DNA from: a bacterium
GTDB taxonomy: Bacteria; Planctomycetota; Planctomycetia; Gemmatales; Gemmataceae
Reading direction: 5' to 3'
DNA: 64,000 bases
NCBI GenBank assembly: GCA_017308215.1
Contig: JAFKFQ010000260.1
Coordinates: forward strand, 1-64,000
Part shown: piece by piece, positions 1 to 64,000 of the stretch
Layout: every line of letters begins with the position of its first letter
Position numbering within the stretch: the first letter of the stretch is position 1
Made by a program: the position numbers and the translations under genes
Notes under the pieces: generated by a model
What the model saw: the letters and a program-made list of their open reading frames with translations, nothing else
Told to the model about the DNA's origin: nothing
Databases searched by the model: none

Positions 1-121
1 CCCCCGCGACCCCGCCGACCGGCCCCGCCGCCGCCGCCCCCGCACACCCGGCCAGGACCGGCAGCACGCCCTCGGCCGCAAGGTATAGCAGCACCGGCGA
101 TTGGCGTTCGGAGTCGGGCAC
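1..121 (-). CDS. Partial gene running off the left edge, possible membrane protein N-terminus
   Basis: Minus-strand frame open from a GTG at 119-121 to the window edge, about 40 codons with no stop. The translation starts VPDSERQSPVLLYLAAEG and continues with a hydrophobic Ala/Gly/Val-rich stretch, compatible with a signal or first membrane segment. A GGGAG lies about 10 nt before the GTG. It would diverge from the secreted protein at 406. The product cannot be named from so few residues, and in GC-rich DNA 40 open codons are weak evidence. Confidence 0.35.
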   Translation of the reverse strand, partial: MPDSERQSPVLLYLAAEGVLPVLAGCAGAAAAGPVGGVAG

Positions 122-191
122 GGGTGGGGCTCCCGGGCGGGTGGATACCGGGGGTTCGTCGCGGCCGGAGGGAAATTGACGAGAAACGACA

Positions 192-223
192 CCGCCCGGT
201 GGTGCGGGGACACCACCGGGCGG
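192..223. repeat. Perfect 13-bp hairpin in divergent intergenic region
   Basis: CCGCCCGGTGGTG, a 6-nt loop, then its exact reverse complement. There is no T-tract on either side, so it is not an obvious intrinsic terminator. It sits between the left-edge gene and the first secreted paralogue. The rest of 122-405 shows no gene; nothing else in it was recognised. Confidence 0.6.
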
Positions 224-405
224 CCGGGAGACAGAACCAGCGCATGGTACGGTCTGAATCCACCCTACGCTCCCACCTCACACGGAGCAACGGTCGGCCG
301 ACGAAAATTCCGTCCGGGATCGTAACCGGTGTGTCACGACCCGGCGGCGGGGGCGGGGCGGCGGTTACAATTGACCGCGTCGCCTCCCCACCCGGAGCCG
401 TTCGC

Positions 406-1290
406 ATGCTGTCCCGCTTCGCACCTCCCGCCGCCGCGGCGCTGCTGCTCGCCGCCGGCCCGGCGTCCGCCCTGGTGATCGCGTTCAAGCCGCCGGCCCA
501 GCGGGCGATCACCGCCGACGTCGTCGTCGTCGGCACGGTCACGTCGGTCGAGAAGGACACGGTCGAGGCGTCACCCGGTCGCAACATCCCGAACAAGATC
601 GCGTACAAGCTGGCGGTGGTGAAGGTGGACCAGCCGCTGACCGGTGCCGACGCCCTGACGCACCTGAAGGTCGGGTTCATGCCCCCTCCCCCGCCGCCGG
701 TGGCGCAGCCGGGCGGCCCGATCCGCCCGCCGATCCTGCGCCGCGGCGGGACGGAGTTGAAGGTCGGCGACCAGTACGTCCTGTTCCTGAACCGGCACCA
801 CGAGGGGAACTTCTACGTGATGCCGTTCGCCAGCCCGCCGATCGACGCGAAGGGCGAGGGCGGCAAGGCGGAACTGAACGAGGCGAAGAAGGCGCTGGTG
901 GTGGTGGCCGACCCGCAGAAGGCGCTGACCGCGGCGAAGGCCGAGGACCGGGCGTTCGCCGCATCGGCGCTGGTGATGAAGTACCGCAACTACCCGGACA
1001 CCGGCGGCGAGGTGACCGAGGCCCCGATCCCGCCGGAGGAGAGCAGACTGATCCTGAAGGGGCTGGCCGAGGGCGACTGGAAGCAGGGCGCCCGGTTCCA
1101 CACGATGAGCCCGTTCATGGCGTTCAACCAGCTCGGCCTGACGCCGCAGGACGGCTGGAACCCGCCCCGGCCGATGCCGCAACCCGGTCAGCCGTTCGAC
1201 TTCGCCGCGACGACGAAGACGGCGTTCCTCGCCTGGCTCGACGGCCCGGGCCGCGACTACCGGATCAAGCGGATCGTGCCGAAGAAGTAG
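406..1290 (+). CDS. Secreted hypothetical protein, paralogue A
   Basis: 294 residues starting MLSRFAPPAAAALLLAAGPA, a clear Sec signal peptide with a likely cleavage after PASA. The ATG at 406 was chosen over upstream in-frame starts because it gives the signal peptide and follows a CGGAG about 10 nt upstream. The mature part opens with a beta-rich block (ADVVVVGTVTSVEKDTVE, then AYKLAVVKVDQPL), contains a Pro-rich linker near residues 90-110, and ends in a conserved block around FAWLDGPGRDYRIKRIVPKK-like residues. It closely resembles the next gene, so the two are tandem duplicates. The fold suggests an extracytoplasmic protein; no catalytic motif was recognised and the function is unknown. 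Confidence 0.8.
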   Translation: MLSRFAPPAAAALLLAAGPASALVIAFKPPAQRAITADVVVVGTVTSVEKDTVEASPGRNIPNKIAYKLAVVKVDQPLTGADALTHLKVGFMPPPPPPVAQPGGPIRPPILRRGGTELKVGDQYVLFLNRHHEGNFYVMPFASPPIDAKGEGGKAELNEAKKALVVVADPQKALTAAKAEDRAFAASALVMKYRNYPDTGGEVTEAPIPPEESRLILKGLAEGDWKQGARFHTMSPFMAFNQLGLTPQDGWNPPRPMPQPGQPFDFAATTKTAFLAWLDGPGRDYRIKRIVPKK

Positions 1291-1398
1291 TTGCACAGTC
1301 CCTTGCGGCTTCGCGCTCCGCTGCGCGGAGCCGCACGCGCCGTCACGTCTTGCCGCGGTTCGCCCCGCCCCGTCGCCTACCCACTGCCGGAGCTTCTG

Positions 1399-2259
1399 AT
1401 GCCGTTGCGTTTCGTGTTTCTGGCGGCCGCGGCCGCGCTCGCCGTGGTCGGCCCCGCCGTTGCGAAGATGATGCCGTTCCGCCCGCCGGCCCTCCGCGCG
1501 GTCACCGCCGACGTGGTGGTCGTCGGCACGGTCACGGCCGTCGAAAAGGAGGTCGTTGAGGTCGCGCCGGAGCACGGGGCGCCGGGGAAGGTGGCGTACA
1601 AGGTAGCGGTGGTGAAGGTGGACCAGCCGCTCGCCGGCGCCAACACCCTGACCCACCTGAAGGTCGGGTTCACGCCCCCGCCGGCGGCCGCCGCACCGGG
1701 GCGCCCGATCGTCCGGCGCGGCGGGACCGAGCTGAAGGAGGGCGACCGCTACGTCTTCTTCCTGACGCGGCACCACGCGGGGAACTTCTACCTCATGCCG
1801 TTCACCAGCCCGCCGGTCGATGCGAAGGGCGAGAACGGGAAGGCGGAATTGGACGAGGTGCGGAAGGGGCTGGCGGCGGCCGCCGACCCGAAGGCGGCGC
1901 TGGCAGCGGCGAAGGTCGAGGACCGGGCGTTCGCCGCGGCGGTGCTGGTGACGAAGTACCGCACCCCGCCCGAGACCGGCGGCGAAACGGCCGAGGTGCC
2001 GCTGCCGGCGGGGGAGAGCAGGCTGATCCTGAAGGGGCTCGCCGAGGCGGACTGGAAGCAGGGGAACCGGTTCGCCACCGTCAGCCCGATGACGGCGTTC
2101 CTGCAACTCGGCCTGACGCCGGAGGACGGCTGGAACCCGCCGCGGGCGGTGCCGGGGCAGCCGTTCGACTTCGCCGCCGCGACCCAGACCGCGTTCACGA
2201 CCTGGCTGGATGGCCCCGGGCGGGAGTACCGGGTCAAGCGGTTCGTGCCGAAGAAGTAG
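1399..2259 (+). CDS. Secreted hypothetical protein, paralogue B
   Basis: 286 residues with signal peptide MPLRFVFLAAAAALAVVGPA. The ATG at 1399 matches the position of the signal peptide in paralogue A; the upstream in-frame codons look like intergenic sequence. It shares with A the blocks ADVVVVGTVTAVEKE, KVAVVKVDQPLAGA, THLKVGF, LILKGLAE-DWKQG and the terminal VPKK. The Pro-rich linker of A is shorter here. Both genes read in the same direction about 108 bp apart and may be cotranscribed. Function unknown; probably a lineage-specific secreted family. Confidence 0.8.
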   Translation: MPLRFVFLAAAAALAVVGPAVAKMMPFRPPALRAVTADVVVVGTVTAVEKEVVEVAPEHGAPGKVAYKVAVVKVDQPLAGANTLTHLKVGFTPPPAAAAPGRPIVRRGGTELKEGDRYVFFLTRHHAGNFYLMPFTSPPVDAKGENGKAELDEVRKGLAAAADPKAALAAAKVEDRAFAAAVLVTKYRTPPETGGETAEVPLPAGESRLILKGLAEADWKQGNRFATVSPMTAFLQLGLTPEDGWNPPRAVPGQPFDFAAATQTAFTTWLDGPGREYRVKRFVPKK

Positions 2260-2275
2260 CCGCCGATCCCGCCCG

Positions 2276-2447
2276 GCGAACGGCCGGCGTGAGCCGGCTG
2301 GTGGTTGGTACGGGTGCCCGAGCGGACCACGCGGGTGACCGGGCGCCGTCCCAGGTCGCCGGCCGTTCGCCCGGGACCGGCGTGACACACCGATCGGCGT
2401 GTCAGGCACCGGTACCAACCACCAGCCGGCTCACGCCGGCCGTTCGC
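2276..2447. repeat. Long inverted repeat between convergent genes
   Basis: Two arms of about 36 bp, 2276-2311 and 2412-2447, are exact reverse complements (for example GAGCCGGCTGGTGGTTGGTA in the left arm) around a 100-bp centre. The centre carries a further copy of GGCCGTTCGCCCGGGAC, also present at the right end. It lies between the stop codons of paralogue B and the convergent phosphorylase gene, so it may end transcription from both sides. No transposase is present. Confidence 0.75.
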
Positions 2448-2458
2448 CCGGGACGGTG

Positions 2459-3766
2459 TCACCCGATCTCTTCCAGCGCCGCCGGCGCGGGTGCGGGCGG
2501 TGCGTCGGCGATCGTCAGCGCCTCCGTCAGCAGCTTCGTCGCCGCTGGAAGCGTGTGGGCGTCGCGGTAATGTATCTCGAACACCGCGTCGCCTTCCTTC
2601 ACCGAATCGCCGACCGCCGCGCGCAGGATCACGCCGACAGCGGGGTCCACGTCGTCGTCGGCGAAGCGGCGGCCGGCGCCGAGCTGCATCGAGCCGAGCC
2701 CGACCTTCTCGGCGTCGAGCGCCGTCACGAACCCGCCGCGCGGCGCCCGCACGAGCGTCGTGTGCGGCGCCGCCGGGAGGCGCGTGTAGTCGTCGATCAC
2801 CCGCGGGTCGCCGCCCTGCTGCTCGACGCACCGGCGGAAGACTTCGAGCCCGGCGCCGGACGCGACCGCCGCGCGCACCTTGCAGTCCGCCTCGGCGGCG
2901 TCGCTCGCCAGCCCGGCGACCTCGACCATGCGCGCCGCGAGCAGCACCGACAGGTCAGTCAGGTCGGCGGGGCCGGTCCCCTTCAGGGTCTCGACCGACT
3001 CGATGACTTCGAGCGAGTTGCCGACGTACCGCCCCAGCGGCGCGTCCATCGGCGTGAGGACCGCCCGCATCCGCAGCCCGTCGGCGGTGCCGACGCGGAC
3101 CAGCGATTCGGCGAGCGCCTTCGCCTCGGCCCGCGTCTTCATGAATGCCCCGCGGCCCGCCTTCACGTCCATCACCAGCCCGGCGATCCCCTCCGCCAGC
3201 TTCTTGCTGAGGATCGACGCGGTGATGAGCGGGATGCTCTCGACCGTGCCGGTGACGTCGCGCAGCGCGTACAGCGTCTTGTCGGCGGGCGCCACGTCGG
3301 CGGTCTGGCCGATCATGCCGAGGCCGACGCGCTTCAGCGCGGCGCGGAACTCGGTTTCGTTGAGGTGCACGCGGAAGCCGGGGATGCTCTCGAGCTTGTC
3401 GAGCGTGCCGCCGGTGTGGCCGAGCCCGCGGCCGGACATCATCGGCACGATCACCCCGCACGCCGCCGCGAGCGGGCCGAGGACGAGCGAGGTCTTATCG
3501 CCGACGCCGCCGGTGCTGTGCTTGTCCACCTTCGGACCGGGCAGGTCGGACAGGTCGTAGCGCCGCCCGGAGTTCGTCATCGCGCGGGTGAGGCGGGCCG
3601 TTTCCGCCGGCGTCATCCCGCGCCACACCACGGCCATGAGGAGCGCCGCGAGCTGGTAGTCGGCCCAGCCGGTGCCGGCGGTGGCCCCGGCGATGAAGTG
3701 GTCGATCTGCTCGGGCGTGAGTTCGGCGCCGTCGCGCTTGGCGCGGATGACGTCCACGGCACGCAT
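2459..3766 (-). CDS. deoA: Pyrimidine-nucleoside (thymidine) phosphorylase
   Basis: 435 residues, the usual length of this family. It catalyses phosphorolysis of thymidine/uridine to the base and (deoxy)ribose-1-phosphate in cytosolic pyrimidine salvage. The family signature SGRGLGHTGGTLDKLE is present, preceded by the phosphate-binding stretch KHSTGGVGDKTSL. The N-terminal alpha domain begins MRAVDVIRAKRDG; I chose this ATG (3766) because the 13 residues upstream do not resemble the family. The C-terminal domain has the expected GG-rich dimerisation and beta-hammerhead part (VGDSVKEGDAVFEIHY). Sequence alone does not separate thymidine phosphorylase from the broader pyrimidine-nucleoside enzyme. 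Confidence 0.92.
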   Translation of the reverse strand: MRAVDVIRAKRDGAELTPEQIDHFIAGATAGTGWADYQLAALLMAVVWRGMTPAETARLTRAMTNSGRRYDLSDLPGPKVDKHSTGGVGDKTSLVLGPLAAACGVIVPMMSGRGLGHTGGTLDKLESIPGFRVHLNETEFRAALKRVGLGMIGQTADVAPADKTLYALRDVTGTVESIPLITASILSKKLAEGIAGLVMDVKAGRGAFMKTRAEAKALAESLVRVGTADGLRMRAVLTPMDAPLGRYVGNSLEVIESVETLKGTGPADLTDLSVLLAARMVEVAGLASDAAEADCKVRAAVASGAGLEVFRRCVEQQGGDPRVIDDYTRLPAAPHTTLVRAPRGGFVTALDAEKVGLGSMQLGAGRRFADDDVDPAVGVILRAAVGDSVKEGDAVFEIHYRDAHTLPAATKLLTEALTIADAPPAPAPAALEEIG

Positions 3767-3847
3767 GGCAACCTCGGTGTCGGTCCGAGCCCGGAGCGTG
3801 GGCAATGTGTTACGCGGACCCGTCGGCGTCGTTCGATGACGCGCGGC

Positions 3848-4816
3848 TCACCCACCCCGTCGCTCGCGCTCCGGGCTCGGACGGATGCAGGCGCGGAGTT
3901 CGGCGTCGAACCGCTCCCAGTCGGGCGCATCCGCGAATGCCTCGACGCGGCTGTCGCGCCGGTACGCGGTGTGGGCGATCGCCGGCTCGCCGGTGCGGGC
4001 GCGGTTGAGCGCGAACCAGTCGTGCGGCGTGCGGAACACGCCCTTCGCCCGCACCAGGCCGGGGAACGACGCGAACAGTGCGACGAGCCGGTCGCGGTCG
4101 AAGACGACCTCGGGCGGGAACACCCAGCCCTTAGCGTCGGGACCGGGGGACGAGGGGGCAGTGGGACCGGGGGACGCCGTCACACCGGCTTCGTCCCCCG
4201 GTCCCACAATCCCCTCGTCCCCCGGCCCCAAATCCAGCCACGCCGCGTCGAGCCGCCCGCGTTCCGTCGCGGCCACGAGCAGTTTCGGCGGGTACAGCGC
4301 GTTCGCCCACGCCTGGAAGTCGGCCACGAGCGCGGGTGGCGCGGCGTCGAGCTTGTTCAGCACCAGCACGTCGGCGAGCTCGACCTGCTCGCGGAAGATC
4401 GGGTTCGCCCGCATCTCGGGCTTGGCGAAGTCGGCCGGGTCGACGAGCCCGAGCGTGGCGCGCACGTCGAGCCGGCCGCGGTAGGTCGCGCGGAGCGTGT
4501 CGAGCAGCCTCGCCGGGTGGCCGAGGCCGGTCGTCTCGATCAGCAGGCGGTCGGGCCGGGCGTCGACCAGCAGGAAGTGGAGCGCGACGCCGAGGTACGG
4601 GGCGGACGCGCAGCAGACGCACCCGCCGCTCACCTCGCGCACCGTCACGCCGTCGGGCGCCCCGCCCTCGATCAGGGCGCCGTCGATGCCGACCGCGCCG
4701 TACTCGTTCACCAGCACCGCCCACCGCGACCCGGCCGCCTTGCGGGCGAGCAGGTCGAGCACCGCGGTCGTCTTCCCCACCCCGAGGAACCCGGTGATGA
4801 GGTTGGTGGGAACCAT
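3848..4816 (-). CDS. CobW/CobW-C family GTPase (zinc metallochaperone-like)
   Basis: 322 residues. Walker A GFLGVGKT at residues 9-16, the metal-binding GCVCC (C66, C68, C69) and the base-recognition NKLD define the CobW/YjiA/ZNG1 family, cytosolic GTPases that deliver metal to client enzymes. The C-terminal CobW_C domain ends with WERFDAELRACI. Between the GTPase and C-terminal domains lies a Gly/Pro/Asp-rich insert, about residues 196-232, produced by nested palindromic DNA. The ATG at 4816 directly precedes the P-loop strand. The gene follows the SurA-like gene on the same strand, separated by an inverted repeat. Client metal or protein is unknown. Confidence 0.88.
   Translation of the reverse strand: MVPTNLITGFLGVGKTTAVLDLLARKAAGSRWAVLVNEYGAVGIDGALIEGGAPDGVTVREVSGGCVCCASAPYLGVALHFLLVDARPDRLLIETTGLGHPARLLDTLRATYRGRLDVRATLGLVDPADFAKPEMRANPIFREQVELADVLVLNKLDAAPPALVADFQAWANALYPPKLLVAATERGRLDAAWLDLGPGDEGIVGPGDEAGVTASPGPTAPSSPGPDAKGWVFPPEVVFDRDRLVALFASFPGLVRAKGVFRTPHDWFALNRARTGEPAIAHTAYRRDSRVEAFADAPDWERFDAELRACIRPSPERERRGG
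4139..4229. repeat. Nested palindromic repeat inside the CobW-family coding sequence
   Basis: The outer arms 4139-4157 and 4211-4229 pair with one mismatch. The inner arms 4161-4175 (GTGGGACCGGGGGAC) and 4193-4207 pair perfectly over 15 bp. All of it is translated in frame as the low-complexity linker of the CobW-family protein. It resembles intragenic palindromic elements known from other bacteria, but the family is not identified. Confidence 0.7.
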
Positions 4817-4827
4817 GCGCAGAACCT

Positions 4828-4901
4828 CAGAAGGCAGAGGACGGAGGCCAGCCGACAGGAACGAACGCGCCTGCCGGCTGGCCTCTGTCCTCTGCCTTCT
4901 G
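4828..4901. repeat. Intergenic inverted repeat, GGCAGAGG type
   Basis: The arms 4828-4853 and 4876-4901 (26 bp each) pair with one mismatch around a 22-nt loop. It lies between the stop of the SurA-like gene and the start of the CobW-family gene. It could act as a terminator or attenuator, but no T-tract follows. The repeat array near 7882 has the same GGCAGAG flavour. Confidence 0.7.
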
Positions 4902-4911
4902 TCCTCTGAAA

Positions 4912-7746
4912 CTAGTCCTCGCCCCGCTTGTCGCGCTCGTCGAGCTTGGCCTTCTGGGCGTCGCTCTCTTCGTAGCCGAGTTCCTTCTTGAGCACGGCCA
5001 TCACCGAGTCCTTCATCCGCACCACGGCGTCGGCGGCGTGGCCGGAGAGCACCAGCTCGCGGACCGGCCCCATCTGGGTGTACAGATTGTTGCGGAACTC
5101 CTCGACCCCGCGCTCGTGCTTGCCGGTCAGCGCGAACACGTAGTACACGTCCTTCGGCGCGTCGGCCGCCACGAACACCGTCTTCGGCGGCGAGTTCCGC
5201 TCGTCGAGCAGCTTCTTCGCCATGTCGGCGCCCGGGTGGGCGATCTCCGACGACCCGAGCAGGCTGAACGGCCGGGCCATCCCGCTGGCGTCGTTCAGGA
5301 TCTGGACCGGGGCGACGTTGTCGAGCTTGAACAGCTTCACCGCCTCCTTCGCCTTCGGGTCGGCGAACTTCGCCTGGAGCTCGGTCTGGAGGTCGTACAT
5401 CACCGGCACGAACTGCGCCGGGCTGGTCCCCGGGGCGGCCTTGACCCGGGCGGCGAATTGTTCGGCCGCCTGACGGGCCTCCTCGCGCCCCTTCGCCCGC
5501 CGCCACGCCTCGACCACCCGCGGCCGGGCGTCCGACAGCTTCAGGCTCCGGGCCGGCTGGTCGTCGGTCCGCCACGCCAGGAAGATCGCCTCCCGGGTCC
5601 CGGCGCCGAGGTCGGCCGCCAGCGCCCGCGCCACCTCCCGGTCGAGCTCCTCGTCCGACGGGGCCGGCCGCCCGGCCGCCTTCGCCGCCCGCGCGGCCAG
5701 CTCCCGCACCTGCGCCGCCCGGCCGGTGACCGCCTTGGCCACCGTGTCGGGGTAGAACTCGGGCAGGAACAGCCCGGACGCGGTCGCCTTGGCGTTGCGC
5801 TGCGGGTCGAAGGTGAAGAAGAATCGCGCCCCGAACGCGCCGTCCTGGGGGGCCGCCCCGGGCGCCTTCGGGCCGGCGTCCCGCAGCGGGGCCAGGGCGG
5901 GGGCCTCGCGGACCGTCCACTCGCTCACGCCCTCGGCGGTGGCGCCGGTCTTCAGCCCGCGCTCCTTGATGAACGCGGCGGCGTGGTCCCGGGCCGCGGC
6001 CCCCTTGTCGCGGGCCTTCCCCTTCTCGCCGAGGCGGGTGAGCTCGGCCTGGAGGCGGAGCAGGTCGGCGGCGGCCAGCTCGCGGGCCTTGCGGCCGACG
6101 ATGTCGGTCAGCAGCTCGCTGCGGACGGCGTCGAGCGGCAGCGCCTTCGGCAGGGCGCGGCGGTGCGCGGCCTCGCCGGCGGCGACCCGCTCGAACAGCC
6201 CCGGGCCGGGCGTGGCGGCGAGGAACAGGAGCCCGCCGACCGTGCCGCGGTCCCGCGCCTCGTGGGCCACCGCCTGGGCGTAGAACGCGGACGGCTGGAA
6301 GAACGCGCTGCCGTTGATCCCGGCCGCGCCGAGGGCGGTCAGCTGCGCCGCGAGCTCCGGCCCGGCGGCGTACACCGGCCGCTTCTTGTCGATGTCGTCC
6401 TTCGTCCGCGCCGCCCGGTTCGTCCACGGGGCGTAGCTCGACGAGAGAATCTGGGACGGGGTCACGAACGAGCTCGCCACGCCCCACCGGTACGCCAGGT
6501 CGCTGTTGTGGGTGTCCGCGAGCCCCTTGTACGCGGTCTGGAGGAGCGGCTCGGCGACGGTCATCGGCGCCGCCGCGGTGCCGACCCAGGCGGCCGGGCC
6601 GACCCCCGGGACCGGGACGGTGAGGGCGGCGATGCCGCCCTTGGAGAACTGCTCGGTGCGCGCGACCCAGTCGGCGGCGGCCTTCTTGTAGTACGGCTCC
6701 TCGCCCGACGCCGCGACCCACTCGACCTTCACCCGCCGCGGCTCCTTGAACCCGGGCTCCTCCTTCGACGGGTCCGGTTCGTAGTCCTTCCGCTCGTTGA
6801 ACAGCCGCTGCAACTCGCTCTCGCTCGGCTCGGCCTTAATCTGCGCGGCGAACCCGGCCGCGGGGATGGCGAGCGCCTGGAACGCGGTCGGGCTCGTCTT
6901 GTCCTTGTAGAAGGAGTACAGGTCGTAGGGCGTGGTGAAGATCGGCGGAGCCTTCGCCTCCGAGGTGGACCCCATCAGCGCGGTCTGGGCGGCGCGGACC
7001 TTGAACTCGCTCGCCAATGCCTTGTAGACGGCGCCGGGCGTGTACCGGCCGGAGTAGTCGCGGGTCATCGCCTCGCGGATCTCCACGTCGTTGCGGAACT
7101 GGTCGAAGAACTCCTGGCGGATCAGCTTCTTGACGTCGTCCTCGGTGAAGGCGATGCCGAACCGGTCGGCCTTCTTCTCCCACAGCATGAACTCGACCAC
7201 GTCGCGGGAGGTCTTGTTCGGGGCGTTCGTGAAGTACGTCCCCCCGCCCATCTCGGCGAGCTTGCGGTGCCCCTCGAGCTCCATCCACGTCTGGACGACG
7301 GCGACGAGGTTGCGGTCCTGCGGGCGGGCGTTCGGCGCGGCGGCCAGCATCTGGGCCATCATCCCGAACGTCGGGTTCGGCTTCCCCTCCAGGATGTCGC
7401 GGGCCGGGTTGCCGAGCATCGGCGTCGCTTCGACCAGCTTCTCCTGCGCGTCGCGCCGGAGCACGGCGGCGGTCTGCTGGGCGGCGTACATCATGAACCG
7501 GTTGGCCATGACCCGGTTGAACCGGACCTCGCGCACGTCGCGGTCGTAGACCCGCTGGCCGTCGATTGTGCAGAGGGCGTCGCCGCGCTTGCCGGCGCCG
7601 CCGAGCCAGCGCGGGAACCAGTCGAAGAAGTCCGCCCCGCCCCCCAGCCCGCTGGAGAGGACGAAGGTGAACATGATGAACACGGTGATGACCGCGAAGA
7701 TCGCCCGCTGGTTGCGGCGGAAAATGTTGAACGGGCTGAAAGCCAT
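4912..7746 (-). CDS. SurA/PpiD-like membrane-anchored periplasmic folding protein
   Basis: 944 residues. The N-terminus MAFSPFNIFRRNQRAIFAVI is a short cytoplasmic basic tip followed by one transmembrane helix (about residues 14-33), then a long extracytoplasmic region beginning with the SurA/PpiD-type pattern CTIDGQRVYDRDVREVRFNR. This layout matches PpiD-type chaperones, but the protein is about 300 residues longer than E. coli PpiD, and no canonical parvulin signature could be picked out with confidence. The tail is charged (QKAKLDERDKRGED). The ATG at 7746 removes 20 unlikely residues upstream. Probable role: folding or quality control of exported proteins. The catalytic isomerase activity is unproven. 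Confidence 0.7.
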   Translation of the reverse strand: MAFSPFNIFRRNQRAIFAVITVFIMFTFVLSSGLGGGADFFDWFPRWLGGAGKRGDALCTIDGQRVYDRDVREVRFNRVMANRFMMYAAQQTAAVLRRDAQEKLVEATPMLGNPARDILEGKPNPTFGMMAQMLAAAPNARPQDRNLVAVVQTWMELEGHRKLAEMGGGTYFTNAPNKTSRDVVEFMLWEKKADRFGIAFTEDDVKKLIRQEFFDQFRNDVEIREAMTRDYSGRYTPGAVYKALASEFKVRAAQTALMGSTSEAKAPPIFTTPYDLYSFYKDKTSPTAFQALAIPAAGFAAQIKAEPSESELQRLFNERKDYEPDPSKEEPGFKEPRRVKVEWVAASGEEPYYKKAAADWVARTEQFSKGGIAALTVPVPGVGPAAWVGTAAAPMTVAEPLLQTAYKGLADTHNSDLAYRWGVASSFVTPSQILSSSYAPWTNRAARTKDDIDKKRPVYAAGPELAAQLTALGAAGINGSAFFQPSAFYAQAVAHEARDRGTVGGLLFLAATPGPGLFERVAAGEAAHRRALPKALPLDAVRSELLTDIVGRKARELAAADLLRLQAELTRLGEKGKARDKGAAARDHAAAFIKERGLKTGATAEGVSEWTVREAPALAPLRDAGPKAPGAAPQDGAFGARFFFTFDPQRNAKATASGLFLPEFYPDTVAKAVTGRAAQVRELAARAAKAAGRPAPSDEELDREVARALAADLGAGTREAIFLAWRTDDQPARSLKLSDARPRVVEAWRRAKGREEARQAAEQFAARVKAAPGTSPAQFVPVMYDLQTELQAKFADPKAKEAVKLFKLDNVAPVQILNDASGMARPFSLLGSSEIAHPGADMAKKLLDERNSPPKTVFVAADAPKDVYYVFALTGKHERGVEEFRNNLYTQMGPVRELVLSGHAADAVVRMKDSVMAVLKKELGYEESDAQKAKLDERDKRGED

Positions 7747-7881
7747 TGCCAGTCCTCGACTTGCGGCGGCCACTCCGGCGGCCCGCGCGGGCCGGGGGGT
7801 TGACACCCGGCTCGGGGCTGTACTAGTGGTGATGGGCGCTTCCCGCCCCCGGCCTACCGATTGTAGTGATTCTGTCGGCCC

Positions 7882-7927
7882 GAGGGCAGAGCGCTAGAGG
7901 GCAGAGAAACCGAGGGCAGAGGGCAGA
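7882..7927. repeat. Four direct copies of GAGGGCAGA
   Basis: GAGGGCAGA occurs at 7882, 7897, 7912 and 7919, and a partly complementary stretch (CCCCCTGCCCTCTC) follows near 7959-7972, giving an imperfect palindrome. It lies in the 329-bp divergent region between the SurA-like gene and topA (7747-8075). No gene was seen in that region. Confidence 0.6.
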
Positions 7928-8075
7928 AGACAAACCGGGCCGGTTGTCCGCATTTTGCCCCCTGCCCTCTCGCTGCTCCTTCCGCGCCGCCACCCCCATC
8001 TAACCTCGGCCCCCGTTGCCGGGGTGGCTAGAATCGGGTTCGATAACCGCCACTGTTGTTTGGGAGTCGTTGCTG

Positions 8076-11032
8076 GTGCCTACGCCACGCAAGAAGCCGG
8101 CGAGCAAGTCGTCGTCCCCCGCCAAGGCCGCCAAGCCGCCCGCCGCCAAGCGGAAGGCCGCGCCGAAGGCCGCGTCCACGGCGGTCGAGCGGGACACCGC
8201 GCGCCGGCCGTGGGCGGTCGTCCCCGGCGACGGCCCGCCGCCCGGCGGGAAGACGTTCGACCTGGTCATCGTCGAGTCGCCGGCGAAGGCGAAGACGATC
8301 AACAAGTACCTCGGCGGCGGGTACAAGGTGCTCGCCAGCTACGGGCACGTCCGCGACCTCTCCTCGCGCAAGCAGAAGGGCGAGGAGGTCGCCGGCATCC
8401 GCATCGCCGACGGCTGGAAGCTCCGCTACGCGGTGGACGAGAAGCAGGACGACGGCGACCGCCGCCGGCGCACGTCCGGCGACATCCTTTCGGAGCTGGG
8501 GCGCGAGGCGTCGAGGGCGAACCGCGTGCTGCTCGCCAGCGACCCCGACCGCGAGGGCGAAGCCATCGCCCGCGACATCGCCGACGAACTGAACCTCGAC
8601 CCGAACCGCACCTACCGCATCCGCTTCAACGAGATCACGAAGGGGGCGATCCAGCAGGCGCTGGCGCAGCCGGACCAGATCAACGCCGAGCGCGTCGCCG
8701 CGCAAGAAGCCCGCCGGGCGATGGATCGCGTCGTCGGCTTCCCGCTGTCGAACCTGCTCGGCAAGAAGGTGGCCGGCGGTCTGAGCGCGGGGCGCGTGCA
8801 GTCGGTGGCGGTGAAGCTGATCGTGGACCGCGAGCGCGAGATCGAGGCGTTCGTCACGGATGAGTACTGGAAGATCACCGCGCTGCTCGCCACGCAGGGG
8901 AGCGGTGTGGCGTGGACAGCTGATCCGAAGCTGTCCAAGATCTTCGCCAAGAAGAAGCCGGGCGACGAGAAGGCGAAGGCCGCCGCGGACGAGCCCGAGG
9001 AGCCGGTCGAGGACACCGAGGACGCGGAGCCCGAGGCCGAGGGCGAAGCCGCCGCGCAGGCTGACGCCGCTGCGGCGCCGGCCCGCACCGGCGGCGGGCT
9101 GCCGAAGCCGCCGGCCGGGACGTTCATGGCCGAGCTCGTGCGCTGGGACAACGCCGATCCGAAGCTCGCCAACGAGTCCGCGGCCGACGCCGTGGTCGCG
9201 GCGCTGAAGGACGTGCCGTTCGTCGTCACGAAGGTGGAGCAGAAGGACCGGCAAGACCGCCCGCACGCGCCGTTCACGACGAGCACGCTGCAACAGCAGG
9301 CATTCCTGCGGCTGCGGATGAGCACCAGCCGCACCATGAGCGCAGCGCAGGCGCTGTACCAGGGCGTCGAACTCTCGGGCCTCGGGCAGACCGCGCTCAT
9401 CACGTACATGCGAACCGACAGCACGCGCATCTCGCCCGACGCGCTCAACACGGTCCGCACGTTCATCCACGACAGCCCGGCGCTCGGCCCGAGCTACCTG
9501 CCGGCCAAGCCGAACGTGTACGCCAGCGGGAAGAGCGCCCAGGAGCGAAGCGCGCCCAGGATCTCGGCCTCGCCGGCGACCAGTACCGGCTGTACGAGCT
9601 GATCTGGCGGCGGTTCGTGGCGTGCCAGTGCGTGCCCGCGGTGGTGTCCGTCACCACTTATGACATCGCCGCCGGCCGCGGGCTGTTCAGGGCACGCGGG
9701 CAGGTCGTGAAGTTCATGGGCTACCGGAAGGTATTGTCGCCGGTGAGCAAGTCGGACGACACCGAGTTGCCGGCGGTGAAGGAGCGCGACGCGCTCGACC
9801 GGCTCGACCTGTTCGAGACCCAACACTTCACCCAGCCGCCGCCGCGGTACAACCAGGCGTCGCTGGTGAAGGCGCTGGAGAAGGAGGGGATCGGCCGCCC
9901 GTCCACTTACAACACGATCATCTCGACGATCCAGAAGCGCGGCTACGTGCTGGAGGAGAAGGGCCGGTTCAGCGCCACGCCGGTGGCGAAGGTCGTCACG
10001 GACCTGCTCGTGCAGGCGTTCCCGAAGGTCATGAACCTGAAGTTCACCAGCCACTTCGAGGAGGAGCTGGACGAGATCGAGACGGGGAAGTGCCAGTACC
10101 GCGAGGTGCTGGACGAGTTCTGGGGGCCGTTCTCCGAGGCGCTGAAGGCGGCCGGCGAGGGGCTGGCGCCCGTCCGCGAGATCATCGAGGGCGAGAAGTG
10201 CCCGAAGTGCAACGGCCAGCTCGAGCGCCGCTACACACCGAAGACGGGGAACTACTTCATCGGCTGTGTCAACTGGAAGGACAAGGAGAATCCCTGCCGC
10301 TACAAGCGCGACTCGGAGGGCAAGGAGATCCTCGGCCCCGAGGTGACGGACATCGTCTGTCCGGCGTGCGGAAAGTTCATGGTGAAGAAGGAGGGCCGGT
10401 TCGGCGTGTTCTTCACCTGCGAGGGCGCCCCGGACTGCCCGACGACGATGAACCTCCGCGCCGACGGTACCCGCGCCGTGACCGCGCTGCCGACGCAGGT
10501 GACGTGCCCGAAGTGCGAGAAGCAGAAGCTGCTCTTGAAGGAGAGTAAGGCGGGGAAGAAGTACGTGCAGTGCCCGGACGCGAAGTGCAAGTTCATCGCG
10601 GACTCGGACGACCAGGGCAACCCGATCACGCCGCCGGACACGGGGATCGCGTGCGAGAAGTGCGGCAGCCCGATGGTGGTGAAGGTGGCGTGGCGCGGCC
10701 CGTTCCTGTCGTGCAGCGGCTACCCGAAGTGCCGCAACGCGAAGTCGATCAACGCCGAGCTGCGGGAGCAGTTGAAGGCGCGCGGCATCGAGCTCCCCGC
10801 CCCGCCGCCGAAGGCAGAGAAGGGGGCGGGGCCGGACGTGCCGCAGGTGGAGATCACGGAGAAGTGCCCGCAGTGCGACGGCCCGATGATGCTGAAGCCG
10901 TCGCGGTTCGGCGGCGGCTACTTCCTGAGCTGCAAGAAGTACCCGAAGTGCAAGGGCACCGCGAAGGTGACGCCGGAGTTGCAGGAGAAGATCAACGCCG
11001 CGGCGAAGGCGCCGGCCGAGGCGGCGAGCTGA
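8076..11032 (+). pseudogene. topA: DNA topoisomerase I, reading frame broken near 9546-9589
   Basis: Type IA topoisomerase, which relaxes negative supercoils. The first frame (GTG 8076 to 9602) begins with a Lys/Ala/Pro-rich tail, then the Toprim domain (FDLVIVESPAKAKTINKYLG; acidic LASDPDREGEAIA) and the active-site stretch ALITYMRTDSTRIS with the catalytic Tyr. The second frame (to 11032) resumes at LYELIWRRFVACQ and ends with five C4 zinc ribbons, each CxxC...C. Between KSAQE (ends 9545) and LYELIW (starts 9590) only 44 nt remain where homologues have roughly 78, and the conserved AHEAIRPT-type motif is absent. The gene should be essential, so a sequencing error or a second topA copy must be considered. 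Confidence 0.85.
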
Positions 11033-11057
11033 CGCACGACACCAGACGCCCATCAAC

Positions 11058-11081
11058 CCGCCGGCACCCGGGCGCCGGCGG
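11058..11081. terminator. Possible bidirectional hairpin between convergent genes
   Basis: CCGCCGGC and GCCGGCGG pair around an 8-nt loop in the short gap between the topA stop and the stop of the convergent secreted-protein gene. No T-tract is present, so terminator function is inferred from position only. Confidence 0.4.
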
Positions 11082-11089
11082 ATGTATCA

Positions 11090-11701
11090 TTACTTCTTCT
11101 CCCCCAGTCGCAGCGTGAAGATCGCCACCTGGGCGCCTGAATGCTTCTCGACGATTTCGCGCGGGGTCCGCGCGGACGAGACGGTATTGGTGCGGGCGAC
11201 CATCCAGAACAGCGGGATTTCGGTTGCCGTTGCGGCGTCTGCATCGAAGACCCCGCCCCCGCTCCCGTTACTCGCGTCGAACACGTCCTTTGGTACGTCG
11301 GTCGTGATCGAGGCGATCAGCTCGCCGGTCCCGACCTTCAACAGCATCCGGTGGTGCCCCTTCGGTCCGGTCCCGAGCGGCAGGTAATCAAGGTCGGCGA
11401 ACTGGACCGCGAACCGGGTCATCCGCACTTCCTCGCCCTTCCCCTGCGTGCCGTACCCGATCGACGGCGTGACCGCGTCTTTCTTGCCAGCGACGTAAAA
11501 TTCGACCGCCAGTCGGCCCCTCGGGGCGTCGGCCGCGAGCTTTACGCGACCGGACCGTTTTACGATTTTCAACACCTCAGCCGTGTCGTCGAACGACTGG
11601 GGGTCGAGGCTGACTTCCTTCACCGGTCGGGCGGCCGGTTGGGCCGGGGCGGTGAGGGCGGCGAGTAGCACAAACCCGGCAGCGGCGACGGAACGGGACA
11701 C
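11090..11701 (-). CDS. Small secreted hypothetical protein
   Basis: 203 residues from a GTG start at 11701, chosen because GGAG lies 7 nt upstream and the frame then opens with a signal peptide (MSRSVAAAGFVLLAALTAPA). The mature protein is rich in beta-type sequence (LAVEFYVAGKKDAVTPSIGY; MTRFAVQFADLDYLPLG) and ends in AQVAIFTLRLGEKK. No enzymatic motif was recognised. It converges on topA and diverges from the truncated DapA-family gene. Probably an exported, lineage-specific protein. Confidence 0.7.
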   Translation of the reverse strand: MSRSVAAAGFVLLAALTAPAQPAARPVKEVSLDPQSFDDTAEVLKIVKRSGRVKLAADAPRGRLAVEFYVAGKKDAVTPSIGYGTQGKGEEVRMTRFAVQFADLDYLPLGTGPKGHHRMLLKVGTGELIASITTDVPKDVFDASNGSGGGVFDADAATATEIPLFWMVARTNTVSSARTPREIVEKHSGAQVAIFTLRLGEKK

Positions 11702-11855
11702 GGCAAATCTCCAAAGGTGAACGGTCGGCCGCGATTGTACCGTCGCCGGACGCACCGGCCGACCATGAAGCCGGACCCGCAAGGACACGGCTCGCTGATC
11801 GCGCCGCCGGCGATCGCGTGCGTACAACACCCCGCACCCACCCGGAGTCTTGCCC

Positions 11856-11987
11856 ATGCAGCTGCGCGGCATCATCCCGCCGGTCGTCACCCCGATGACC
11901 GCCGACCAGGAACTCGACCTCCCCGGCCTCCGCGCCCACATCGACCACATGCTCGCCGCCGGCGTCCACGGCATCTTCGTGCCGTAG
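11856..11987 (+). pseudogene. 5' fragment of a DapA-family (dihydrodipicolinate synthase-like) gene
   Basis: 43 codons: MQLRGIIPPVVTPMTADQEL at the N-terminus, ending LAAGVHGIFVP followed by TAG. This is the first beta-alpha unit of the class I aldolase TIM barrel; intact members continue directly with the conserved GTTGE motif. That continuation is missing, and the sequence changes exactly after the Pro codon. A serine recombinase begins 67 bp downstream, so the gene was most likely split by site-specific integration and its 3' part should lie at the far end of the element, outside this window. Confidence 0.75.
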
Positions 11988-12010
11988 ACAGGCCACCCTG
12001 CCAATGGTAG
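11975..12010. other. Presumed left attachment junction (attL) of the integrated element
   Basis: The junction is placed at about 11984/11985, where the DapA-family coding sequence ends (TTCGTGCCG) and foreign sequence (TAGACAGGCC) begins. The first element bases contain a small imperfect dyad (TAGACAGG...ATGGTAGAC). The crossover dinucleotide cannot be fixed without the other junction. Confidence 0.5.
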
Positions 12011-12053
12011 ACTGGCTCCGAGCGGTTCTCTAAGACCCTCGGGAGGCCCGCCC

Positions 12054-13889
12054 GTGCCCAAGATCGGTTACTCCTACCTCCGCTTCTCGACCCGCGATCA
12101 GGCCAAGGGCCACTCCCTCGAACGGCAGCTCGAAGACACCGAGAACTGGTGTAAACGGAACGGCGTGGTCCTCGACAGGTCGCGCTCCCTGCGCGATCTT
12201 GGGGTGACCGGGTTCACCGGCATCCACCGCGACAACCCAGACAAGTACGCCTTGGCCCACTTCGTCGAGCAAGTCCAGACCGGCGAGATCGCCCCCGACT
12301 GCTACCTGATCATCGAGAACCTCGACCGCCTCACCAGAGAGGACGTGCGGACCGCCACGATGTTCTTTCTGACCCTCCTCGAACTCCAAGTGAACATCGT
12401 CACGACGAGCCCCGAGAGGGTTTACCGCCACGACTCGAAAGACATGGTGGACATCATCGCCGCGGTCTTGGAGTTGTCCCGCGGACACGGGGAGTCGGCC
12501 CGCAAGTCAATCATGGTGGGGAAGGCGTGGCGGGCGAAGAAGGCCGACGCGGTGAAGGACAAGAAGCCGCTCTCGGCCATGTGCCCACACTGGCTGAAGG
12601 TCGTCGAGGGCTGCTACGTCCCGATCCCCGAGCGGGTGAAGGTTGTCCAGCGGATCTTCCGTGAGGCGTCCGCGATCGGGGTCGGTGCCCTCTGCCGGAA
12701 GCTGAACAAGGAGGGGGTCAAACCCTTCGGCGGGGTCCGCCGCAAGGGGGACGAGGGAAAGCCGCACCTCTGGCAGAAGAGCTCACTCGCCCGGCTCCTC
12801 GGGAACCGCGCCGTCCTCGGGGAGTACCAGCCGCACATGGGCCACCGGAATCGCACGGCGGTCGGCGATCCGGTCATCGGATTCTACCCGGCGGTCATCA
12901 CCGAGCGCGAGTTCTATGAGGCCAAGGCCGCGTTGGAGGCGAGGCGGAAAGTCGGGGTGGTCGAGAGGTCGGTCGGGACCAACCTGTTCAGCGGTCTCGT
13001 CCGCGCCGAGGACGGGTGCTCGTGGATCTACCACAACAAGGGCAAGACCCAAGACTCGACGCTCGCGCGGTCGGACAGCCTAACCGGGGGGAAGGCGTAC
13101 ACCGCGGTCAGCTACCGCGTCTTCGAGCAGGTCGTGTTGGAGTCGTTGCGGGAGATCTCCCCCGCTGAGCTGACCCCCGGCGAGAAGCGGGGCGAGGCCG
13201 AGCGGGTGGCCGAGATCAAGGCGAAGTTGGTGGCGGTGGACGAGAAGGTCCAGACCTTCGAGCAGCGGATCTACCAAGACCCCAAGAACGAGACGTGGCC
13301 CCGGTTGCTCGACAAGGCCAAGGCCGAGAAGGAGCAGTTGCAGACCGCGTATCAGGAGGCCCGGCGGGCGCTGTCCGCCCCGGTGGTCGAGGGCGTGGCC
13401 GAGGCCCAAACCCTGATCGGCATGTTGAAGGCCGACGACTCCCCCGCACTCCGCAAGAAGCTGCGGGCCAAGATCGCCGCGGTCGTGCCGACGATTCTGT
13501 TCACGCTCTTCCAGCGGCCCGGCTGGCGGTGCGGGTGGATCCAAATCCACTTCCGGTACTCGGACTACGTGCGGAACATCCTGTTCACCCACCTCGTCAG
13601 GCGGAAGAGCCGCAACTTCGAGCGGCCCGAGGTTGTCAGTGTCGAGTTGGTCCACGAGCCCCCGGTGAAGGACGCCAAGTTCAACGGGAGGCTGATGGAG
13701 CAACTCCACGACGTAAGCCAGTTCGAGGCGTTGGTGGCGACCGGGGACAAGGCGAAGATCGAAGCGGAACTGGACCGGCTCGACGAGAAGTATGGGATCA
13801 GGCAGGACATGTTGAAGCGGGGGTACGTGCCCAACACCCCCGAGGAGGCCAAGAAGGTCAAGAAGAGCCGGGCGAGACCGAAGGCGTGA
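12054..13889 (+). CDS. Large serine recombinase (integrase)
   Basis: 611 residues from a GTG preceded by GGGAGG at 12041. The N-terminal resolvase domain has the catalytic motif YLRFSTRDQ with Ser12 as nucleophile and Arg10, followed by the Q-rich SLERQ and the conserved DRLTRE. A recombinase domain follows (about residues 175-300: ERVKVVQRIFREA, GVKPFGG), and a long charged coiled-coil-like segment around 375-460. The usual zinc-ribbon cysteines are largely absent, with only one Cys in that region. Such enzymes integrate and, with a directionality factor, excise phages and elements at specific sites. Its position 67 bp from the cut DapA-family gene marks it as the element's integrase. Confidence 0.92.
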   Translation: MPKIGYSYLRFSTRDQAKGHSLERQLEDTENWCKRNGVVLDRSRSLRDLGVTGFTGIHRDNPDKYALAHFVEQVQTGEIAPDCYLIIENLDRLTREDVRTATMFFLTLLELQVNIVTTSPERVYRHDSKDMVDIIAAVLELSRGHGESARKSIMVGKAWRAKKADAVKDKKPLSAMCPHWLKVVEGCYVPIPERVKVVQRIFREASAIGVGALCRKLNKEGVKPFGGVRRKGDEGKPHLWQKSSLARLLGNRAVLGEYQPHMGHRNRTAVGDPVIGFYPAVITEREFYEAKAALEARRKVGVVERSVGTNLFSGLVRAEDGCSWIYHNKGKTQDSTLARSDSLTGGKAYTAVSYRVFEQVVLESLREISPAELTPGEKRGEAERVAEIKAKLVAVDEKVQTFEQRIYQDPKNETWPRLLDKAKAEKEQLQTAYQEARRALSAPVVEGVAEAQTLIGMLKADDSPALRKKLRAKIAAVVPTILFTLFQRPGWRCGWIQIHFRYSDYVRNILFTHLVRRKSRNFERPEVVSVELVHEPPVKDAKFNGRLMEQLHDVSQFEALVATGDKAKIEAELDRLDEKYGIRQDMLKRGYVPNTPEEAKKVKKSRARPKA

Positions 13890-14224
13890 TCAACCCTGCC
13901 TCGTCACCGTCCGCTTCCTGATCACGATCGGCTTGTCCAGCTCCACCCCGCACCCTCCAGCAATTCGATCAGCCGCGCGTCGGCGATCGGCAGCCCCGTT
14001 TCCTCTCGCTCCCCTCAGCTTCTTGGAGGCGGTTAACCGCCCGCTGCGGACTGTCCGCTCAAGCTGCTTACCCGCCGCTCGCTGAACGCTCAGTCCCTTC
14101 GGGACTGAATGGCTCCGGCACCTGACGCGATACGCGAGCACCTGATAGAATGGCAGAAGCCGGGAGGCCGTATGTGGGGTAGGTGGGGTCAGGTAGGGAT
14201 AGAGCGGGAGGGGGCTTGGTAGCC
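13890..14224. other. Intergenic region with small hairpin
   Basis: No gene supported. A perfect 7-bp hairpin, CAGTCCC-TTC-GGGACTG, is at 14091-14107. The strand of GGGGT/GGGAG-rich sequence near 14175-14215 supplies the ribosome-binding site of the next gene. Base composition falls toward the right, where the lower-GC acetyltransferase/methyltransferase pair starts. Confidence 0.5.
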
Positions 14225-14803
14225 GTGGCAATCACTGGGGCTCCACTTGAGCCGGTCGAGATCGACCCACATAACCGACGCCTGCTGGAAAGTCTGGGGC
14301 GGCTCCGCGTACTAGCATGGGCAAGCGAACTGCCGGCGATCGCCTCCCGGACCGAGTGCTATCTGGACGATTTCGAGCTGATGTCACGGCACTGGTGCAT
14401 TTTTCACGAGGGAGAGCCTGTCGCTGCTGCCCGCCTGAGCATTCATCAGCGAATTGGAGATGTGCCAGACGCAGCTGTCTATCGAGACGTTTTCGTGTCT
14501 CCACCGCCTTCGCCGATTGGTTCCATCAACCGTCTGGTCACGCATCCTCGTTTCCGGGGGCGGGGTCTTTCTCGTAAACTCGATGAGGTGCGGATCCGAG
14601 CGGCGACCGACGCCGGATGTAGGTGCGTGATCGGTGCGACGCCGTCCGGTGAGAGTCGTGTCCGTGCCATGACGGAGCTCGGCTTCCGCCCAGTCGGAGA
14701 ACCGGTTCTCGACGAGTTCGACTGGTTCCTTGCGGGATCTCTGAATCAGGTCGTGATACTGCCGATAGATCAGGCCGCATATCGACCGATTGTAACACCA
14801 TGA
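14225..14803 (+). CDS. GNAT-family N-acetyltransferase
   Basis: 192 residues. The acetyl-CoA-binding motif A appears as THPRFRGRGLSRKLDEVRIR, with the RGRG-type pyrophosphate loop, followed by a beta-bulge strand (CRCVIGATPSGESRVRAMTE, LGFRPVG) typical of motif B. It transfers an acyl group from CoA to an unknown amine. The GTG at 14225 was chosen because GGGAGGGGG lies about 11 nt upstream; a TTG at 14216 is the alternative. The stop overlaps the next gene's ATG by 4 nt, so the two are translationally coupled. GC content is visibly lower than in neighbours, which suggests recent transfer. Confidence 0.8.
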   Translation: MAITGAPLEPVEIDPHNRRLLESLGRLRVLAWASELPAIASRTECYLDDFELMSRHWCIFHEGEPVAAARLSIHQRIGDVPDAAVYRDVFVSPPPSPIGSINRLVTHPRFRGRGLSRKLDEVRIRAATDAGCRCVIGATPSGESRVRAMTELGFRPVGEPVLDEFDWFLAGSLNQVVILPIDQAAYRPIVTP

Positions 14804-15816
14804 CTCTTTCGTTCCGCACTGACCTCGTTGCCCTTCTGAGGGGCTACTTCGCTTGCCCTGTGATAGCAGGGCTCGATGACCTTGGGTTGGTGAAGCGTAT
14901 GCTGTCCGGCCCATTTACGGCAGCAGACCTGCCGGTGGCGAACCGCTCAGCGATGCATGCTGCCCTCCTTTATTTGCAATCGCTCGGTTTGGTCGAGGCG
15001 GGGGCCGGGGACGCGTTCCAAACGACCACTGCCGGAAAGTATGTTTTTGAACGAGCAGGAGCCTTCCACCTGCTTCGGTCATACCGAGATTACTTCGCTG
15101 ATTTTGCCAGCTTGCTTTCGTCCTCTGAACGCAGCGCAGCAGTCCGTCGCCTAGAAAACATAGGCGGAACGGGACAACTCCACGCGAGGAAATACTTCCC
15201 GAGCGCGCTCCGCAAACTCGCCGGGCGAAAGATCCAGTGCGTTGTTGACGTTGGATGCGGCGATGGCGAGTTCTTGGCGACCGTTCTGCAAGAGCATCCC
15301 AGCGCCAAGGCCATCGGAGTGGATCTCTCGACCGAAGCGGTCGAGATGACACAACAGAGGTTAGGCGACCGGGTGCGTGGGGTAGTTGCGGATGGTTCTT
15401 CGGTCCTCGACTGGGCAGGCGCAATCCCGAACGGTGGGATTGGGGCGGTGGTGTCGGTTTGGTTCGTTCTGCACGAGTTCGCACGGGGTGTGGCAGAGTT
15501 GGTGATAAAGTTCTTGCACGAAATGCACGCGGCAGCCCCTAGGGCCGAGTTGATCGTCGGCGAGATCGTCGCACTACCGGCGGATGGGCTATCCACGGCT
15601 CGCGGAGAGTCGGTGTACCCGGAATTGCTGCTCTTTCATGCCCTCTCCGGGCAGGGTGTATTGTCTTGGGAGCAACACCGAGAGTGGATCGGGTGCGTAC
15701 CGTACAAAGTGGCATCAGAGGAGCGATTTGATGAAGTGTCAATGGTGAATGGGTCGGTCCCGAGTAGCGTGGTCTGGCACCTGATCCCGATCGAACAGAT
15801 CACTAGGCCTGACTGA
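14800..15816 (+). CDS. SAM-dependent class I methyltransferase with N-terminal winged-helix-like domain
   Basis: 338 residues. Motif I VDVGCGDGEF (about 149-158) with the acidic GVDLSTEAVEMTQQRL strand shows an S-adenosylmethionine Rossmann fold. The N-terminal 90 residues (FACPVIAGLDDLGLVKRMLS, then LLYLQSLGLVEAG) resemble the dimerisation/winged-helix domain of small-molecule O-methyltransferases. The domain order fits natural-product or 2-ketoarginine-type C/O-methyltransferases rather than DNA or rRNA enzymes. It is coupled by an ATGA overlap to the GNAT gene, so the two probably modify the same small molecule. The substrate is unknown. Confidence 0.8.
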   Translation: MTLSFRTDLVALLRGYFACPVIAGLDDLGLVKRMLSGPFTAADLPVANRSAMHAALLYLQSLGLVEAGAGDAFQTTTAGKYVFERAGAFHLLRSYRDYFADFASLLSSSERSAAVRRLENIGGTGQLHARKYFPSALRKLAGRKIQCVVDVGCGDGEFLATVLQEHPSAKAIGVDLSTEAVEMTQQRLGDRVRGVVADGSSVLDWAGAIPNGGIGAVVSVWFVLHEFARGVAELVIKFLHEMHAAAPRAELIVGEIVALPADGLSTARGESVYPELLLFHALSGQGVLSWEQHREWIGCVPYKVASEERFDEVSMVNGSVPSSVVWHLIPIEQITRPD

Positions 15817-16286
15817 TCGGGCGGTTTGGCTTTTCAGGCGCGAAGGTTTAGGGGCGCACAGGACCGAAAAGCCCAAAGAACAGCAGGCGCGGAGATTCGA
15901 CCGGCTCATTAAGATGGGCGACGGATTCGTCCCGGGGGGGCCGGGATGGGTGTGCGATAGACGAGGAGCCGAGTCGGAGGCCAGAGCATCCGCCCGCGAA
16001 CCGGCCTGAGCGGCGGAAGCGGTCGAAGCTTCTCCCCTAGCACCGCATCTTGCTCTCGATGACGACCGCTTCCCGACACTGGTTCTTACCCGGCCTATGT
16101 CGGCCTGTGCCGCTACCCCCGCGATGGGGGCGCCGAGCCGGGCGAGGAACGCCATCTCGTCGGACGACAACGGGACGTTGACCGAGAAGGTCTGCTCGAT
16201 CACCTTGGCCCCGGTGTAGAGGCGCTCGGCCAGCTGGCCGAGGGCTCGCTCGCAGTCTACCCGGACTCGACGCGATAATGGAGCCT
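15817..16286. other. Intergenic region, possible gene remnant
   Basis: No complete gene. Minus-strand codons upstream of the PIN gene's stop (about 16305 down to 16085) translate into protein-like sequence such as ALGQLAERLYTGAKVIEQTF and DEMAFLARLGAPIAG, then degenerate into Ser/Arg-rich nonsense. It may be the decayed 5' part of a minus-strand gene; no family was recognised. Confidence 0.3.
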
Positions 16287-17324
16287 CTAGAGTCGGTCGA
16301 GCCATCCGGCGAGTTCGGCGTAGGTCGAACAGAATTCGCAGGCGATCCGGGCGGGCTTGACCCCCGTTTTCAGGAACCGCTCGCGGACCCAGCGGTCGAA
16401 GCTCACGAAAGCGTCGGCGTAGGCCAGCGAGACCGGCATCATGTCCAAGTCGAAAAAATCGTTCGGCCTGTCCTTCCGGTTCGGATCTTCGGTCGAGCGG
16501 GTCATCACCTCGATGTGGTTGTGGATCGCCGGGAGTTCGGGGAGAAGCGACGGCAGGCAGCCGCCGTACTTGTCCTTTGGGGCGTTGAGGGCGAACTGAA
16601 GGAGGTGGAGCTTCAGGGCCGGCGGCAGCCGTTTCATCGCGGGTAGGACGTAGAGCTTGAAGATGGTCTCCTCTTCGATCCGCCAGACCTTGCTGCGGTC
16701 ACCTTTGGCGAGCTCCCGATACTGCAGGGCGTGGTGCTGGAACGGCTTGACCTCCATGTTCTTCATGTACTCCCGCATCTCCCCGCCCCGCAACTTCAGG
16801 AGCTCGGTCAGGGTACGAGCGTGTGCCCTCTCGGCGGCCACCCGACCGCAGAGTTGAACGGACTCATCAGGCGTACCAGCGGGAAAGGTAAGGGTGTAGT
16901 AGGAGGAGAGGTAGCCCGTCACCGGGACGAAGAGCATCTCCCGACTACACCGGTCATCTTCTCGACCAGCGAGCTTCTTGGCGAAGCGCTCCACTTCCCA
17001 CTCGAACACCTCGTCCGAAGAGGCGAAGCAGACGTTCAGGCTGAGCTCTTCCATCAGCGCCCCCGTCCTGAGCGCCGAATGTTCCTGCTTGTAGAGCTCC
17101 CAGATCAGCGTGGCCGAGAGCGGACAAATGATCCTGCCCGACCGGACCCCCTCCTTGAGCTTCTCGCGGACCGACTGGGCCTCGGGGAGCCCCTTCGACT
17201 CGGCCTCGGACATGTTGATCCAGACCATCGTGTCGAGGAACACGAGCTTCCGGTCCTTAACCTTGCCCCAGACTTTGGCCCTGTCGAACTCGTAGGGAAC
17301 TACGATCTCGCCCTCGTCGCTCAT
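16287..17324 (-). CDS. PIN-like domain protein (putative RNase)
   Basis: 345 residues. The N-terminal VFLDTMVWINMSEA places a conserved Asp (D31) at the end of the first strand, as in PIN nucleases, and the C-terminal DLDMMPVSLAYADAFVSFDR carries the typical late acidic cluster (ADAFVS-D). The long helical middle exceeds that of short VapC toxins (about 130 residues), so this is a larger PIN-like family. The ATG at 17324 has GAGG 7 nt upstream. No antitoxin-like partner adjoins it. A decayed copy of its 3' end lies immediately upstream. The role may be RNA cleavage in stress or defence; this is inferred from fold alone. Confidence 0.65.
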   Translation of the reverse strand: MSDEGEIVVPYEFDRAKVWGKVKDRKLVFLDTMVWINMSEAESKGLPEAQSVREKLKEGVRSGRIICPLSATLIWELYKQEHSALRTGALMEELSLNVCFASSDEVFEWEVERFAKKLAGREDDRCSREMLFVPVTGYLSSYYTLTFPAGTPDESVQLCGRVAAERAHARTLTELLKLRGGEMREYMKNMEVKPFQHHALQYRELAKGDRSKVWRIEEETIFKLYVLPAMKRLPPALKLHLLQFALNAPKDKYGGCLPSLLPELPAIHNHIEVMTRSTEDPNRKDRPNDFFDLDMMPVSLAYADAFVSFDRWVRERFLKTGVKPARIACEFCSTYAELAGWLDRL

Positions 17325-17337
17325 CTTTGACCTCGTG

Positions 17338-17490
17338 TCTCAAAGCCCGCAGTTGGCGTCGAGCCACGCCTCCAGCTCGGCGAACGACGAGCAGAACTGG
17401 CACGGTTCCGCTTCAGGAATCCGTTCGGCTTCAGGAACCGCTCTCTCATCCAGCGGTCTTCCGTGACGAACACGTCGGCGTCACTACCCC
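17338..17490 (-). pseudogene. Decayed 3' remnant of a second PIN-like gene
   Basis: On the minus strand one frame reads DADVFVTEDRWMRERFLKPN and, after a frame change near 17410, another reads QFCSSFAELEAWLDANCGL and stop. These match the end of the neighbouring PIN-like protein (ADAFVSFDRWVRERFLKTG ... EFCSTYAELAGWLDRL). The upstream half of the gene is not recognisable in 17490-17770. Confidence 0.7.
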
Positions 17491-17770
17491 GCCGTCTGCG
17501 CTCATGGCTGGCACTCCTCACCCGATTATGGACGGAGGCCGCGGGTGGTGGAAGGTTCGCAGGTCTCGCGTCCGGGGCTGGGAACGAGTTCGGAGTTGAA
17601 CAGGGGCAACTTGCGGACGAGTTGGGAAACCAGAACGAAGCGGCACGAGGCCGCTTCACCCCGTTCAGGATCGTGGCGGGCGTATTGTCGTGACCGTCGC
17701 CGACGCTGAGGCGCCCGCGGTGTCGAGACCGCGGGAGGAGAAGGTGACCTTGGTGTTCTACTCGACAGGA

Positions 17771-18253
17771 TCACCCTTGCCGCTTGGGCTTGCCCTTCTT
17801 GGCTGAGATCACTTCCTTGGCGTCCCGCACCGTGATCTTCCCGTCCTCGCCCCTCTCGATCGACACACCGCCCTCCTTCTCGATCCGCGCCTGTAGGTCC
17901 TTCTCCCACTTGTCAAGCGCAGCGTAGACCGTCCCCCGGGCGGACTTGACTCGCTTGGCGATCGTGGCCTTCTTGACCCCGAGGAAGGCCAAGAAGTGCA
18001 ACGACTCCTCGGTGAACTCGGGGGCGAGGACCGGATAGCTCTCTTCGAACGCGATCGAGAGGAGGTAAAACTGCTCGCCCACCCGCCGCAGGTTCGCGGC
18101 GAAGCGCCGCATCGTCTCTAAAGACCACCTCGACGGGTCGGAGCCGTAGCCCTCGTCGTAGACCATGTTGTTCGTCACGTCCGCGCACTTGCGGGCGGCG
18201 TCGAAGTAATACTTCAGGACCGCGGCCCGCTTCTTCGCTTCCTCGTCGTCCAC
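17771..18253 (-). CDS. Hypothetical protein with C-terminal HTH-like segment
   Basis: About 160 residues from a GTG at 18253 (MDDEEAKKRAAVLKYYFDAA); the start is uncertain because the frame stays open further upstream into the divergent promoter region. Predicted mainly helical. The segment FLAFLGVKKATIAKRVKSAR, followed by GTVYAALDKWEKDL, looks like a helix-turn-helix. The C-terminus is Lys-rich. It diverges from the gene at 18384, and the palindrome between them could be its own operator. No family recognised; a DNA-binding regulator is a reasonable guess. Confidence 0.55.
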   Translation of the reverse strand: MDDEEAKKRAAVLKYYFDAARKCADVTNNMVYDEGYGSDPSRWSLETMRRFAANLRRVGEQFYLLSIAFEESYPVLAPEFTEESLHFLAFLGVKKATIAKRVKSARGTVYAALDKWEKDLQARIEKEGGVSIERGEDGKITVRDAKEVISAKKGKPKRQG

Positions 18254-18278
18254 GACTTGCCCCGTTGTCGTTGTCGTT

Positions 18279-18292
18279 GAACAGACCTGTTC
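18279..18292. promoter_or_regulatory. Palindrome GAACAG-AC-CTGTTC in divergent promoter region
   Basis: A perfect 6-bp dyad with 2-bp spacer between the divergent genes at 18253 (minus) and 18384 (plus). Position and symmetry suit a dimeric repressor. It resembles Gram-positive LexA boxes (GAAC-N4-GTTC) but the spacing is N6, so SOS control is not claimed. Confidence 0.45.
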
Positions 18293-18383
18293 AGTCTTGA
18301 AATCTACCCGCTTGGCCTCCCCGGTGGCGACGGTAAAGTTCTCTCGCGGGCTCGACCCGCCACCCTCACAAGGAGACCTCGGC

Positions 18384-18881
18384 ATGGCCCAGATCACCCG
18401 CGAGACGACCCCGGCCCGGAGCTCGACCAAGAAGACCAAGGGGCTCCCCAACGGCCTCGACGTTCACGAACTCTTCGCGGCGGTCACGAAGAAGGCCGAG
18501 GCGATCAAGGCGTACAACCTGACCGCCCACTCCGACATGATCCAGACCACCCGCAAGATAACGACCTCGACCCGGGCCTCGACCAAGAAGAACTCAACCC
18601 CGCCCGAGGGGGATAGCGTCCGCCCGTGCTTCAGCCACGCCCACCTCGTCGAGTGCTACGAGAGGGGCAACGAGTGGGGGCTGAACCGCCGACTCGCCGC
18701 ATCGGTCAAGCGGCTGCCGAAGACCGCCGTCTATCCGGTCTTCGAGTCGTTCGCACACTACCACGCGGACGGCGTCCGGGTGGCCGAACACATCCGGTGC
18801 GTCGTCGTCATCAACTTCGACGGCGACTGCCTGACCGTGGACGTGCCCAAGAGCTTCTTCAAGTGCCTCCCCCGCTCGTGA
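18384..18881 (+). CDS. Hypothetical protein with Thr/Ser/Lys-rich N-terminus
   Basis: 165 residues. The ATG at 18384 is preceded by AAGGAG, which decides the start over upstream codons. Two similar basic segments occur near the N-terminus (TTPARSSTKKTKGLPNG and TTSTRASTKKNSTPPEG), separated by a helical stretch. The C-terminal half (AVYPVFESFAHYHADGVRVA; IRCVVVINFDGDCLTVDV) looks globular. No domain recognised. It diverges from the HTH-like gene, and its disordered basic repeats would suit nucleic-acid binding, which is inference only. Confidence 0.6.
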   Translation: MAQITRETTPARSSTKKTKGLPNGLDVHELFAAVTKKAEAIKAYNLTAHSDMIQTTRKITTSTRASTKKNSTPPEGDSVRPCFSHAHLVECYERGNEWGLNRRLAASVKRLPKTAVYPVFESFAHYHADGVRVAEHIRCVVVINFDGDCLTVDVPKSFFKCLPRS

Positions 18882-19180
18882 CGGGCGGCGAGCCCCGGAC
18901 TGAGCTCTCGCGGTCCGGGCCTCGTCCCTCGTCGGCTGGCACTCGGCATCCAGCCCCAGAGACCAAGCCGACGAATTCTGCTCGGATTGTTGCTTTCACG
19001 GCGGTTTCGGGGTTCGTATAGTCTTTTGCCCCCGGCGCCACGGAGTCGTCGGGGGCTGATCGCAGCACGCTTTACCACCACACAATCGTCGTCCCGGTCG
19101 GACCGACCCGTGGCGCGTGGGGACCACCACGCGCCGAAGGAGGGGTTGCGCGCCGACTGGACGACTGAGGAGATTCGATC
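18882..19180. other. Intergenic region upstream of the ParB-like gene
   Basis: No gene supported. GCCCCCG at 19028-19034 pairs with CGGGGGC at 19050-19056 around a 15-nt loop. An AT-richer stretch at 18975-19022, ending in TATAGT, could hold a promoter, but no well-spaced -35 element was found. Confidence 0.35.
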
Positions 19181-20031
19181 ATGACCAACGAAGTGAACAT
19201 CGCCGACATCCAGATCGGCCCGCGGCACCGCAAGGATCTCGGCGACATCGACGGCTTGGCGGCGTCCATCAAGGAGGTCGGCCTCCTTCAGCCGATCGGC
19301 GTGACCCCGGAGAACGTCCTCGTGTTCGGCGAGCGCCGCCTCCGGGCTTGCGGTGAGATCCTCGGGTGGACGGTCATCCCGGCGCGGGTGGTCAACCTGC
19401 GGTCGATCATGGAGGGAGAAGCCGCCGAGAACGGGAGCCGGAAGGATTACACCCCCAGCGAAAAGGTCGCGTTAGTCGATGCGCTCCGCTCCTTCCGCCA
19501 CGGCGGGGACCGGCGCTCGGGCCAAACTCGCACGTGCGAAGTCGAACGCCTCACCGTGGATCAGGCGGCGAAGCGGGTGGGGCTCGGCGGGAAGGACGGC
19601 TACAAGCGAGCGAAAGTCGTTGTCGAGCGGGGCGTCCCGGAACTGGTGGACGCCATGGAACGGGGGAAATCCGGGTGGCCGTCGCCGCCGAGGTCGCCGA
19701 GTTGGAGGCCGAGGAACAGTGCCGAATGCTGAGGGCGAGGGAGTCGCTGACCGTGAAGCAAGTCGCCCGCTACAGGATGCTCAAGGCCAGTGGGCCGACG
19801 ACCCCGGCGCGGCAGGGGTCCGAGAGGCTCACCGCGCCCGAACCCGAAAAGCAGTCCCTCCTGCGCCGGGTGGCCGAGGTCGTCATCCGCCTCCAGTCCG
19901 TTGTCGAGGAGATCGGTGACCTCGAATGGCATAACACCGACACCGCCTCTCTCCGGGAGGCCATCCGCGAGGGGGTCGGCCTGTTTCAGTCCGTGGAGGC
20001 CCTGATCGCGGAAAGGCGGGTGGCGCGATGA
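19181..20031 (+). pseudogene. ParB-like nuclease-domain protein, frameshifted at 19667-19670
   Basis: The first frame starts MTNEVNIADIQIGPRHRKDL and shows the ParB N-terminal pattern: IDGLAASIKEVGLLQPIGVT, then VFGERRLRACGEILGW, then the helix-turn-helix LTVDQAAKRVGLGGKDGYKR. After GAACGGGGGAAA the frame runs into Pro/Arg-rich nonsense and stops at 19732. Shifting frame at that point continues IRVAVAAEVAELEAEEQCRM and RESLTVKQVARYRMLKASG to a stop at 20031. One missing A in the G5A3 run explains everything. The restored protein would be about 284 residues. Its stop overlaps the downstream methyltransferase ATG, a pairing common in phages and islands. The indel may be a sequencing error. Confidence 0.75.
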
Positions 20032-20813
20032 CTGGCATCTACCTCTGTGACAATGTCGAGGGGCTGGGGCAGGTGCCGAGCGACAGTATCCCTCTGACGG
20101 TGACCAGCCCTCCATACGACCGTCTGCGGAGCTACGGGGGGCACGGGTGGGACTTCGAGGCGGTGGCGGCTCACCTCTACCGGGTCACCCGCCCGGGCGG
20201 GGTCGTCTGCTGGCAGGTGCAGGACGCGATCGAGAAGGGCGTTCGGACCATGACGAGTTTCCGACAGGCCCTCCGCTTCACGGAACTCGGGTTCGGACTC
20301 TGGGAGTGCCTCATCTGCGAGACGCGCGACTACAGCAAAAGCTGTCAGCGCCAGTACTACCCGACGTACCAGTACGTGTTCGTGCTCGCCAAGGGGCGGC
20401 CCGCTACGGTGAACGTCCTCGTGGACCGACCGAACATGTACGCGGGGAGGGTCGTGGCCGACCGGCACCGGCGGGGCCGAGACGGGCGGCTGGTGTACGG
20501 GCACTCCCCCCTGCCGATCGCCGATTACGGGAAGCGGGGCACGATCTGGTCGTACCCCGGCGGGGCGAAGACACGCGACCCGGAAGCCCGTAAACACCCG
20601 GCGTTGATGTCCGAGGCACTGGCCCGCGACCTGATCCTCACGTTTTCGACGCCGCTTGACGTAGTGCTCGACCCTTTCGCGGGAGCGGGCACAACAGCCA
20701 AAGTGTCGCTACTTTGTGGACGGAGATGGCTGGGGTTTGAGATCCACGCAGAGTACGTCAAGATGGCCCAAGAACGGCTGCGGGTGGCCCGGCGGGGGTT
20801 GTGGGCGGCCTGA
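20028..20813 (+). CDS. DNA methyltransferase (N4-cytosine/N6-adenine, beta-class motif order)
   Basis: 261 residues. The catalytic motif TSPPYD (26-31) precedes the SAM-binding motif DPFAGAGTT (215-223), the order of beta-class amino-methyltransferases. TSPPY more often marks N4-cytosine or some N6-adenine enzymes; the base is undecided. The small size leaves little room for a large target-recognition domain, so the site is probably short. No restriction nuclease gene adjoins it, so it looks like a solitary or phage-type enzyme, perhaps for protection of the element from host restriction. The ATGA overlap couples it to the ParB-like gene. Confidence 0.85.
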   Translation: MTGIYLCDNVEGLGQVPSDSIPLTVTSPPYDRLRSYGGHGWDFEAVAAHLYRVTRPGGVVCWQVQDAIEKGVRTMTSFRQALRFTELGFGLWECLICETRDYSKSCQRQYYPTYQYVFVLAKGRPATVNVLVDRPNMYAGRVVADRHRRGRDGRLVYGHSPLPIADYGKRGTIWSYPGGAKTRDPEARKHPALMSEALARDLILTFSTPLDVVLDPFAGAGTTAKVSLLCGRRWLGFEIHAEYVKMAQERLRVARRGLWAA

Positions 20814-20973
20814 CCGGGACACCCGTTCTTTCTGTCTTTAGGAATCCGAGAGTAGGTCCATCTGAGGTTCTGTCGGAACTGGGTATCGTGCTCATCTCAT
20901 CGAGCCTCAAACCCGCTCACCAGACCTGTCGCCATTTCAGTCATGGCGGCGGCTCCCCACGGGTGAACTGGCC

Positions 20974-21339
20974 TCATCCGCGATGGATCTGTGACCACCA
21001 ACCCGCCCAGTAGTCGGCACGCAGAGTGACTGGGATCGGATCGGGGCCGATGCTCGTGAGCCGACCGCCCGGGAGAATCAACGAGCAGAGGGCTTCGACG
21101 AAGCGGCTGTAGTCGTCTGGCCGGTGGGTGGCGGCCCAATCGCACGAGCGTGTGGACGCGCTCAGGATCTCGGCGAGGGCAGCCTCGGGGAAGTAGTTGA
21201 GTTGGTCCGCGCAGCGGTCGATGTGCGCCGCCATCCCGGGCCGGTGAGCCGCAACGATGGTGCGGGCGGTCCGGGCGACCACTCCCAGATAGTAAGGCCA
21301 AGGCTCACCTGCGGTGAGGGGGGCATAGGCTTCGTTCAT
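20974..21339 (-). CDS. Small hypothetical protein
   Basis: 121 residues, MNEAYAPLTAGEPWPYYLGV at the N-terminus. The ATG at 21339 follows AAGGAGG, which rules out the longer in-frame start 10 codons upstream. The sequence is helical, with Cys at the segment HIDRCADQLNYF and a Trp-rich end (DYWAGWWSQIHRG). It converges with the methyltransferase. No family recognised. Confidence 0.6.
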   Translation of the reverse strand: MNEAYAPLTAGEPWPYYLGVVARTARTIVAAHRPGMAAHIDRCADQLNYFPEAALAEILSASTRSCDWAATHRPDDYSRFVEALCSLILPGGRLTSIGPDPIPVTLRADYWAGWWSQIHRG

Positions 21340-21517
21340 TGAGTCCTCCTTCGCCCGTAAGTGGGCCACGCGCTTGACGCCCGTCTACGGTGCGGTTAGG
21401 GAAATCGTCACGTAGGGTCGTTCACCGGTTGTGCGTCAGACGCCCGAGAACTGCCTCGGTGCCCGGGGAATACTACGGTGAGAAGTCGGCAGCGGGACTG
21501 GCGAAAAAGTGGAACAG

Positions 21518-22387
21518 CTATGCCAAGTATTCGTCAGGGAGGAAGTAGCCCTTTTTGGGGACCGAGATGATGTCGATTTTGAGCTTTCTCCTAATCCCCG
21601 CAATGTCCCGGTCGAGCCGCTGTTGTTCTTTGAGGAAGCGGTTCTTCCGCATGTCCCCGCTGCTGATCGTTCGGCCCCCAGCCTCGACGAGTTCGTGCAG
21701 GATGTTGACTACGACTTCGCCCGGATATTGAGTCTTCCCGTCGAGTGTCACGGATGGCGCGTCAATGTCCACGACGAGGCGGGGGCCACGGCGCGGACCA
21801 CGCAGCAGGCGGTCGATCACCCGCTCGGCGAACCGCTCGGCCCAACTCTGAACGGCGTCGAAGGAGAAGACCGCGGCGGTTTCGAGCGACCGGAGACCCG
21901 ACGGCAGCCGGGCCTGCCGCGCCGCCGGCACGGTCCCCGTGTCAAATACCACCTTGGTCTGGACGGATTTGGAAAGGTCGGGGGTGGCCTTCGCAAAACG
22001 GACCAAGGAGGGCAACAAGCCGTGGTAGCCCGGCCCGACATCGGAGCCGATGCCCACGGTTCGATCCTTCCGGCACACCACGGAGGCCCGGTCTGACCAG
22101 TCCCGGAACCGTCTGACTCGTTCGACGTTGCCCCACCAGCGCACGCACGAGCCCCCGCCGGGGGCCGGGTCGAACCAAGGGTCAGGTCGGAGCCGGATGA
22201 TGCCGTCTTGGGTGTCGAAGTCTACCCGCTGCTCCAAGAACTGCCAGCCTGCCGGATGCGGCAGACGCACCCCGGAGTCGCCGAGGATCGTAAGAAGCCC
22301 GAAGCCGCACGGCCCGAGGTCGGCGTCACGGAGTTCGATCAGCTCTTCCTTCAGCCGCTCCAAACGTTTGCTCGACGCTGCGCTCAT
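21518..22387 (-). CDS. Hypothetical protein with C-terminal winged-helix-like domain
   Basis: 289 residues from ATG 22387 (MSAASSKRLERLKEELIELR), an opening coiled-coil-like helix. The C-terminal 60 residues (VVVNILHELVEAGGRTISSG ... DIAGIRRKLKIDIISVPKKG, then YFLPDEYLA) have the layout of a winged helix: a helix pair, a recognition-like helix with basic residues and a beta wing ending in GYFL, as in OmpR-type effector domains. The middle part is unassigned. It diverges from the AAA-ATPase gene and could regulate the replication-like module; that is inference. Confidence 0.6.
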   Translation of the reverse strand: MSAASSKRLERLKEELIELRDADLGPCGFGLLTILGDSGVRLPHPAGWQFLEQRVDFDTQDGIIRLRPDPWFDPAPGGGSCVRWWGNVERVRRFRDWSDRASVVCRKDRTVGIGSDVGPGYHGLLPSLVRFAKATPDLSKSVQTKVVFDTGTVPAARQARLPSGLRSLETAAVFSFDAVQSWAERFAERVIDRLLRGPRRGPRLVVDIDAPSVTLDGKTQYPGEVVVNILHELVEAGGRTISSGDMRKNRFLKEQQRLDRDIAGIRRKLKIDIISVPKKGYFLPDEYLA

Positions 22388-22741
22388 TCGGCTGCCCTCA
22401 CCCTCGCCCGCCCCTGAAGTTGGTCCGCCCTCGTCAACTCCCGCCAGCACCGGAACTCGACCTCCCGCCTTCCACCTGCGGTCATTTTAGACCTCAAAAG
22501 TGTGCCGTCTCGGAATGGAACACCTGTGCCAACTTTCCGCCATAGGCCGGGCCGGAAGTGCCGCGTACAGTTCTTGCCATGGGCACACCGCCCTCGGCGT
22601 CGTCCCCCTTCGTCAGTCGAAGTGGGCGTGGGTCGAGGCACCCGCCGCACCAACTGGGGTACGGGGGCGGTGGGTCCGTCTCACTTTCACTTCGTGAGAA
22701 AGTGAGAACACGAGAAGCACCAAGGAGAAGGAGGACGGGCA
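22388..22741. other. Divergent intergenic region before the replication-like module
   Basis: 354 bp without a convincing gene. It holds the start-proximal sequence of two divergent genes, the hairpin at 22679-22707 and the purine-rich AAGGAGAAGGAGG ribosome-binding site of the AAA ATPase. Confidence 0.5.
22679..22707. repeat. Hairpin with TCTCACTTTC / GAAAGTGAGA arms
   Basis: A 10-bp perfect outer stem, extended inside by CAC/GTG around TTC. It is 35 bp upstream of the AAA ATPase start. A closely related hairpin lies at 27401-27431 just past the last gene of the module. Confidence 0.65.
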
Positions 22742-23683
22742 ATGGACGCCGACCAACAGTACGAGGAGTTGCTCCGTCAGGTGAAGGTCATCAAGGACCG
22801 CGTGCGCGGCGTGGTCCACGAGCAGAGTAACGGCGTTTACATCCACGGAAGGCCCGGCACGTCGAAGACCTACATGGTCCGCTCGACGCTGGAGACGCTC
22901 GCTGTGAATTACTCCTACTCGAACGGCCACCTAACCCCCATCGGCCTGTTCGACCTGATCGCCGAGCACCAAGACCGCGTCATCGTGCTGGACGACGTTT
23001 CGGCGATTTTCAACCAACCGGTCGCGCTGCAACTCCTGCTGGCGGCCCTCGGCAACCCGCACAACGGGTCGAAGGCCCGGCTAGTCAGGTACAAGACGGC
23101 CAAGGAAACACGGGTCGTCCCGTTCACGGGCGGCCTGATCTGCATCTCAAACCTGCCGCTCGACGGACACCACCACGAGGTTTTGGCGGCGTTGAAGGAC
23201 CGAGCCTTCGTCGTCAACTACGAGCCGACCGACGAGCAGATCCATGCCATGATCGGCAAACTCGCCGGCGAAGGGGTCGGCGGGGTGTCGCCGGCCAAGG
23301 CCCGCATGGTCGCTATCTTCCTCCTCGACGAGTGCAAGCTGCGGGGCGTCCGGCCCTCCGTGCGGCTGTTCGTGGACAAGGCCCTGAAGGACTTCAAGCT
23401 GTTCGACGCCGGGCAAAGCGAGACGCACTGGCGCGACCTCGTGATCTCGAACCTCGAACAGCAGGTCGTCCAGTTGCGGCACCCGACCAAGGACTTGTCG
23501 CGGGAGGAGCAGGTCGAGGCCGAGCGGCGGATCGTCCTCGACATCGCACTCAGCTTCCCGTCGAGGGCCGAGCGGGTCCAGCAGTGGCACACCCGCACGG
23601 GCAAAAGCCAAGCGGCCTTCTACCGCCGGCTGGCGGAACTCAAGGTTGCCGGTCGCTTACCGGGGGCGAACGGCGCGGCGTAG
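22742..23683 (+). CDS. AAA-type P-loop ATPase of the replication-like module
   Basis: 313 residues. Walker A GRPGTSKT (36-43), Walker B VIVLDD (80-85), and a sensor-like LICISNLPLDG. The C-terminal part (EERVQQWHTRTGKSQAAFYR-like helix, RRLAELKVAGRLPG) looks like an HTH. The pattern resembles plasmid or phage ATPases that load or remodel replication complexes rather than chaperones. It is the first gene of a same-strand set ending with the polymerase and DUF5131 genes, but a strong terminator follows it, so the later genes likely have their own promoter. The specific role is unproven. Confidence 0.7.
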   Translation: MDADQQYEELLRQVKVIKDRVRGVVHEQSNGVYIHGRPGTSKTYMVRSTLETLAVNYSYSNGHLTPIGLFDLIAEHQDRVIVLDDVSAIFNQPVALQLLLAALGNPHNGSKARLVRYKTAKETRVVPFTGGLICISNLPLDGHHHEVLAALKDRAFVVNYEPTDEQIHAMIGKLAGEGVGGVSPAKARMVAIFLLDECKLRGVRPSVRLFVDKALKDFKLFDAGQSETHWRDLVISNLEQQVVQLRHPTKDLSREEQVEAERRIVLDIALSFPSRAERVQQWHTRTGKSQAAFYRRLAELKVAGRLPGANGAA

Positions 23684-23780
23684 GCCGGCTCATGCCTGCT
23701 GTGCTCGGGCACCGATCCGTCCGCCGGGACGACCTTCCAGATGTCAGCCAACGTCCCGGGGACAGCCGGTAGTCCTTCCG

Positions 23781-23814
23781 CCACGTCGGGCGGGTTAATA
23801 CCCGCCCGACGTGG
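23781..23814 (+). terminator. Strong hairpin terminator candidate after the AAA ATPase gene
   Basis: A perfect 14-bp stem, CCACGTCGGGCGGG and its complement, with loop TTAATA. The downstream side has A-runs rather than T-runs, so it could also terminate minus-strand transcription, or act as an origin or regulatory dyad. Confidence 0.6.
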
Positions 23815-24077
23815 CAACAAAAAACTCCTCGTCAGAATCGTTAATAGCTCGGGTGGCGGCGGGCCATGAGGAAATGAACACACCACAGCACTATGACCTC
23901 GTTTTCGCGGCTACCGTCGGCCAGCGCAGGCACCGCGCTGGTGTCCGCCGATTGCCCCGGTCTGACCGACCTTCTTCCCCAACCGGACACCGCGCCGCGT
24001 GATGGACGCCAGAAAAATCTGTCGTCATAACAAGAAAATGATTCTTTGCTGCTTACCTACGGGTGAAGGAGGTAGGT
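23815..24077. other. Intergenic region, possible promoter or origin
   Basis: Lower GC than surroundings, with AT-rich patches near 23816-23850 and 24010-24050. A 42-codon open frame from ATG 23875 is present but has no protein-like features. In a replication module such a region could hold an origin or promoter; no iterons were seen. Confidence 0.35.
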
Positions 24078-24299
24078 ATGGAAAACATCTACTCGACCGG
24101 GCAGGTGGCCCGGCTATTGGGGGTACGACCCCACCAACTCGAATACGCCCATGCGTCACAGGCCCTCGCCGAGCCGGCGTTCCGGTTCCTCGGGAAGCGG
24201 GTGTACTGCGCCGCCGACGTGCGGCGGGTGGCGGCGCACTTCCGCCTGACCCTCGACGACGGCCTCAGCGTGGTGGCCGCCGGACCGGAGGGCCAATGA
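24078..24299 (+). CDS. Small MerR/excisionase-type HTH protein
   Basis: 73 residues: MENIYSTGQVARLLGVRPHQ, a classical MerR-like helix-turn-helix, then RFLGKRVYCAADVRRVAAHF, the typical wing plus second helix that reads a DNA site. GAAGGAGG lies just upstream of ATG 24078. Its stop overlaps the next ATG (ATGA). Likely a DNA-binding regulator or directionality factor for the module. Confidence 0.8.
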   Translation: MENIYSTGQVARLLGVRPHQLEYAHASQALAEPAFRFLGKRVYCAADVRRVAAHFRLTLDDGLSVVAAGPEGQ

Positions 24300-24796
24300 C
24301 GTTCAAGTACGAGTACCTGACGCTCACGCAGGTCGGCGCGGTCTTCGGGACGACCAGCCATCAGGTCGGGCGCTGGCTGACCGAGATCGGCCTGCGGTAC
24401 GAGAGCAAGGGTGGCAAGAAGCCGAGCAGGCACGCCTACGCCGGGGGTTTCGTCAAGGACGTGCCGAGCCGCAATCAGGGGTACTGCTGGGCGTGGCACG
24501 CGGAGAAGACGGTGAAGGCGATCGAGGATGCGGGCCACAAGGTCGCCATCCACCCCGGCCACGAACTCCTCGCCCCGTGTCGGCTGAACGGCGCTTTCGC
24601 GTGCAGACCGAACTCGCAGTTCGGCTACGAGGTCGTCAACGGGGACGGTACGGTGGCCGTCTATGTGACCGGCGAAGCGAACGCCCAGTTCGTGACAAGG
24701 CTGCTGAACCTCGCCGATCAACGCGGCGTCGTCGGGCGACTGCTCGGCGCCGGCGAGGAGAGACTGGCCGTACCTGTTACCGGAGGGGAGGGGTGA
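24296..24796 (+). CDS. Hypothetical protein with N-terminal HTH
   Basis: 166 residues. The N-terminus YLTLTQVGAVFGTTSHQVGR is an HTH-like segment, followed by WLTEIGLRYESKGGKKPSR. The central part includes YCWAWHAEKTVKAIEDAGHK. The protein is translationally coupled to the preceding HTH gene and ends 4 nt before the polymerase start. No further domain recognised; a DNA-binding accessory protein for replication is possible. Confidence 0.6.
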   Translation: MTFKYEYLTLTQVGAVFGTTSHQVGRWLTEIGLRYESKGGKKPSRHAYAGGFVKDVPSRNQGYCWAWHAEKTVKAIEDAGHKVAIHPGHELLAPCRLNGAFACRPNSQFGYEVVNGDGTVAVYVTGEANAQFVTRLLNLADQRGVVGRLLGAGEERLAVPVTGGEG

Positions 24797-24800
24797 TTCC

Positions 24801-26270
24801 GTGTGCCAGTCGAAGCCCACCGGCGGACGGCGACCGGCCCGCCCTCGACCGCCGACCCCGACGCACGTGTACGTCCCCGACACGTTCGACCAGCACGTCC
24901 ACCTGCCGGGCCACCTCCACCGCCACGCCGACTGCGCCCGGTACTTCCTGCACCGGGTCGTCTGGGGCCGCGTCCAGCGGCGGCTGACCCTCGACCAGTA
25001 CGTGCCGGTCAAGTTCGACTACCTGCGGTCCGTCATCCCCGACCGCGTTGTCAAGCCGCTGAAGCTGGCCCTGCTCGACGCCGGCGTGGTGGAGTGCGAC
25101 GGCCAGTACGTCGAGGGCGAGAAGGCACTGGGCTACCGGCTGCGCCCGCCGCACAGCGCGGCCCGGATCGTCCGCACCCGCCTGAGCGACGGGGCGACCG
25201 CCGACAAGGTGCGGGCGAACCGGCGGGCCGAGTTCAAGCGGATTCGGCTGGATGTACACCGTCATCTGCTGGGTCAGTACCGCCGGCTGGAGATCGACCT
25301 GCCGCTGGCCCTCCACCTGCTCGAAGGCGACCCGGACTTCGAGGTCAACAAGATCCCCCCGCAGCAGATCGCCGAGAGGGACTGGTCGTTCTCCGTGTGC
25401 CGGTACGGGCGGGTTCATACCGACCTGACCCGGTGCCCAAGGGCGGTGCGCCCCGCGCTCCGGGTGGACGGCCTACCGCTGATCGAGATCGACGTGGCTA
25501 ATAGCCAGCCGTTGTTCTTGGCGCTCTTGCTTATCAACCACCGGCGGCAGGGTAATAAGACGTTCGGGTACGTCACCTTTCCCGAGAAGCGGACCAACCC
25601 CTACTCCAAGATCGACGAGATCGTGAGCCGTACCATCATCCACTTCTCCCAAAGAGAAGAGAACACAATCACCCCACTTCCCCCACTGTCCATTACGACT
25701 CGCATGGGATGCGATGAAGAGGAGAAATGCCTTGAAAAACCGGTACTTGTGGCAAGAGACAATGACACGGACACGAGCAGAGCCTATCAGGACATCTTGA
25801 AGCAGGACGAGATATGCTTCATACAATTGTGCGAGAATGGCGGGCTGTACGAGGACTTCATGGACCGGCTGGAACTGCCCGTTCGGATGTGGGTGAAGGC
25901 GCAGTTCTTCGAGGTCATCTACGGGGACAACCGCAGCCGATCTCCCCTGAAGGCCGACTTCGCCGAGGTCTTCCCGAACGTCGCCGAGGTGGTGCGGGTC
26001 CACAAGCGCAAGGACCACGGCTTCCTGCCCCGGCTGATGCAGAATATCGAGGCCAACTTCGTCATCAACACCGTCTGCCGCCGGCTCATGAAAGAACTGC
26101 CCGAGGCCCCGGTGCTGACGATCCACGACTGCGTACTCACCACGCCGCCCTACGAGGACGCCATCGCCGGCGTCATGCGGGAGGAGTTCGCGCGGCTGGG
26201 ACTGCACCCCACGTTCCACATCAAGCGGCACGGGGGCACACCCCAGCCCGAGCAGCGAGGTCAATCATGA
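24801..26270 (+). CDS. Divergent family-A DNA polymerase-like protein (transposon/virus type, TV-Pol-like)
   Basis: 489 residues from a GTG with GGAGGGGAGGGG about 8 nt upstream. The polymerase core is recognisable: GRVHTDLTRCPRAVRPAL (203-220), motif A LIEIDVANSQP with catalytic D231 and NSQP 234-237, a motif-B-like VKAQFFEVIYG (365-375), and motif C LTIHDCV with D443. This set is the signature of the TV-Pol branch of family-A polymerases and T7-like RNA polymerases described from transposon-like elements and phages. No 3'-5' exonuclease domain is visible. An insert around residues 283-335 has lower GC. It probably replicates the element; whether the template use is DNA or RNA is unknown. 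Confidence 0.75.
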   Translation: MCQSKPTGGRRPARPRPPTPTHVYVPDTFDQHVHLPGHLHRHADCARYFLHRVVWGRVQRRLTLDQYVPVKFDYLRSVIPDRVVKPLKLALLDAGVVECDGQYVEGEKALGYRLRPPHSAARIVRTRLSDGATADKVRANRRAEFKRIRLDVHRHLLGQYRRLEIDLPLALHLLEGDPDFEVNKIPPQQIAERDWSFSVCRYGRVHTDLTRCPRAVRPALRVDGLPLIEIDVANSQPLFLALLLINHRRQGNKTFGYVTFPEKRTNPYSKIDEIVSRTIIHFSQREENTITPLPPLSITTRMGCDEEEKCLEKPVLVARDNDTDTSRAYQDILKQDEICFIQLCENGGLYEDFMDRLELPVRMWVKAQFFEVIYGDNRSRSPLKADFAEVFPNVAEVVRVHKRKDHGFLPRLMQNIEANFVINTVCRRLMKELPEAPVLTIHDCVLTTPPYEDAIAGVMREEFARLGLHPTFHIKRHGGTPQPEQRGQS

Positions 26271-27376
26271 GCCTGACCACCAAGATCCAGTGGTGCGACT
26301 CCACGGTGAACCCGACGATGGGGTGCGAGGGCTGCGAGCTCTGGACCCCGAGGGTGAAGAAGTGCTACGCGGGGATGCTCCACACCCGATTCGGCGGGGT
26401 GACGAAGGGGTACTCGCCGCGGTTCGAGGAGTTGACCTTCTGGCCGGGGCGGATGGCCGAGACGGCGGGGTGGCCGGACCTCACCGGGACCAAGCGGAAG
26501 GACAAGCCGTGGCTCGACGGCTTGCCCCGGTTGGTCTTCGTTTCGGACATGTCGGACGCCCTCTCGGCGGCGGTCCCGTTCGACTTTCTGGAGGAGCAGG
26601 TCGTCCGCACAGCGACCTCGGCGGACGGCCAGCGGCACCAGTGGCTCTGGCTGACCAAGCGGCCCGAGAGGATGGCCGAACTCGGTGCCGTTTTGAAAGC
26701 CAAGAACATCGCGTGGCCCGACAACCTGTGGGCCGGTACGAGCATCACAACGCAGGCGACCACCGCGCGGATCAAGAACCTCCTCCGCACCGGGGGCTCC
26801 GAGACGATCCGGTTCCTGTCCGTGGAACCCCAGCAGGGGCCGGTTGACCTGTCACCGTGGCTCCCGGACCTCGACTGGGTCATCCAAGGCGGCGAGTCAG
26901 GGCGCGGCGCGCGGCAGTTCCAACTCCCGTGGGCGCTCGACATGATCCGGCAGTGCCGGGAGGCCGGGGTGCCGTACTTCCTCAAGCAACTCGGGAGCGT
27001 GGTCTTCTCCGGGGGCCGCCGGCTCTTCTTCAAGGACAACCACGCGGGCGACTGGTCCGAATGGCCGACGGAGATCCGCGTGCGGCAGATGCCCCACACC
27101 GGTCCGGCTGGCGGCCCCGGCGTGGGCGACCCCGCCGGGGCGGTCGCCGCGGCCCCGGCGCCTGTAGGCCCGCGAGTGCCCCTCGTGGTGATCGAGCCCC
27201 CGAGCAACCGGCGGGAAGCCGCCCTCAAGGCGTGGGAGACCCGCAGGCGGAAGGAGCAGGCGAAGAAGCGGGCCGAGGCGGCGCGGAAGGCGTGGGAGAC
27301 CCGAAGAGACAACGACCGAAAGAGGACGCGGAGTGAGGCGGCTAAACGGGCGTGGAAGACCCGCCGAGGGCAGTGA
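26267..27376 (+). CDS. DUF5131 (phage Gp37/Gp68-type) protein with basic C-terminal repeats
   Basis: 369 residues, start ATG 26267 overlapping the polymerase stop. The N-terminus KIQWCDSTVNPTMGCEGCEL followed by KKCYAG is the DUF5131 hallmark, with a Cys cluster reminiscent of radical-SAM enzymes; WLWLTKRPERM and the later IQGGESGRGARQF are also typical. From about residue 315 three basic repeats of the form A-KAWETRR follow, likely nucleic-acid binding. Family members occur in phages and mobile elements; their reaction is not established. It closes the 22.7-27.4 kb module. Confidence 0.85.
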   Translation: MSLTTKIQWCDSTVNPTMGCEGCELWTPRVKKCYAGMLHTRFGGVTKGYSPRFEELTFWPGRMAETAGWPDLTGTKRKDKPWLDGLPRLVFVSDMSDALSAAVPFDFLEEQVVRTATSADGQRHQWLWLTKRPERMAELGAVLKAKNIAWPDNLWAGTSITTQATTARIKNLLRTGGSETIRFLSVEPQQGPVDLSPWLPDLDWVIQGGESGRGARQFQLPWALDMIRQCREAGVPYFLKQLGSVVFSGGRRLFFKDNHAGDWSEWPTEIRVRQMPHTGPAGGPGVGDPAGAVAAAPAPVGPRVPLVVIEPPSNRREAALKAWETRRRKEQAKKRAEAARKAWETRRDNDRKRTRSEAAKRAWKTRRGQ

Positions 27377-27400
27377 CCTGCCGTCCCACGGCTTCTCACT

Positions 27401-27431
27401 TTCTCACTTTCTCGCCGATGAGAAGTGAGAA
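27401..27431. repeat. Hairpin related to the one at 22679
   Basis: TTCTCACTTTCTC pairs with GAGAAGTGAGAA (one bulge) around GCCGAT. It sits between the convergent DUF5131 and HNH-repeat genes, so it may also work as a bidirectional terminator. A further TTCTCACT copy precedes it at 27393. Confidence 0.6.
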
Positions 27432-27446
27432 CTCTGGGCAATCACG

Positions 27447-28417
27447 TCAGCGGCCTCGCAGTCCACGCGAAGGCGTCAGACTCCCCGCCGCGGCGCGGGC
27501 CGCGTCCCACGACCCGAAGAACTGGCGGGCCTGCTTGATACCGGCCAGACCCAGAGCCGCGACCGCCCGGAGGTTGAGCGGCTGGTCCTCGGCCTTCAGC
27601 CACCGGATCTCCGCGAGCACCTTGTCCTTCGTCCAGTCGAGCCGTTTTTTGATGCCCGGGTAGGGCGCGCCGGTCACCGCCTCGACGAACTCGGCCCACC
27701 CCGTCCCCACGTACTTGTGGACGAAATGCCGAATGTCGCGGGGCGCGTCACGGGACAGGAGGGACTCCTTGGCGGCGGCCCGCCAACGAACCCAGTCTTC
27801 CGCGCTCGGGCGGTCCCACGCGCAACTTGGCATCTTGTGGTCGTCGGGGTCCAAGCCCGCGGCCTGAAGAGCCTTGGCCCAACTCCGGGGGGAACATCTT
27901 CGTGGCGGCGTTGTGGAGGGCGGGGTGCTGCTGCTCGACGCTCTTGGCGGTCGAGGGGGACGCCCTCGACCGCCAGCTCCTTGATCCGCTCGACCACCCT
28001 GTCACGGGTCCAGCGCCGGACGCCGGTGACCTGCTCGTAGTTGAGCCCCGCCGCCGCGGCGGCATTCGGCCACCCGCCGAACAGTCGCCGACCGACCTCG
28101 TACAGCCAGACGGGCACCTGCTTGCCGCGGAGGCTCTTCCCGGCCCGGTGCCGCCGCCGGATCTCGGCCACGACCGACTCGGGCGTCCGGTGCTGGCCGC
28201 GCTGCTCCCAGAACTCGTCCTTGCCCTCGCTAATCTTCCGCCGCGACTCTCCGCACATGGAGTAGGCGAGGTCGAACTCGGCCATGTAGTCGAGGATCGG
28301 GTGGTCGTCCTCGAAGTGGTGGTTCATTCGGAGGTGAAAGACGGTGATCGCCCGGAACCGCTTCCGACACAATTTGCAGATCACGTGAGTCGTCGGAGGG
28401 CGGTGCTCTCGGGCCAT
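27447..28417 (-). pseudogene. Zinc-finger plus HNH-repeat protein, broken by two single-base insertions
   Basis: The ATG at 28417 opens with MAREHRPPTTHVICKLCRKR, a C2H2/C2-H-type zinc finger ending FHLRMNHH. Three repeats of the homing-endonuclease-associated type follow: LFGGWPNAAAAAGL, FPRSWAKALQAAGLDP and FFGSWDAARAAAG, each after a W..E.V..I helix. The second repeat is readable only with two frame changes: an extra C near 27966 (GACCGCC) and one in the C6 run near 27898-27903. Restored length would be about 323 residues. No HNH nuclease core is visible, so the protein probably binds DNA. Either a true pseudogene or sequence errors. Confidence 0.7.
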
Positions 28418-28493
28418 GATCGAGGCTCCTTTCTCCACCCAGAGGCGGGTGTGCCGTTCCCTCAGCGGCACGTTGCCTTGGAATGCCAGAAGC

Positions 28494-29249
28494 TCATGGG
28501 ATACGACTGATCGCTTCCTTTACGTGATCGAGCAGTCTGTCCACGTGCCGCTCCATCCCTTGACGGGTGGTGGCGGGCGTTGTCCCCGCGATCTCGTGGC
28601 CTACTTCGTTCCGAAGCCGCGTGTAGATCGTTTCGCCACGGCCTTGATGGGCGTTGAACACCGTCTGGACCGTCGGCTCCACTGAAGTGATGAATGCGTC
28701 CACCTGCTTCTGGGTGTGGTTGCTTCCACCTTGGAGGGACAGGAGGATTTTGTACAGGTGCATGAACCGAGCCACCGGATCGTCCTGCCGAATGATCAAG
28801 CGAATCTGAGAGTAATAGGCGTCCTTGGCCGGTTCTTCACAAACGATCGCCGGGGCCAGCTGGGCGACATCCTGCGTCGTGATGGACTTGACTGTGTGGC
28901 CGACGGCGACGAGCGTGCAGTACGTCGCCAGTATCGCAGGGACAGTACCCGATCCGTCCTGTCGCAGGAAGATGGCCTCGCGTCTCACGGGGTCACCGAC
29001 CGGCACCTTGTAGGCGAATGCGAGTCGGTCGGCGACTTGCGTGGCGATGACGAGTGCGATACTCGCAGCGTCCTCTGTCGAGGCAACCTCCTTGAATGCG
29101 ACCTTGACCGTGACAGACCGCTCGCCCGACGAGACCACCTCGACCTTGTCCACACCGGGGTAGGATGGAAACGACAGGTCGAAGGCAGGCAGCTGGATCA
29201 GGGAGTAGCCCCCGATTTCCAAGTTGTAGATCTGGTGGCCGCTCAACAT
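28494..29249 (-). CDS. HEPN-like protein, candidate RNase
   Basis: 251 residues, ATG 29249 with GGAG upstream. The C-terminal helical region reads RFMHLYKILLSLQGGSNHTQ and then TIYTRLRNEVGHEIAG, containing R213-N-E-V-G-H218, the R-x4-H motif of HEPN ribonucleases. The N-terminal half is beta-rich and unassigned. HEPN proteins are common effectors or toxins in defence loci. It lies 218 bp downstream of brxHI on the same strand, so it may be an addition to the BREX operon. The N-terminal domain could be a sensor. Nuclease activity is inferred from the motif and fold. Confidence 0.6.
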   Translation of the reverse strand: MLSGHQIYNLEIGGYSLIQLPAFDLSFPSYPGVDKVEVVSSGERSVTVKVAFKEVASTEDAASIALVIATQVADRLAFAYKVPVGDPVRREAIFLRQDGSGTVPAILATYCTLVAVGHTVKSITTQDVAQLAPAIVCEEPAKDAYYSQIRLIIRQDDPVARFMHLYKILLSLQGGSNHTQKQVDAFITSVEPTVQTVFNAHQGRGETIYTRLRNEVGHEIAGTTPATTRQGMERHVDRLLDHVKEAISRIP

Positions 29250-29467
29250 CGTGAATCTCCGTGAGTGTCCGTCTCTCTGGCAGTCGTCGTCCTGTCTCGT
29301 TCGCGCAGTGACGGCGAGGCGACTTTGCGTCACCGCAGCACTTTCACCCGTTGGATCGGAGTAGGACACCGGACTGGCACGCCCTCGACCCCGCCAAGTG
29401 CCACGAGGAAGTACCGCTTATCCCCGACCTATTGAGGCCACTGCCGACCGCTCTTTGTTACTCGCGG

Positions 29468-31555
29468 TCAACTCGCCACCACACGTCTCGGCTCGGCCAG
29501 AATCGCCCTCACTGCTCCCGCGTCGTTGAACCGGGCGCAGAACACTTCGGCGGCGAAGTGCGGCGGCAGGCACTCGGAGAACTTCATGCCCTCGATGGCG
29601 TCATCGGCGGGGACCGGTTCGATCCGGTCAGCGGTGAGACTTCCGATCAACTCTTCGACCTCGTTCAGCTTCAAGGAAGTTGAGAAGCGGAGCGACAGGT
29701 TGTCCACTCGCACTTCGGCCTCGGGTCGCAAGTGGTCTGCCAGCAGGGTATTCGCCACCCCACCGCCGAACGTCCACCAGCGGACCTCCCCGCCGGGGTG
29801 CAGCACGAGGCTCGTCGTGTCCGCTGACGCCCACGGGTACTCCGTGCGGATCTCGTTGATCTGGGCGGTCGCCCGCTGCGACCAGTCCGGCTGGTCGGCG
29901 TCGCCGGCAACGAGGCGGCGGATTCTCTGGCAGACCCGGTAGCTCAGGAACTGCCCCTCCCCCAGCCAGCGGGACCGGCCCCGCTCTTCGGCGGGCTCGA
30001 CGTGGGCGATCCGGCGCTTCCAGTCCAAGTGCTTTGTTTTCCAACTGCGACCGGCGAGGACGATGACCGGCGGCCCCTCGTCCCGCTTGTAGAATGTGGA
30101 CTCGTGGACGGACCCGAGTTCCTTCTGTCCGGCCATCACCCGGAACAGCGGCGGCGAGGTGAACACCGACAACAGCTCCATGAAATTCTTGCGACCGTAC
30201 CTCGCCTCGCCCTCAGGGGCGAAGGAGAGCACGCCGTCGTCGGACCACAGCACGCCGGAACTCAGCATGAAGTCCACGAGGTCCGCGACCGCGCTCCGGT
30301 CCGTCGCGGCGAAGCCGGGGACGGTCGCCACCCAGTCGAACCACTCGCTCCGTCCCACCCCCCGCTCTTGTAGGACCAGCGCCATCAACTGCTGGGCGAG
30401 GATGTGGTACGGCTTGGGCGGGGCCGCGACCGGCTCGACGAACCCGTCCTGCCACAAGTCGATCAGCGCCGCCGCGCGCAGGAGGCCCTCATCGGTCGTG
30501 GCGAGGAACGTGCAGTTCGACGCGGTGCCACTTCGCCGGCCCGTGCGGCCCATACGTTGCAGGAACGACGAAACCGTGGGCGGGGCGTCGATCTGGATCA
30601 CCCGGTCGAGGTCGCCCACGTCGAGCCCCAGTTCGAGGGAACTGGTGGCGACGATCACGCAGTTCTGCCGCTCGGAGAACGCCCGCTCGGCGCGGCGGCG
30701 CTCCTCCAGCCCCAGCGAACTGTGCGACACGAATGTTTCCACTCCGTCCTGCCGCAGCAGCATCGACAGTTGCTCGACCCGCGACCGGCTGTCGCAGAAC
30801 ACGAGGCGCTTCTGGCCGGGGTGGAGGAGGCGGATGACCTTGGCGGCGTTGGGCAGCGAGGCGACGTAGTCGAGTTGGACATCCGGGCGGTTGCGGGCGG
30901 ACGGCTCGGGCCGGACGACCCGCTTCTCCCGCGTCGAACCGGACGACAGCCAGTCCAGCATCTCGCCGGGGTTGCCGACCGTCGCCGACAGGCCGATTCG
31001 CTGGATGTCCCGGTCGGCGAAGCGCCGGACGCGGGCCAGCACGGACAGCAGGTGCCAGCCCCGGTCGTCCCCGGCGAAGGCGTGCAGCTCGTCGATGACG
31101 ACCGCGCGGACGTTCTGGAAAAATCGCCGGTGGTCGATCTTTGTCGAGACGAGCAGGACTTCGAGCGACTCGGGCGTCGTCAGCAGGCAGTCGGGCGGTT
31201 CGGCCATCATCCGCCGCTTGTCGCCCTGCGCCGTATCGCCGTGCCAGCACGCCGCGCCCCGCCCAACGAGCCGGAAGTACCGCCGCAGCCGCTCCTCCTG
31301 ATTGTTGAGCAGCGCGCGGATCGGGCTCACGTACAGGACGCTGAGGCCGGTCCACCCTTCGGTGAGCATCTGCGAGATGACCGGGAAGAACGCCGCCTCG
31401 GTCTTGCCGCCGGCGGTCGGGGCGAGGACGACGAGGTTGGCCCCGGCCAGAAACCCCTCGATGGACAGGCTCTGCACCGGTCGCAACTCGCCCCAGCCGA
31501 GGGAGTTGACGACGTGGTGCTGCAGGGCCGGGTGCAGGCGGTCGAAGGTGCTCAC
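29468..31555 (-). CDS. brxHI: BREX type 2 DEAD/DEAH-box helicase BrxHI
   Basis: 695 residues, Lhr-like superfamily 2 helicase. Walker A APTAGGKT (45-52), DELH box (155-158), IGLSATVGNP motif III, and motif VI QRMGRTGRRSG. The GTG start overlaps the brxD stop (GTGA), which makes it the last gene of the Pgl/BREX-2 operon in the standard order. In BREX-2 loci this helicase accompanies BrxD; its exact step in phage exclusion is not known. Cytoplasmic, nucleic-acid dependent ATPase by family. Confidence 0.9.
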   Translation of the reverse strand: MSTFDRLHPALQHHVVNSLGWGELRPVQSLSIEGFLAGANLVVLAPTAGGKTEAAFFPVISQMLTEGWTGLSVLYVSPIRALLNNQEERLRRYFRLVGRGAACWHGDTAQGDKRRMMAEPPDCLLTTPESLEVLLVSTKIDHRRFFQNVRAVVIDELHAFAGDDRGWHLLSVLARVRRFADRDIQRIGLSATVGNPGEMLDWLSSGSTREKRVVRPEPSARNRPDVQLDYVASLPNAAKVIRLLHPGQKRLVFCDSRSRVEQLSMLLRQDGVETFVSHSSLGLEERRRAERAFSERQNCVIVATSSLELGLDVGDLDRVIQIDAPPTVSSFLQRMGRTGRRSGTASNCTFLATTDEGLLRAAALIDLWQDGFVEPVAAPPKPYHILAQQLMALVLQERGVGRSEWFDWVATVPGFAATDRSAVADLVDFMLSSGVLWSDDGVLSFAPEGEARYGRKNFMELLSVFTSPPLFRVMAGQKELGSVHESTFYKRDEGPPVIVLAGRSWKTKHLDWKRRIAHVEPAEERGRSRWLGEGQFLSYRVCQRIRRLVAGDADQPDWSQRATAQINEIRTEYPWASADTTSLVLHPGGEVRWWTFGGGVANTLLADHLRPEAEVRVDNLSLRFSTSLKLNEVEELIGSLTADRIEPVPADDAIEGMKFSECLPPHFAAEVFCARFNDAGAVRAILAEPRRVVAS

Positions 31556-32868
31556 GGGTCGAGCTCGATGTCGTCCACGGAGGCGGCCTGCGCCTCACGC
31601 TCCACCGCGGTCAGTTCGCCAGCGGCCACGGTCAACTGGTAGTGCCGGGTCGGGTCGAAGTCGGCGAACTGGTCGATCCGGTCCAGCACGTCGGCGACCA
31701 GCTTCTTCAGGAACAACCGCGGGGCGATCCCGACTTTGCCGCCCAACTTTCCGGCAACCGACCGGGCCAGCGCCTCAATGTAGGCGTCGTCGGCCCGGCC
31801 CCGGACCCGCTCGGGCGACGAGCAGTCGGTGACGAACAGGTCGCGGACCTTGACGCCGACCTCCAGCAGCCGGGCGTGGTCGAACGGCGGCAGGCGAAGC
31901 TGCACGGCCCTCGGGTTGTCGAACCGGGCGTCGGTCTGGAAGTCCACATGCAGTCGCTGGGCGAGCGGCTCCAGCCGCTGCACCCCCTGCGGCCCGTCGA
32001 AGAACGCCGGTGTGCCGGTGATGAGCAGGCACAGGTTCGGGAACCGCCCGCCGTCGATGTCGTCGATCAGCTGCCGCAGGGCGTTGAGCCCCTTCTCCCG
32101 CACGTCTCCCCGGACGCGCTGGAGCGTCTCGATCTCGTCGAGGACGAGGACCAGCCCGGAGTAGCCCGAGTCTTTCAGGATCAGCAGCAGCCCCCGGAGG
32201 AAGCTGAGGGCGGCGAAGTGGTCCACGTCTCCTTTGACCCCTGCGACCCGTTTGACCCCCGCCGCCACGTGCGGCTGGCCGGCGAGCCACCCGGCGAGGC
32301 CCTCGGCGGTGGCGTGGTCGTCCTGCCGCTGGGCCGTCCGGTACGCCCGCAGGGCGGCGGCGAACTGCGGCGTCGCGCGGGTGATCTCGACGAGCCGCTG
32401 CTCCAGCAGGTCGTCGGCCCGGCGCGCCAGCCCCGCCGCGTCGGACGGATCGACGGTGCCCTCGGCGAGCACGTCCTCCTCAAGGGCGTAGAACCAGCCG
32501 TCGATCACCGAGCGGAACGCGCCGAGGAAGCAGTCGGCGGTGGACAACTGCTCCGTCGCGCGGCGGTACACCGTCTCCAGCCGGTGCAGCGGCGTCTCCG
32601 CCTCGGAGATCTGGACCTCGGCGGTGGCGAACCCCTTCTTCTTTGCGTGTTCCTGCACCCACCGCCCGAAGAACGTCTTGCCGCAGCCGTAGTCGCCCCT
32701 CACGGCCTTGAACACGGAACTGCCTTGAGCCACGTCAGCCAGTTCCGCCGCCATCGCGGGCTCGAAGCGGCTCAAGCCCACGGCGAAGAAGTCCAGCCCG
32801 CGCTGGGGGACGGTCCCCTTTCGCAGTGCGGCGATAATTTCACGGCGGCGTTCCGGGCTGATGTCCAT
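31552..32868 (-). CDS. brxD: BREX type 2 ATP-binding protein BrxD
   Basis: 438 residues. Walker A RGDYGCGKT (57-65), Walker B LVLVLDEIETL near 200, and the downstream LCLLITGTPAFFDG sensor strand. The opening ISPERRREIIAALRKGTVPQ is typical of the BrxD family. It lies 4 nt after pglZ on the same strand and overlaps brxHI. It probably forms an ATPase module with BrxHI that acts on phage DNA; this is inferred from conserved gene pairing. Confidence 0.9.
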   Translation of the reverse strand: MDISPERRREIIAALRKGTVPQRGLDFFAVGLSRFEPAMAAELADVAQGSSVFKAVRGDYGCGKTFFGRWVQEHAKKKGFATAEVQISEAETPLHRLETVYRRATEQLSTADCFLGAFRSVIDGWFYALEEDVLAEGTVDPSDAAGLARRADDLLEQRLVEITRATPQFAAALRAYRTAQRQDDHATAEGLAGWLAGQPHVAAGVKRVAGVKGDVDHFAALSFLRGLLLILKDSGYSGLVLVLDEIETLQRVRGDVREKGLNALRQLIDDIDGGRFPNLCLLITGTPAFFDGPQGVQRLEPLAQRLHVDFQTDARFDNPRAVQLRLPPFDHARLLEVGVKVRDLFVTDCSSPERVRGRADDAYIEALARSVAGKLGGKVGIAPRLFLKKLVADVLDRIDQFADFDPTRHYQLTVAAGELTAVEREAQAASVDDIELDP

Positions 32869-32872
32869 CGGC

Positions 32873-35572
32873 CTATTCCAAGTCGAACTGCCGTTTCAGT
32901 TTCGCCACGTTGAGCTCGATCCGGTTCTCGTTCCGGCTCAGCGTTAGGATCTCGTACCCGTCCACGTTCAGCAACCGCTGGATGCGGGCGATCAGCCCGT
33001 CCAGCCGGGCGGCGGCAACGTCGGCGGCCTTGGCGAAGGCGGTCGGGGTCATGATGCCGCCGCTGCCGTCTAACGCTTCGAGGCACCTCCGCACCACGTC
33101 ATCATCTGGGGCGTGGCGACGGACCAACTCCTTCTGGGCCTTGTACCCGCCCGAAGCCAACAGTACGCCGACCCAGCCGGCTGAGACCCCGGTCTTGGCC
33201 GGCGCGGGCCGCGCGGGTACGGATGGCTCCGCCTCGTCGCCCATGTTGTCGAAGAGGTTGGCCGGCCCCTTGGGCAGGGTCACACGGACGGGCGGTTCCA
33301 CGACCACGGCGGCAGCGGTGGGGGCCGGCGACCACCACTCGGGCTTCGGGTACGCGCACGTGTACAACCCGGAGTACGCGCTGCTCTTGTCCGTCAGGAG
33401 GACCAACGGGCAGACCATCTCCTGCGGCGTCACCCCGCCGTGGTAGCCGTTCTGCGGACGACCGTGGTGGACCGCCTCCGCCCACTGGGCGACCACGCCC
33501 CGACCGCCGTTTTCGTCGCGGACCCGGCCCCCGGTGATGAGGATCTCGTCATGCCGGACCTCACCCTTGGGCACCCGCCAGCGGCTCCCCTCCTCCGAGG
33601 ACGACCCGGCGGCCTCGGGGCGGTGCCAAACGTGCCCGTGGTCGCTGGCGAGAACCACCACCCGGCCCGAGTCGCGGGCGAGTTTGAGCAGCGCCCCGAG
33701 GGGGCTGATCCGGTTGATCGACCAGACCATCGGCATCTGGTCGCCCTTGCTCAGAAAGTCGTCGATGGCGTTGACTACGACGCCGACGACGCGGGTCTTG
33801 GGCTCAAGGATGGCGGCCTTGAGGTCGTCGCCCACGGCCCCGCGGGTTCCGTCGCTGACCCCCTTTTTGTGGAAGAGGAGCGGGGGATATCGTTTGTCAC
33901 AGCACTGCTTCAGCGCCGGGTGGGCCTCGAAGTTCCGCACCTCGACCGAGGCATCGCCATGCTCCAACCTGCCGGACAGGAGGCTCGCGCGGGAGACGCG
34001 GGTCACGCTGGGGATCGCGGCGATGACCGGCGGCGGGGGTGAAGACGATTCGTCGGGGGTGGCCTCGAACCAGTGGTCCCGCCGGATGTCATCCAGCAAC
34101 TCGTGGCACACCGCCCAGCTCATCCCGTCGAGGACGATCAGGAGCACCCGGTTGTCGGCCCCGGCGACCGTGGCAACCACCTGCGTCAGCACATCCTCGG
34201 CGCCGTGGATGTCCTTGGCCGTCGAGCCCACCGCCGTCCAGTCCGCCAGCGACCGGGCGAAGGCGTGGTTGAACTCGTGTCGCCGCGCGTGTGCCGCCCG
34301 ATCGAGCCGCTGGTAGGCCGTCGAGAGTGCGGGTACGTCCTCCCCGCGGCAGACGGCCTCCCGCGCCCAATCGACGAAGGCCAGTTCCTTGCGGTACACG
34401 CTCACCAGTTCGGCGAACGAGGTGGCCGGTGGTGCGGGCTGGGCCAGCCAGCGGACGAGCCGCAGGGCCATCTCGGTGCGGGACAACTGCTCCCCCCGCC
34501 GGCCCAACTTGGAGATACGGTGTGCGGCGATCTCGCGTTGGAGGCGCTCGCACCGCCCGGTGGCCGCCTCGCCGGGCGTGTCGAGAGCCACCTCGATCTG
34601 CGTCCCAAACCGCTCCAGCCGCTGCTCGTACCCCAGCATCGTGAGGCCGGACCGGTAGGCGTGGTCGGCGCAGCGGAACTGGCGCAGCAACTCGTCGGCC
34701 CGATCGAGGTGCTTCCCCGCGATGCGGGGGTCATCCCTCCGGTCCAGATCGGCGGTGGCGTCGGCGGCGACCCGGCCCAAAGCCCGGCCCACCCCCTGCG
34801 AGATCGGCTTGTGGCGGTGGTACTGTTCCATCCGGGCGGCGGCGGCGTCCAGCGTCTTGTCGTTGCCGCCGAAGACCACCTGACAGGCGACGGCGAGGGC
34901 GAGGGCGTCGGCCCCGGCCCCGGCGTCCACGAACCGCAGGATCGAGTCCGCGGCATCGCCGAGGCTGCTCGTCAGCCGCTGCCGCAGACTGGCCCGAAGT
35001 TCCTCGGCTGCGCCGAGGTAGCGCGCCGGCCCCGCCTTCGAGGACGCCCACAGCAGGAGGGCGACGAGATCCGGCTCACTCTCCCCCATGTCGAAGACGT
35101 GGCGGCTGACCGCCCGCCACACCGTCCCGGCGTCCAGAATCCCCGCCGACACGGGCGGGTAGCCGTCGGGCGGAGCGTACTCCATGAGGGCCTGAGCGAG
35201 GGCCGGGTCGCAGACGGCGCGGTCGAGTTCCTTCGCCTTGAACAGGGCGCACAGGCTGGCCCAGTGATCGACCGGGAACAACCGGCAGCGGGCCAGTCGC
35301 GCGACGACATCGTTGCCCAGATCGCCCTGCTGCAACTTGGTCAACAGCACGATCCGGCCCCCACCGCTCTGGGCGGACGCCAGTGCCTGCCGCACTTGGA
35401 GCACCGTGTCGGCTCGCACCACGCGGGCCGTACCGAAGTCGAATTCGACCTCGTCCGGGGCGGCCCATCCGGGCGTCACGTGCAGGCCCACGGCGGGGGC
35501 GTCGTCGTCCCGCTGCCACTTGTCCTCCACCAGCGACCGGAGTTGCTGGGGGCTCAGCGTGCCGACACTCAT
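32873..35572 (-). CDS. pglZ: BREX alkaline-phosphatase-superfamily protein PglZ
   Basis: 899 residues. The phosphatase core contains RVLLIVLDGMSWAVCHEL (Asp near 480) and VVVLASDHGHVWH (DHGH near 644), the two metal-binding segments of PglZ. The N-terminal 400 residues are helical and the C-terminus ends with a winged-helix-like domain. The ATG at 35572 overlaps the pglY stop (ATGA); the upstream in-frame Met is 8 codons into pglY and was not chosen. PglZ is one of the two genes shared by all BREX types and is needed for phage exclusion. Its biochemical substrate is unsettled. Confidence 0.93.
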   Translation of the reverse strand: MSVGTLSPQQLRSLVEDKWQRDDDAPAVGLHVTPGWAAPDEVEFDFGTARVVRADTVLQVRQALASAQSGGGRIVLLTKLQQGDLGNDVVARLARCRLFPVDHWASLCALFKAKELDRAVCDPALAQALMEYAPPDGYPPVSAGILDAGTVWRAVSRHVFDMGESEPDLVALLLWASSKAGPARYLGAAEELRASLRQRLTSSLGDAADSILRFVDAGAGADALALAVACQVVFGGNDKTLDAAAARMEQYHRHKPISQGVGRALGRVAADATADLDRRDDPRIAGKHLDRADELLRQFRCADHAYRSGLTMLGYEQRLERFGTQIEVALDTPGEAATGRCERLQREIAAHRISKLGRRGEQLSRTEMALRLVRWLAQPAPPATSFAELVSVYRKELAFVDWAREAVCRGEDVPALSTAYQRLDRAAHARRHEFNHAFARSLADWTAVGSTAKDIHGAEDVLTQVVATVAGADNRVLLIVLDGMSWAVCHELLDDIRRDHWFEATPDESSSPPPPVIAAIPSVTRVSRASLLSGRLEHGDASVEVRNFEAHPALKQCCDKRYPPLLFHKKGVSDGTRGAVGDDLKAAILEPKTRVVGVVVNAIDDFLSKGDQMPMVWSINRISPLGALLKLARDSGRVVVLASDHGHVWHRPEAAGSSSEEGSRWRVPKGEVRHDEILITGGRVRDENGGRGVVAQWAEAVHHGRPQNGYHGGVTPQEMVCPLVLLTDKSSAYSGLYTCAYPKPEWWSPAPTAAAVVVEPPVRVTLPKGPANLFDNMGDEAEPSVPARPAPAKTGVSAGWVGVLLASGGYKAQKELVRRHAPDDDVVRRCLEALDGSGGIMTPTAFAKAADVAAARLDGLIARIQRLLNVDGYEILTLSRNENRIELNVAKLKRQFDLE

Positions 35573-38500
35573 TTCGGCCCCTCCTCCAGCGTCCACTGGA
35601 TCGTAAGCCGGTAGCGCGGGTTCTCCCTCAGCCTGACGGCGAGCTCCTCGGCGGCGGCCATGAGTTCCTTCTCGGTCAGTCGGGCCTTGCCGTCACTCTG
35701 AACGGCCTTCCAACCGGGGCTGCTCGGCGGGGGCGGGGGCACCACGGGCGGGACGGTCGGTTGCTTGGGCGGCGTCAGCAACTTGATCGCCCGCCCCTCG
35801 GCCTCGGAGAGCTTCGCCGCGATCCCTCCGGCGAGGGCGTGCTCGTCGGTCCTGAGCCACGACCGCACGTCGTCGAGCAGCAGGTCGGCAGCGGTCTTCC
35901 GGGCGTCGTCGATCTGCGACACCGCCGTGAACAGATCCCACCTTGTCGCCTTGAGGCTGTCCGACACGGCCTTGGCCGACTTCAGGCTGCGGCCCATCGT
36001 CGTCCCGGACGTATCGAGCTTGGCAGTGGCTATGCCCCCCACGAGGGCGGTCGGCTCCTTGCCCTCGCACGCCGCGAGCAGCCCCTTCACTGCCTTGGCC
36101 GTCCGCACCCGGTCGGCCTTGACCGCCTCGCCCTCGCCGACGCCGACATGTTGCAGCACCAGTTGCAGGCGGTCCGGCAGGCCGTCGCAGTCCGCCTTGA
36201 ACGCGGTGACGCTCTCGCCGACCTTTGCGGCGAGGGTGGCGAGGTTCGAGGCGTTGAGCAGCCGCGAGACGGCGTGGCCGAGGATGTCGGCCACCCGCGT
36301 CACCGCCTCGTTCCAGTCCTTCAGGTCGGGCAGCGTCTGCTCCTGAAGCTCCAATTCATTCGGGAGGTCGTCGAGGCCCGGGGCGTAGTTCGTGCCGTAC
36401 CGGACGAAGGAGCGGTTGGTCTGGTCGGCGTAGGTCAGGACGAGCAGGTTCTGAACCTCGCGGGGCAGGCCCCTCTCCTCGGGCTGGTCCGTCCACCGCC
36501 GCAGGTCCGCCACCGTGGGGTGCGGCTGCTGCGAGGCGGCGAGCAGTTTCGTGAAATGGTTCTTCCACACGTTGCCGAGGACGAAGTGCGTCTCGGACAT
36601 CTGCCCGAGGTCGAGCGGGTTGCAGACGTTCTTGAGCTTCTGCCGCAGCCCCTTGTCCTCGACGAACACCCGCCCGTCCGGGGTGCGGGCGGCCTCTTGG
36701 CAGACCTCCAGCACCTGTCGCAGATCCTTGCCGGGTTTGATCTCCTGCCCGAACTTCGGGTGCCTCGGATACTGGTGGGACAGGGCCTGATCGAGCAGGT
36801 GCTCCAGCGCCTCGCCGAGGCTTGCTCCCACGGGCCGTTGCAGCGCGAGCGTTGGGAACAGCGACTGGAAGTGCGACTCCGACATGTCGAACGAGGCGTC
36901 GAGCGTTCCGGGGGTCGGCTCCGAGCGGATGGCGTAGGCCGCCTCCACCGCCTGAAGGAGCCGCTGGGACAGAGCGCTCTGCTGGTTCTGGAGCAGAAGC
37001 CGGGCCGTCTGGCGGTCCTGCGCGGATAGGTGCTTGGCGTGCTGGTCGAGGTTCGTCCCCAGCAGCAGCCGGTCGATGATGACCAGCTTACCGAGTTCGG
37101 CCTGCGTCCGGGGCGAGAAGAACGAGGGCAGCCAGACCAGTGTGCGGTGCCGCTCGTTCTTGTCCCGGAACTTGTTGAGGCGGTCCAAGTCCTCGGTCGG
37201 AGTGTGGCCCTCGGTGTCGAACGGGAAGTCAATGACGAGCTTCCAGTCCTCCGCTGACCGGAGGGACTCGTCGGGCAGGCTGCGGACGTTGGCGAACAGC
37301 ACGTTGCAGGACCGCCTGCTGCCACGCCAGAGGAACTCGTGGGCGACGAACAGCTCGTCCTGCTCGGGGATGCCGAGCGACTTGAAGAGCATCTGGCGGA
37401 TCTTGAACTGCCTGTTGCCGGGGTTGTCGTACACTCGCGCCGCCTCGACGACCCCCTCCGTGTCCACCCCCGACAACTGGATCGAGACGGTCGGGTTGGT
37501 CGGCTCCTCGCCGACGCGGATCTCGCCGACCATCCCCGCCCACGTCCGCAGTTTCTGGGCGACGACTTGGTGTTCCCGGCCCGGGATGCGGGACCGGATG
37601 GTGCCGTGGTTGAGCGCCGCCAGCCGCACGCACGTCATGTTCTTGAGCGCCTCGACCCCGTGGACCAAGGACGATAGCAGCAGGCTCTTGACGAGCCGGT
37701 CGTCGTTCTCGAACCGCCCGAGCCGCTCGGCGATCTGGGGGTCGGTCTTCGCCCGCGCCGCGTCTACTTCGAGGTCTATCTCGTGCTGCTGCTCCAGCAG
37801 GGGCCGCAGCTTGTGCTGGTACAACCGCTTGGCGTTCTCGAAGTTCAGCCGCATCACGTCGGTGAACGCCTCGTCGCCGTGGGCCACCACATCCCAGAGG
37901 TCGCCGAGCGGGATCACGTCGCCGAGCCGCAGCGTGTCGCGCCGGTTGACGAGCAGTTGGAGCATGATCTTGAGGGCCGTCCGCTCCCGCTGGAGCGCGC
38001 TCGACACCGCGACCAGCGCCTGAATCAGTGCCGGGCTGAACGGGTAGACTAGCTTGAACATGGCCCGGTCGGACTCGCGGGTAAGGAGCACCTCCATGAT
38101 CTCGCCCCGCACCTGAGCGGTCTTCTCGAAGGCATCGTCCAGCTCGGCCCGGCAGGCGTCGTTCTTTGCCCTGAGCACCCGCTTCTGGGCGATCACCGGC
38201 AGATTGCGGTCCTCCAGCGTGACGGTGTGGAACCGGCCCTCCCAGTGCGAGAGCACTTCCCCGAAGTTGAGTTGCTCGGACCCGCTGACGTTCTCGCCGA
38301 TCAGCTCCCGCAGGTCGCGCTGCCGGGCCACGAAGCTGACGATCGGGACCGGGCGCTCGGCCTTGCGGGACTCGACCAGTTTGGCGAGCTTGTTCCCCTC
38401 CGTCTGGACGAAGTTCAGGTCCGCCGAGTGGGTGGCGAGCCAGAGGATCAGTTCGTCGAGGAACAGGATAAGGGCGTCGTACCCAAGCGCCTTGGCGTGG

Positions 38501-39261
38501 GCGCTGATGACGGCGAGGCCCACGTCGAGATCGACGAAGGCTTCGTCCTTGCCGCCGGCGATCCCCCGGAACGCCGGGAAGATGTACTGCACGAGGTCGC
38601 CGACAAGCCGGCTCCGCTCCTCGCTCATCGGCGCGGCGACGAGGGCGGCCTCGAAGCGGGCGGCGTCCCAACCCTTGCTGAGCTTGCCCCACGCCGCCGC
38701 GCCCCCGCTCTTCTGCCCTTGGTTCAGTTGGGCGAAGAACTTCTCGTCCCCGAGCACGCCCCGGTGCTGCACGGCGTTCTTGAAGATCTCGTCGGCCAGA
38801 TAGACGCCGGGGAGCGGGGCTGTCGGATAGTGCTGGGTCACGTGATCGACGTAGCCGCCCAGAATCGCCGCCTCCATGCTCCGCGCGCCGATCATGTGGT
38901 ACGGTACGAGCAGGAATTTCTTGTTCTCCACCCACCCATGCTTGGCGCAGACCTTGTCGAGGTGCTCCTTCGACCGGACGGCGGGGTGGTGGTGGAGCAG
39001 CAGGTGCAGGACCGCCATGAAGTGTGACTTGCCCGCGCCGAAGCTGCCGTGGAGGTAACACGCCTTGCTGTTGGTCGCGTCCACCGCCGAGCGGATGAAG
39101 CCGAGGGCGTCGTCGAAGCAGGCCGCCAACTGCGGGGTGACGACGTAGTCTTCGAGCGTCTTGTCCGGCTCCGTCACGCCCTTGGACAGGTTGAGAACGA
39201 AATCCCCCTTACGGACCCGTTCCGGCAGATCGAGGAGATCGGCGATGAGCTTCTCGGCCAT
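35569..39261 (-). CDS. pglY: BREX type 2 ATPase PglY (BrxC-like)
   Basis: 1230 residues. Walker A HGSFGAGKS (71-79) near the N-terminus within ACYLHGSFGAGKSHFMAV, and LILFLDELILWLA as Walker B. Length and motif placement match PglY/BrxC, a large AAA-like ATPase of BREX loci. The coding sequence is intact. It begins 2 nt after the pglX stop and overlaps pglZ, so the operon is translationally coupled. It is thought to act with PglX and PglZ on invading DNA; no direct activity can be read from sequence beyond ATP binding. Confidence 0.92.
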   Translation of the reverse strand: MAEKLIADLLDLPERVRKGDFVLNLSKGVTEPDKTLEDYVVTPQLAACFDDALGFIRSAVDATNSKACYLHGSFGAGKSHFMAVLHLLLHHHPAVRSKEHLDKVCAKHGWVENKKFLLVPYHMIGARSMEAAILGGYVDHVTQHYPTAPLPGVYLADEIFKNAVQHRGVLGDEKFFAQLNQGQKSGGAAAWGKLSKGWDAARFEAALVAAPMSEERSRLVGDLVQYIFPAFRGIAGGKDEAFVDLDVGLAVISAHAKALGYDALILFLDELILWLATHSADLNFVQTEGNKLAKLVESRKAERPVPIVSFVARQRDLRELIGENVSGSEQLNFGEVLSHWEGRFHTVTLEDRNLPVIAQKRVLRAKNDACRAELDDAFEKTAQVRGEIMEVLLTRESDRAMFKLVYPFSPALIQALVAVSSALQRERTALKIMLQLLVNRRDTLRLGDVIPLGDLWDVVAHGDEAFTDVMRLNFENAKRLYQHKLRPLLEQQHEIDLEVDAARAKTDPQIAERLGRFENDDRLVKSLLLSSLVHGVEALKNMTCVRLAALNHGTIRSRIPGREHQVVAQKLRTWAGMVGEIRVGEEPTNPTVSIQLSGVDTEGVVEAARVYDNPGNRQFKIRQMLFKSLGIPEQDELFVAHEFLWRGSRRSCNVLFANVRSLPDESLRSAEDWKLVIDFPFDTEGHTPTEDLDRLNKFRDKNERHRTLVWLPSFFSPRTQAELGKLVIIDRLLLGTNLDQHAKHLSAQDRQTARLLLQNQQSALSQRLLQAVEAAYAIRSEPTPGTLDASFDMSESHFQSLFPTLALQRPVGASLGEALEHLLDQALSHQYPRHPKFGQEIKPGKDLRQVLEVCQEAARTPDGRVFVEDKGLRQKLKNVCNPLDLGQMSETHFVLGNVWKNHFTKLLAASQQPHPTVADLRRWTDQPEERGLPREVQNLLVLTYADQTNRSFVRYGTNYAPGLDDLPNELELQEQTLPDLKDWNEAVTRVADILGHAVSRLLNASNLATLAAKVGESVTAFKADCDGLPDRLQLVLQHVGVGEGEAVKADRVRTAKAVKGLLAACEGKEPTALVGGIATAKLDTSGTTMGRSLKSAKAVSDSLKATRWDLFTAVSQIDDARKTAADLLLDDVRSWLRTDEHALAGGIAAKLSEAEGRAIKLLTPPKQPTVPPVVPPPPPSSPGWKAVQSDGKARLTEKELMAAAEELAVRLRENPRYRLTIQWTLEEGPK

Positions 39262-39263
39262 GA

Positions 39264-42200
39264 TTACTTCTTCCCCCGTCGCCGGGCGGTCGTCGCGGGC
39301 GGTTGCCAGTTACGGATGTCCTCGACCGTCAGGCCGAGTTCGTGAGCGTCCTGCTCCAGTAGGGTCTGGTACGAGGCGCCCGCCGTCTCGCCGAACTCGG
39401 AATCGACCTCCGGGTGCCACTGGTGAATCCACGGCAGCAGTTGGTCAAGCCCGGCCAAGAGGGGGGTGAGCCGCCGGGCGTCCCAGCCCTCCCGCTTGCG
39501 GGCGTCGTAGTAGGTGACGATGGCCGTGGCCTGCTCCAGATGGTCCCAGCCCGCCCAGCCAACCACCAGCGACGGGTCGCTGTCGGTCTGGCAGTGGGGG
39601 TAGCTGACCCATCGCTCCTTCTGCACGTCGAGCTTACCCCGTAGCCGCCAGTAGTCGGTCTTGAGGAAGTCCGCCGACGTGTACTTGGGCGGTACGGGGA
39701 TGCCGCCAACCTCCTCCCCTGCGTCTTCCCGGCGCTGCAAGTCCCACGTCCGCTCCCACACCTCCCGCTTACGCAGGCCCGAAGGCTTGTACCGAAGGGT
39801 GGGGAGGAGCGGCACCGACTCGGCCTCAACCAGTTCGGCCACCAAAGCGGTCGCGTCGAAGTCGGGTCGGCCCCGGTAGAGGGCGGCGACCTGCATGAAC
39901 TCGCCGTCGCCGCTGGCCCGATCCGCCAGCCGCGCGGCGGTCGTCAGTTCGGAAGTAGAACTCCGGCTATACGCTTCTAGCCGGTCGAGCAGCCAGTTCT
40001 CGGAGGCCCGGCGGACCTGATCGGCCCACAGCTCGGTGCTCCAGCGACGCTTGTACTCGGGGCGCTCGATCAGGCCGATCTCCTTGTTCGTCTCGATCAG
40101 CTTGATCCGGTACTCGATGAGTGAGCGGTAGGCGGGGGGCCAGTGGGTCGGGATCTCCGTGATCGGCGTCGAGCCGTGCCGCTCGAACCACGCCGTTTGG
40201 AGTTCGCCCCGCTTCATCTGCCGGGCCATGACGATCTCGAAAGCCCGCTCGCCGAGCTTCAGTTCGGGCAGATCGTCGCCGGGGTAGCGGAGGTCGTCGG
40301 CCAGCATGCCGTAGTGCCGGTAGCACTCCCAGTCGAGTTCCTCTTGCAGGGCGATCATCATCCCCCGAAACCGAACGACCTTGGCCTCGGCCTCCTCGAT
40401 CAGTTTCTTGAGGTCTTCCCCCTTGGCCCAGCGTTCGAGAATGCGGCTCGCAGCTAATTCGCCAAGCTGCCGGGCAATCTCATCGAGTCGGCTGGAAAGG
40501 GAAAGTGGCTTGTGCTCGGAGACGGGAAAGCTCTCAGTTTGTGTGCCGCTGTGCTGATAACGCATCTCCCATTTTTCGTCTTGCAGGCCACGACCGATGC
40601 CATTGCCTACTTTTGGCGTCATCACCTGCTTCAGCCAGAAGCAAGCAGTGGAACTGTTGAGCAAGCCGAGCAATGCTAGGTGATCTTCTTCGGCGGTGTC
40701 AGCGGGCAGCTTGATGATCGGGGCCGATTGCTTGAATACCTTGCCCCCTCGATCCAAGACGAAATGGTTGTGCGTAGCAACTTCAGCGAAGGCGATAGAG
40801 AGTGGCGTGCGAAGCTTGTTGTATGTCAGGCGCCCGTATTCATACCATTTGAGTCCAGACTGCACTTTGGTCTTCCCACCAAACATCTTGCTGCTGCCGA
40901 GGTTGGCTCGGTAAATCCAGAGATATTGAAAAAGTGGAGAGAGCTTATCCTCCCTGATCGCTAGAAACGCAACATCGTAAGGGAAGATGGCGGGATCGCA
41001 ACTCTCACTGAGCCAATCCCTGAGCATATCGCCACCAACCATTTCCCTTAATTGACTGCTGGCAATCCTCAAGCGGCCAGCGGCCTCCCGAGGCAGGATG
41101 TACACGTCGTCTTCGAGAGTGAACGACGTGATACCGATGCTCTCCGTCAAGTCGGAAAGTGTTTGGCTTGCAGTGTCGCTGATAGCCTCCATTAAATCAG
41201 AAGCGCCGCCACCGCCGATGCTCCACGGGTGGCCACTGAACGTCTCCCTTGGCACGTCCGCTGTGGAGGTGAAGCCATCCTGAGCGTTTGCGGTGTCGAT
41301 TTGGCTGGCGATTGATCGCCAGACGATACCCTGTGTCGGGTCTTCCGGTATGGCTGGCTCTCCCCTGATTCCAAGGACGGCTCGTACCTTGCTGTCTACA
41401 GGCTTGCGGGCACGCCCGAACAGAATGACAGTCGGTGTACCGTGTCCGGGGATGTACGCCCCAGACGTGTCGATGACGTGGGTGAGGTCGATCTTGGGAA
41501 AGAACTCCTCGATCAGCTTCTTGCCGAACTCCCGCTTCATGAACGAGTTGGCGGTAATCATGCCGACGTAGCCCGCCGCTGGGCTGACAGCCTCGGCGTT
41601 CTCTTTAATTCGTTCTCCCTTGCGGATTGCCAGATCCCAGAACCGCTGGGTGAACGGCACCCCGAGCGAATACTTCTGGTGGCAGGTCGAGTAAACCTGT
41701 CGGTAGGCAGCATTCTGCGCCCGATCCCGCACGATGATGTACGGCGGGTTTCCGACGACGACGTGGTAGCCTTGACCGAGGATCTCGTTCGCCGCCTTGG
41801 GGTCTTCCGTCCGCAGCTTCTGGACCGGCTCGAACTCGATCTCCTGCTGGATCAGGATCGGGTGCCGCCCATCCCCAAACGACGGACGGTTACCCCGGAG
41901 CAGGCTGTCGCCAACGGCAAGGTTGAGCTTCCAAGCGTAGCTCTGTTGGTGCAGCCGGTTGATCCCGCAGGCCCGCACCGCCGCCACCAACATTCGAAAC
42001 CGGGTGATGGCGATGCCGAACGGGTTGATGTCCACCCCGAAGAGGCTGTCGAAGGCGTTCTGGGCGGCGACGACCGGGTTGCCCCGGACCTCCTCGGTCT
42101 TCATCCACAGTGCAAACAGCCGGTCGAACGCCCCAAGCAGGAAGTGCCCCGACCCGCACGCCGGGTCGATCAGCCGCAGCCCCTTCAGCCCGAGCTCGTC

Positions 42201-42905
42201 GATGGCCGGGGTCAGGGTGCGGTCGAGGATGAACTGCTGCACGAACTCGGGCGTTTGCAATAGGGCGTACTTCTTGCGGGCGTGCTCCGACAGATCTTGA
42301 TAGAGGTCGCCGAGGAACTGGGCCTGCGGGGCCAGTTCCTCGTACACATCGACGAGCGGCTGGGTGCGGACTTCTCGCGTATCGAACTGCCGCCTGAGCC
42401 CGCCTCGCTCGGCGTCGATCTCCTTAAAGAACATCAGCAGGCGGCGGGCGGCATCCCCGCTCGGATCAACGGCCCACAACGGCGTCTTCTCGTCGTCGAA
42501 CAACTCCCGCGCGGCGGGGATCTTGCCCACCTCTTTGAAAACGTACTTCAGGTACTCCCGATCCGAGTGGTGCGGGTAGCTGCGAAAGTAGATCTCGTAG
42601 TGTCCGTCTGCCAGCTTACCCCGGTCGCCCTCGCTGGCGATCCAGCACTCGTCGATGAGGTGGTTGTCTTCGAGGAACCGCACGAACACGCAGGACAGCA
42701 CCCACGACACGGCGACCTGTTCGAGGTAGTCCTCGGACCATTCCTCGAAGCTCTGGGAGAGCCGCCCGGTCTCGATTGCCTTGTCGTAGTGCTCCCGTAG
42801 GAAGGCGGACGTGGCCTCGACTGCCTTGGCCTGACCGATCAGGTCTTCCGTCAACAACTCGACTTGCTTCTGCAACTGGGGGACGAGTGCCTTGATGTCG
42901 ATCAT
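39264..42905 (-). CDS. pglX: BREX type 2 adenine-specific DNA methyltransferase PglX
   Basis: 1213 residues. SAM-binding motif DPACGSGHF (247-255) and catalytic motif NPPY (386-389, in VVVGNPPYIIV) identify an N6-adenine methyltransferase of gamma-type order. It marks host DNA at a specific site so BREX can recognise unmodified phage. The stretch about 40450-41700 (residues roughly 400-820), which should include the target-recognition region, is visibly lower in GC and has different codon choice from the ends of the gene, suggesting replacement by recombination. The ATG at 42905 lies 2 nt beyond the pglW stop. Confidence 0.93.
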   Translation of the reverse strand: MIDIKALVPQLQKQVELLTEDLIGQAKAVEATSAFLREHYDKAIETGRLSQSFEEWSEDYLEQVAVSWVLSCVFVRFLEDNHLIDECWIASEGDRGKLADGHYEIYFRSYPHHSDREYLKYVFKEVGKIPAARELFDDEKTPLWAVDPSGDAARRLLMFFKEIDAERGGLRRQFDTREVRTQPLVDVYEELAPQAQFLGDLYQDLSEHARKKYALLQTPEFVQQFILDRTLTPAIDELGLKGLRLIDPACGSGHFLLGAFDRLFALWMKTEEVRGNPVVAAQNAFDSLFGVDINPFGIAITRFRMLVAAVRACGINRLHQQSYAWKLNLAVGDSLLRGNRPSFGDGRHPILIQQEIEFEPVQKLRTEDPKAANEILGQGYHVVVGNPPYIIVRDRAQNAAYRQVYSTCHQKYSLGVPFTQRFWDLAIRKGERIKENAEAVSPAAGYVGMITANSFMKREFGKKLIEEFFPKIDLTHVIDTSGAYIPGHGTPTVILFGRARKPVDSKVRAVLGIRGEPAIPEDPTQGIVWRSIASQIDTANAQDGFTSTADVPRETFSGHPWSIGGGGASDLMEAISDTASQTLSDLTESIGITSFTLEDDVYILPREAAGRLRIASSQLREMVGGDMLRDWLSESCDPAIFPYDVAFLAIREDKLSPLFQYLWIYRANLGSSKMFGGKTKVQSGLKWYEYGRLTYNKLRTPLSIAFAEVATHNHFVLDRGGKVFKQSAPIIKLPADTAEEDHLALLGLLNSSTACFWLKQVMTPKVGNGIGRGLQDEKWEMRYQHSGTQTESFPVSEHKPLSLSSRLDEIARQLGELAASRILERWAKGEDLKKLIEEAEAKVVRFRGMMIALQEELDWECYRHYGMLADDLRYPGDDLPELKLGERAFEIVMARQMKRGELQTAWFERHGSTPITEIPTHWPPAYRSLIEYRIKLIETNKEIGLIERPEYKRRWSTELWADQVRRASENWLLDRLEAYSRSSTSELTTAARLADRASGDGEFMQVAALYRGRPDFDATALVAELVEAESVPLLPTLRYKPSGLRKREVWERTWDLQRREDAGEEVGGIPVPPKYTSADFLKTDYWRLRGKLDVQKERWVSYPHCQTDSDPSLVVGWAGWDHLEQATAIVTYYDARKREGWDARRLTPLLAGLDQLLPWIHQWHPEVDSEFGETAGASYQTLLEQDAHELGLTVEDIRNWQPPATTARRRGKK

Positions 42906-42907
42906 GT

Positions 42908-45900
42908 TCAGTTAGCCCCCTTCTTGCCGGCCACGGCGGGGGCGGCGGTCACGGGGCGGGCGCGGTGTAGATTCTCGATCCACGACTCGGATACTTTTGC
43001 CCGTTGCCCCGGCGTGATGAGCGGGATCTCCGCGTGGTCGAGGACTGGCATGTCGCTCTGGCCGTCCGACGCCACCAGCACCCAGAGGCCGGGGCAGGGA
43101 ACGTCGTGGCCCACCTTGTCCCGCAGCGCCTCCAAGACGGACATCTGGTCGTACCGGGCGATCAGCCCCGGATGCACGAGCAGCAGGTGGTCCCTCCGGC
43201 TCGTCAGGTCGGCAGTGATCTTCGGGACTACCCGCTCGGTCAGGTAGAGTAAGTTCTGCCAGTCCGGGCTGGCGGGGTCGCTGCCATCGGCCTGCTCGAC
43301 GATGGCCCAGTCGATCTCCAGTTCCATCGCCTCCCGACGCAGGGCGTCGAGCAGCAACTCGTCGAACGACACGCGCTGGAGCTTGAACCGCCGGAGGAGT
43401 TCGTCCTCGCACCGCCGCATCCGGCTCGGCCTGACGGTGAGGGCGAGGAACCCTCCGTCGTTGTAGGCGTGCCGCAGCCGCTCCTCGAACTGGCGGGCCT
43501 CGGCGACATCCGGCGTCACCTCGACGTGGCGGGCGCTCGTCGCCGTCGAGCGGCGGGGGCCAGCCGAGGAGCCGGACGTGGCGAAGATTCTCGCCTCCCT
43601 CCGGTGGAAGGTCGCCGTCTCGGGGTTCCACTGGACATCGAGCCCGACCCGGTGCAGCAGGGCGTCGAGGACGGGTCGATCCGGCAGGCGCTCGGCCTCG
43701 GGGTAGCGGCCCTCCAGCCGGGAGCGAATCTGTTCGACCGTAAAGCCGCCGTCGCCGTCGCCGAGGCCCAGCCCGGCCAGAGCGCCGAGGCCGAGTCGCA
43801 GGGCGCGCTCCGCCGCCATGCCACGGGGGTAGAGCTCCTGCCGGGATGACACGGCGGCGGCCTTGCTCATCGCCGCCGCGAGGCGCAGCAGTCGCTCGTT
43901 GCCGAACGGCTGACACCCGTGGGGCTGCGGCGGGGCTTGCACCTCGTACAGCTCTTGGAAGATCCGCAGCGGCGGCGGCAACGGGTCGCCACCGGCCAAC
44001 TCGTCGGCCACGCGCCCCAGTGCCTCGGCGTAGGCCGCGAGGTCCTGCGTGCAGCTGACGACCGCCTTGCCGGCCACCCGCCTGAGCTGGAACCGGGGCT
44101 GGGCGGTGGAGCCCTCTGTCTCGACCGCGGCCCGCGCCACCGCCGATGCCATCCGCTGCTGGCGAGCCGCCTCGACCGCGCTCGCGGGGGGCCGTAGCAG
44201 GATCGTCAGGTCGATGACCTCGGGGACCGTGACGACGCCGCCGAGCCGCTGGATCTGCTCGCACAGCTCGTGGCGGAACGAGGTCAGGAGCGGGTCCTTG
44301 AGCCACCGACTCCGGTCCGCCGTCAGCACCTGCCCGACACGGGCGCGGGTGATCTTGAGGGCGCCGGCGATGTCGGTCTGGCTGGGCCAGTGGGAGACCG
44401 GTTGGGAGTCAGGAGCGGTCGTTCCGAGGAGTCCCGCCCGGATGTTCCACTCCGCTTCCTTCTTGCGGCTTCGGACGCCGACCGTGCGGTGCTCCAAGGC
44501 TTCGAGGCTCGGGGGGCCTGTGGTCTCGTCGTGGACAGGCTGTTCCGCGGGCCGGGAGGCGGCGTCCGGGAAGCGGGCTCGCAACTCGGTGACGAAGCGG
44601 ACAATCTCCTGCCGGGTCTGGTTTCCTACCCCCCGCATCATGTGGAGTTCCTTGACGGGGAACGCCAGCAGGTCGCGGACGGTGAGCACCTCGGCCCGTT
44701 CGAGGGCATTGCGGGCGCGGGTCGAGACGCCCAAGACGGCGATCGGCGTCTTCAGGTCGGCCTCTTCAAGCGACACGCTCAGATCGACCTCGTGGCCGGC
44801 AGGGGTCTTGATCGTCCGCTGCTCGGCCCCCTCGAACACCTGCTGCCACGCCCACCGCATCTGGTCGGCGTTGTCGAACCGCCGGCTCGGGTCGCGGTGC
44901 AAGCCCTTGCGGAAGAACGCCTCCATCCCCTCCCGCACACTCGGGTCGAACTTCTCGGCCTCGACCACCAGCTCGTCGTCGGTCAGGGCCGGGTCGGAGC
45001 GGTCCGTGCCCCATTGGGGGAGGACGCCCGCGCCGAGCGTCATCTCGTACAGCGTCACCGCCGCCGAGTACCGTTCCGCCGCCAAGTCCCACCGGACGGG
45101 TCTGCGGTTCTTCAGGAACGGGTCGCGGTAGCCCTCGGTGCCGACGTGGACGCTCTCCAGCGGCGCGCGGGCCAAGGAAAAGTCGAACAGGATCAACTGA
45201 TTTCGCTGCTTGGTCAGCGACCGGATGCCGATGTTGTCGGGCTTGATGTCCCGGTGGACGACGCCGTGCCGCTCCAACGAGGCGAGCGCCGAGAGCAGGT
45301 CGTCGCCGTAACGGGCCAGCATCTCCAGCCCCGGGACGCCCTCGGCCCGAAGTAGGGCGGCGAGCGTGTTGTCGCCCGCCTTTTGCAGCACGAGCACCGT
45401 CCTGCCGCCCATCGTCAGCTCGTCCACGAGGGCGACGACGAACTCACTGTGGATCGTCCGCAGCGCCTCGGCCTCGTCGTGCAGCCGGGCGTTGTCGGCG
45501 TCGGTGAGCGCCACCTTCAGGACGAACTCCTTATCACCCTTCGTCACGAGCAGGGCGGTGGCCGTCGCCCCCTGCCCGAGGGCACGCTCGACGACAAACC
45601 CGTGCGGCAGCCTGTCCCCCCGTTTGGCGTGGAGCGGGTCGGTGACAAGGGCCTCAGCCGGCGCAGTGAGTTCGTCCTCCACGTCGTCGAGCAGCGTGAG
45701 GAAGTCTTCGACCGAGCCGATGCGGGTGAGCACGTCGGGGTGGGTGCTCCACTGGATCAACTCTTCGAGGCGCGGCCCCGCCCCGTCGAGTACGGCGGAA
45801 ACCGAGAGCCCCTTCTGCTCCCGCAGGATCTTGGCGAGTTCGGACGGGGTGGCCGCGGGCGGGCGGTTGGCGAACAAGTGGTAGGCGATGGCCCCCAGCG

Positions 45901-47143
45901 AGAACACGTCCGAGGCTTCCGTCACCTTGCGAGAGTCGGCAATCGCCTCGGGCGACATGTAGACGAGGGCTTGCGCCTCGACGAGATCCTCGACGTTCGT
46001 GACCCGGCCCGAGGTCGAGGCCGCCTCCCGGACGCCCACCTGCCAGTTGTAGACCTGTAGCTTCGGCAGCGCCGCCGCGGCGTCGGTCACGAGGATGCTC
46101 TGCGGGCAGAGCGCCCGGTGGACGACCCGCTTGCGGTGTGCGTAGCGGATGGCGTCGGCGACCTGCCGCAGCATGTCGAGCCGCTGGCCGCCACCCAGCG
46201 ACGGGCCGTGGGCGGCGAGGTAGTGATCGAACCGGACGGCCCCGGGGTCGAGATACCGGAACAACAGAGCCGGGCCGTTCTCGTGCTCCTTGTAATCGAG
46301 CACCGGCAGGATGCCGGTGTGGTCGAGGGTCTGGATGATCTGGAACTCGCGGGCCGCTGCCCGCTGGTGTCGTTGCCGGTCGTCCTCCGAGGAGGCGTGG
46401 GCCACCGTGTACTGGCGGACCCGGCAGAACACGTTCTCGAACGAGGCGTGCTTGGCTATCCGGTCCTGATACCCCGGCCCGTCGGCGATCAGGTCGCCGA
46501 GCACGTAGTCGCCGACCCGCCGCGCCCGCTGGGAGGGGCGGACGCCCGACTGCTCCATCGCCCGGGACAGGGCCTTGGCGACCTTGATGTCGATAGGCGT
46601 CCGCAGCTCGGGGTCGATCCCCGGCCCGTCCCGGCTAATGAGGGCGGCGAGGATGCCCTTCCGCTCGGGGTGGTGGGCGTCCGCGGGCCGGTCCTTCAGC
46701 AAGACCCGGTTGCGGGCGGGGCCGGCGAGGTCAAACTGGAGATTGTCCGCCGATAGGAAGACGAGGGCGTCGAGCCACGGCAGGCGGACCTTGCTCGCCG
46801 CGGACTGGGCTCTGAGCAGGGAAACCAGCGCCTTCGCCTTGCGGTTGGCGAGCAGGACGGGGTTGTCCTCGGAGCGGGTGTGGCCCTCGTGGGCGAGGGT
46901 CCATGTGGCGGCGTCACCCCAGATGCGGCCTTCCCACGCCTTCGCCTCGACCAGCCAGAAGCCCTGCTTGGTCAGGACGAGCAGATCCACCTCGTAGATG
47001 GCCCCGTCGGGGGTCTGGAACTCGAAGTTGGACCATGCCCGGTACGGGTCGTGGTCGGGCAGGCCCGCCCGGACGAAGTCCAGCCCCTGCCGCTCCCAAG
47101 CTCGCTGGGATGGGGTGATGATGTTCCAGCGGGGCGGTTCCAT
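42908..47143 (-). CDS. pglW: BREX type 2 serine/threonine kinase PglW with NERD domain and tandem kinase folds
   Basis: 1411 residues, first gene of the Pgl operon. The N-terminus holds a NERD nuclease-related domain (EVDLLVLT 51-58, VEAKAWEG 65-72). A first kinase-like fold has HRALCPQSILV near residue 339, where the catalytic Asp of HRD is Ala, so it is probably inactive. A second kinase has GQGATATALLV, VLKVAL and an intact VVHRDIKPDN near 628, with DFS in place of DFG near 654. A helix-hairpin-helix follows (LHMMRGVGNQTRQEIVRFV near 830) and a long C-terminal region. PglW phosphorylates partners in the phage-growth-limitation system; its target here is unknown. Confidence 0.93.
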   Translation of the reverse strand: MEPPRWNIITPSQRAWERQGLDFVRAGLPDHDPYRAWSNFEFQTPDGAIYEVDLLVLTKQGFWLVEAKAWEGRIWGDAATWTLAHEGHTRSEDNPVLLANRKAKALVSLLRAQSAASKVRLPWLDALVFLSADNLQFDLAGPARNRVLLKDRPADAHHPERKGILAALISRDGPGIDPELRTPIDIKVAKALSRAMEQSGVRPSQRARRVGDYVLGDLIADGPGYQDRIAKHASFENVFCRVRQYTVAHASSEDDRQRHQRAAAREFQIIQTLDHTGILPVLDYKEHENGPALLFRYLDPGAVRFDHYLAAHGPSLGGGQRLDMLRQVADAIRYAHRKRVVHRALCPQSILVTDAAAALPKLQVYNWQVGVREAASTSGRVTNVEDLVEAQALVYMSPEAIADSRKVTEASDVFSLGAIAYHLFANRPPAATPSELAKILREQKGLSVSAVLDGAGPRLEELIQWSTHPDVLTRIGSVEDFLTLLDDVEDELTAPAEALVTDPLHAKRGDRLPHGFVVERALGQGATATALLVTKGDKEFVLKVALTDADNARLHDEAEALRTIHSEFVVALVDELTMGGRTVLVLQKAGDNTLAALLRAEGVPGLEMLARYGDDLLSALASLERHGVVHRDIKPDNIGIRSLTKQRNQLILFDFSLARAPLESVHVGTEGYRDPFLKNRRPVRWDLAAERYSAAVTLYEMTLGAGVLPQWGTDRSDPALTDDELVVEAEKFDPSVREGMEAFFRKGLHRDPSRRFDNADQMRWAWQQVFEGAEQRTIKTPAGHEVDLSVSLEEADLKTPIAVLGVSTRARNALERAEVLTVRDLLAFPVKELHMMRGVGNQTRQEIVRFVTELRARFPDAASRPAEQPVHDETTGPPSLEALEHRTVGVRSRKKEAEWNIRAGLLGTTAPDSQPVSHWPSQTDIAGALKITRARVGQVLTADRSRWLKDPLLTSFRHELCEQIQRLGGVVTVPEVIDLTILLRPPASAVEAARQQRMASAVARAAVETEGSTAQPRFQLRRVAGKAVVSCTQDLAAYAEALGRVADELAGGDPLPPPLRIFQELYEVQAPPQPHGCQPFGNERLLRLAAAMSKAAAVSSRQELYPRGMAAERALRLGLGALAGLGLGDGDGGFTVEQIRSRLEGRYPEAERLPDRPVLDALLHRVGLDVQWNPETATFHRREARIFATSGSSAGPRRSTATSARHVEVTPDVAEARQFEERLRHAYNDGGFLALTVRPSRMRRCEDELLRRFKLQRVSFDELLLDALRREAMELEIDWAIVEQADGSDPASPDWQNLLYLTERVVPKITADLTSRRDHLLLVHPGLIARYDQMSVLEALRDKVGHDVPCPGLWVLVASDGQSDMPVLDHAEIPLITPGQRAKVSESWIENLHRARPVTAAPAVAGKKGAN

Positions 47144-47736
47144 ACGACTCTGTTGTCCACCGGATCTCGGTCGCGGCCCACGTCAACCGCGGGCTCACGT
47201 GCGCGCCCTCCGCTCGGCCTGTCTCAGCACCGTGTCGGGGTTTTCGCGCCGGAACAGCCGGTAGTCATTGAACGTGGCCGGCGGGCGGCGACATTCCCCG
47301 CCAGCTCCGAGTCGCGGAGCGAGCTCAGGATGACACTAAAGGAGGCCGTAACGTTCGCATTCTCAAGGCAGTCCGGCAGTTTGTTCGCGGGCGACTTCGG
47401 AGACGCTGGCGGAGTTTGGTAAACCATACCAGAAGTGCGTACACTCGCCTACAACCTGTCGGGTCGGTCCGCCATGATCCGACCACCGCGCGACCTGCAA
47501 AACCGGGACGACAGGTGCGCCCTCCACCTCGGCTGAACCTTGGAGCGGTACGGCGCCAAGCCGACGTGCCGTCCCACGCCCGCCCACGGGAGGCACCTAT
47601 TCTGCCGTGAAGTCTTCGCAGGGCCACCCCGCGTCGCCCAAACGGAGACCTAGAGCCATCACTCCGCTGTCGTTAACCTAGCCCGGGCAGGAAGACGAGC
47701 GTTACCACGCCGCCTGCTCGGGACCCGAGGCGCCCA
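47144..47736. other. Divergent promoter region between pglW and the DUF6361-like cassette
   Basis: 593 bp without a supported gene. It must contain promoters for the BREX operon (minus) and for the three-gene cassette (plus). A dyad TGGTA-AACCA-TACCA at about 47417-47431, in an AT-richer patch, is a candidate operator. Open frames here lack protein-like features or ribosome-binding sites. Confidence 0.5.
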
Positions 47737-49062
47737 GTGCTTCCCTTCCTCACCGCTTACGACCCACTCGGGGGCAGGTCCGGCAGCATCGACCCGCTGG
47801 GCGCGCTCCAATCCTACGGCGCGCTCGCGGACCTGCTGCTGCCGGGGGTTACGACCATCACCACCCGGTCGCGCTACTTGTCCATGCTGTGCGCCGCCCT
47901 CGCCACCGCGGAGGACCACCGCGCGTTCCCGCCGGGTGCGGCGGGCTTGGCCCAGCGGCGGAAGGCGGTGGAGCCCTTCGAGCGTCTGTGGGCGCTGGCC
48001 TGTGTGGCGGCGAATAAGGGCGGGCACGACGGCGCGGCGGACGGCCTGCGTGGCATCTCATACGCCGAGCGCACCTACAGCCAGTTCGCCGCCAGCGGCA
48101 AGCGGGTGACGTGCGACTTCCCACTCCTGAAGTACCAGTCCCGCACCGGGGCGGTCGGGACGTACTGGACCGCACTCGTGGGCGGACAGCTGGTCCACCC
48201 CGACACCGGCGCTCTCGCCGCCGAGGGGCATGAACTCGCCGGTCACTTCCCCGAGCTACCTCTCGACGCCAAAGACCGGGCCAAAGTCGCCGACCCGGAG
48301 GCGGCCCGCCGCGCGTCCCTGCCACTCGACGAACTGGCCGAGTGGGGCGGGCGCTGCCACCTCCGCGCCGCCGGTCGCCACGAGCGTCGGCAACTCGGCG
48401 AGGCCCTCACCGCCGACGACCGCCGGGAGTGCGTGAACCGCGCCCTCGGGGGCATGGCGGACGACATCCCCGCCGTCTGGGACGTACCGCACGTCGCCCG
48501 GCTGGGCGGCGCGCTGGGCGAGATCCCTCGGGCCGTCGAACTCGGCCTGCCTGTCGTCGTCGAGGCCGTCGTGGTGGCGGAGCAGTTCCACGAGGCGGTA
48601 CTGGCGGTGTTCAAGACCCTCCTCTGGTGGGGCACCCTCCACGCGGGGAGGCCGGTCGCGGAACTGGTCGGGGACGCCGACTTCCGCAAGGCGTTCGACC
48701 GCTGCCGGGAGACGGCCCGGGCGCTCGGGGCCTTCCGCGAGGGGTGCGACCGGCGGGATGTCCGCGCCGCCACCGAGGGTTTGGTCGGGTTCTGCGGTCA
48801 GGTCGAGCGGTGCCCCTCGGAGCGCCAACTCGTGACCGAGGTGATGGACCGCCACCGCCGGGTCCAGTCGGGCAAGGTGGACGGCGGGGTGCCGAAGTGT
48901 GACTGGGTCGTGTGGGACGGCACCGCCCTGCTGCGGCCCACGCCGCGCTTCCAGCGGGCCGACCGACCCGCCCTCGCGTCGGGCGCAGCCCTGACCCACC
49001 CGTACCGCTTGGAGCCGTTCGTCCACATGCTCCGCGAGAACGACGTACTACGCCGAAACTGA
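47737..49062 (+). CDS. DUF6361-like protein, first gene of a three-gene defence-like cassette
   Basis: 441 residues from a GTG at 47737 with a weak CGAGG upstream. The N-terminal YGALADLLLPGVTTITTRSR followed by YLSML resembles the DUF6361 signature (ADLLFPGTSTIQTRARY). The rest is mainly helical with no catalytic motif. It is followed 20 nt later by a PLD-type nuclease and then a SNF2-type helicase, all on the plus strand and divergent from pglW. Proteins of this type are found with PLD and helicase genes in defence islands; I recall the Azaca (ZacABC) system as similar but cannot confirm it. Function unknown. Confidence 0.65.
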   Translation: MLPFLTAYDPLGGRSGSIDPLGALQSYGALADLLLPGVTTITTRSRYLSMLCAALATAEDHRAFPPGAAGLAQRRKAVEPFERLWALACVAANKGGHDGAADGLRGISYAERTYSQFAASGKRVTCDFPLLKYQSRTGAVGTYWTALVGGQLVHPDTGALAAEGHELAGHFPELPLDAKDRAKVADPEAARRASLPLDELAEWGGRCHLRAAGRHERRQLGEALTADDRRECVNRALGGMADDIPAVWDVPHVARLGGALGEIPRAVELGLPVVVEAVVVAEQFHEAVLAVFKTLLWWGTLHAGRPVAELVGDADFRKAFDRCRETARALGAFREGCDRRDVRAATEGLVGFCGQVERCPSERQLVTEVMDRHRRVQSGKVDGGVPKCDWVVWDGTALLRPTPRFQRADRPALASGAALTHPYRLEPFVHMLRENDVLRRN

Positions 49063-49082
49063 GCACCGACACCGGAGCGGAC

Positions 49083-51242
49083 ATGGAGCCGACACGCCGT
49101 CTCCTCGACTACTACCTGCCGCCCGGCGAGGGGTTCGTCCTCGAATCGCTGGTTTGCACGACATATCAGGTGGATTTCGAGTTCTTCGAGGAGGAGCTGC
49201 TGCCCGCCGCCCTCGGCGTGCGCGCTCCGGTCAGCCGCCTGCGGGCGTTCCGCTCGGAACTGGAGCGGCGGCTGCAAAAGGCGGAAGTGTCTGTGCTCTA
49301 TGACCTCGGCGGGTGCGAGCGGCTGGCCCGCCTGTCCCCGCGCATCGACGCGATCCCCGTCGCAGCCCGCAAGCTCCACTCCAAGATCACGCTCCTCGCG
49401 TGGGTCCGCGAGGGCGGGGCCACCGGCACGTCCCCCGAGCGGCGCGCCCGGCTGATCGCGGGGTCGGCGAACCTGACCCGGCAGGGCTTCCGCCAGAACT
49501 ACGAGTGTGTGGCGGCGGCGGACTTCGGTGGGCGGAGCACCTCGCCGCGCCCCCTGCTTGCGAAGGCCATCGCCCTCGTCCGCCAGATCGGCGCGGAGTC
49601 CCGCGCCCCACAACTGGCCCGGCAGCTTGCGGCGTTCGGGGGCTTCGCCGCCGGGCTCCCGGTGGGACCCGCCGCCTCGGACGATCCGGTCGCGCTCGTC
49701 GCCTCCGAGGAGGTCGTCCCGACCGTCACCGCCACATGGGCCGAGTTGTCGATCGAGCCGCCCGAGAAGGTGACAATCGCCTCGCCGTTCTGGCCCGAGG
49801 GGGGCACCGCCGCCGAGGCCCTCGCCGGGCTCGTTCGCCGGCTCGGCAACCCCGCGAGCGTCGAGATGGTGTGTCGCGGGGAGCGGTCGGCGGACGGCGC
49901 GGTGTGGTTGCCCGTCTTCGACGCCAGCACGGCGACCGGCTTGAAAAGCAGCCTGACGGGCCGGGTGTTCCTCCGAGCGACCCGCCCCGACGTGGGGCTC
50001 ACGACACCCACAGCCGCCGAGGCCGGGGACGAGTCGGAGGACGCGGAGCTCGCGTCCCGCCTTGGGGCGGGCCGTGACAAGGCCGAGGAGGTACAGCGGG
50101 CGTTGCACGCCAAGTTGATACTGCTGGACGGGCGGGCCGGGAGCGTGCTCTACGCGGGCTCGTCCAACTGCACGCGGCGGGGGCTCGGCCTCGGCGGGCC
50201 GACGAACCACGAGGCGGGGTTCGTCTACCGCCTCACCCCCCGCCTCCGCAAGCAGATCGCCGGGCTGTTGGACTTCGCCGGACCGCTAGTCGAGATCCTC
50301 CCAGATAGTCCGCCCGCGACGGTCCAACCCGCGCCCGCCGAGGAGGTCGCCGTCCCGACCTTCCTTGCCGAAGCCGTTGTCGCGGGCACCCTCGTCACCG
50401 TCCGGTTCCGCGAGCCCGCCCCCGGCGATCTGGTCCTGTTGATGCCCATCCCGACGCTGGCCGGGGAGGACGGGTTCTGGGTCTTGTACCGGGCCGGCGC
50501 CGCCGAGGCGGGGCCTGACCAGCCCGCCGAAGCAGACCTCGCCACATGCCCCCGGTGCGATGACGTTCTGCGACCCCTGCCTGCCGACCCGACCCCCGGC
50601 GAGGCGGTCGTCCCGCACGTGTTCGTCGAGGCCCGGTGGGGCAGCCACTCGGCCAGATTCCCGGTCAGGTTCGACGACAAGGCCCGCCTGCCGCTCCTCC
50701 TCGTCGGGCGCAGGCCGACGGAGGGGGAACTCATCGACTACTTCCTGTTCGGCAAGGAACCGGACGAGTGGGAGAACGGGAGCGGCCTCCCGGGCGAGGA
50801 CGGCACCGCCCCAGCGCCCGACGCCCCCATCGACACGCGGCGCATCCTCGCCTACTTCGTCCGGCGGTTCGTGCAGGCCATACCGGGTATCGAGGCCGAG
50901 GTCCGACGGGCCGCGTACTCCCGCCCGGCGCTGGACGCCGCGCTGCGCGGCCCGACGAGCCCACTCGAACTGGCCGAACGTGCGATCCAGAGCCTCGCGC
51001 TGCCCCCGGCGAGGGACGAGCCGCAGAAGACCCCGGTCGCGGTCGGGTTTCAACTGACGGAGATCCTCGCGGCCCTGCGGCGGTGCGAGGCGGCGGTCAC
51101 CGATCCCGACCTGCGGCAGTGCTTCGGCCCTGTCGTCGCCCGGTGCCGGGGGCTGCTCGACGACCTCGTCGCCCGGCAGCCGGACCTGCGGTCCGGTGCC
51201 TTCCCGGCATACGCCGCGCGAATCGCCGGAGACGCCCGATGA
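49083..51242 (+). CDS. Phospholipase-D-like (HKD) nuclease
   Basis: 719 residues with two HKD half-sites. First: KLHSKITLL (H99, K101), GSAN 127-130 and E141. Second: LHAKLILLDG (H342, K344), GSSN 359-362 and E377 in NHEAGF. Paired HKD sites form one active site; in a DNA-defence setting the family members are usually nucleases. The C-terminal 330 residues include CPRCDDVLRPLP-like Cys residues and a domain of unknown role. The ATG at 49083 follows a CGGAG. The stop overlaps the helicase ATG, indicating coupled translation. Confidence 0.82.
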   Translation: MEPTRRLLDYYLPPGEGFVLESLVCTTYQVDFEFFEEELLPAALGVRAPVSRLRAFRSELERRLQKAEVSVLYDLGGCERLARLSPRIDAIPVAARKLHSKITLLAWVREGGATGTSPERRARLIAGSANLTRQGFRQNYECVAAADFGGRSTSPRPLLAKAIALVRQIGAESRAPQLARQLAAFGGFAAGLPVGPAASDDPVALVASEEVVPTVTATWAELSIEPPEKVTIASPFWPEGGTAAEALAGLVRRLGNPASVEMVCRGERSADGAVWLPVFDASTATGLKSSLTGRVFLRATRPDVGLTTPTAAEAGDESEDAELASRLGAGRDKAEEVQRALHAKLILLDGRAGSVLYAGSSNCTRRGLGLGGPTNHEAGFVYRLTPRLRKQIAGLLDFAGPLVEILPDSPPATVQPAPAEEVAVPTFLAEAVVAGTLVTVRFREPAPGDLVLLMPIPTLAGEDGFWVLYRAGAAEAGPDQPAEADLATCPRCDDVLRPLPADPTPGEAVVPHVFVEARWGSHSARFPVRFDDKARLPLLLVGRRPTEGELIDYFLFGKEPDEWENGSGLPGEDGTAPAPDAPIDTRRILAYFVRRFVQAIPGIEAEVRRAAYSRPALDAALRGPTSPLELAERAIQSLALPPARDEPQKTPVAVGFQLTEILAALRRCEAAVTDPDLRQCFGPVVARCRGLLDDLVARQPDLRSGAFPAYAARIAGDAR

Positions 51243-54200
51243 AACTATCCCCCAAGATCGACCTGAGCCGGTCGCTGCGTCAGGTTTTCGGCAACAAGAA
51301 GGAGTTCAACACTCAGATCCGGTCCGACTGCGCCCGACAGTCCGAAACGGCCAACGCGATCTTGGGGCGATTTTTCGGGGCGCGTGACCAGCGGGAGATG
51401 ATGCTCCTCGCCGACGAGGTGGGTTTGGGGAAGACCTACGTGGCCCTTGCGGTCGCCGTCTCGGTGCTGGACGCGATCCGCCGGGAGGACGCCCCCGATG
51501 GGCTCCCCGCGAACAAGCCCTTGGCCCTCGTGCTAACACCGACCAACGACGCCCTGTTCAACAAGTGGCTCCGCGAGGCCGAGACCTTCAAGAAGGATTG
51601 TGCCCTACAAGAGGGGGATCTTGATTGGCTCCAAATACTCAGCCCGCTCGAAAACGGTAGCAGTTCCGGCAACGTGATCGACCTAGCGGCACAGGTTCGA
51701 CAGGCTAGCCGCAGTAGGCCCGTGCTACTCATCGCAAAGCACAACGTTTTCGGCAGACCCCTCCACGACCGTGACTTGTGGCGGCGGCGCGGCTTGGCCG
51801 CGGTATTCCGCCACTTCGGAACTCCAGACGAAGTCCGGCGGCACTGGTGCCGCCGCGGCAAGATGTTCGAAAATTACGGGATTCCCGAACTCGGCGACGT
51901 GATGGGTGTGACCGACTCAGGCCCGCTATGGGCCGACTCGGCCTCGCAGAACTTGGAGAGGGCCTACAGCCGGGCGCTAGCCTCGAACCCCCAACTCGCA
52001 AATCGGTGTTCGGCGGCGTTGGGCGAGAATGACCGAGATCGGTTTTACCACCTGCTTGACGATCTAACCCGGGTCGCGTTAGTGGGGGACTGGCCCCAGT
52101 TCCCACTCGTCGTCATCGACGAGGTGCATGGGTTCAAGAACCCGAAGGTGCAGGCCCGTCAGAACTTGGAGGCGTTCGCCACCGGGCGCGTGTGTCGTCT
52201 GCTGGGGCTCTCGGCCACCCCGTTCCAGCTAAGACACGACGAACTGCTGAGCGTGCTGGCCCTCCGGGGCATCCTGTCCCTGCCGAAGGATCGCGCCGGT
52301 GCGCTCGATCAGGCGGTCGCCACCCTCGAAAAGAGCATGAGGGCGGCGCACGATTCGGGCGAGACGTTCCGCAGGCGCTGGAAGGCGCTCCGACCCGGCG
52401 ACAAGCCCGGTGTCGGGAAGGCGTGGGAGGCCGTGAGCAAGGCCGACGAGGCCGAGCGTCCCGCGGTCGCGGCCCAGTCCCGCCCGCCGCGGGTGGCCCA
52501 CGCCGTCGCCGCAGCGCTCGACCTCGAACGGCGGAATGCCGAACTCAGGCGACACCTCCACCCGTTCGTGATCCGGCACCAGCACGTCCGCGGATATCGG
52601 GAACACTTCGTCGGCCACCTCGCGGCGCGGGACGACCAACGCGGGAGTCGGTCATTCGGTTGGTCCCCCGGCATCGAAGTGCGGGGCACCGACGAACTCG
52701 CCCAGTACGTGATGATGCGGGCGGTCGCGCTGGCGAAGGAGGAGCGGGGGTTGCCCGGTCTGGGGGCGGAACTGACGGGCAGTTACCGGCACCTCGTCGA
52801 GACGGCGGCGGTCTGGAAGCGGCTCGCCAAGGCCGACACCCCGCTGCTCCGGGACTATCACGATGTCCTCAAGGGGATGATCGGGGAGCGCACCGGGCAA
52901 CACGACCCGGACTCCGACCACTGCAAGGTGCAGGCGACGGTGCGGCGCGCGATGGAGTTCTTCAAGCAGGGTCAGAAGTCGCTGATCTTTTGCGTCTTCA
53001 CGAAGACCGCCGAGACCGTCCGGGACCAACTGCAAGCGGCAATCGAGGCCCACCTCGCGGAGATGCGCACCCGCGTGTTCGGGGACGCCGTGGTGTTCGA
53101 GAACTTCCGCCGCCGCTTCTTCAACCGGCGCGAGCCGCTCTTCTCGCTGATTCAGGACCACCCGCTGCTCGGCGAGATCCGGGGCGGGCGCGCCGGCGTG
53201 GGGCACCAAGTCGCGCTCCGCGTCGAGCACCTTCGGCAGATCGCGGCACTTCTGGTGGAGCGGGGCGAGTACGCCGATTCGGACAAGCCCGACCGCCGCC
53301 TCATCCTCGCGGCCACCGAGCACGTGGCCGTGACCTCGTGGCGCGGCTCCCCGGACGGCGAGGCGTGGCTGGGTAACGTCCTCAAGAACTGTTCCGAACT
53401 GGCGGGCAGAATGGCCGCCCCGAGTTGGCTGGAGGCGCGGGAGCCGCTGTCCCGGAGCGAACGCGCCGGTCGCGCTCGCCGGACCTTGGACCCCGAAGCC
53501 GCCGAGTCCACGAGCGACCCGCTCGACGCCGAAGAGTCCGTAGGAGGGAGCGAATCCGGGCGGGAAGCGGGTTCGTCGGACGCCCAAGTCGAGCAGTGGG
53601 TGCAGCGGCTCCGCGAGGACGCGATTGGGGGGATCGTCGCCCCCTACTTTCGGCGAGGTGTGGTCGCCGCCGAAGGGCACCAACCGTTGCTGGCCGCGCA
53701 CCACCGGAGCCTGCTGGCGGCGTTTGATCTGCCGACCCGCGCGGTCGCGGGCCAAGTCTTCCGCCGCATCCTGATGGCCGAGGAGTTCCTGCTGCGGTAT
53801 CTGGCCGATGTCGAGAAGGAGCAGACCGAGCGCTGGGCCGACTACCTGTCCGAGCGGTACGTGAAGCCGCTCGACGGCCACCTCGAATCGCTGCGGGATC
53901 GCGTCCACACCTATTTCGAGACCCTCGTGCGGGCCAAGAAGAACCACGCGCTCCTGTCCGGCTACCACGTCGGGGCCGAGAACCGCAACGTGGTCCAGCT
54001 TGTCAAGGGCGAGACCCAGAACCGCGACCGCTACTACCTCGGCTTCAACACGCCGTACCGCCCCGAGATTCTCGTCTCCACCTCGGTCGGGCAAGAGGGG
54101 ATCGACCTGCACCGCGAGTGCCGCCACGTGATCCACCACGACATGTGCTGGAACCCCGCGACGATTGAGCAGCGTACCGGGCGCGTGGACCGGATCGGCA

Positions 54201-54658
54201 GTAAGGTCGAACGGGAGCGCATTGGTACGGAGGACGGCGAGGGGCCGACACTGGAGATCGCCGTCCCGTACCTCGCCGCGACCTACGACGAGCGAATGTT
54301 CGAGGAACTCTACCGCCGCGCGCAACTGTTCGAGGTGACGCTCGGGGGCGAGATACGGGTGGAGGGCCGGATCGACCCGGAGCACGTCGCCGCCGAGCAC
54401 CGGAGCAGGGAGGTGCGGGGCATCGGGACGGACGACGAGGACATCGGCGATGAGTCCGAGGAGACCGGCGCGGTGGACCTACCCGTGGACATGATCGAGC
54501 GACTCCGGGTCGATCTGTCGGTGTGGAAGCCGCCACAGCTCCGCGCGTCGCACCGACCGTCGTCCGCCGATCCTCCGCCCCCCTCGGGGGGCCTTCGCCC
54601 CGCACCCGCAACAGACTACCCCACCTCGGCAGGTGCGGGGAGCGAGCATTCACCGTGA
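51239..54658 (+). CDS. SNF2-type superfamily 2 helicase of the cassette
   Basis: 1139 residues. N-terminal DEVGLGKT Walker A (59-66), FPLVVIDEVHGFKNPK near 290, LLGLSATPFQ, and C-terminal TSVGQEGIDLHRECRHVIHH with EQRTGRVDRIGS (motif VI near 980), the RapA/SNF2 arrangement. Motifs are intact, so it should be an active translocase. A long spacer between the two RecA-like halves and an acidic tail are present; the last 50 residues are Pro/Ser-rich and may be an extension formed by readthrough into neighbouring DNA. Together with the PLD protein it could translocate along and cut DNA, as proposed for DISARM DrmA/DrmC; that analogy is inference. Confidence 0.85.
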   Translation: MKLSPKIDLSRSLRQVFGNKKEFNTQIRSDCARQSETANAILGRFFGARDQREMMLLADEVGLGKTYVALAVAVSVLDAIRREDAPDGLPANKPLALVLTPTNDALFNKWLREAETFKKDCALQEGDLDWLQILSPLENGSSSGNVIDLAAQVRQASRSRPVLLIAKHNVFGRPLHDRDLWRRRGLAAVFRHFGTPDEVRRHWCRRGKMFENYGIPELGDVMGVTDSGPLWADSASQNLERAYSRALASNPQLANRCSAALGENDRDRFYHLLDDLTRVALVGDWPQFPLVVIDEVHGFKNPKVQARQNLEAFATGRVCRLLGLSATPFQLRHDELLSVLALRGILSLPKDRAGALDQAVATLEKSMRAAHDSGETFRRRWKALRPGDKPGVGKAWEAVSKADEAERPAVAAQSRPPRVAHAVAAALDLERRNAELRRHLHPFVIRHQHVRGYREHFVGHLAARDDQRGSRSFGWSPGIEVRGTDELAQYVMMRAVALAKEERGLPGLGAELTGSYRHLVETAAVWKRLAKADTPLLRDYHDVLKGMIGERTGQHDPDSDHCKVQATVRRAMEFFKQGQKSLIFCVFTKTAETVRDQLQAAIEAHLAEMRTRVFGDAVVFENFRRRFFNRREPLFSLIQDHPLLGEIRGGRAGVGHQVALRVEHLRQIAALLVERGEYADSDKPDRRLILAATEHVAVTSWRGSPDGEAWLGNVLKNCSELAGRMAAPSWLEAREPLSRSERAGRARRTLDPEAAESTSDPLDAEESVGGSESGREAGSSDAQVEQWVQRLREDAIGGIVAPYFRRGVVAAEGHQPLLAAHHRSLLAAFDLPTRAVAGQVFRRILMAEEFLLRYLADVEKEQTERWADYLSERYVKPLDGHLESLRDRVHTYFETLVRAKKNHALLSGYHVGAENRNVVQLVKGETQNRDRYYLGFNTPYRPEILVSTSVGQEGIDLHRECRHVIHHDMCWNPATIEQRTGRVDRIGSKVERERIGTEDGEGPTLEIAVPYLAATYDERMFEELYRRAQLFEVTLGGEIRVEGRIDPEHVAAEHRSREVRGIGTDDEDIGDESEETGAVDLPVDMIERLRVDLSVWKPPQLRASHRPSSADPPPPSGGLRPAPATDYPTSAGAGSEHSP

Positions 54659-54947
54659 ATATGCTCGGGACGCGACTATAACCCGCCCGCCCACGTTCAA
54701 CAAGCCCGGCGACGGGCGCACCGTCTGCATCGGCGGAAACGTGTACCGATTCCCCGCCACCGGCGGGTACGCCGAGGACAGGTACGCTTTGTGGGAAGTC
54801 GTCGTTCCACCGGGCGGCGGGCCGTTCTTGCACAACAACGGCCTCCCTTCGGGCACGGCGGTCAACTTGCTCCCGGCCAGCCCGATACAACTCCGTGAAG
54901 GCAGACAAGAACCGGTCCAACACTGGCGGATCAGCGGGACTATCTGA
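54633..54947 (+). pseudogene. Truncated cupin-domain remnant
   Basis: The frame contains FNKPGDGRTVCIGGNVYRFP, then YALWEVVVPPGGGPFLHNN, the first strands of a cupin barrel (homologues continue PPGGGPPPHIH). The metal-binding His pair is not maintained, and the frame soon ends at a TGA directly before the next gene's ATG. It overlaps the helicase 3' end, so it looks like a leftover of an insertion or deletion rather than a working gene. Confidence 0.5.
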
Positions 54948-55796
54948 ATGATAATCTCAATGGACAAAAAGGCGGCGAACGAGGGCGACAAACTGAAGCA
55001 CCCGCTCCTCCTCGAAGTCCTTGCCCGCTGCAAGGCATGGGGTTCCCTCGCCTACGCCGAAAGCCATGCCGGTGCGGGGAAGTACCTCGCCGCCGATCAG
55101 CATCCCGACAAGCCCCACATTTCCAACCTGTTCAACTTGCTGTCGGACCAGAAGGACAAGCCGGACGAGGAAGCGGCAGGCGGGCGTTATTACCGCCTTC
55201 TGCAAGACTGGTGGGCGGATAAAGACGGGTTCGCTACTTACCCCGGTAGCGTCCTACAAGCGGCTAGATTCCTGACGAATCAGAGGGTCAAAGCCAAGTT
55301 CCGAGTCACCGAAGCCCACAAGGGCACCTACGACCGGCTCGCCAAGGCTATGAATGAGTACAATGTCCGGCCCGAATACGATAAATTTCAGAACAAGCTC
55401 GACTGGCTGACTGGGGAGGACTCGCTGGTAATGTTGATCGATCCGCTTTCGCTCGGTGAGGACTTCGGGACGGATCGTAAGAAGAAGCTCAACAAGGGTG
55501 GCATGGACCTCCCCACACTCACCAAAGTCCTTGCTCCTTGCTGGGGAAAGAAAGCTGCCGTGGTCCTTCTCTGGTCCGGCTTTGGAAACACCGGGGGCCA
55601 TGTCAAGAGGGGCATGGTCTATGGCTGGCTGAAATGCCTGTGCGAGCAGAAGGGGAGTTCCTTTAGCTGCTACCACGCCAAGTCGTACTACACCTTCGTC
55701 ATGGGGGTCGGCGAGGGTAAGGAAGTCACCGAGAGACTGCTTGAACTGAACTGGAGTAGGTCGTGGCTTTCCAAAACAGTCAAGGCCGGGCTATGA
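54948..55796 (+). CDS. RlmJ-like protein with altered catalytic motif
   Basis: 282 residues. The N-terminal EGDKLKHPLLLEVLARCKAW and ESHAGAGKY match the RlmJ (23S rRNA A2030 N6-methyltransferase) pattern DVLKH...DTHAGAGRY; ATYPGSVLQAARFL and FRVTEAHKGTYDRL also align. RlmJ enzymes have DPPY at the catalytic site; here the equivalent is IDPLSLG (165-168), so the enzyme may be inactive or changed in specificity. An ATG at 54960 is an alternative start. It follows the helicase cassette on the same strand. A role in modifying or sensing nucleic acid in the defence island is possible. Confidence 0.6.
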   Translation: MIISMDKKAANEGDKLKHPLLLEVLARCKAWGSLAYAESHAGAGKYLAADQHPDKPHISNLFNLLSDQKDKPDEEAAGGRYYRLLQDWWADKDGFATYPGSVLQAARFLTNQRVKAKFRVTEAHKGTYDRLAKAMNEYNVRPEYDKFQNKLDWLTGEDSLVMLIDPLSLGEDFGTDRKKKLNKGGMDLPTLTKVLAPCWGKKAAVVLLWSGFGNTGGHVKRGMVYGWLKCLCEQKGSSFSCYHAKSYYTFVMGVGEGKEVTERLLELNWSRSWLSKTVKAGL

Positions 55797-55950
55797 CGCT
55801 GCGACCGCCTGCTTCCCGGCCCAGACACCGGCTCGGCGCCCAACTCGTATATCGCGGAATCACGCAGTAGGTGGCGGCGATGCGGAGGCCCTGCGCTTCC
55901 CGGAGTTTGGCGGCGATTTCCGGTTCGTCCGGTTTGGGCGTATCGGTCAC
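55780..55950 (-). CDS. Possible small ORF
   Basis: 56 codons from a GTG at 55950: VTDTPKPDEPEIAAKLREAQ, then GLRIAATYCVIPRYTSWAP. The amphipathic start and even composition look protein-like, but no ribosome-binding site is clear and the end overlaps the RlmJ-like gene's stop. It may be a remnant. Confidence 0.3.
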   Translation of the reverse strand: MTDTPKPDEPEIAAKLREAQGLRIAATYCVIPRYTSWAPSRCLGREAGGRSVIARP

Positions 55951-56058
55951 GGCAGATACTCCTACCGGTAAAGCACGCCCGGCGCCGGAACCTCGCTGTA
56001 CTCGTGAAGGGCCGGGGTGCCATCGCCGATCAACCCCCGGTTTGGAGGCCCGGAGGGG

Positions 56059-56526
56059 ATGATGTTCGATTTTTCGGTGCGGCTGCGGGACAACGCCCGC
56101 CTTCTGACCCTCCTCTCGCACTACGCCCAAGCGGGGGCCGCGGACCGGGCGGCGTGGCAGGACCGCCTGATGGAGATGGACGGGGTCGAGCCGAGGGAAC
56201 TCACGGCCCTGCACGGGGAGCTGATCGCGTTCGACTGGATCGAGCAGAACACCGGCCACGTCATCGTGCGCCCGGGCAGCGCCCTCGCCGCCTGCTACCG
56301 GGTCACCCAACACGGGATGCGGGAGTTCAGACGGATCAGTGGGCTGGAACCCGTCGAGGACCAGCCGGAAGTGGCCGAGAAGCCGCAGCCGAAATTCCCC
56401 CGGAAGAAGAAGGAGAAGCCCGAGGTTCCTGCCACGGTGCCTCGGAGTAGGGCTGGCGCTGTTGCACGGCACGGAGCCGCGTCCGCAAGCGACGAGCTGA
56501 GCCCGCCCGAAGTCGTGAGCCGTTGA
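56059..56526 (+). CDS. Hypothetical protein, winged-helix-like with Lys/Pro-rich tail
   Basis: 155 residues. GGAGGGG directly precedes tandem ATGs at 56059 and 56062. The sequence NARLLTLLSHYAQAGAADRA, WQDRLMEMDGVEPRELTALH and GELIAFDWIEQNTG resembles a helical winged-helix fold in which a Trp-containing strand follows. From about residue 105 it is low-complexity (EVAEKPQPKFPRKKKEKPEV). No family was named. It converges with the large GHKL-ATPase gene. Confidence 0.6.
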   Translation: MMFDFSVRLRDNARLLTLLSHYAQAGAADRAAWQDRLMEMDGVEPRELTALHGELIAFDWIEQNTGHVIVRPGSALAACYRVTQHGMREFRRISGLEPVEDQPEVAEKPQPKFPRKKKEKPEVPATVPRSRAGAVARHGAASASDELSPPEVVSR

Positions 56527-56545
56527 AGGTGGCACCGCCGACCGC

Positions 56546-56635
56546 TCACTCCGTCAACACGAGCACCGCCTCCTCGCACACCGGGTAAATCCGCGGCAAG
56601 TCGTCCGGCTCTCCGTCGATCCCGAACGGGCACAT
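56546..56635 (-). CDS. Possible 29-residue ORF downstream of the GHKL-ATPase gene
   Basis: ATG at 56635, GGGGGA about 10 nt upstream, 29 codons beginning MCPFGIDGEPDDLPRIYPVC and ending VLVLTE before TGA. Composition is protein-like, and it lies 32 bp beyond the stop of the large gene on the same strand. It may be a small partner or the end of a deleted gene. Confidence 0.35.
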   Translation of the reverse strand: MCPFGIDGEPDDLPRIYPVCEEAVLVLTE

Positions 56636-56667
56636 CGATCAGTCCCCCGAAAAGCCCACCGCCCGTT

Positions 56668-59600
56668 TCACGTGGTCTCCTCGGCGGCTGCCGGTTCGGT
56701 AACGTCTTCGTCGTCTGCTTCAGCGATGCCCTTCCATCCGTCGTCGAACATAAAGTTTGTCACGCGCTGGGCCGGGTTGTGGATGCGCCAGATCTTGAAG
56801 TCTGGCTGGTCTGCCCTCTCGACCACGTAGAGCCAGTAGCGGCTGCCGAGTTCCTCGTTCTTTTTGAACTGTGTGTCCGACATGCCCGCGTACGGTCCCT
56901 CCCAGTCGCCGGAAAGGGATTTGACCTCGATGAACCGCTCGATTTGGCTGGCGGCATTGTCCGACTCGACATCGTACCCCGGGTGGCTGTGGGGCATCTC
57001 GCGTGGGTGTCGGTTCTTCAGCCGTTCATAGTCCAGCACCCGGTCCATGCCGTGCCGGTTTACGAGCTCCCGCCGCTCGGCGACCGCGGGATCGGCCTCC
57101 CCGTCCACATCCGGGTTTTGGGGCGCGACGTAACTTCGAAGCACCGGGTAGCCGCCACGCGAGGGCCGACGCTCGCTGTCCCGCTCACCCGATCGGGGTT
57201 GGGGGTGCTGCTGGCGGTCTTGCTGCTCACCTTCGCCGGGTGTGCCCTTTCGGAACCTCGCACGTTCGGTCAGGGATCGCGGTTGGTCCTCAAGGCCGGG
57301 GGGCAGCTGTGCCGGCGGCCCCCCAACGGGTCCGAGCCGCCGGCTGGTGACATCCCCCGTGGTCGGGGGCTCGCCTGACGCGGGGGCTGCTGGCGCACCA
57401 GTCTCGCCTTGGCTGGTCGGTTGAGTAGACCCCTCAGCCCGTGGCTGGGCCGCCGCGCCGGGGTAACTGCCCGTCGCCGGGGGTGGTACGTCGGTGATTA
57501 GCCCGGCCTGCTGCGGGTCGGTGGGCGTACTCGCGCCGCCGAGATCTTCGATGACGCCGACCGAGACCGTTGGGGCTACCTCGGCCACGGCCAAGGGCGC
57601 GAACCCGAGCTCGTCTAGGATCGCCGCCGCCGCGCTCTCGGAGGGGGCGGCTAGAACATCCTTGACCCCAGCCGCCAGTTGCCCCGGGTCCGTGTCGGGG
57701 CAGAGCGCCAGCGCCAACTCACGAGCGATGGACGGCCATGGTGCCTCGCCACCACGTCGAACGATGTAGAGTACCCCATCTGCCGCCTGAAACTTGGCGG
57801 GAAGATCCTCGGGATCGCTTGAAATCTCGTGGTTGAACGCTTTGACCGTGTACTGGACGCGCAGCGCATCGACAGACATGACCCGAAGTTGGTCCAGCAG
57901 ACTGAGATCCAGCCGGCCCTCGGCGTCTTGCCCGGTTTCGAGCACGCGCACAAGCTGTTGATGTCGGTTCCCCAGCAAGGTCGTGACGACTCCGTCTGGC
58001 ACGGGGTCGCGGCACTCGACGAGACGGGCGCAAACCGCCGTGCTCAACATGCGGACACCGGCTTCCAGCATGGCCCGCCACGCCCCTTGTGGACGGGGGA
58101 TCACGTCGTTGACGAGAAAGCCCTTGAACTTGACCGACAAACCCGGGCGGTCCTCGAAAAACATCTTCGCCGGCGGGCACAGGAGCCGCCGGGGGTCGGG
58201 GATCATTTTCTCGTTCTGGAGCGCGCGCAGGTCTTCGGGGGCGGTCAGGCTCTCCTGCAAAGCCCGGTCAAGGCGTTGCCAACAGGCCAGTAGAATCGCG
58301 TGAGTCTGGTCGTCCAGCGCGCGGTTGGGCGGACCAAACTCGCCGCTGATCTCGTGCAGGACCGCGTAGGCATCCTCGTGATCCGGCGCCTCCCGGACGC
58401 CCAGCCGCGCGAACAGGTCGCCGTACTTCCGCAGGTCCGTCCCGAGGCTATGACGGTAGCGCCCGAACGGGTGTGCGCCCCAGAAGACCTGCGAGGGCAG
58501 GACGTAGGAGGCGTCGGGCAGGAGCAGGCAGGGCGTGTCGCGCAGCCGTGTCACGGCCTCGTCCGCGGCGTCGTCGTTCAGAACCCGGTAGACCTCTTTG
58601 TTGGCTGAGACGCCCGTCCGCGAGCAGTGGATGAGGTGATCGACGACCTGTCGCGTCGAAGGTCGGGTTTTCACTATCAGGAACGACAGCAGGGCGCCGC
58701 ACGAGGTCTGGATGTCGCGGGGCAGGTCGAGGAACCGCGCCTGCGATTCGAACAAGTAATCCTGAAACGTGGCGTAGAGTTCGCCGGGGCGGTGCCAACG
58801 GGTGCGATCATTTCTCGCCGGGAGCCACGCGAGCGCGCTTAACTGCATCAGGTCCGGGTTGCCATCCTCTCCCTCGCTCAATCGCTTACCGAGGTGGCGG
58901 AAGATGACCCCGATGGCCTCGACGAGTTCGTCCGTGGGAGGCAGAGCCGTCAACTCCCTGACCCGCCGGGTCACGGCGTCGAACCGGGGCGACTCTTCGA
59001 CCCCGAGCCAGTGGAGTAGGTCTTGAGAGGCCCGTTCATGGCCTATGGGCAGTACGGCGAGTGCGACCTCGCCGCCCAGCACCACGCGGACAACGTCGCC
59101 GTCGAAGTAGACATCCGACGGGCACCGGAATTGTCCGTCCGTGCATTCGACGATGGGCTGTTCGGCGAGCGAGTGCCGGATCTCGTCATCGTCCCGGATC
59201 TCACCGAGGCGCTCGGCCAGCAACCGGACGATGCTGCGCTTCTGAGCCACGGTCATATCATGCTGCCGGCACGCACGAGACACGTGGTCCCGCGCGTACC
59301 GCCTGAAGGTCAGTGTTTTGGCCCCGAGGTCCATCAGAAACTCGCGGCGTCCGTTGAGCCGCGCCAGATCCACGACGCCAGCCAGTCCGATCGGGTCGAT
59401 GAAGTCACCCGGCAGGGATAGCGACGTGAGCGGCTTGAGCCCCTCGATGCACGGGAAGATTGCCAGTGCCGCGAGCCCGTTTTGAGCGGCAGGATCTCGG
59501 CGCAGGTCGTCGCGGCGGTCCTCGAACCAGCCTAGCACCGCCACCGGATCGAACGGAGGAGCAGACCCGGCGTCGGCACCGAGAAGGGTCGTAGCAAGCC

Positions 59601-61260
59601 GTGCGACGGCGACCGCGGCAGTGAAGTCGGGGCACAACCGGACCAATTCCGCGGCGTCTTCCTCGACCTCGGCGAGAAACGGAATCGCCGCATCAACGCT
59701 CGTGAAGAGGGCGACGGTCTCCTTGTCCGCCCGGTAAACCTGATCGCACGGCCAGATCGCCCCGTCGCGTCCCGGCATGACGGCGCAGCGGACGAGTTTC
59801 CTGAGCGCCTCGGGCCGACGGTGGCGGGCGAGTAGGGTCACCAATTCACGGCGTAGGATACGGCGTGCCCGTTCAGATTGCAGAACCGCGGGGAGTTCAC
59901 CGAGCTCCACCCGCTCGTCGAGGCCGCTGGCAGCCAACGCGTCGTTGAGTATCGAGAGCCCCAACCCTTCGAGGACCGGCACAGCAGGGTCTTCCTCCCT
60001 CTCGGACGGGAAGACGACCTCGCTCGCCGTCTTCCACTCCTTGCGGGTGGTGAAGAAGACCTTCGACTCGCGCAGCTTGGGCCGCAGCCGCGTCCAAAAC
60101 TCGCCGAATGACTCATCCTTGTGCCCGGCTACCACGTCCTCGCCGACACGCTGCACGGTCCCGAAGAGACGCCACAGATGCTGGTGGTCATCAAGGGTCT
60201 TGGGGAGGCGGTGAAGGTTGTCGCACAATACACCGGCTGCCGCCCGGATCGCGGCACGGTTCCACTCGGACTGGTAGTCCTTTTCCAGAATGACCCGCTT
60301 CCGGTCGCTGTGGGGGAAGAAGTCGGCGTTGATGTGGAACGGGAGTCCACTCTCCTGCTGTGTCGGCAGGCACGCGCACAGCAGGCCCTTGTCGAAGGGC
60401 TCTTGCGGGATCGCCAGCGTGACGTTCGCCGACCGCTTGGACTCGATGCGACTGCCGGGACGGTGCCGTAACTCGTCGGCTACCTCCCCGTAGTTTCCGC
60501 GTAGAAGGTGCCAGATTCGATCCCTCTTGCCGTCGCTGACAATGAGACTGTCGTTCTCGACGGCCCGCTGGAGGTTCAGGACGGGCGTGCCGCCGTCGAA
60601 TACGTCCATCCGATCGAGGTTCTTGAGAAACAGCATCGCCGTCCCCAGCGAACGGCGCAGCTCTCCGAGCAGTTCCTGCGGCGCGGCGGGCGATTGTGCG
60701 GGAGCCCGGAGCCCCTTCCGCAAGGGGCTGTTCGGATCGAAGGCCCACGGCAGGATGAACCGGGTTTCGGGCAACCCCGCGGCCCGACACGCGGGGCACC
60801 CGCCGCACACTTCGATGCGTTCGCCCTCCGCACGGTCCTCGTGCAAGATCCAGTGCCGTCCCGCGGAGATCAGCTCGGGCTGATCCGTGATCTGGTAGAC
60901 CGAGATGAAGCCGATCCCGAACGCCCCGGTGGTCCCGTGCCGCTCGCGCTTGTGGCCGCTGGCGACGGAGCGGAACCCGTGGAAGTCGCACATGTAGCCC
61001 CGTACCTCGTCCTGCCGCCACGGGCACTCCGGCTCCTCGACCTGCCCGCAATCGCTGAATCGACCGTCGTTGTCCACGACGAGCGCCGCCCGCGTGACGC
61101 CGAAGGACATCCGTGTGGCGCCCGAGGCGTCGTCGGCGTTCTGGATCAACTCGTGGGCCAGCGTAGCGAAGCCCTGAAGATCCCGCAGCTTGGCACCGAG
61201 GTCGCCAAGATAGTCGATGCCGCGGGACAGGAAGCGCCGCTGGGCTGCGGTAGTGCTCAT
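56668..61260 (-). CDS. Sacsin/NO VEIN-type protein: GHKL ATPase with C-terminal DUF3883
   Basis: 1530 residues. The N-terminal Hsp90/sacsin-type ATPase has the N-box ELIQNADDA (37-45), VVDNDGRF (61-68) and the glycine lid GTTGAFGIGFIS (109-120). Cysteines at 71, 79, 91 and in CGGCPAC (152-158) may bind zinc. After a long helical/repeat middle and a Pro/Gly/Thr-rich linker (about 1270-1390), the C-terminus GYDVESDNAASQIERFIEVK with YWLYVVE and FKIWRIHNP is the DUF3883 / NO VEIN C-terminal domain, related to Mrr-type nucleases (E-x-K present as EVK). Domain order matches bacterial NO VEIN-like proteins in defence islands. Probably an ATP-driven sensor linked to a nuclease; unproven. Confidence 0.8.
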   Translation of the reverse strand: MSTTAAQRRFLSRGIDYLGDLGAKLRDLQGFATLAHELIQNADDASGATRMSFGVTRAALVVDNDGRFSDCGQVEEPECPWRQDEVRGYMCDFHGFRSVASGHKRERHGTTGAFGIGFISVYQITDQPELISAGRHWILHEDRAEGERIEVCGGCPACRAAGLPETRFILPWAFDPNSPLRKGLRAPAQSPAAPQELLGELRRSLGTAMLFLKNLDRMDVFDGGTPVLNLQRAVENDSLIVSDGKRDRIWHLLRGNYGEVADELRHRPGSRIESKRSANVTLAIPQEPFDKGLLCACLPTQQESGLPFHINADFFPHSDRKRVILEKDYQSEWNRAAIRAAAGVLCDNLHRLPKTLDDHQHLWRLFGTVQRVGEDVVAGHKDESFGEFWTRLRPKLRESKVFFTTRKEWKTASEVVFPSEREEDPAVPVLEGLGLSILNDALAASGLDERVELGELPAVLQSERARRILRRELVTLLARHRRPEALRKLVRCAVMPGRDGAIWPCDQVYRADKETVALFTSVDAAIPFLAEVEEDAAELVRLCPDFTAAVAVARLATTLLGADAGSAPPFDPVAVLGWFEDRRDDLRRDPAAQNGLAALAIFPCIEGLKPLTSLSLPGDFIDPIGLAGVVDLARLNGRREFLMDLGAKTLTFRRYARDHVSRACRQHDMTVAQKRSIVRLLAERLGEIRDDDEIRHSLAEQPIVECTDGQFRCPSDVYFDGDVVRVVLGGEVALAVLPIGHERASQDLLHWLGVEESPRFDAVTRRVRELTALPPTDELVEAIGVIFRHLGKRLSEGEDGNPDLMQLSALAWLPARNDRTRWHRPGELYATFQDYLFESQARFLDLPRDIQTSCGALLSFLIVKTRPSTRQVVDHLIHCSRTGVSANKEVYRVLNDDAADEAVTRLRDTPCLLLPDASYVLPSQVFWGAHPFGRYRHSLGTDLRKYGDLFARLGVREAPDHEDAYAVLHEISGEFGPPNRALDDQTHAILLACWQRLDRALQESLTAPEDLRALQNEKMIPDPRRLLCPPAKMFFEDRPGLSVKFKGFLVNDVIPRPQGAWRAMLEAGVRMLSTAVCARLVECRDPVPDGVVTTLLGNRHQQLVRVLETGQDAEGRLDLSLLDQLRVMSVDALRVQYTVKAFNHEISSDPEDLPAKFQAADGVLYIVRRGGEAPWPSIARELALALCPDTDPGQLAAGVKDVLAAPSESAAAAILDELGFAPLAVAEVAPTVSVGVIEDLGGASTPTDPQQAGLITDVPPPATGSYPGAAAQPRAEGSTQPTSQGETGAPAAPASGEPPTTGDVTSRRLGPVGGPPAQLPPGLEDQPRSLTERARFRKGTPGEGEQQDRQQHPQPRSGERDSERRPSRGGYPVLRSYVAPQNPDVDGEADPAVAERRELVNRHGMDRVLDYERLKNRHPREMPHSHPGYDVESDNAASQIERFIEVKSLSGDWEGPYAGMSDTQFKKNEELGSRYWLYVVERADQPDFKIWRIHNPAQRVTNFMFDDGWKGIAEADDEDVTEPAAAEETT

Positions 61261-61392
61261 GAGGCAGCGCCTTCTCGGATCGGCTCGACTGATATCGCAA
61301 GGATTTCGTGTCTTCAGACCGATTTCGTTGCATTCTATCGGCGCTCACCCCTCTACGCTCCCGTCACCGCGCTCGCCGCATCCAACTCGAAC

Positions 61393-61409
61393 TGACGGAC
61401 ACCCGCTAC
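61393..61409 (+). promoter_or_regulatory. 17-bp element TGACGGACACCCGCTAC, copy 1
   Basis: Exactly 41 nt separate its last base from the ardC start codon (61451). The second copy at 62555 has the same spacing to the next gene. Likely an operator or a promoter part. Confidence 0.65.
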
Positions 61410-61450
61410 CCGCTCGTGGTGATTCCCATCAACCTGCGAGGTGTAGAGTC

Positions 61451-62365
61451 ATGACGAAGCAGAACGCGATCCGACAGCACATCAGCAACGAAATCGTGAC
61501 GGCTCTTGAGAAGGGCGGCGTGCCCCCGTGGAAGTGCCCGTGGAGCATGTCCGGTCCGCCCGCGAACGCCGCTACTGGTCGTCGGTATTCGGGGGTGAAT
61601 GTTCTCCTCATCGCCCTCCACCGCCAGCGATTCGGCCTGTTGTCGAGCCGCTACGCGACCTTCAACCAGTGGCAGGAGATCGGGTGCCGCGTCAAGGCCC
61701 GGCCCGCGAGCGTTCCCAGCGGACGCTGGGGGTGCAACGTGATTTTCTGTAAGCCGGTCGCCAAGAAATCGAAGGACGCCGAGGACTGCGACGAGCGCGG
61801 GAGCCAGTACCTCGTGCTGCGGAACTTCACCGTGTTCAGCGTCGATCAGGTCGAGGGCGAAGCCGCCGACCGCCTGCGGGCCGAGACCGCCCGCGACCGC
61901 GCCGAGTTCATCGACTTCGCGCCTGCCGAGCACGCCATCGCCGCCACCGGAGCCGACATCCGACATGGCGGCGAGAAGGCGTTTTACCGCAGGCCGGTGA
62001 CCGGGGCTGACGGCGATTACGTCCAAATGCCTGAAAAGACCCGGTTCACCCGTGAACGCGACTACTACCAGACCGTGCTTCACGAACTTGCCCATTGGTC
62101 GGAACACAGGCTGGGGTGGACCGGCACTTATGCGGAAGGCGAACTGCGGGCCGAGATTTCCTCGTGTTTCGCGGCCACGGACCTCGGACTCCCGCATGGG
62201 GACCGGCTGAACAGCACCTCGTACCTCGCGCACTGGCTTGGCGAGATGAAGGCGGACCCGCGATACATCTTCCGAGTCACCGCCGACGCCAGCCGTGCTG
62301 CCAACTATCTGCTCGGCTTCTCTTGCCAGCAACAGGAGCAGCCCGAGGAAGTCGCGGTGGCGTGA
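61451..62365 (+). CDS. ardC: ArdC-type antirestriction protein / zincin metallopeptidase
   Basis: 304 residues. The N-terminal ArdC_N ssDNA-binding domain is present (ISNEIVTALEKGGVPPWKCP, then YSGVNVLLIALHRQRFG), and the C-terminal zincin part has VLHELAHWSEHR with zinc ligands H211 and H215, catalytic E212, and the later ELRAEISSCF supplying the third ligand. ArdC proteins come from conjugative plasmids and protect incoming DNA from restriction. Here it sits beside a BREX system, on the same element. The ATG at 61451 directly follows a weak GCGAGG; the sequence upstream in frame is not protein-like. Confidence 0.85.
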   Translation: MTKQNAIRQHISNEIVTALEKGGVPPWKCPWSMSGPPANAATGRRYSGVNVLLIALHRQRFGLLSSRYATFNQWQEIGCRVKARPASVPSGRWGCNVIFCKPVAKKSKDAEDCDERGSQYLVLRNFTVFSVDQVEGEAADRLRAETARDRAEFIDFAPAEHAIAATGADIRHGGEKAFYRRPVTGADGDYVQMPEKTRFTRERDYYQTVLHELAHWSEHRLGWTGTYAEGELRAEISSCFAATDLGLPHGDRLNSTSYLAHWLGEMKADPRYIFRVTADASRAANYLLGFSCQQQEQPEEVAVA

Positions 62366-62554
62366 AGTCTTCTCCGAGGGGCAGCGCGTGCTGCCCCCAC
62401 TTCTTACACGACTGAAGGACACCGGTTACTCGCTTGTCTTGATCGAGCCGCCGAGCAAGTCCGCTCGGCGGATAGCGGTCGTTCGTGCAATTCCTGCGAC
62501 CCCGCAACCGACATTGCGAACCGCGCCGCTGGCGCGATCCTCATCTCGGTCGCG

Positions 62555-62571
62555 TGACGGACACCCGCTAC
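62555..62571 (+). promoter_or_regulatory. 17-bp element TGACGGACACCCGCTAC, copy 2
   Basis: Identical to copy 1 and also 41 nt before a start codon (62613, RuvB-like gene). Flanking sequence shows only weak similarity, so the conserved block is the functional part. Confidence 0.65.
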
Positions 62572-62612
62572 TGCCTCGGACGAGAACCGACCCCCAACCA
62601 CCGGAGTGCCCC

Positions 62613-63593
62613 ATGACCGACCAGAAGCCCGCCGACATGAACGACGTGGCCCCGACCGCCCTGACCCACCTCGTCGGGCAGCGGGGCGTCGTGGATCAGG
62701 TGGCCGTCGCCCTTGAAGCCGCGAACGCGGACGGCAAGAAGCTGGACCACGCCTTGCTTGTCGGCCCTCCGGGGATGGGCAAGTCCGCTCTGGCCCGCGT
62801 CGTCGCCTCGGAGATGGGGACGCAACTGCACGAGGTACTCGGCCAGAGCCTCGTCGCGCCGTCCGACCTCAACGCACTTCTGCTCGGGGCCAAGGACAAG
62901 GACATCATCCACGTAGATGAGGCTCACGAGTTGGACCGCGAGTACCAGACGGCGCTGTACCTCGCTCTGGATCAGCGGAAGGTGCTTCTCCAAGGCCGCG
63001 CCAAGACCGGGCCGCAGTCGATCCCGCTCGCTGACTTCACGCTCTTGCTCTCGACGACCGACGAGTACGGGCTCCTGCAACCGCTCCGAGACCGGATGAA
63101 GTTGACGCTGCGGTTCGAGTTCTACAAGCCCGGGGATCTGGCCTCGGTCGTGCGGCTGCGGAGCCGCGCCCTCGGGTGGGACGTGGACGACGACGTGCTG
63201 CCGCTGATCGCCCGCCGCGCTCGCGGGACGCCCCGGTTGGCGCTGCGGCTCCTCCAGTCGTGCCGCCGTGTCTGCCGCGCCGAGGCCGAAACCGCCATCA
63301 CCGGCAGACACCTGCTACGGGCGTGCGAACTGGAGGGGATCGACGAGATCGGCCTCGGCCCGACCGAGCAGCAGTACCTCGCCGCCCTCGCCGATGGGGC
63401 CACCCGGCTCAACGTGGTCGCCAGCCTGCTCGGGCTCCCCGCCCGCACCGTGTCGCAGGTCGTCGAGCCGTTCTTACTTCGTCTGGGTTTCGTCGTCAAA
63501 GACGATCAGGGGCGGCGGGAACTGACGGCGAAGGGCCGCGAGCACCTGTCCCAGTCCGCGATACTTCGTGACTCGATAGGAGAGAATTCGTGA
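62613..63593 (+). CDS. RuvB-like AAA ATPase
   Basis: 326 residues. Walker A GPPGMGKS (51-58), Walker B IIHVDEAHEL (DEAH 102-105), sensor TLLLSTTDEYGLLQPLRDR with the arginine finger region, and a winged-helix C-terminus (LAALADGATRLNVVASLLGL). Housekeeping RuvB branch-migrates Holliday junctions with RuvA; the sequence opens differently (no LRP..L..YIGQ) and uses LVGQRGVVDQVAVALEAA, so this is an element-encoded paralogue. It may help replication or recombination of the element. The stop overlaps the next start (GTGA). Confidence 0.85.
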   Translation: MTDQKPADMNDVAPTALTHLVGQRGVVDQVAVALEAANADGKKLDHALLVGPPGMGKSALARVVASEMGTQLHEVLGQSLVAPSDLNALLLGAKDKDIIHVDEAHELDREYQTALYLALDQRKVLLQGRAKTGPQSIPLADFTLLLSTTDEYGLLQPLRDRMKLTLRFEFYKPGDLASVVRLRSRALGWDVDDDVLPLIARRARGTPRLALRLLQSCRRVCRAEAETAITGRHLLRACELEGIDEIGLGPTEQQYLAALADGATRLNVVASLLGLPARTVSQVVEPFLLRLGFVVKDDQGRRELTAKGREHLSQSAILRDSIGENS

Positions 63594-64000
63594 CGACATC
63601 CAGCAACAGTCCGGGACCGTCGAAGGTGGCGGTGTGCATCAAGGAGATGGCCGTGATGGTCGGCTTGTCTCGACAGCGGTTCATGCAGTTGGTCAAGGCG
63701 GGGGTGATGCCCGCCCCGCTGCGGGACGAGGCCAGCGGACGCCCCTACTACCCGGAAGACCTTCAGGCCCGCTGCTCGGAGGTCCGCCGCCGCAACGTCG
63801 GGATCAACGGGCGGGTAGTGATGTTCTACGCCCGCCGAATACCAGTCGCGCCGAGCCGCCCGAAGGCAGCGAAAGCGGCGAGGCCGTCGAGCGCGGCGGT
63901 CGAGAAGTACGCGGATGTCGTGGCGGGATTGCACGGCCTCGGGCTGACCTCGGCGACAACGGCACAGGTCGCCGAGGCCGTGGCCCACCTCTTCCCCGGT
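63590..64000 (+). CDS. HTH (MerR/excisionase-type) protein, truncated by the window edge
   Basis: 137 codons open to the right edge from GTG 63590, with AGGAGAG just upstream and a GTGA overlap with the RuvB-like gene. The early segment VAVCIKEMAVMVGLSRQRFM, then QLVKAGVMPAPLRDEASGRP and YYPEDLQARC, is the standard excisionase/MerR-like HTH with wing. Later residues include an Ala/Lys-rich linker. It is probably a regulator or directionality factor of the element. Confidence 0.75.
   Translation, partial: MTTSSNSPGPSKVAVCIKEMAVMVGLSRQRFMQLVKAGVMPAPLRDEASGRPYYPEDLQARCSEVRRRNVGINGRVVMFYARRIPVAPSRPKAAKAARPSSAAVEKYADVVAGLHGLGLTSATTAQVAEAVAHLFPG

Follow-up and report, generated by a model that had tools for sequence, protein, structure and literature searches.

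A survey from 2008 predicted that TV-Pols act as the primases of mobile elements (Iyer, Abhiman and Aravind, PMC2579912). In the part of that survey used here, Gemmata is already among the TV-Pol carriers, and the gene neighbourhoods contain D5 helicases, resolvases or integrases, and RNaseH-fold transposases. According to a 2020 paper on SCCmec, the resistance cassette of MRSA, the SCCmec enzyme is the only TV-Pol that has been characterised biochemically. This enzyme, CCPol, primes together with MP, and movement of the cassette depends on a large serine recombinase (PMC7581432, PMC10061031). The Cch2 protein of SCCmec acts as a helicase and binds three short direct repeats beside its own gene via its C-terminal domain (PMC7581432). 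The SaPI Rep/ori and satellite P4 replicons are built on a similar plan, in which an initiator ATPase reads short repeats via a DNA-binding domain and is accompanied by a primase of the DnaG or AEP type. Satellite P4 carries repeats at two sites, ori and crr, that are separated by several kb.

Here we describe a 4.7-kb cluster of five genes (22742-27376, no internal stops) in a window of 64,000 nucleotides of planctomycete DNA. Our main reading, to which we assign a probability of about 0.6, is that the five genes and two repeat clusters together serve a 68.4-kb integrative island as its replication module. By analogy, we propose that this module works like the SCCmec replicon, on the same plan with different parts. 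As in the Staphylococcus SCCmec "pattern 2" operon (CCPol, MP, Cch2; ccrC), there is a polymerase of the TV-Pol family with an adjacent small-protein gene, an AAA+ ATPase with short direct repeats and inverted repeats (PMC7581432, PMC10061031), a large serine recombinase and variable cargo. The parts differ, however. The ATPase has 313 aa and matches no D5 or Cch model, the iterons are 8-bp GTGAGAAA units at both module ends instead of AAGTG units, two proteins called H1 and H2 stand in place of MP (H2 with an HTH-like N-terminus), and the island adds DUF5131, ParB and methylase genes. Membership of the SCC elements was rejected, because the island is inserted in a DHDPS-family gene of Planctomycetes and not in rlmH, and its recombinase is not called Ccr.

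The polymerase resembles the TV-Pol elements of 2008 in its catalytic residues, its size, the lack of a nuclease domain and a mobile context with a serine recombinase, but an AAA with iterons and DUF5131 are not among the neighbours described in the cited part of PMC2579912. As in SCC- and SaPI-like replicons, a gene of the initiator-ATPase type stands beside short iterons. The P4 pair of ori and crr resembles the two clusters of the module, with no homology claimed, and the enzyme in the module is TV-Pol-like in contrast to the primases of SaPI and P4.

Organization of the module and the island

The features are listed in Table 1. An earlier note on this DNA had described five same-strand genes, four of them closely joined, which encode a TV-Pol-like polymerase, an AAA ATPase, two HTH proteins and DUF5131. 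The coordinates and the strand agree with this description, and so do the junctions: there is a 4-bp overlap between H1 and H2 and another between the polymerase and DUF5131 genes, and 4 bp separate H2 from the polymerase gene. The AAA gene is separated from H1 by a gap of 394 bp, so the tight coupling covers four genes (H1, H2, polymerase and DUF5131), not five. The gene assignments also hold. H1 is MerR-like at a score just under the Pfam cut-off, H2 has an HTH-like N-terminus, DUF5131 matches its Pfam family, and the AAA gene matches weak generic AAA models in Pfam and has conserved Walker A and B residues. The end points given in that note (22679-27431) coincide with a pair of inverted repeats of 15 nt, 100% identical and 4,684 bp apart. 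Exact occurrences of the 13-mer TTCTCACTTTCTC are restricted to these bounding sites in the 9-Mb assembly. An Rfam scan of 11.5-30 kb, including the inverted repeat in the AAA-H1 gap, matched no family.

Table 1. Features of the module and of the island that carries it
Feature	Position	Strand	Evidence and remarks
attL core GTCCACGGCATCTTCGTG	11964-11981		Chromosomal 5' end of DHDPS-family gene, truncated here by the island
Large serine recombinase (611 aa)	12054-13889	+	Pfam Resolvase 7e-13, Recombinase 2.6e-11; just inside attL
ParB-N domain protein	19181-19732	+	Pfam ParB_N 2e-8
N6/N4 DNA methyltransferase	20028-20813	+	Pfam N6_N4_Mtase 1.2e-28
Left iteron cluster, GTGAGAAA units of 8-bp period and an inverted copy	22679-22717		About 25 bp upstream of AAA start codon
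AAA+ ATPase (313 aa)	22742-23683	+	Proposed iteron-binding initiator or helicase
Perfect 16-nt inverted repeat, 4-nt loop	23780-23815		In AAA-H1 gap
H1, small MerR-like HTH protein (73 aa)	24078-24299	+	Pfam MerR_1 3.5e-4, just below cut-off
H2 (166 aa), HTH-like N-terminus	24296-24796	+	Homologues directly 3' of H1 in L056 and L098
TV-Pol-like family-A polymerase (489 aa)	24801-26270	+	Proposed primase-polymerase; active-site residues, PDB matches
DUF5131 three-Cys protein (369 aa)	26267-27376	+	Pfam PF07505 3.4e-48
Right iteron cluster, hairpin-forming TTCTCACTTTCTCACTTTCTCG..GAGAAGTGAGAA	27391-27432		Terminator-like, after DUF5131
BREX type 2 cargo: BrxHI, BrxD, PglZ, PglY, methylase, PglW	29468-47143	-	Pfam/NCBIfam/PADLOC

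The attR copy of GTCCACGGCATCTTCGTG lies outside the window, at C623:80393. Since this sequence is common to both junctions (11964 and 80393), the site-specific mobile island is 68,429 bp long. In a complete genome of the same genus (G479, L117), the DHDPS-family gene follows topA and is uninterrupted; its 5' end aligns to 11821-11980 of the contig and the remainder to 80287-81183. The interrupted gene was assigned to the DHDPS family with a Pfam E-value of 6e-77. At the right junction of the island, a diverged replacement 5' end keeps this gene open. These boundaries make the five-gene module one component of the island. The serine recombinase just inside attL is presumed to be the integrase/excisionase.

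The ParB-N protein shares 63% identity with a ParB-like neighbour of AAA in L055, and a homologue of the methyltransferase lies between AAA and H1 in L056. ParB/methyltransferase fusions were found beside AAA in L098 and L104, and L098 also has a serine recombinase that resembles that of the window. From this recombinase and fusion in L098, the ParB and methylase genes at 19181 and 20028 probably belong to a wider island core. The BREX type 2 genes are cargo and lie outside the replication module. In general, the surroundings of the module are rich in defence genes, with BREX type 2 and Zac-like genes.

The polymerase has the TV-Pol active site

The polymerase contains the motifs GRVHTDLT, LIEIDVANSQP and LTIHDC, which are conserved in an alignment of 12 sequences. 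In this alignment R204 of GRVHT, the template-binding arginine in the beta-hairpin before motif A, is nearly invariant. The palm aspartate D231 is nearly invariant and D443 is invariant, the pair H442-D443 is at least nearly invariant, and the RxxxK of the fingers (R362..K366) is invariant. The equivalents of R204, D231, D443 and R362/K366 define TV-Pols in the cited part of Iyer et al. (PMC2579912), and the polymerase carries every TV-Pol catalytic residue.

The AF2 model of the polymerase has a pLDDT of 71, with a low-confidence stretch at residues 256-326 that is poorly conserved among relatives. Foldseek against PDB gave M. smegmatis Pol I, KlenTaq and mitochondrial RNA polymerase as top matches, the best with an E-value of 3.7e-5 and a probability of 1.00. 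All 14 matches with E < 0.001 are family-A DNA polymerases or mitochondrial RNA polymerase. Global TM-scores were low (0.2-0.33) with this partly disordered model, and the fold is therefore called from the hit list and the motifs, not from superposition alone. The comparison with family-A polymerases that the earlier note had proposed thus gave a match, and the assignment of the 489-aa protein as a TV-Pol-like polymerase is supported by sequence and model. Pfam, NCBIfam and PADLOC gave no hit of any kind in its 489 aa, and hence no fused nuclease. Of the expected neighbours, a large serine recombinase is present in the same island and no D5-type helicase was recognised.

We searched for the polymerase in 392 phylum-wide genomes and in 95 genomes of the same family. 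Planctomycete genomes, from Gemmataceae and beyond, contain homologues, as do a Hymenobacter plasmid, huge-phage genomes and IMG/VR contigs. In Microcystis phage Ma-LMM01, taken as the source of a published TV-Pol, the profile A1 gave no match; the motifs of MAP_030 are alike by eye only. Scans of large collections with the polymerase or the AAA returned few relatives, as the profiles are too diverged for pattern-based scanning, and most relatives of both proteins come from the whole-genome searches.

8-bp iterons beside genes of the ATPase family

An alignment of 22 AAA sequences revealed Walker A (G36..K42), Walker B (D84-D85), sensor-1 N137, R154 and R208, and an HTH-like C-terminus with TGKSQAAFYRR. 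The protein matches phrog_1250, a phage family of unknown function (1.7e-13), whereas Pfam gave weak generic AAA models only. D5-type and SF3 helicase models did not match. Its profile gave weak and mixed matches in PDB (Cdc48, ORC5, Cdc6, UvrB), so no AAA clade is claimed and a helicase activity is a guess. The family is present in 27 of the 95 genomes of the same family. A plasmid collection contained no match, and the matches in phages were weak and mainly to T4-sized phages.

Tandem arrays of 8-bp period also stand beside many other genes of this AAA family in Gemmataceae islands. Examples are arrays of GTGAGAAA in L115, L106, L136 and L111, of GTGTCAAA in L101, L102, L103, L109 and L100, of TTTGCGGA in L105 and L107, and of TTTTCCAG in L056. 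The layout of the right cluster recurs in L029, where it directly follows the TV-Pol (8829-8873), and in L136, where it follows AAA. To count as an array, 13 of 16 positions had to match at period 8, and control tiles were drawn from the same loci. By this measure 12 of 72 AAA flanks had arrays, compared with 2 of 1200 control tiles (p 3.6e-14), and one of these two tiles is the right cluster of the window itself. In a second set of 18 loci, fetched after the idea had been formed, 2 of 36 flanks had arrays (p 0.005). A clear enrichment at AAA flanks is limited to period 8, with no comparable excess at other periods. Of 54 AAA loci, only 13 (about a quarter) have a strong array, and arrays accompany AAA with or without H1, H2 or the polymerase.

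Loci with different array sequences also differ in the C-terminal AAA helix (TGKSxxxxYRR). QAA[FW]YRR pairs with GTGAGAAA, [SE]RA[FL]YRR with GTGTCAAA and [ML]DS[FY]YRR with TTTGCGGA. In a Mantel test of helix against iteron at 19 loci, p was 0.009, and it was 0.052 after control for divergence of the ATPase domain. This supports, though it does not prove, that AAA is the protein that binds the iterons. The apparent match between helix and 8-bp iteron is a specificity rule that can be tested across dozens of natural variants. It is possible, at somewhat less than even odds, that the AAA family represents undescribed iteron-reading initiators of planctomycete islands, in which the short helix sets the 8-bp unit, the downstream synthesis enzyme is interchangeable (TV-Pol, AEP Prim-Pol, Toprim and others) and DUF5131 is a frequent partner or fusion.

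Gene combinations at other loci

If the module is real, its genes should recur together, as the earlier note had suggested. The polymerase searches covered 392 genomes across the phylum and 95 of the same family, and in these the exact five-gene set was present in the window only; partial combinations do recur. AAA with the polymerase was found in the window and L029 and at no other locus, AAA with H1 and H2 in the window, L056 and L098, and the polymerase with DUF5131 in the window and L021. AAA with DUF5131 occurs in the window, L100, L099 and L104, and as a fusion in L064. Most TV-Pols of the family do not have this AAA alongside. In L029 the order is serine recombinase, AAA, TV-Pol and then a GTGAGAAA hairpin directly 3' of the polymerase.

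Other enzymes occupy the same position elsewhere. AAA is followed by a Prim-Pol in L116 (3.4e-18) and by a Toprim protein in L113. In L101 a DnaB helicase lies further from AAA, and in L058 there are D5-like fragments near it. By sequence assignment, the slot beside AAA is one in which replication enzymes swap (TV-Pol, Prim-Pol, Toprim). A 635-aa protein after H2 in L098 and a 683-aa protein in L055 look AEP-like by eye; they matched no replication family in any library and are not claimed.

H1 homologues sit between AAA and H2 in L056 and L098. H2 matched nothing in any library searched, and its single-sequence AF2 model was uninformative (pLDDT 37.7). PolA-SSB primases of the CcPol-MP type have a small OB-fold partner encoded next to the polymerase; we regard H2 as a candidate small partner of the polymerase and claim it neither as an OB-fold protein nor as an MP homologue.

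A replication module or other explanations

In the mechanism that we infer, AAA most likely reads the 8-bp GTGAGAAA iterons with its C-terminal HTH and would open or unwind the DNA there. The left cluster is a candidate initiator-binding site, origin or operator. On the strand exposed in this way, the TV-Pol would synthesise primers or short DNA, perhaps aided by H2 as a small partner; H1 is probably a regulator. The host replicase would complete the copying, which would give more copies of the excised circle before its reintegration or transfer. With its intact polymerase and its candidates for the small partner, the initiator and the origin sequences, the locus adds a distant system to that of SCCmec, and this makes the 2008 prediction of TV-Pols as primases testable. 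It also suggests that a large defence island carrying BREX may copy itself, which bears on the spread of such islands.

Alternatively, the iterons may be operators bound by H1 or AAA, with no origin at this locus and with the polymerase as a repair or tolerance enzyme of the island. The left cluster has an operator-like position relative to the AAA start codon, the right cluster is a terminator-like hairpin, and MerR-like proteins are known as inverted-repeat binders. However, H1 is absent from most array-bearing loci, and arrays are also found 3' of AAA (L106, L109, L115 and L136), where no promoter is needed. We consider this explanation unlikely.

A slightly smaller chance is given to anti-phage defence or host conflict, in which the module, or AAA with DUF5131, would be the defence or conflict system and the polymerase would act in the immune response. 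BREX type 2 and Zac-like genes are nearby, and DUF5131 matches the PADLOC candidate models PDC-M41B and PDC-M30B. At the same time, neither AAA nor the polymerase matched a defence model in PADLOC, and elsewhere the AAA family is repeatedly accompanied by integrases, primases and iterons.

It is very improbable that the module is a nested transposon-like element with terminal inverted repeats at 22679-22717 and 27391-27432: the perfect 15-nt repeats are unique in the genome and enclose exactly the five genes, but each "end" is an iteron array, the interval contains no transposase and its flanking bases show no target-site duplication, and in L029 the clusters stand at the 3' end of AAA and after the polymerase, not around the pair. 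The bounding repeats were rejected as transposon ends because like 8-bp iterons flank genes of the same AAA family, on one side or on both, in other islands. Of the earlier proposal of a self-replicating unit, the replication role is supported by the context (iterons and swapped primases), and the nested self-contained element is not, since the whole 68.4-kb island is mobile.

DUF5131 is associated with the ATPase

The last gene of the proposed replication module is DUF5131, which scored 164.7 bits against a PF07505 cut-off of 28.9. The gene lies 115 bp from AAA in G482:C1028 (L100), adjoins it in G436:C152 (L099) and is within about 1.2 kb of it in G427:C203 (L104); it is also near a distant AAA relative in G410:C223. 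About 5 AAA-DUF5131 pairs within 5 kb were observed, including the window, where about 0.05 were expected by a rough pooled estimate. The association of DUF5131 with AAA is real. DUF5131 is a widespread family of unknown function, and its link to an initiator-like ATPase, by adjacency and in one case by fusion, provides a functional lead. The protein has three cysteines and lysine/arginine-rich C-terminal repeats. NCBIfam matched it weakly to radical SAM mobile pair protein A, which together with the three cysteines hints at a radical-SAM-like enzyme.

Repeats and Gene Neighbourhoods of AAA Relatives

Locus L143 carries a more distant AAA relative, and TTTTAGAC-type repeats lie on either flank of it in opposite orientations. 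These repeats suggest that the repeat habit reaches past the close AAA family. A second AAA subfamily adjoins ArdC genes in other planctomycete loci (L025, L060-L066), where clear period-8 arrays (tandem 8-bp iterons) are usually absent. ArdC-like and RuvB-like genes are also found in the right part of the island. At locus L064, DUF5131 and the AAA ATPase are fused in a single open reading frame, whose neighbours encode a ParB-like protein and a tyrosine integrase.

Flanking Genes and Cargo

The product of the gene divergent from AAA is weakly similar to the protein encoded directly 3' of TV-Pol in L021, a locus with both polymerase and DUF5131 genes. On the other side of the module, two reading frames overlap in different frames and are possibly one frameshifted gene; the first weakly matches an HNH/homing-endonuclease-associated repeat. 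The gap between AAA and H1 contains a perfect inverted repeat of 16 nt whose arms enclose a 4-nt loop; it matches no Rfam family and is not followed by a T run. The integrative island holds a near-complete BREX type 2 set, adjoined by three genes that PADLOC matches, at weak to moderate strength, to ZacA, ZacB and ZacC.

Coordinates of the features described (window unless a locus is named)
Feature	Position	Strand	Content
Gene divergent from AAA	21518-22387	-	
Inverted repeat	23780-23815		
Overlapping reading frames	27447-28471	-	
BREX type 2 genes	29468-47143	-	BrxHI, BrxD, PglZ, PglY, DUF7008 methylase, PglW
Zac-like genes	47737-54658	+	
ArdC-like and RuvB-like genes	61451-63593		
DUF5131-AAA fusion	L064 2856-4808		
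Distant AAA relative	L143 1353-2099
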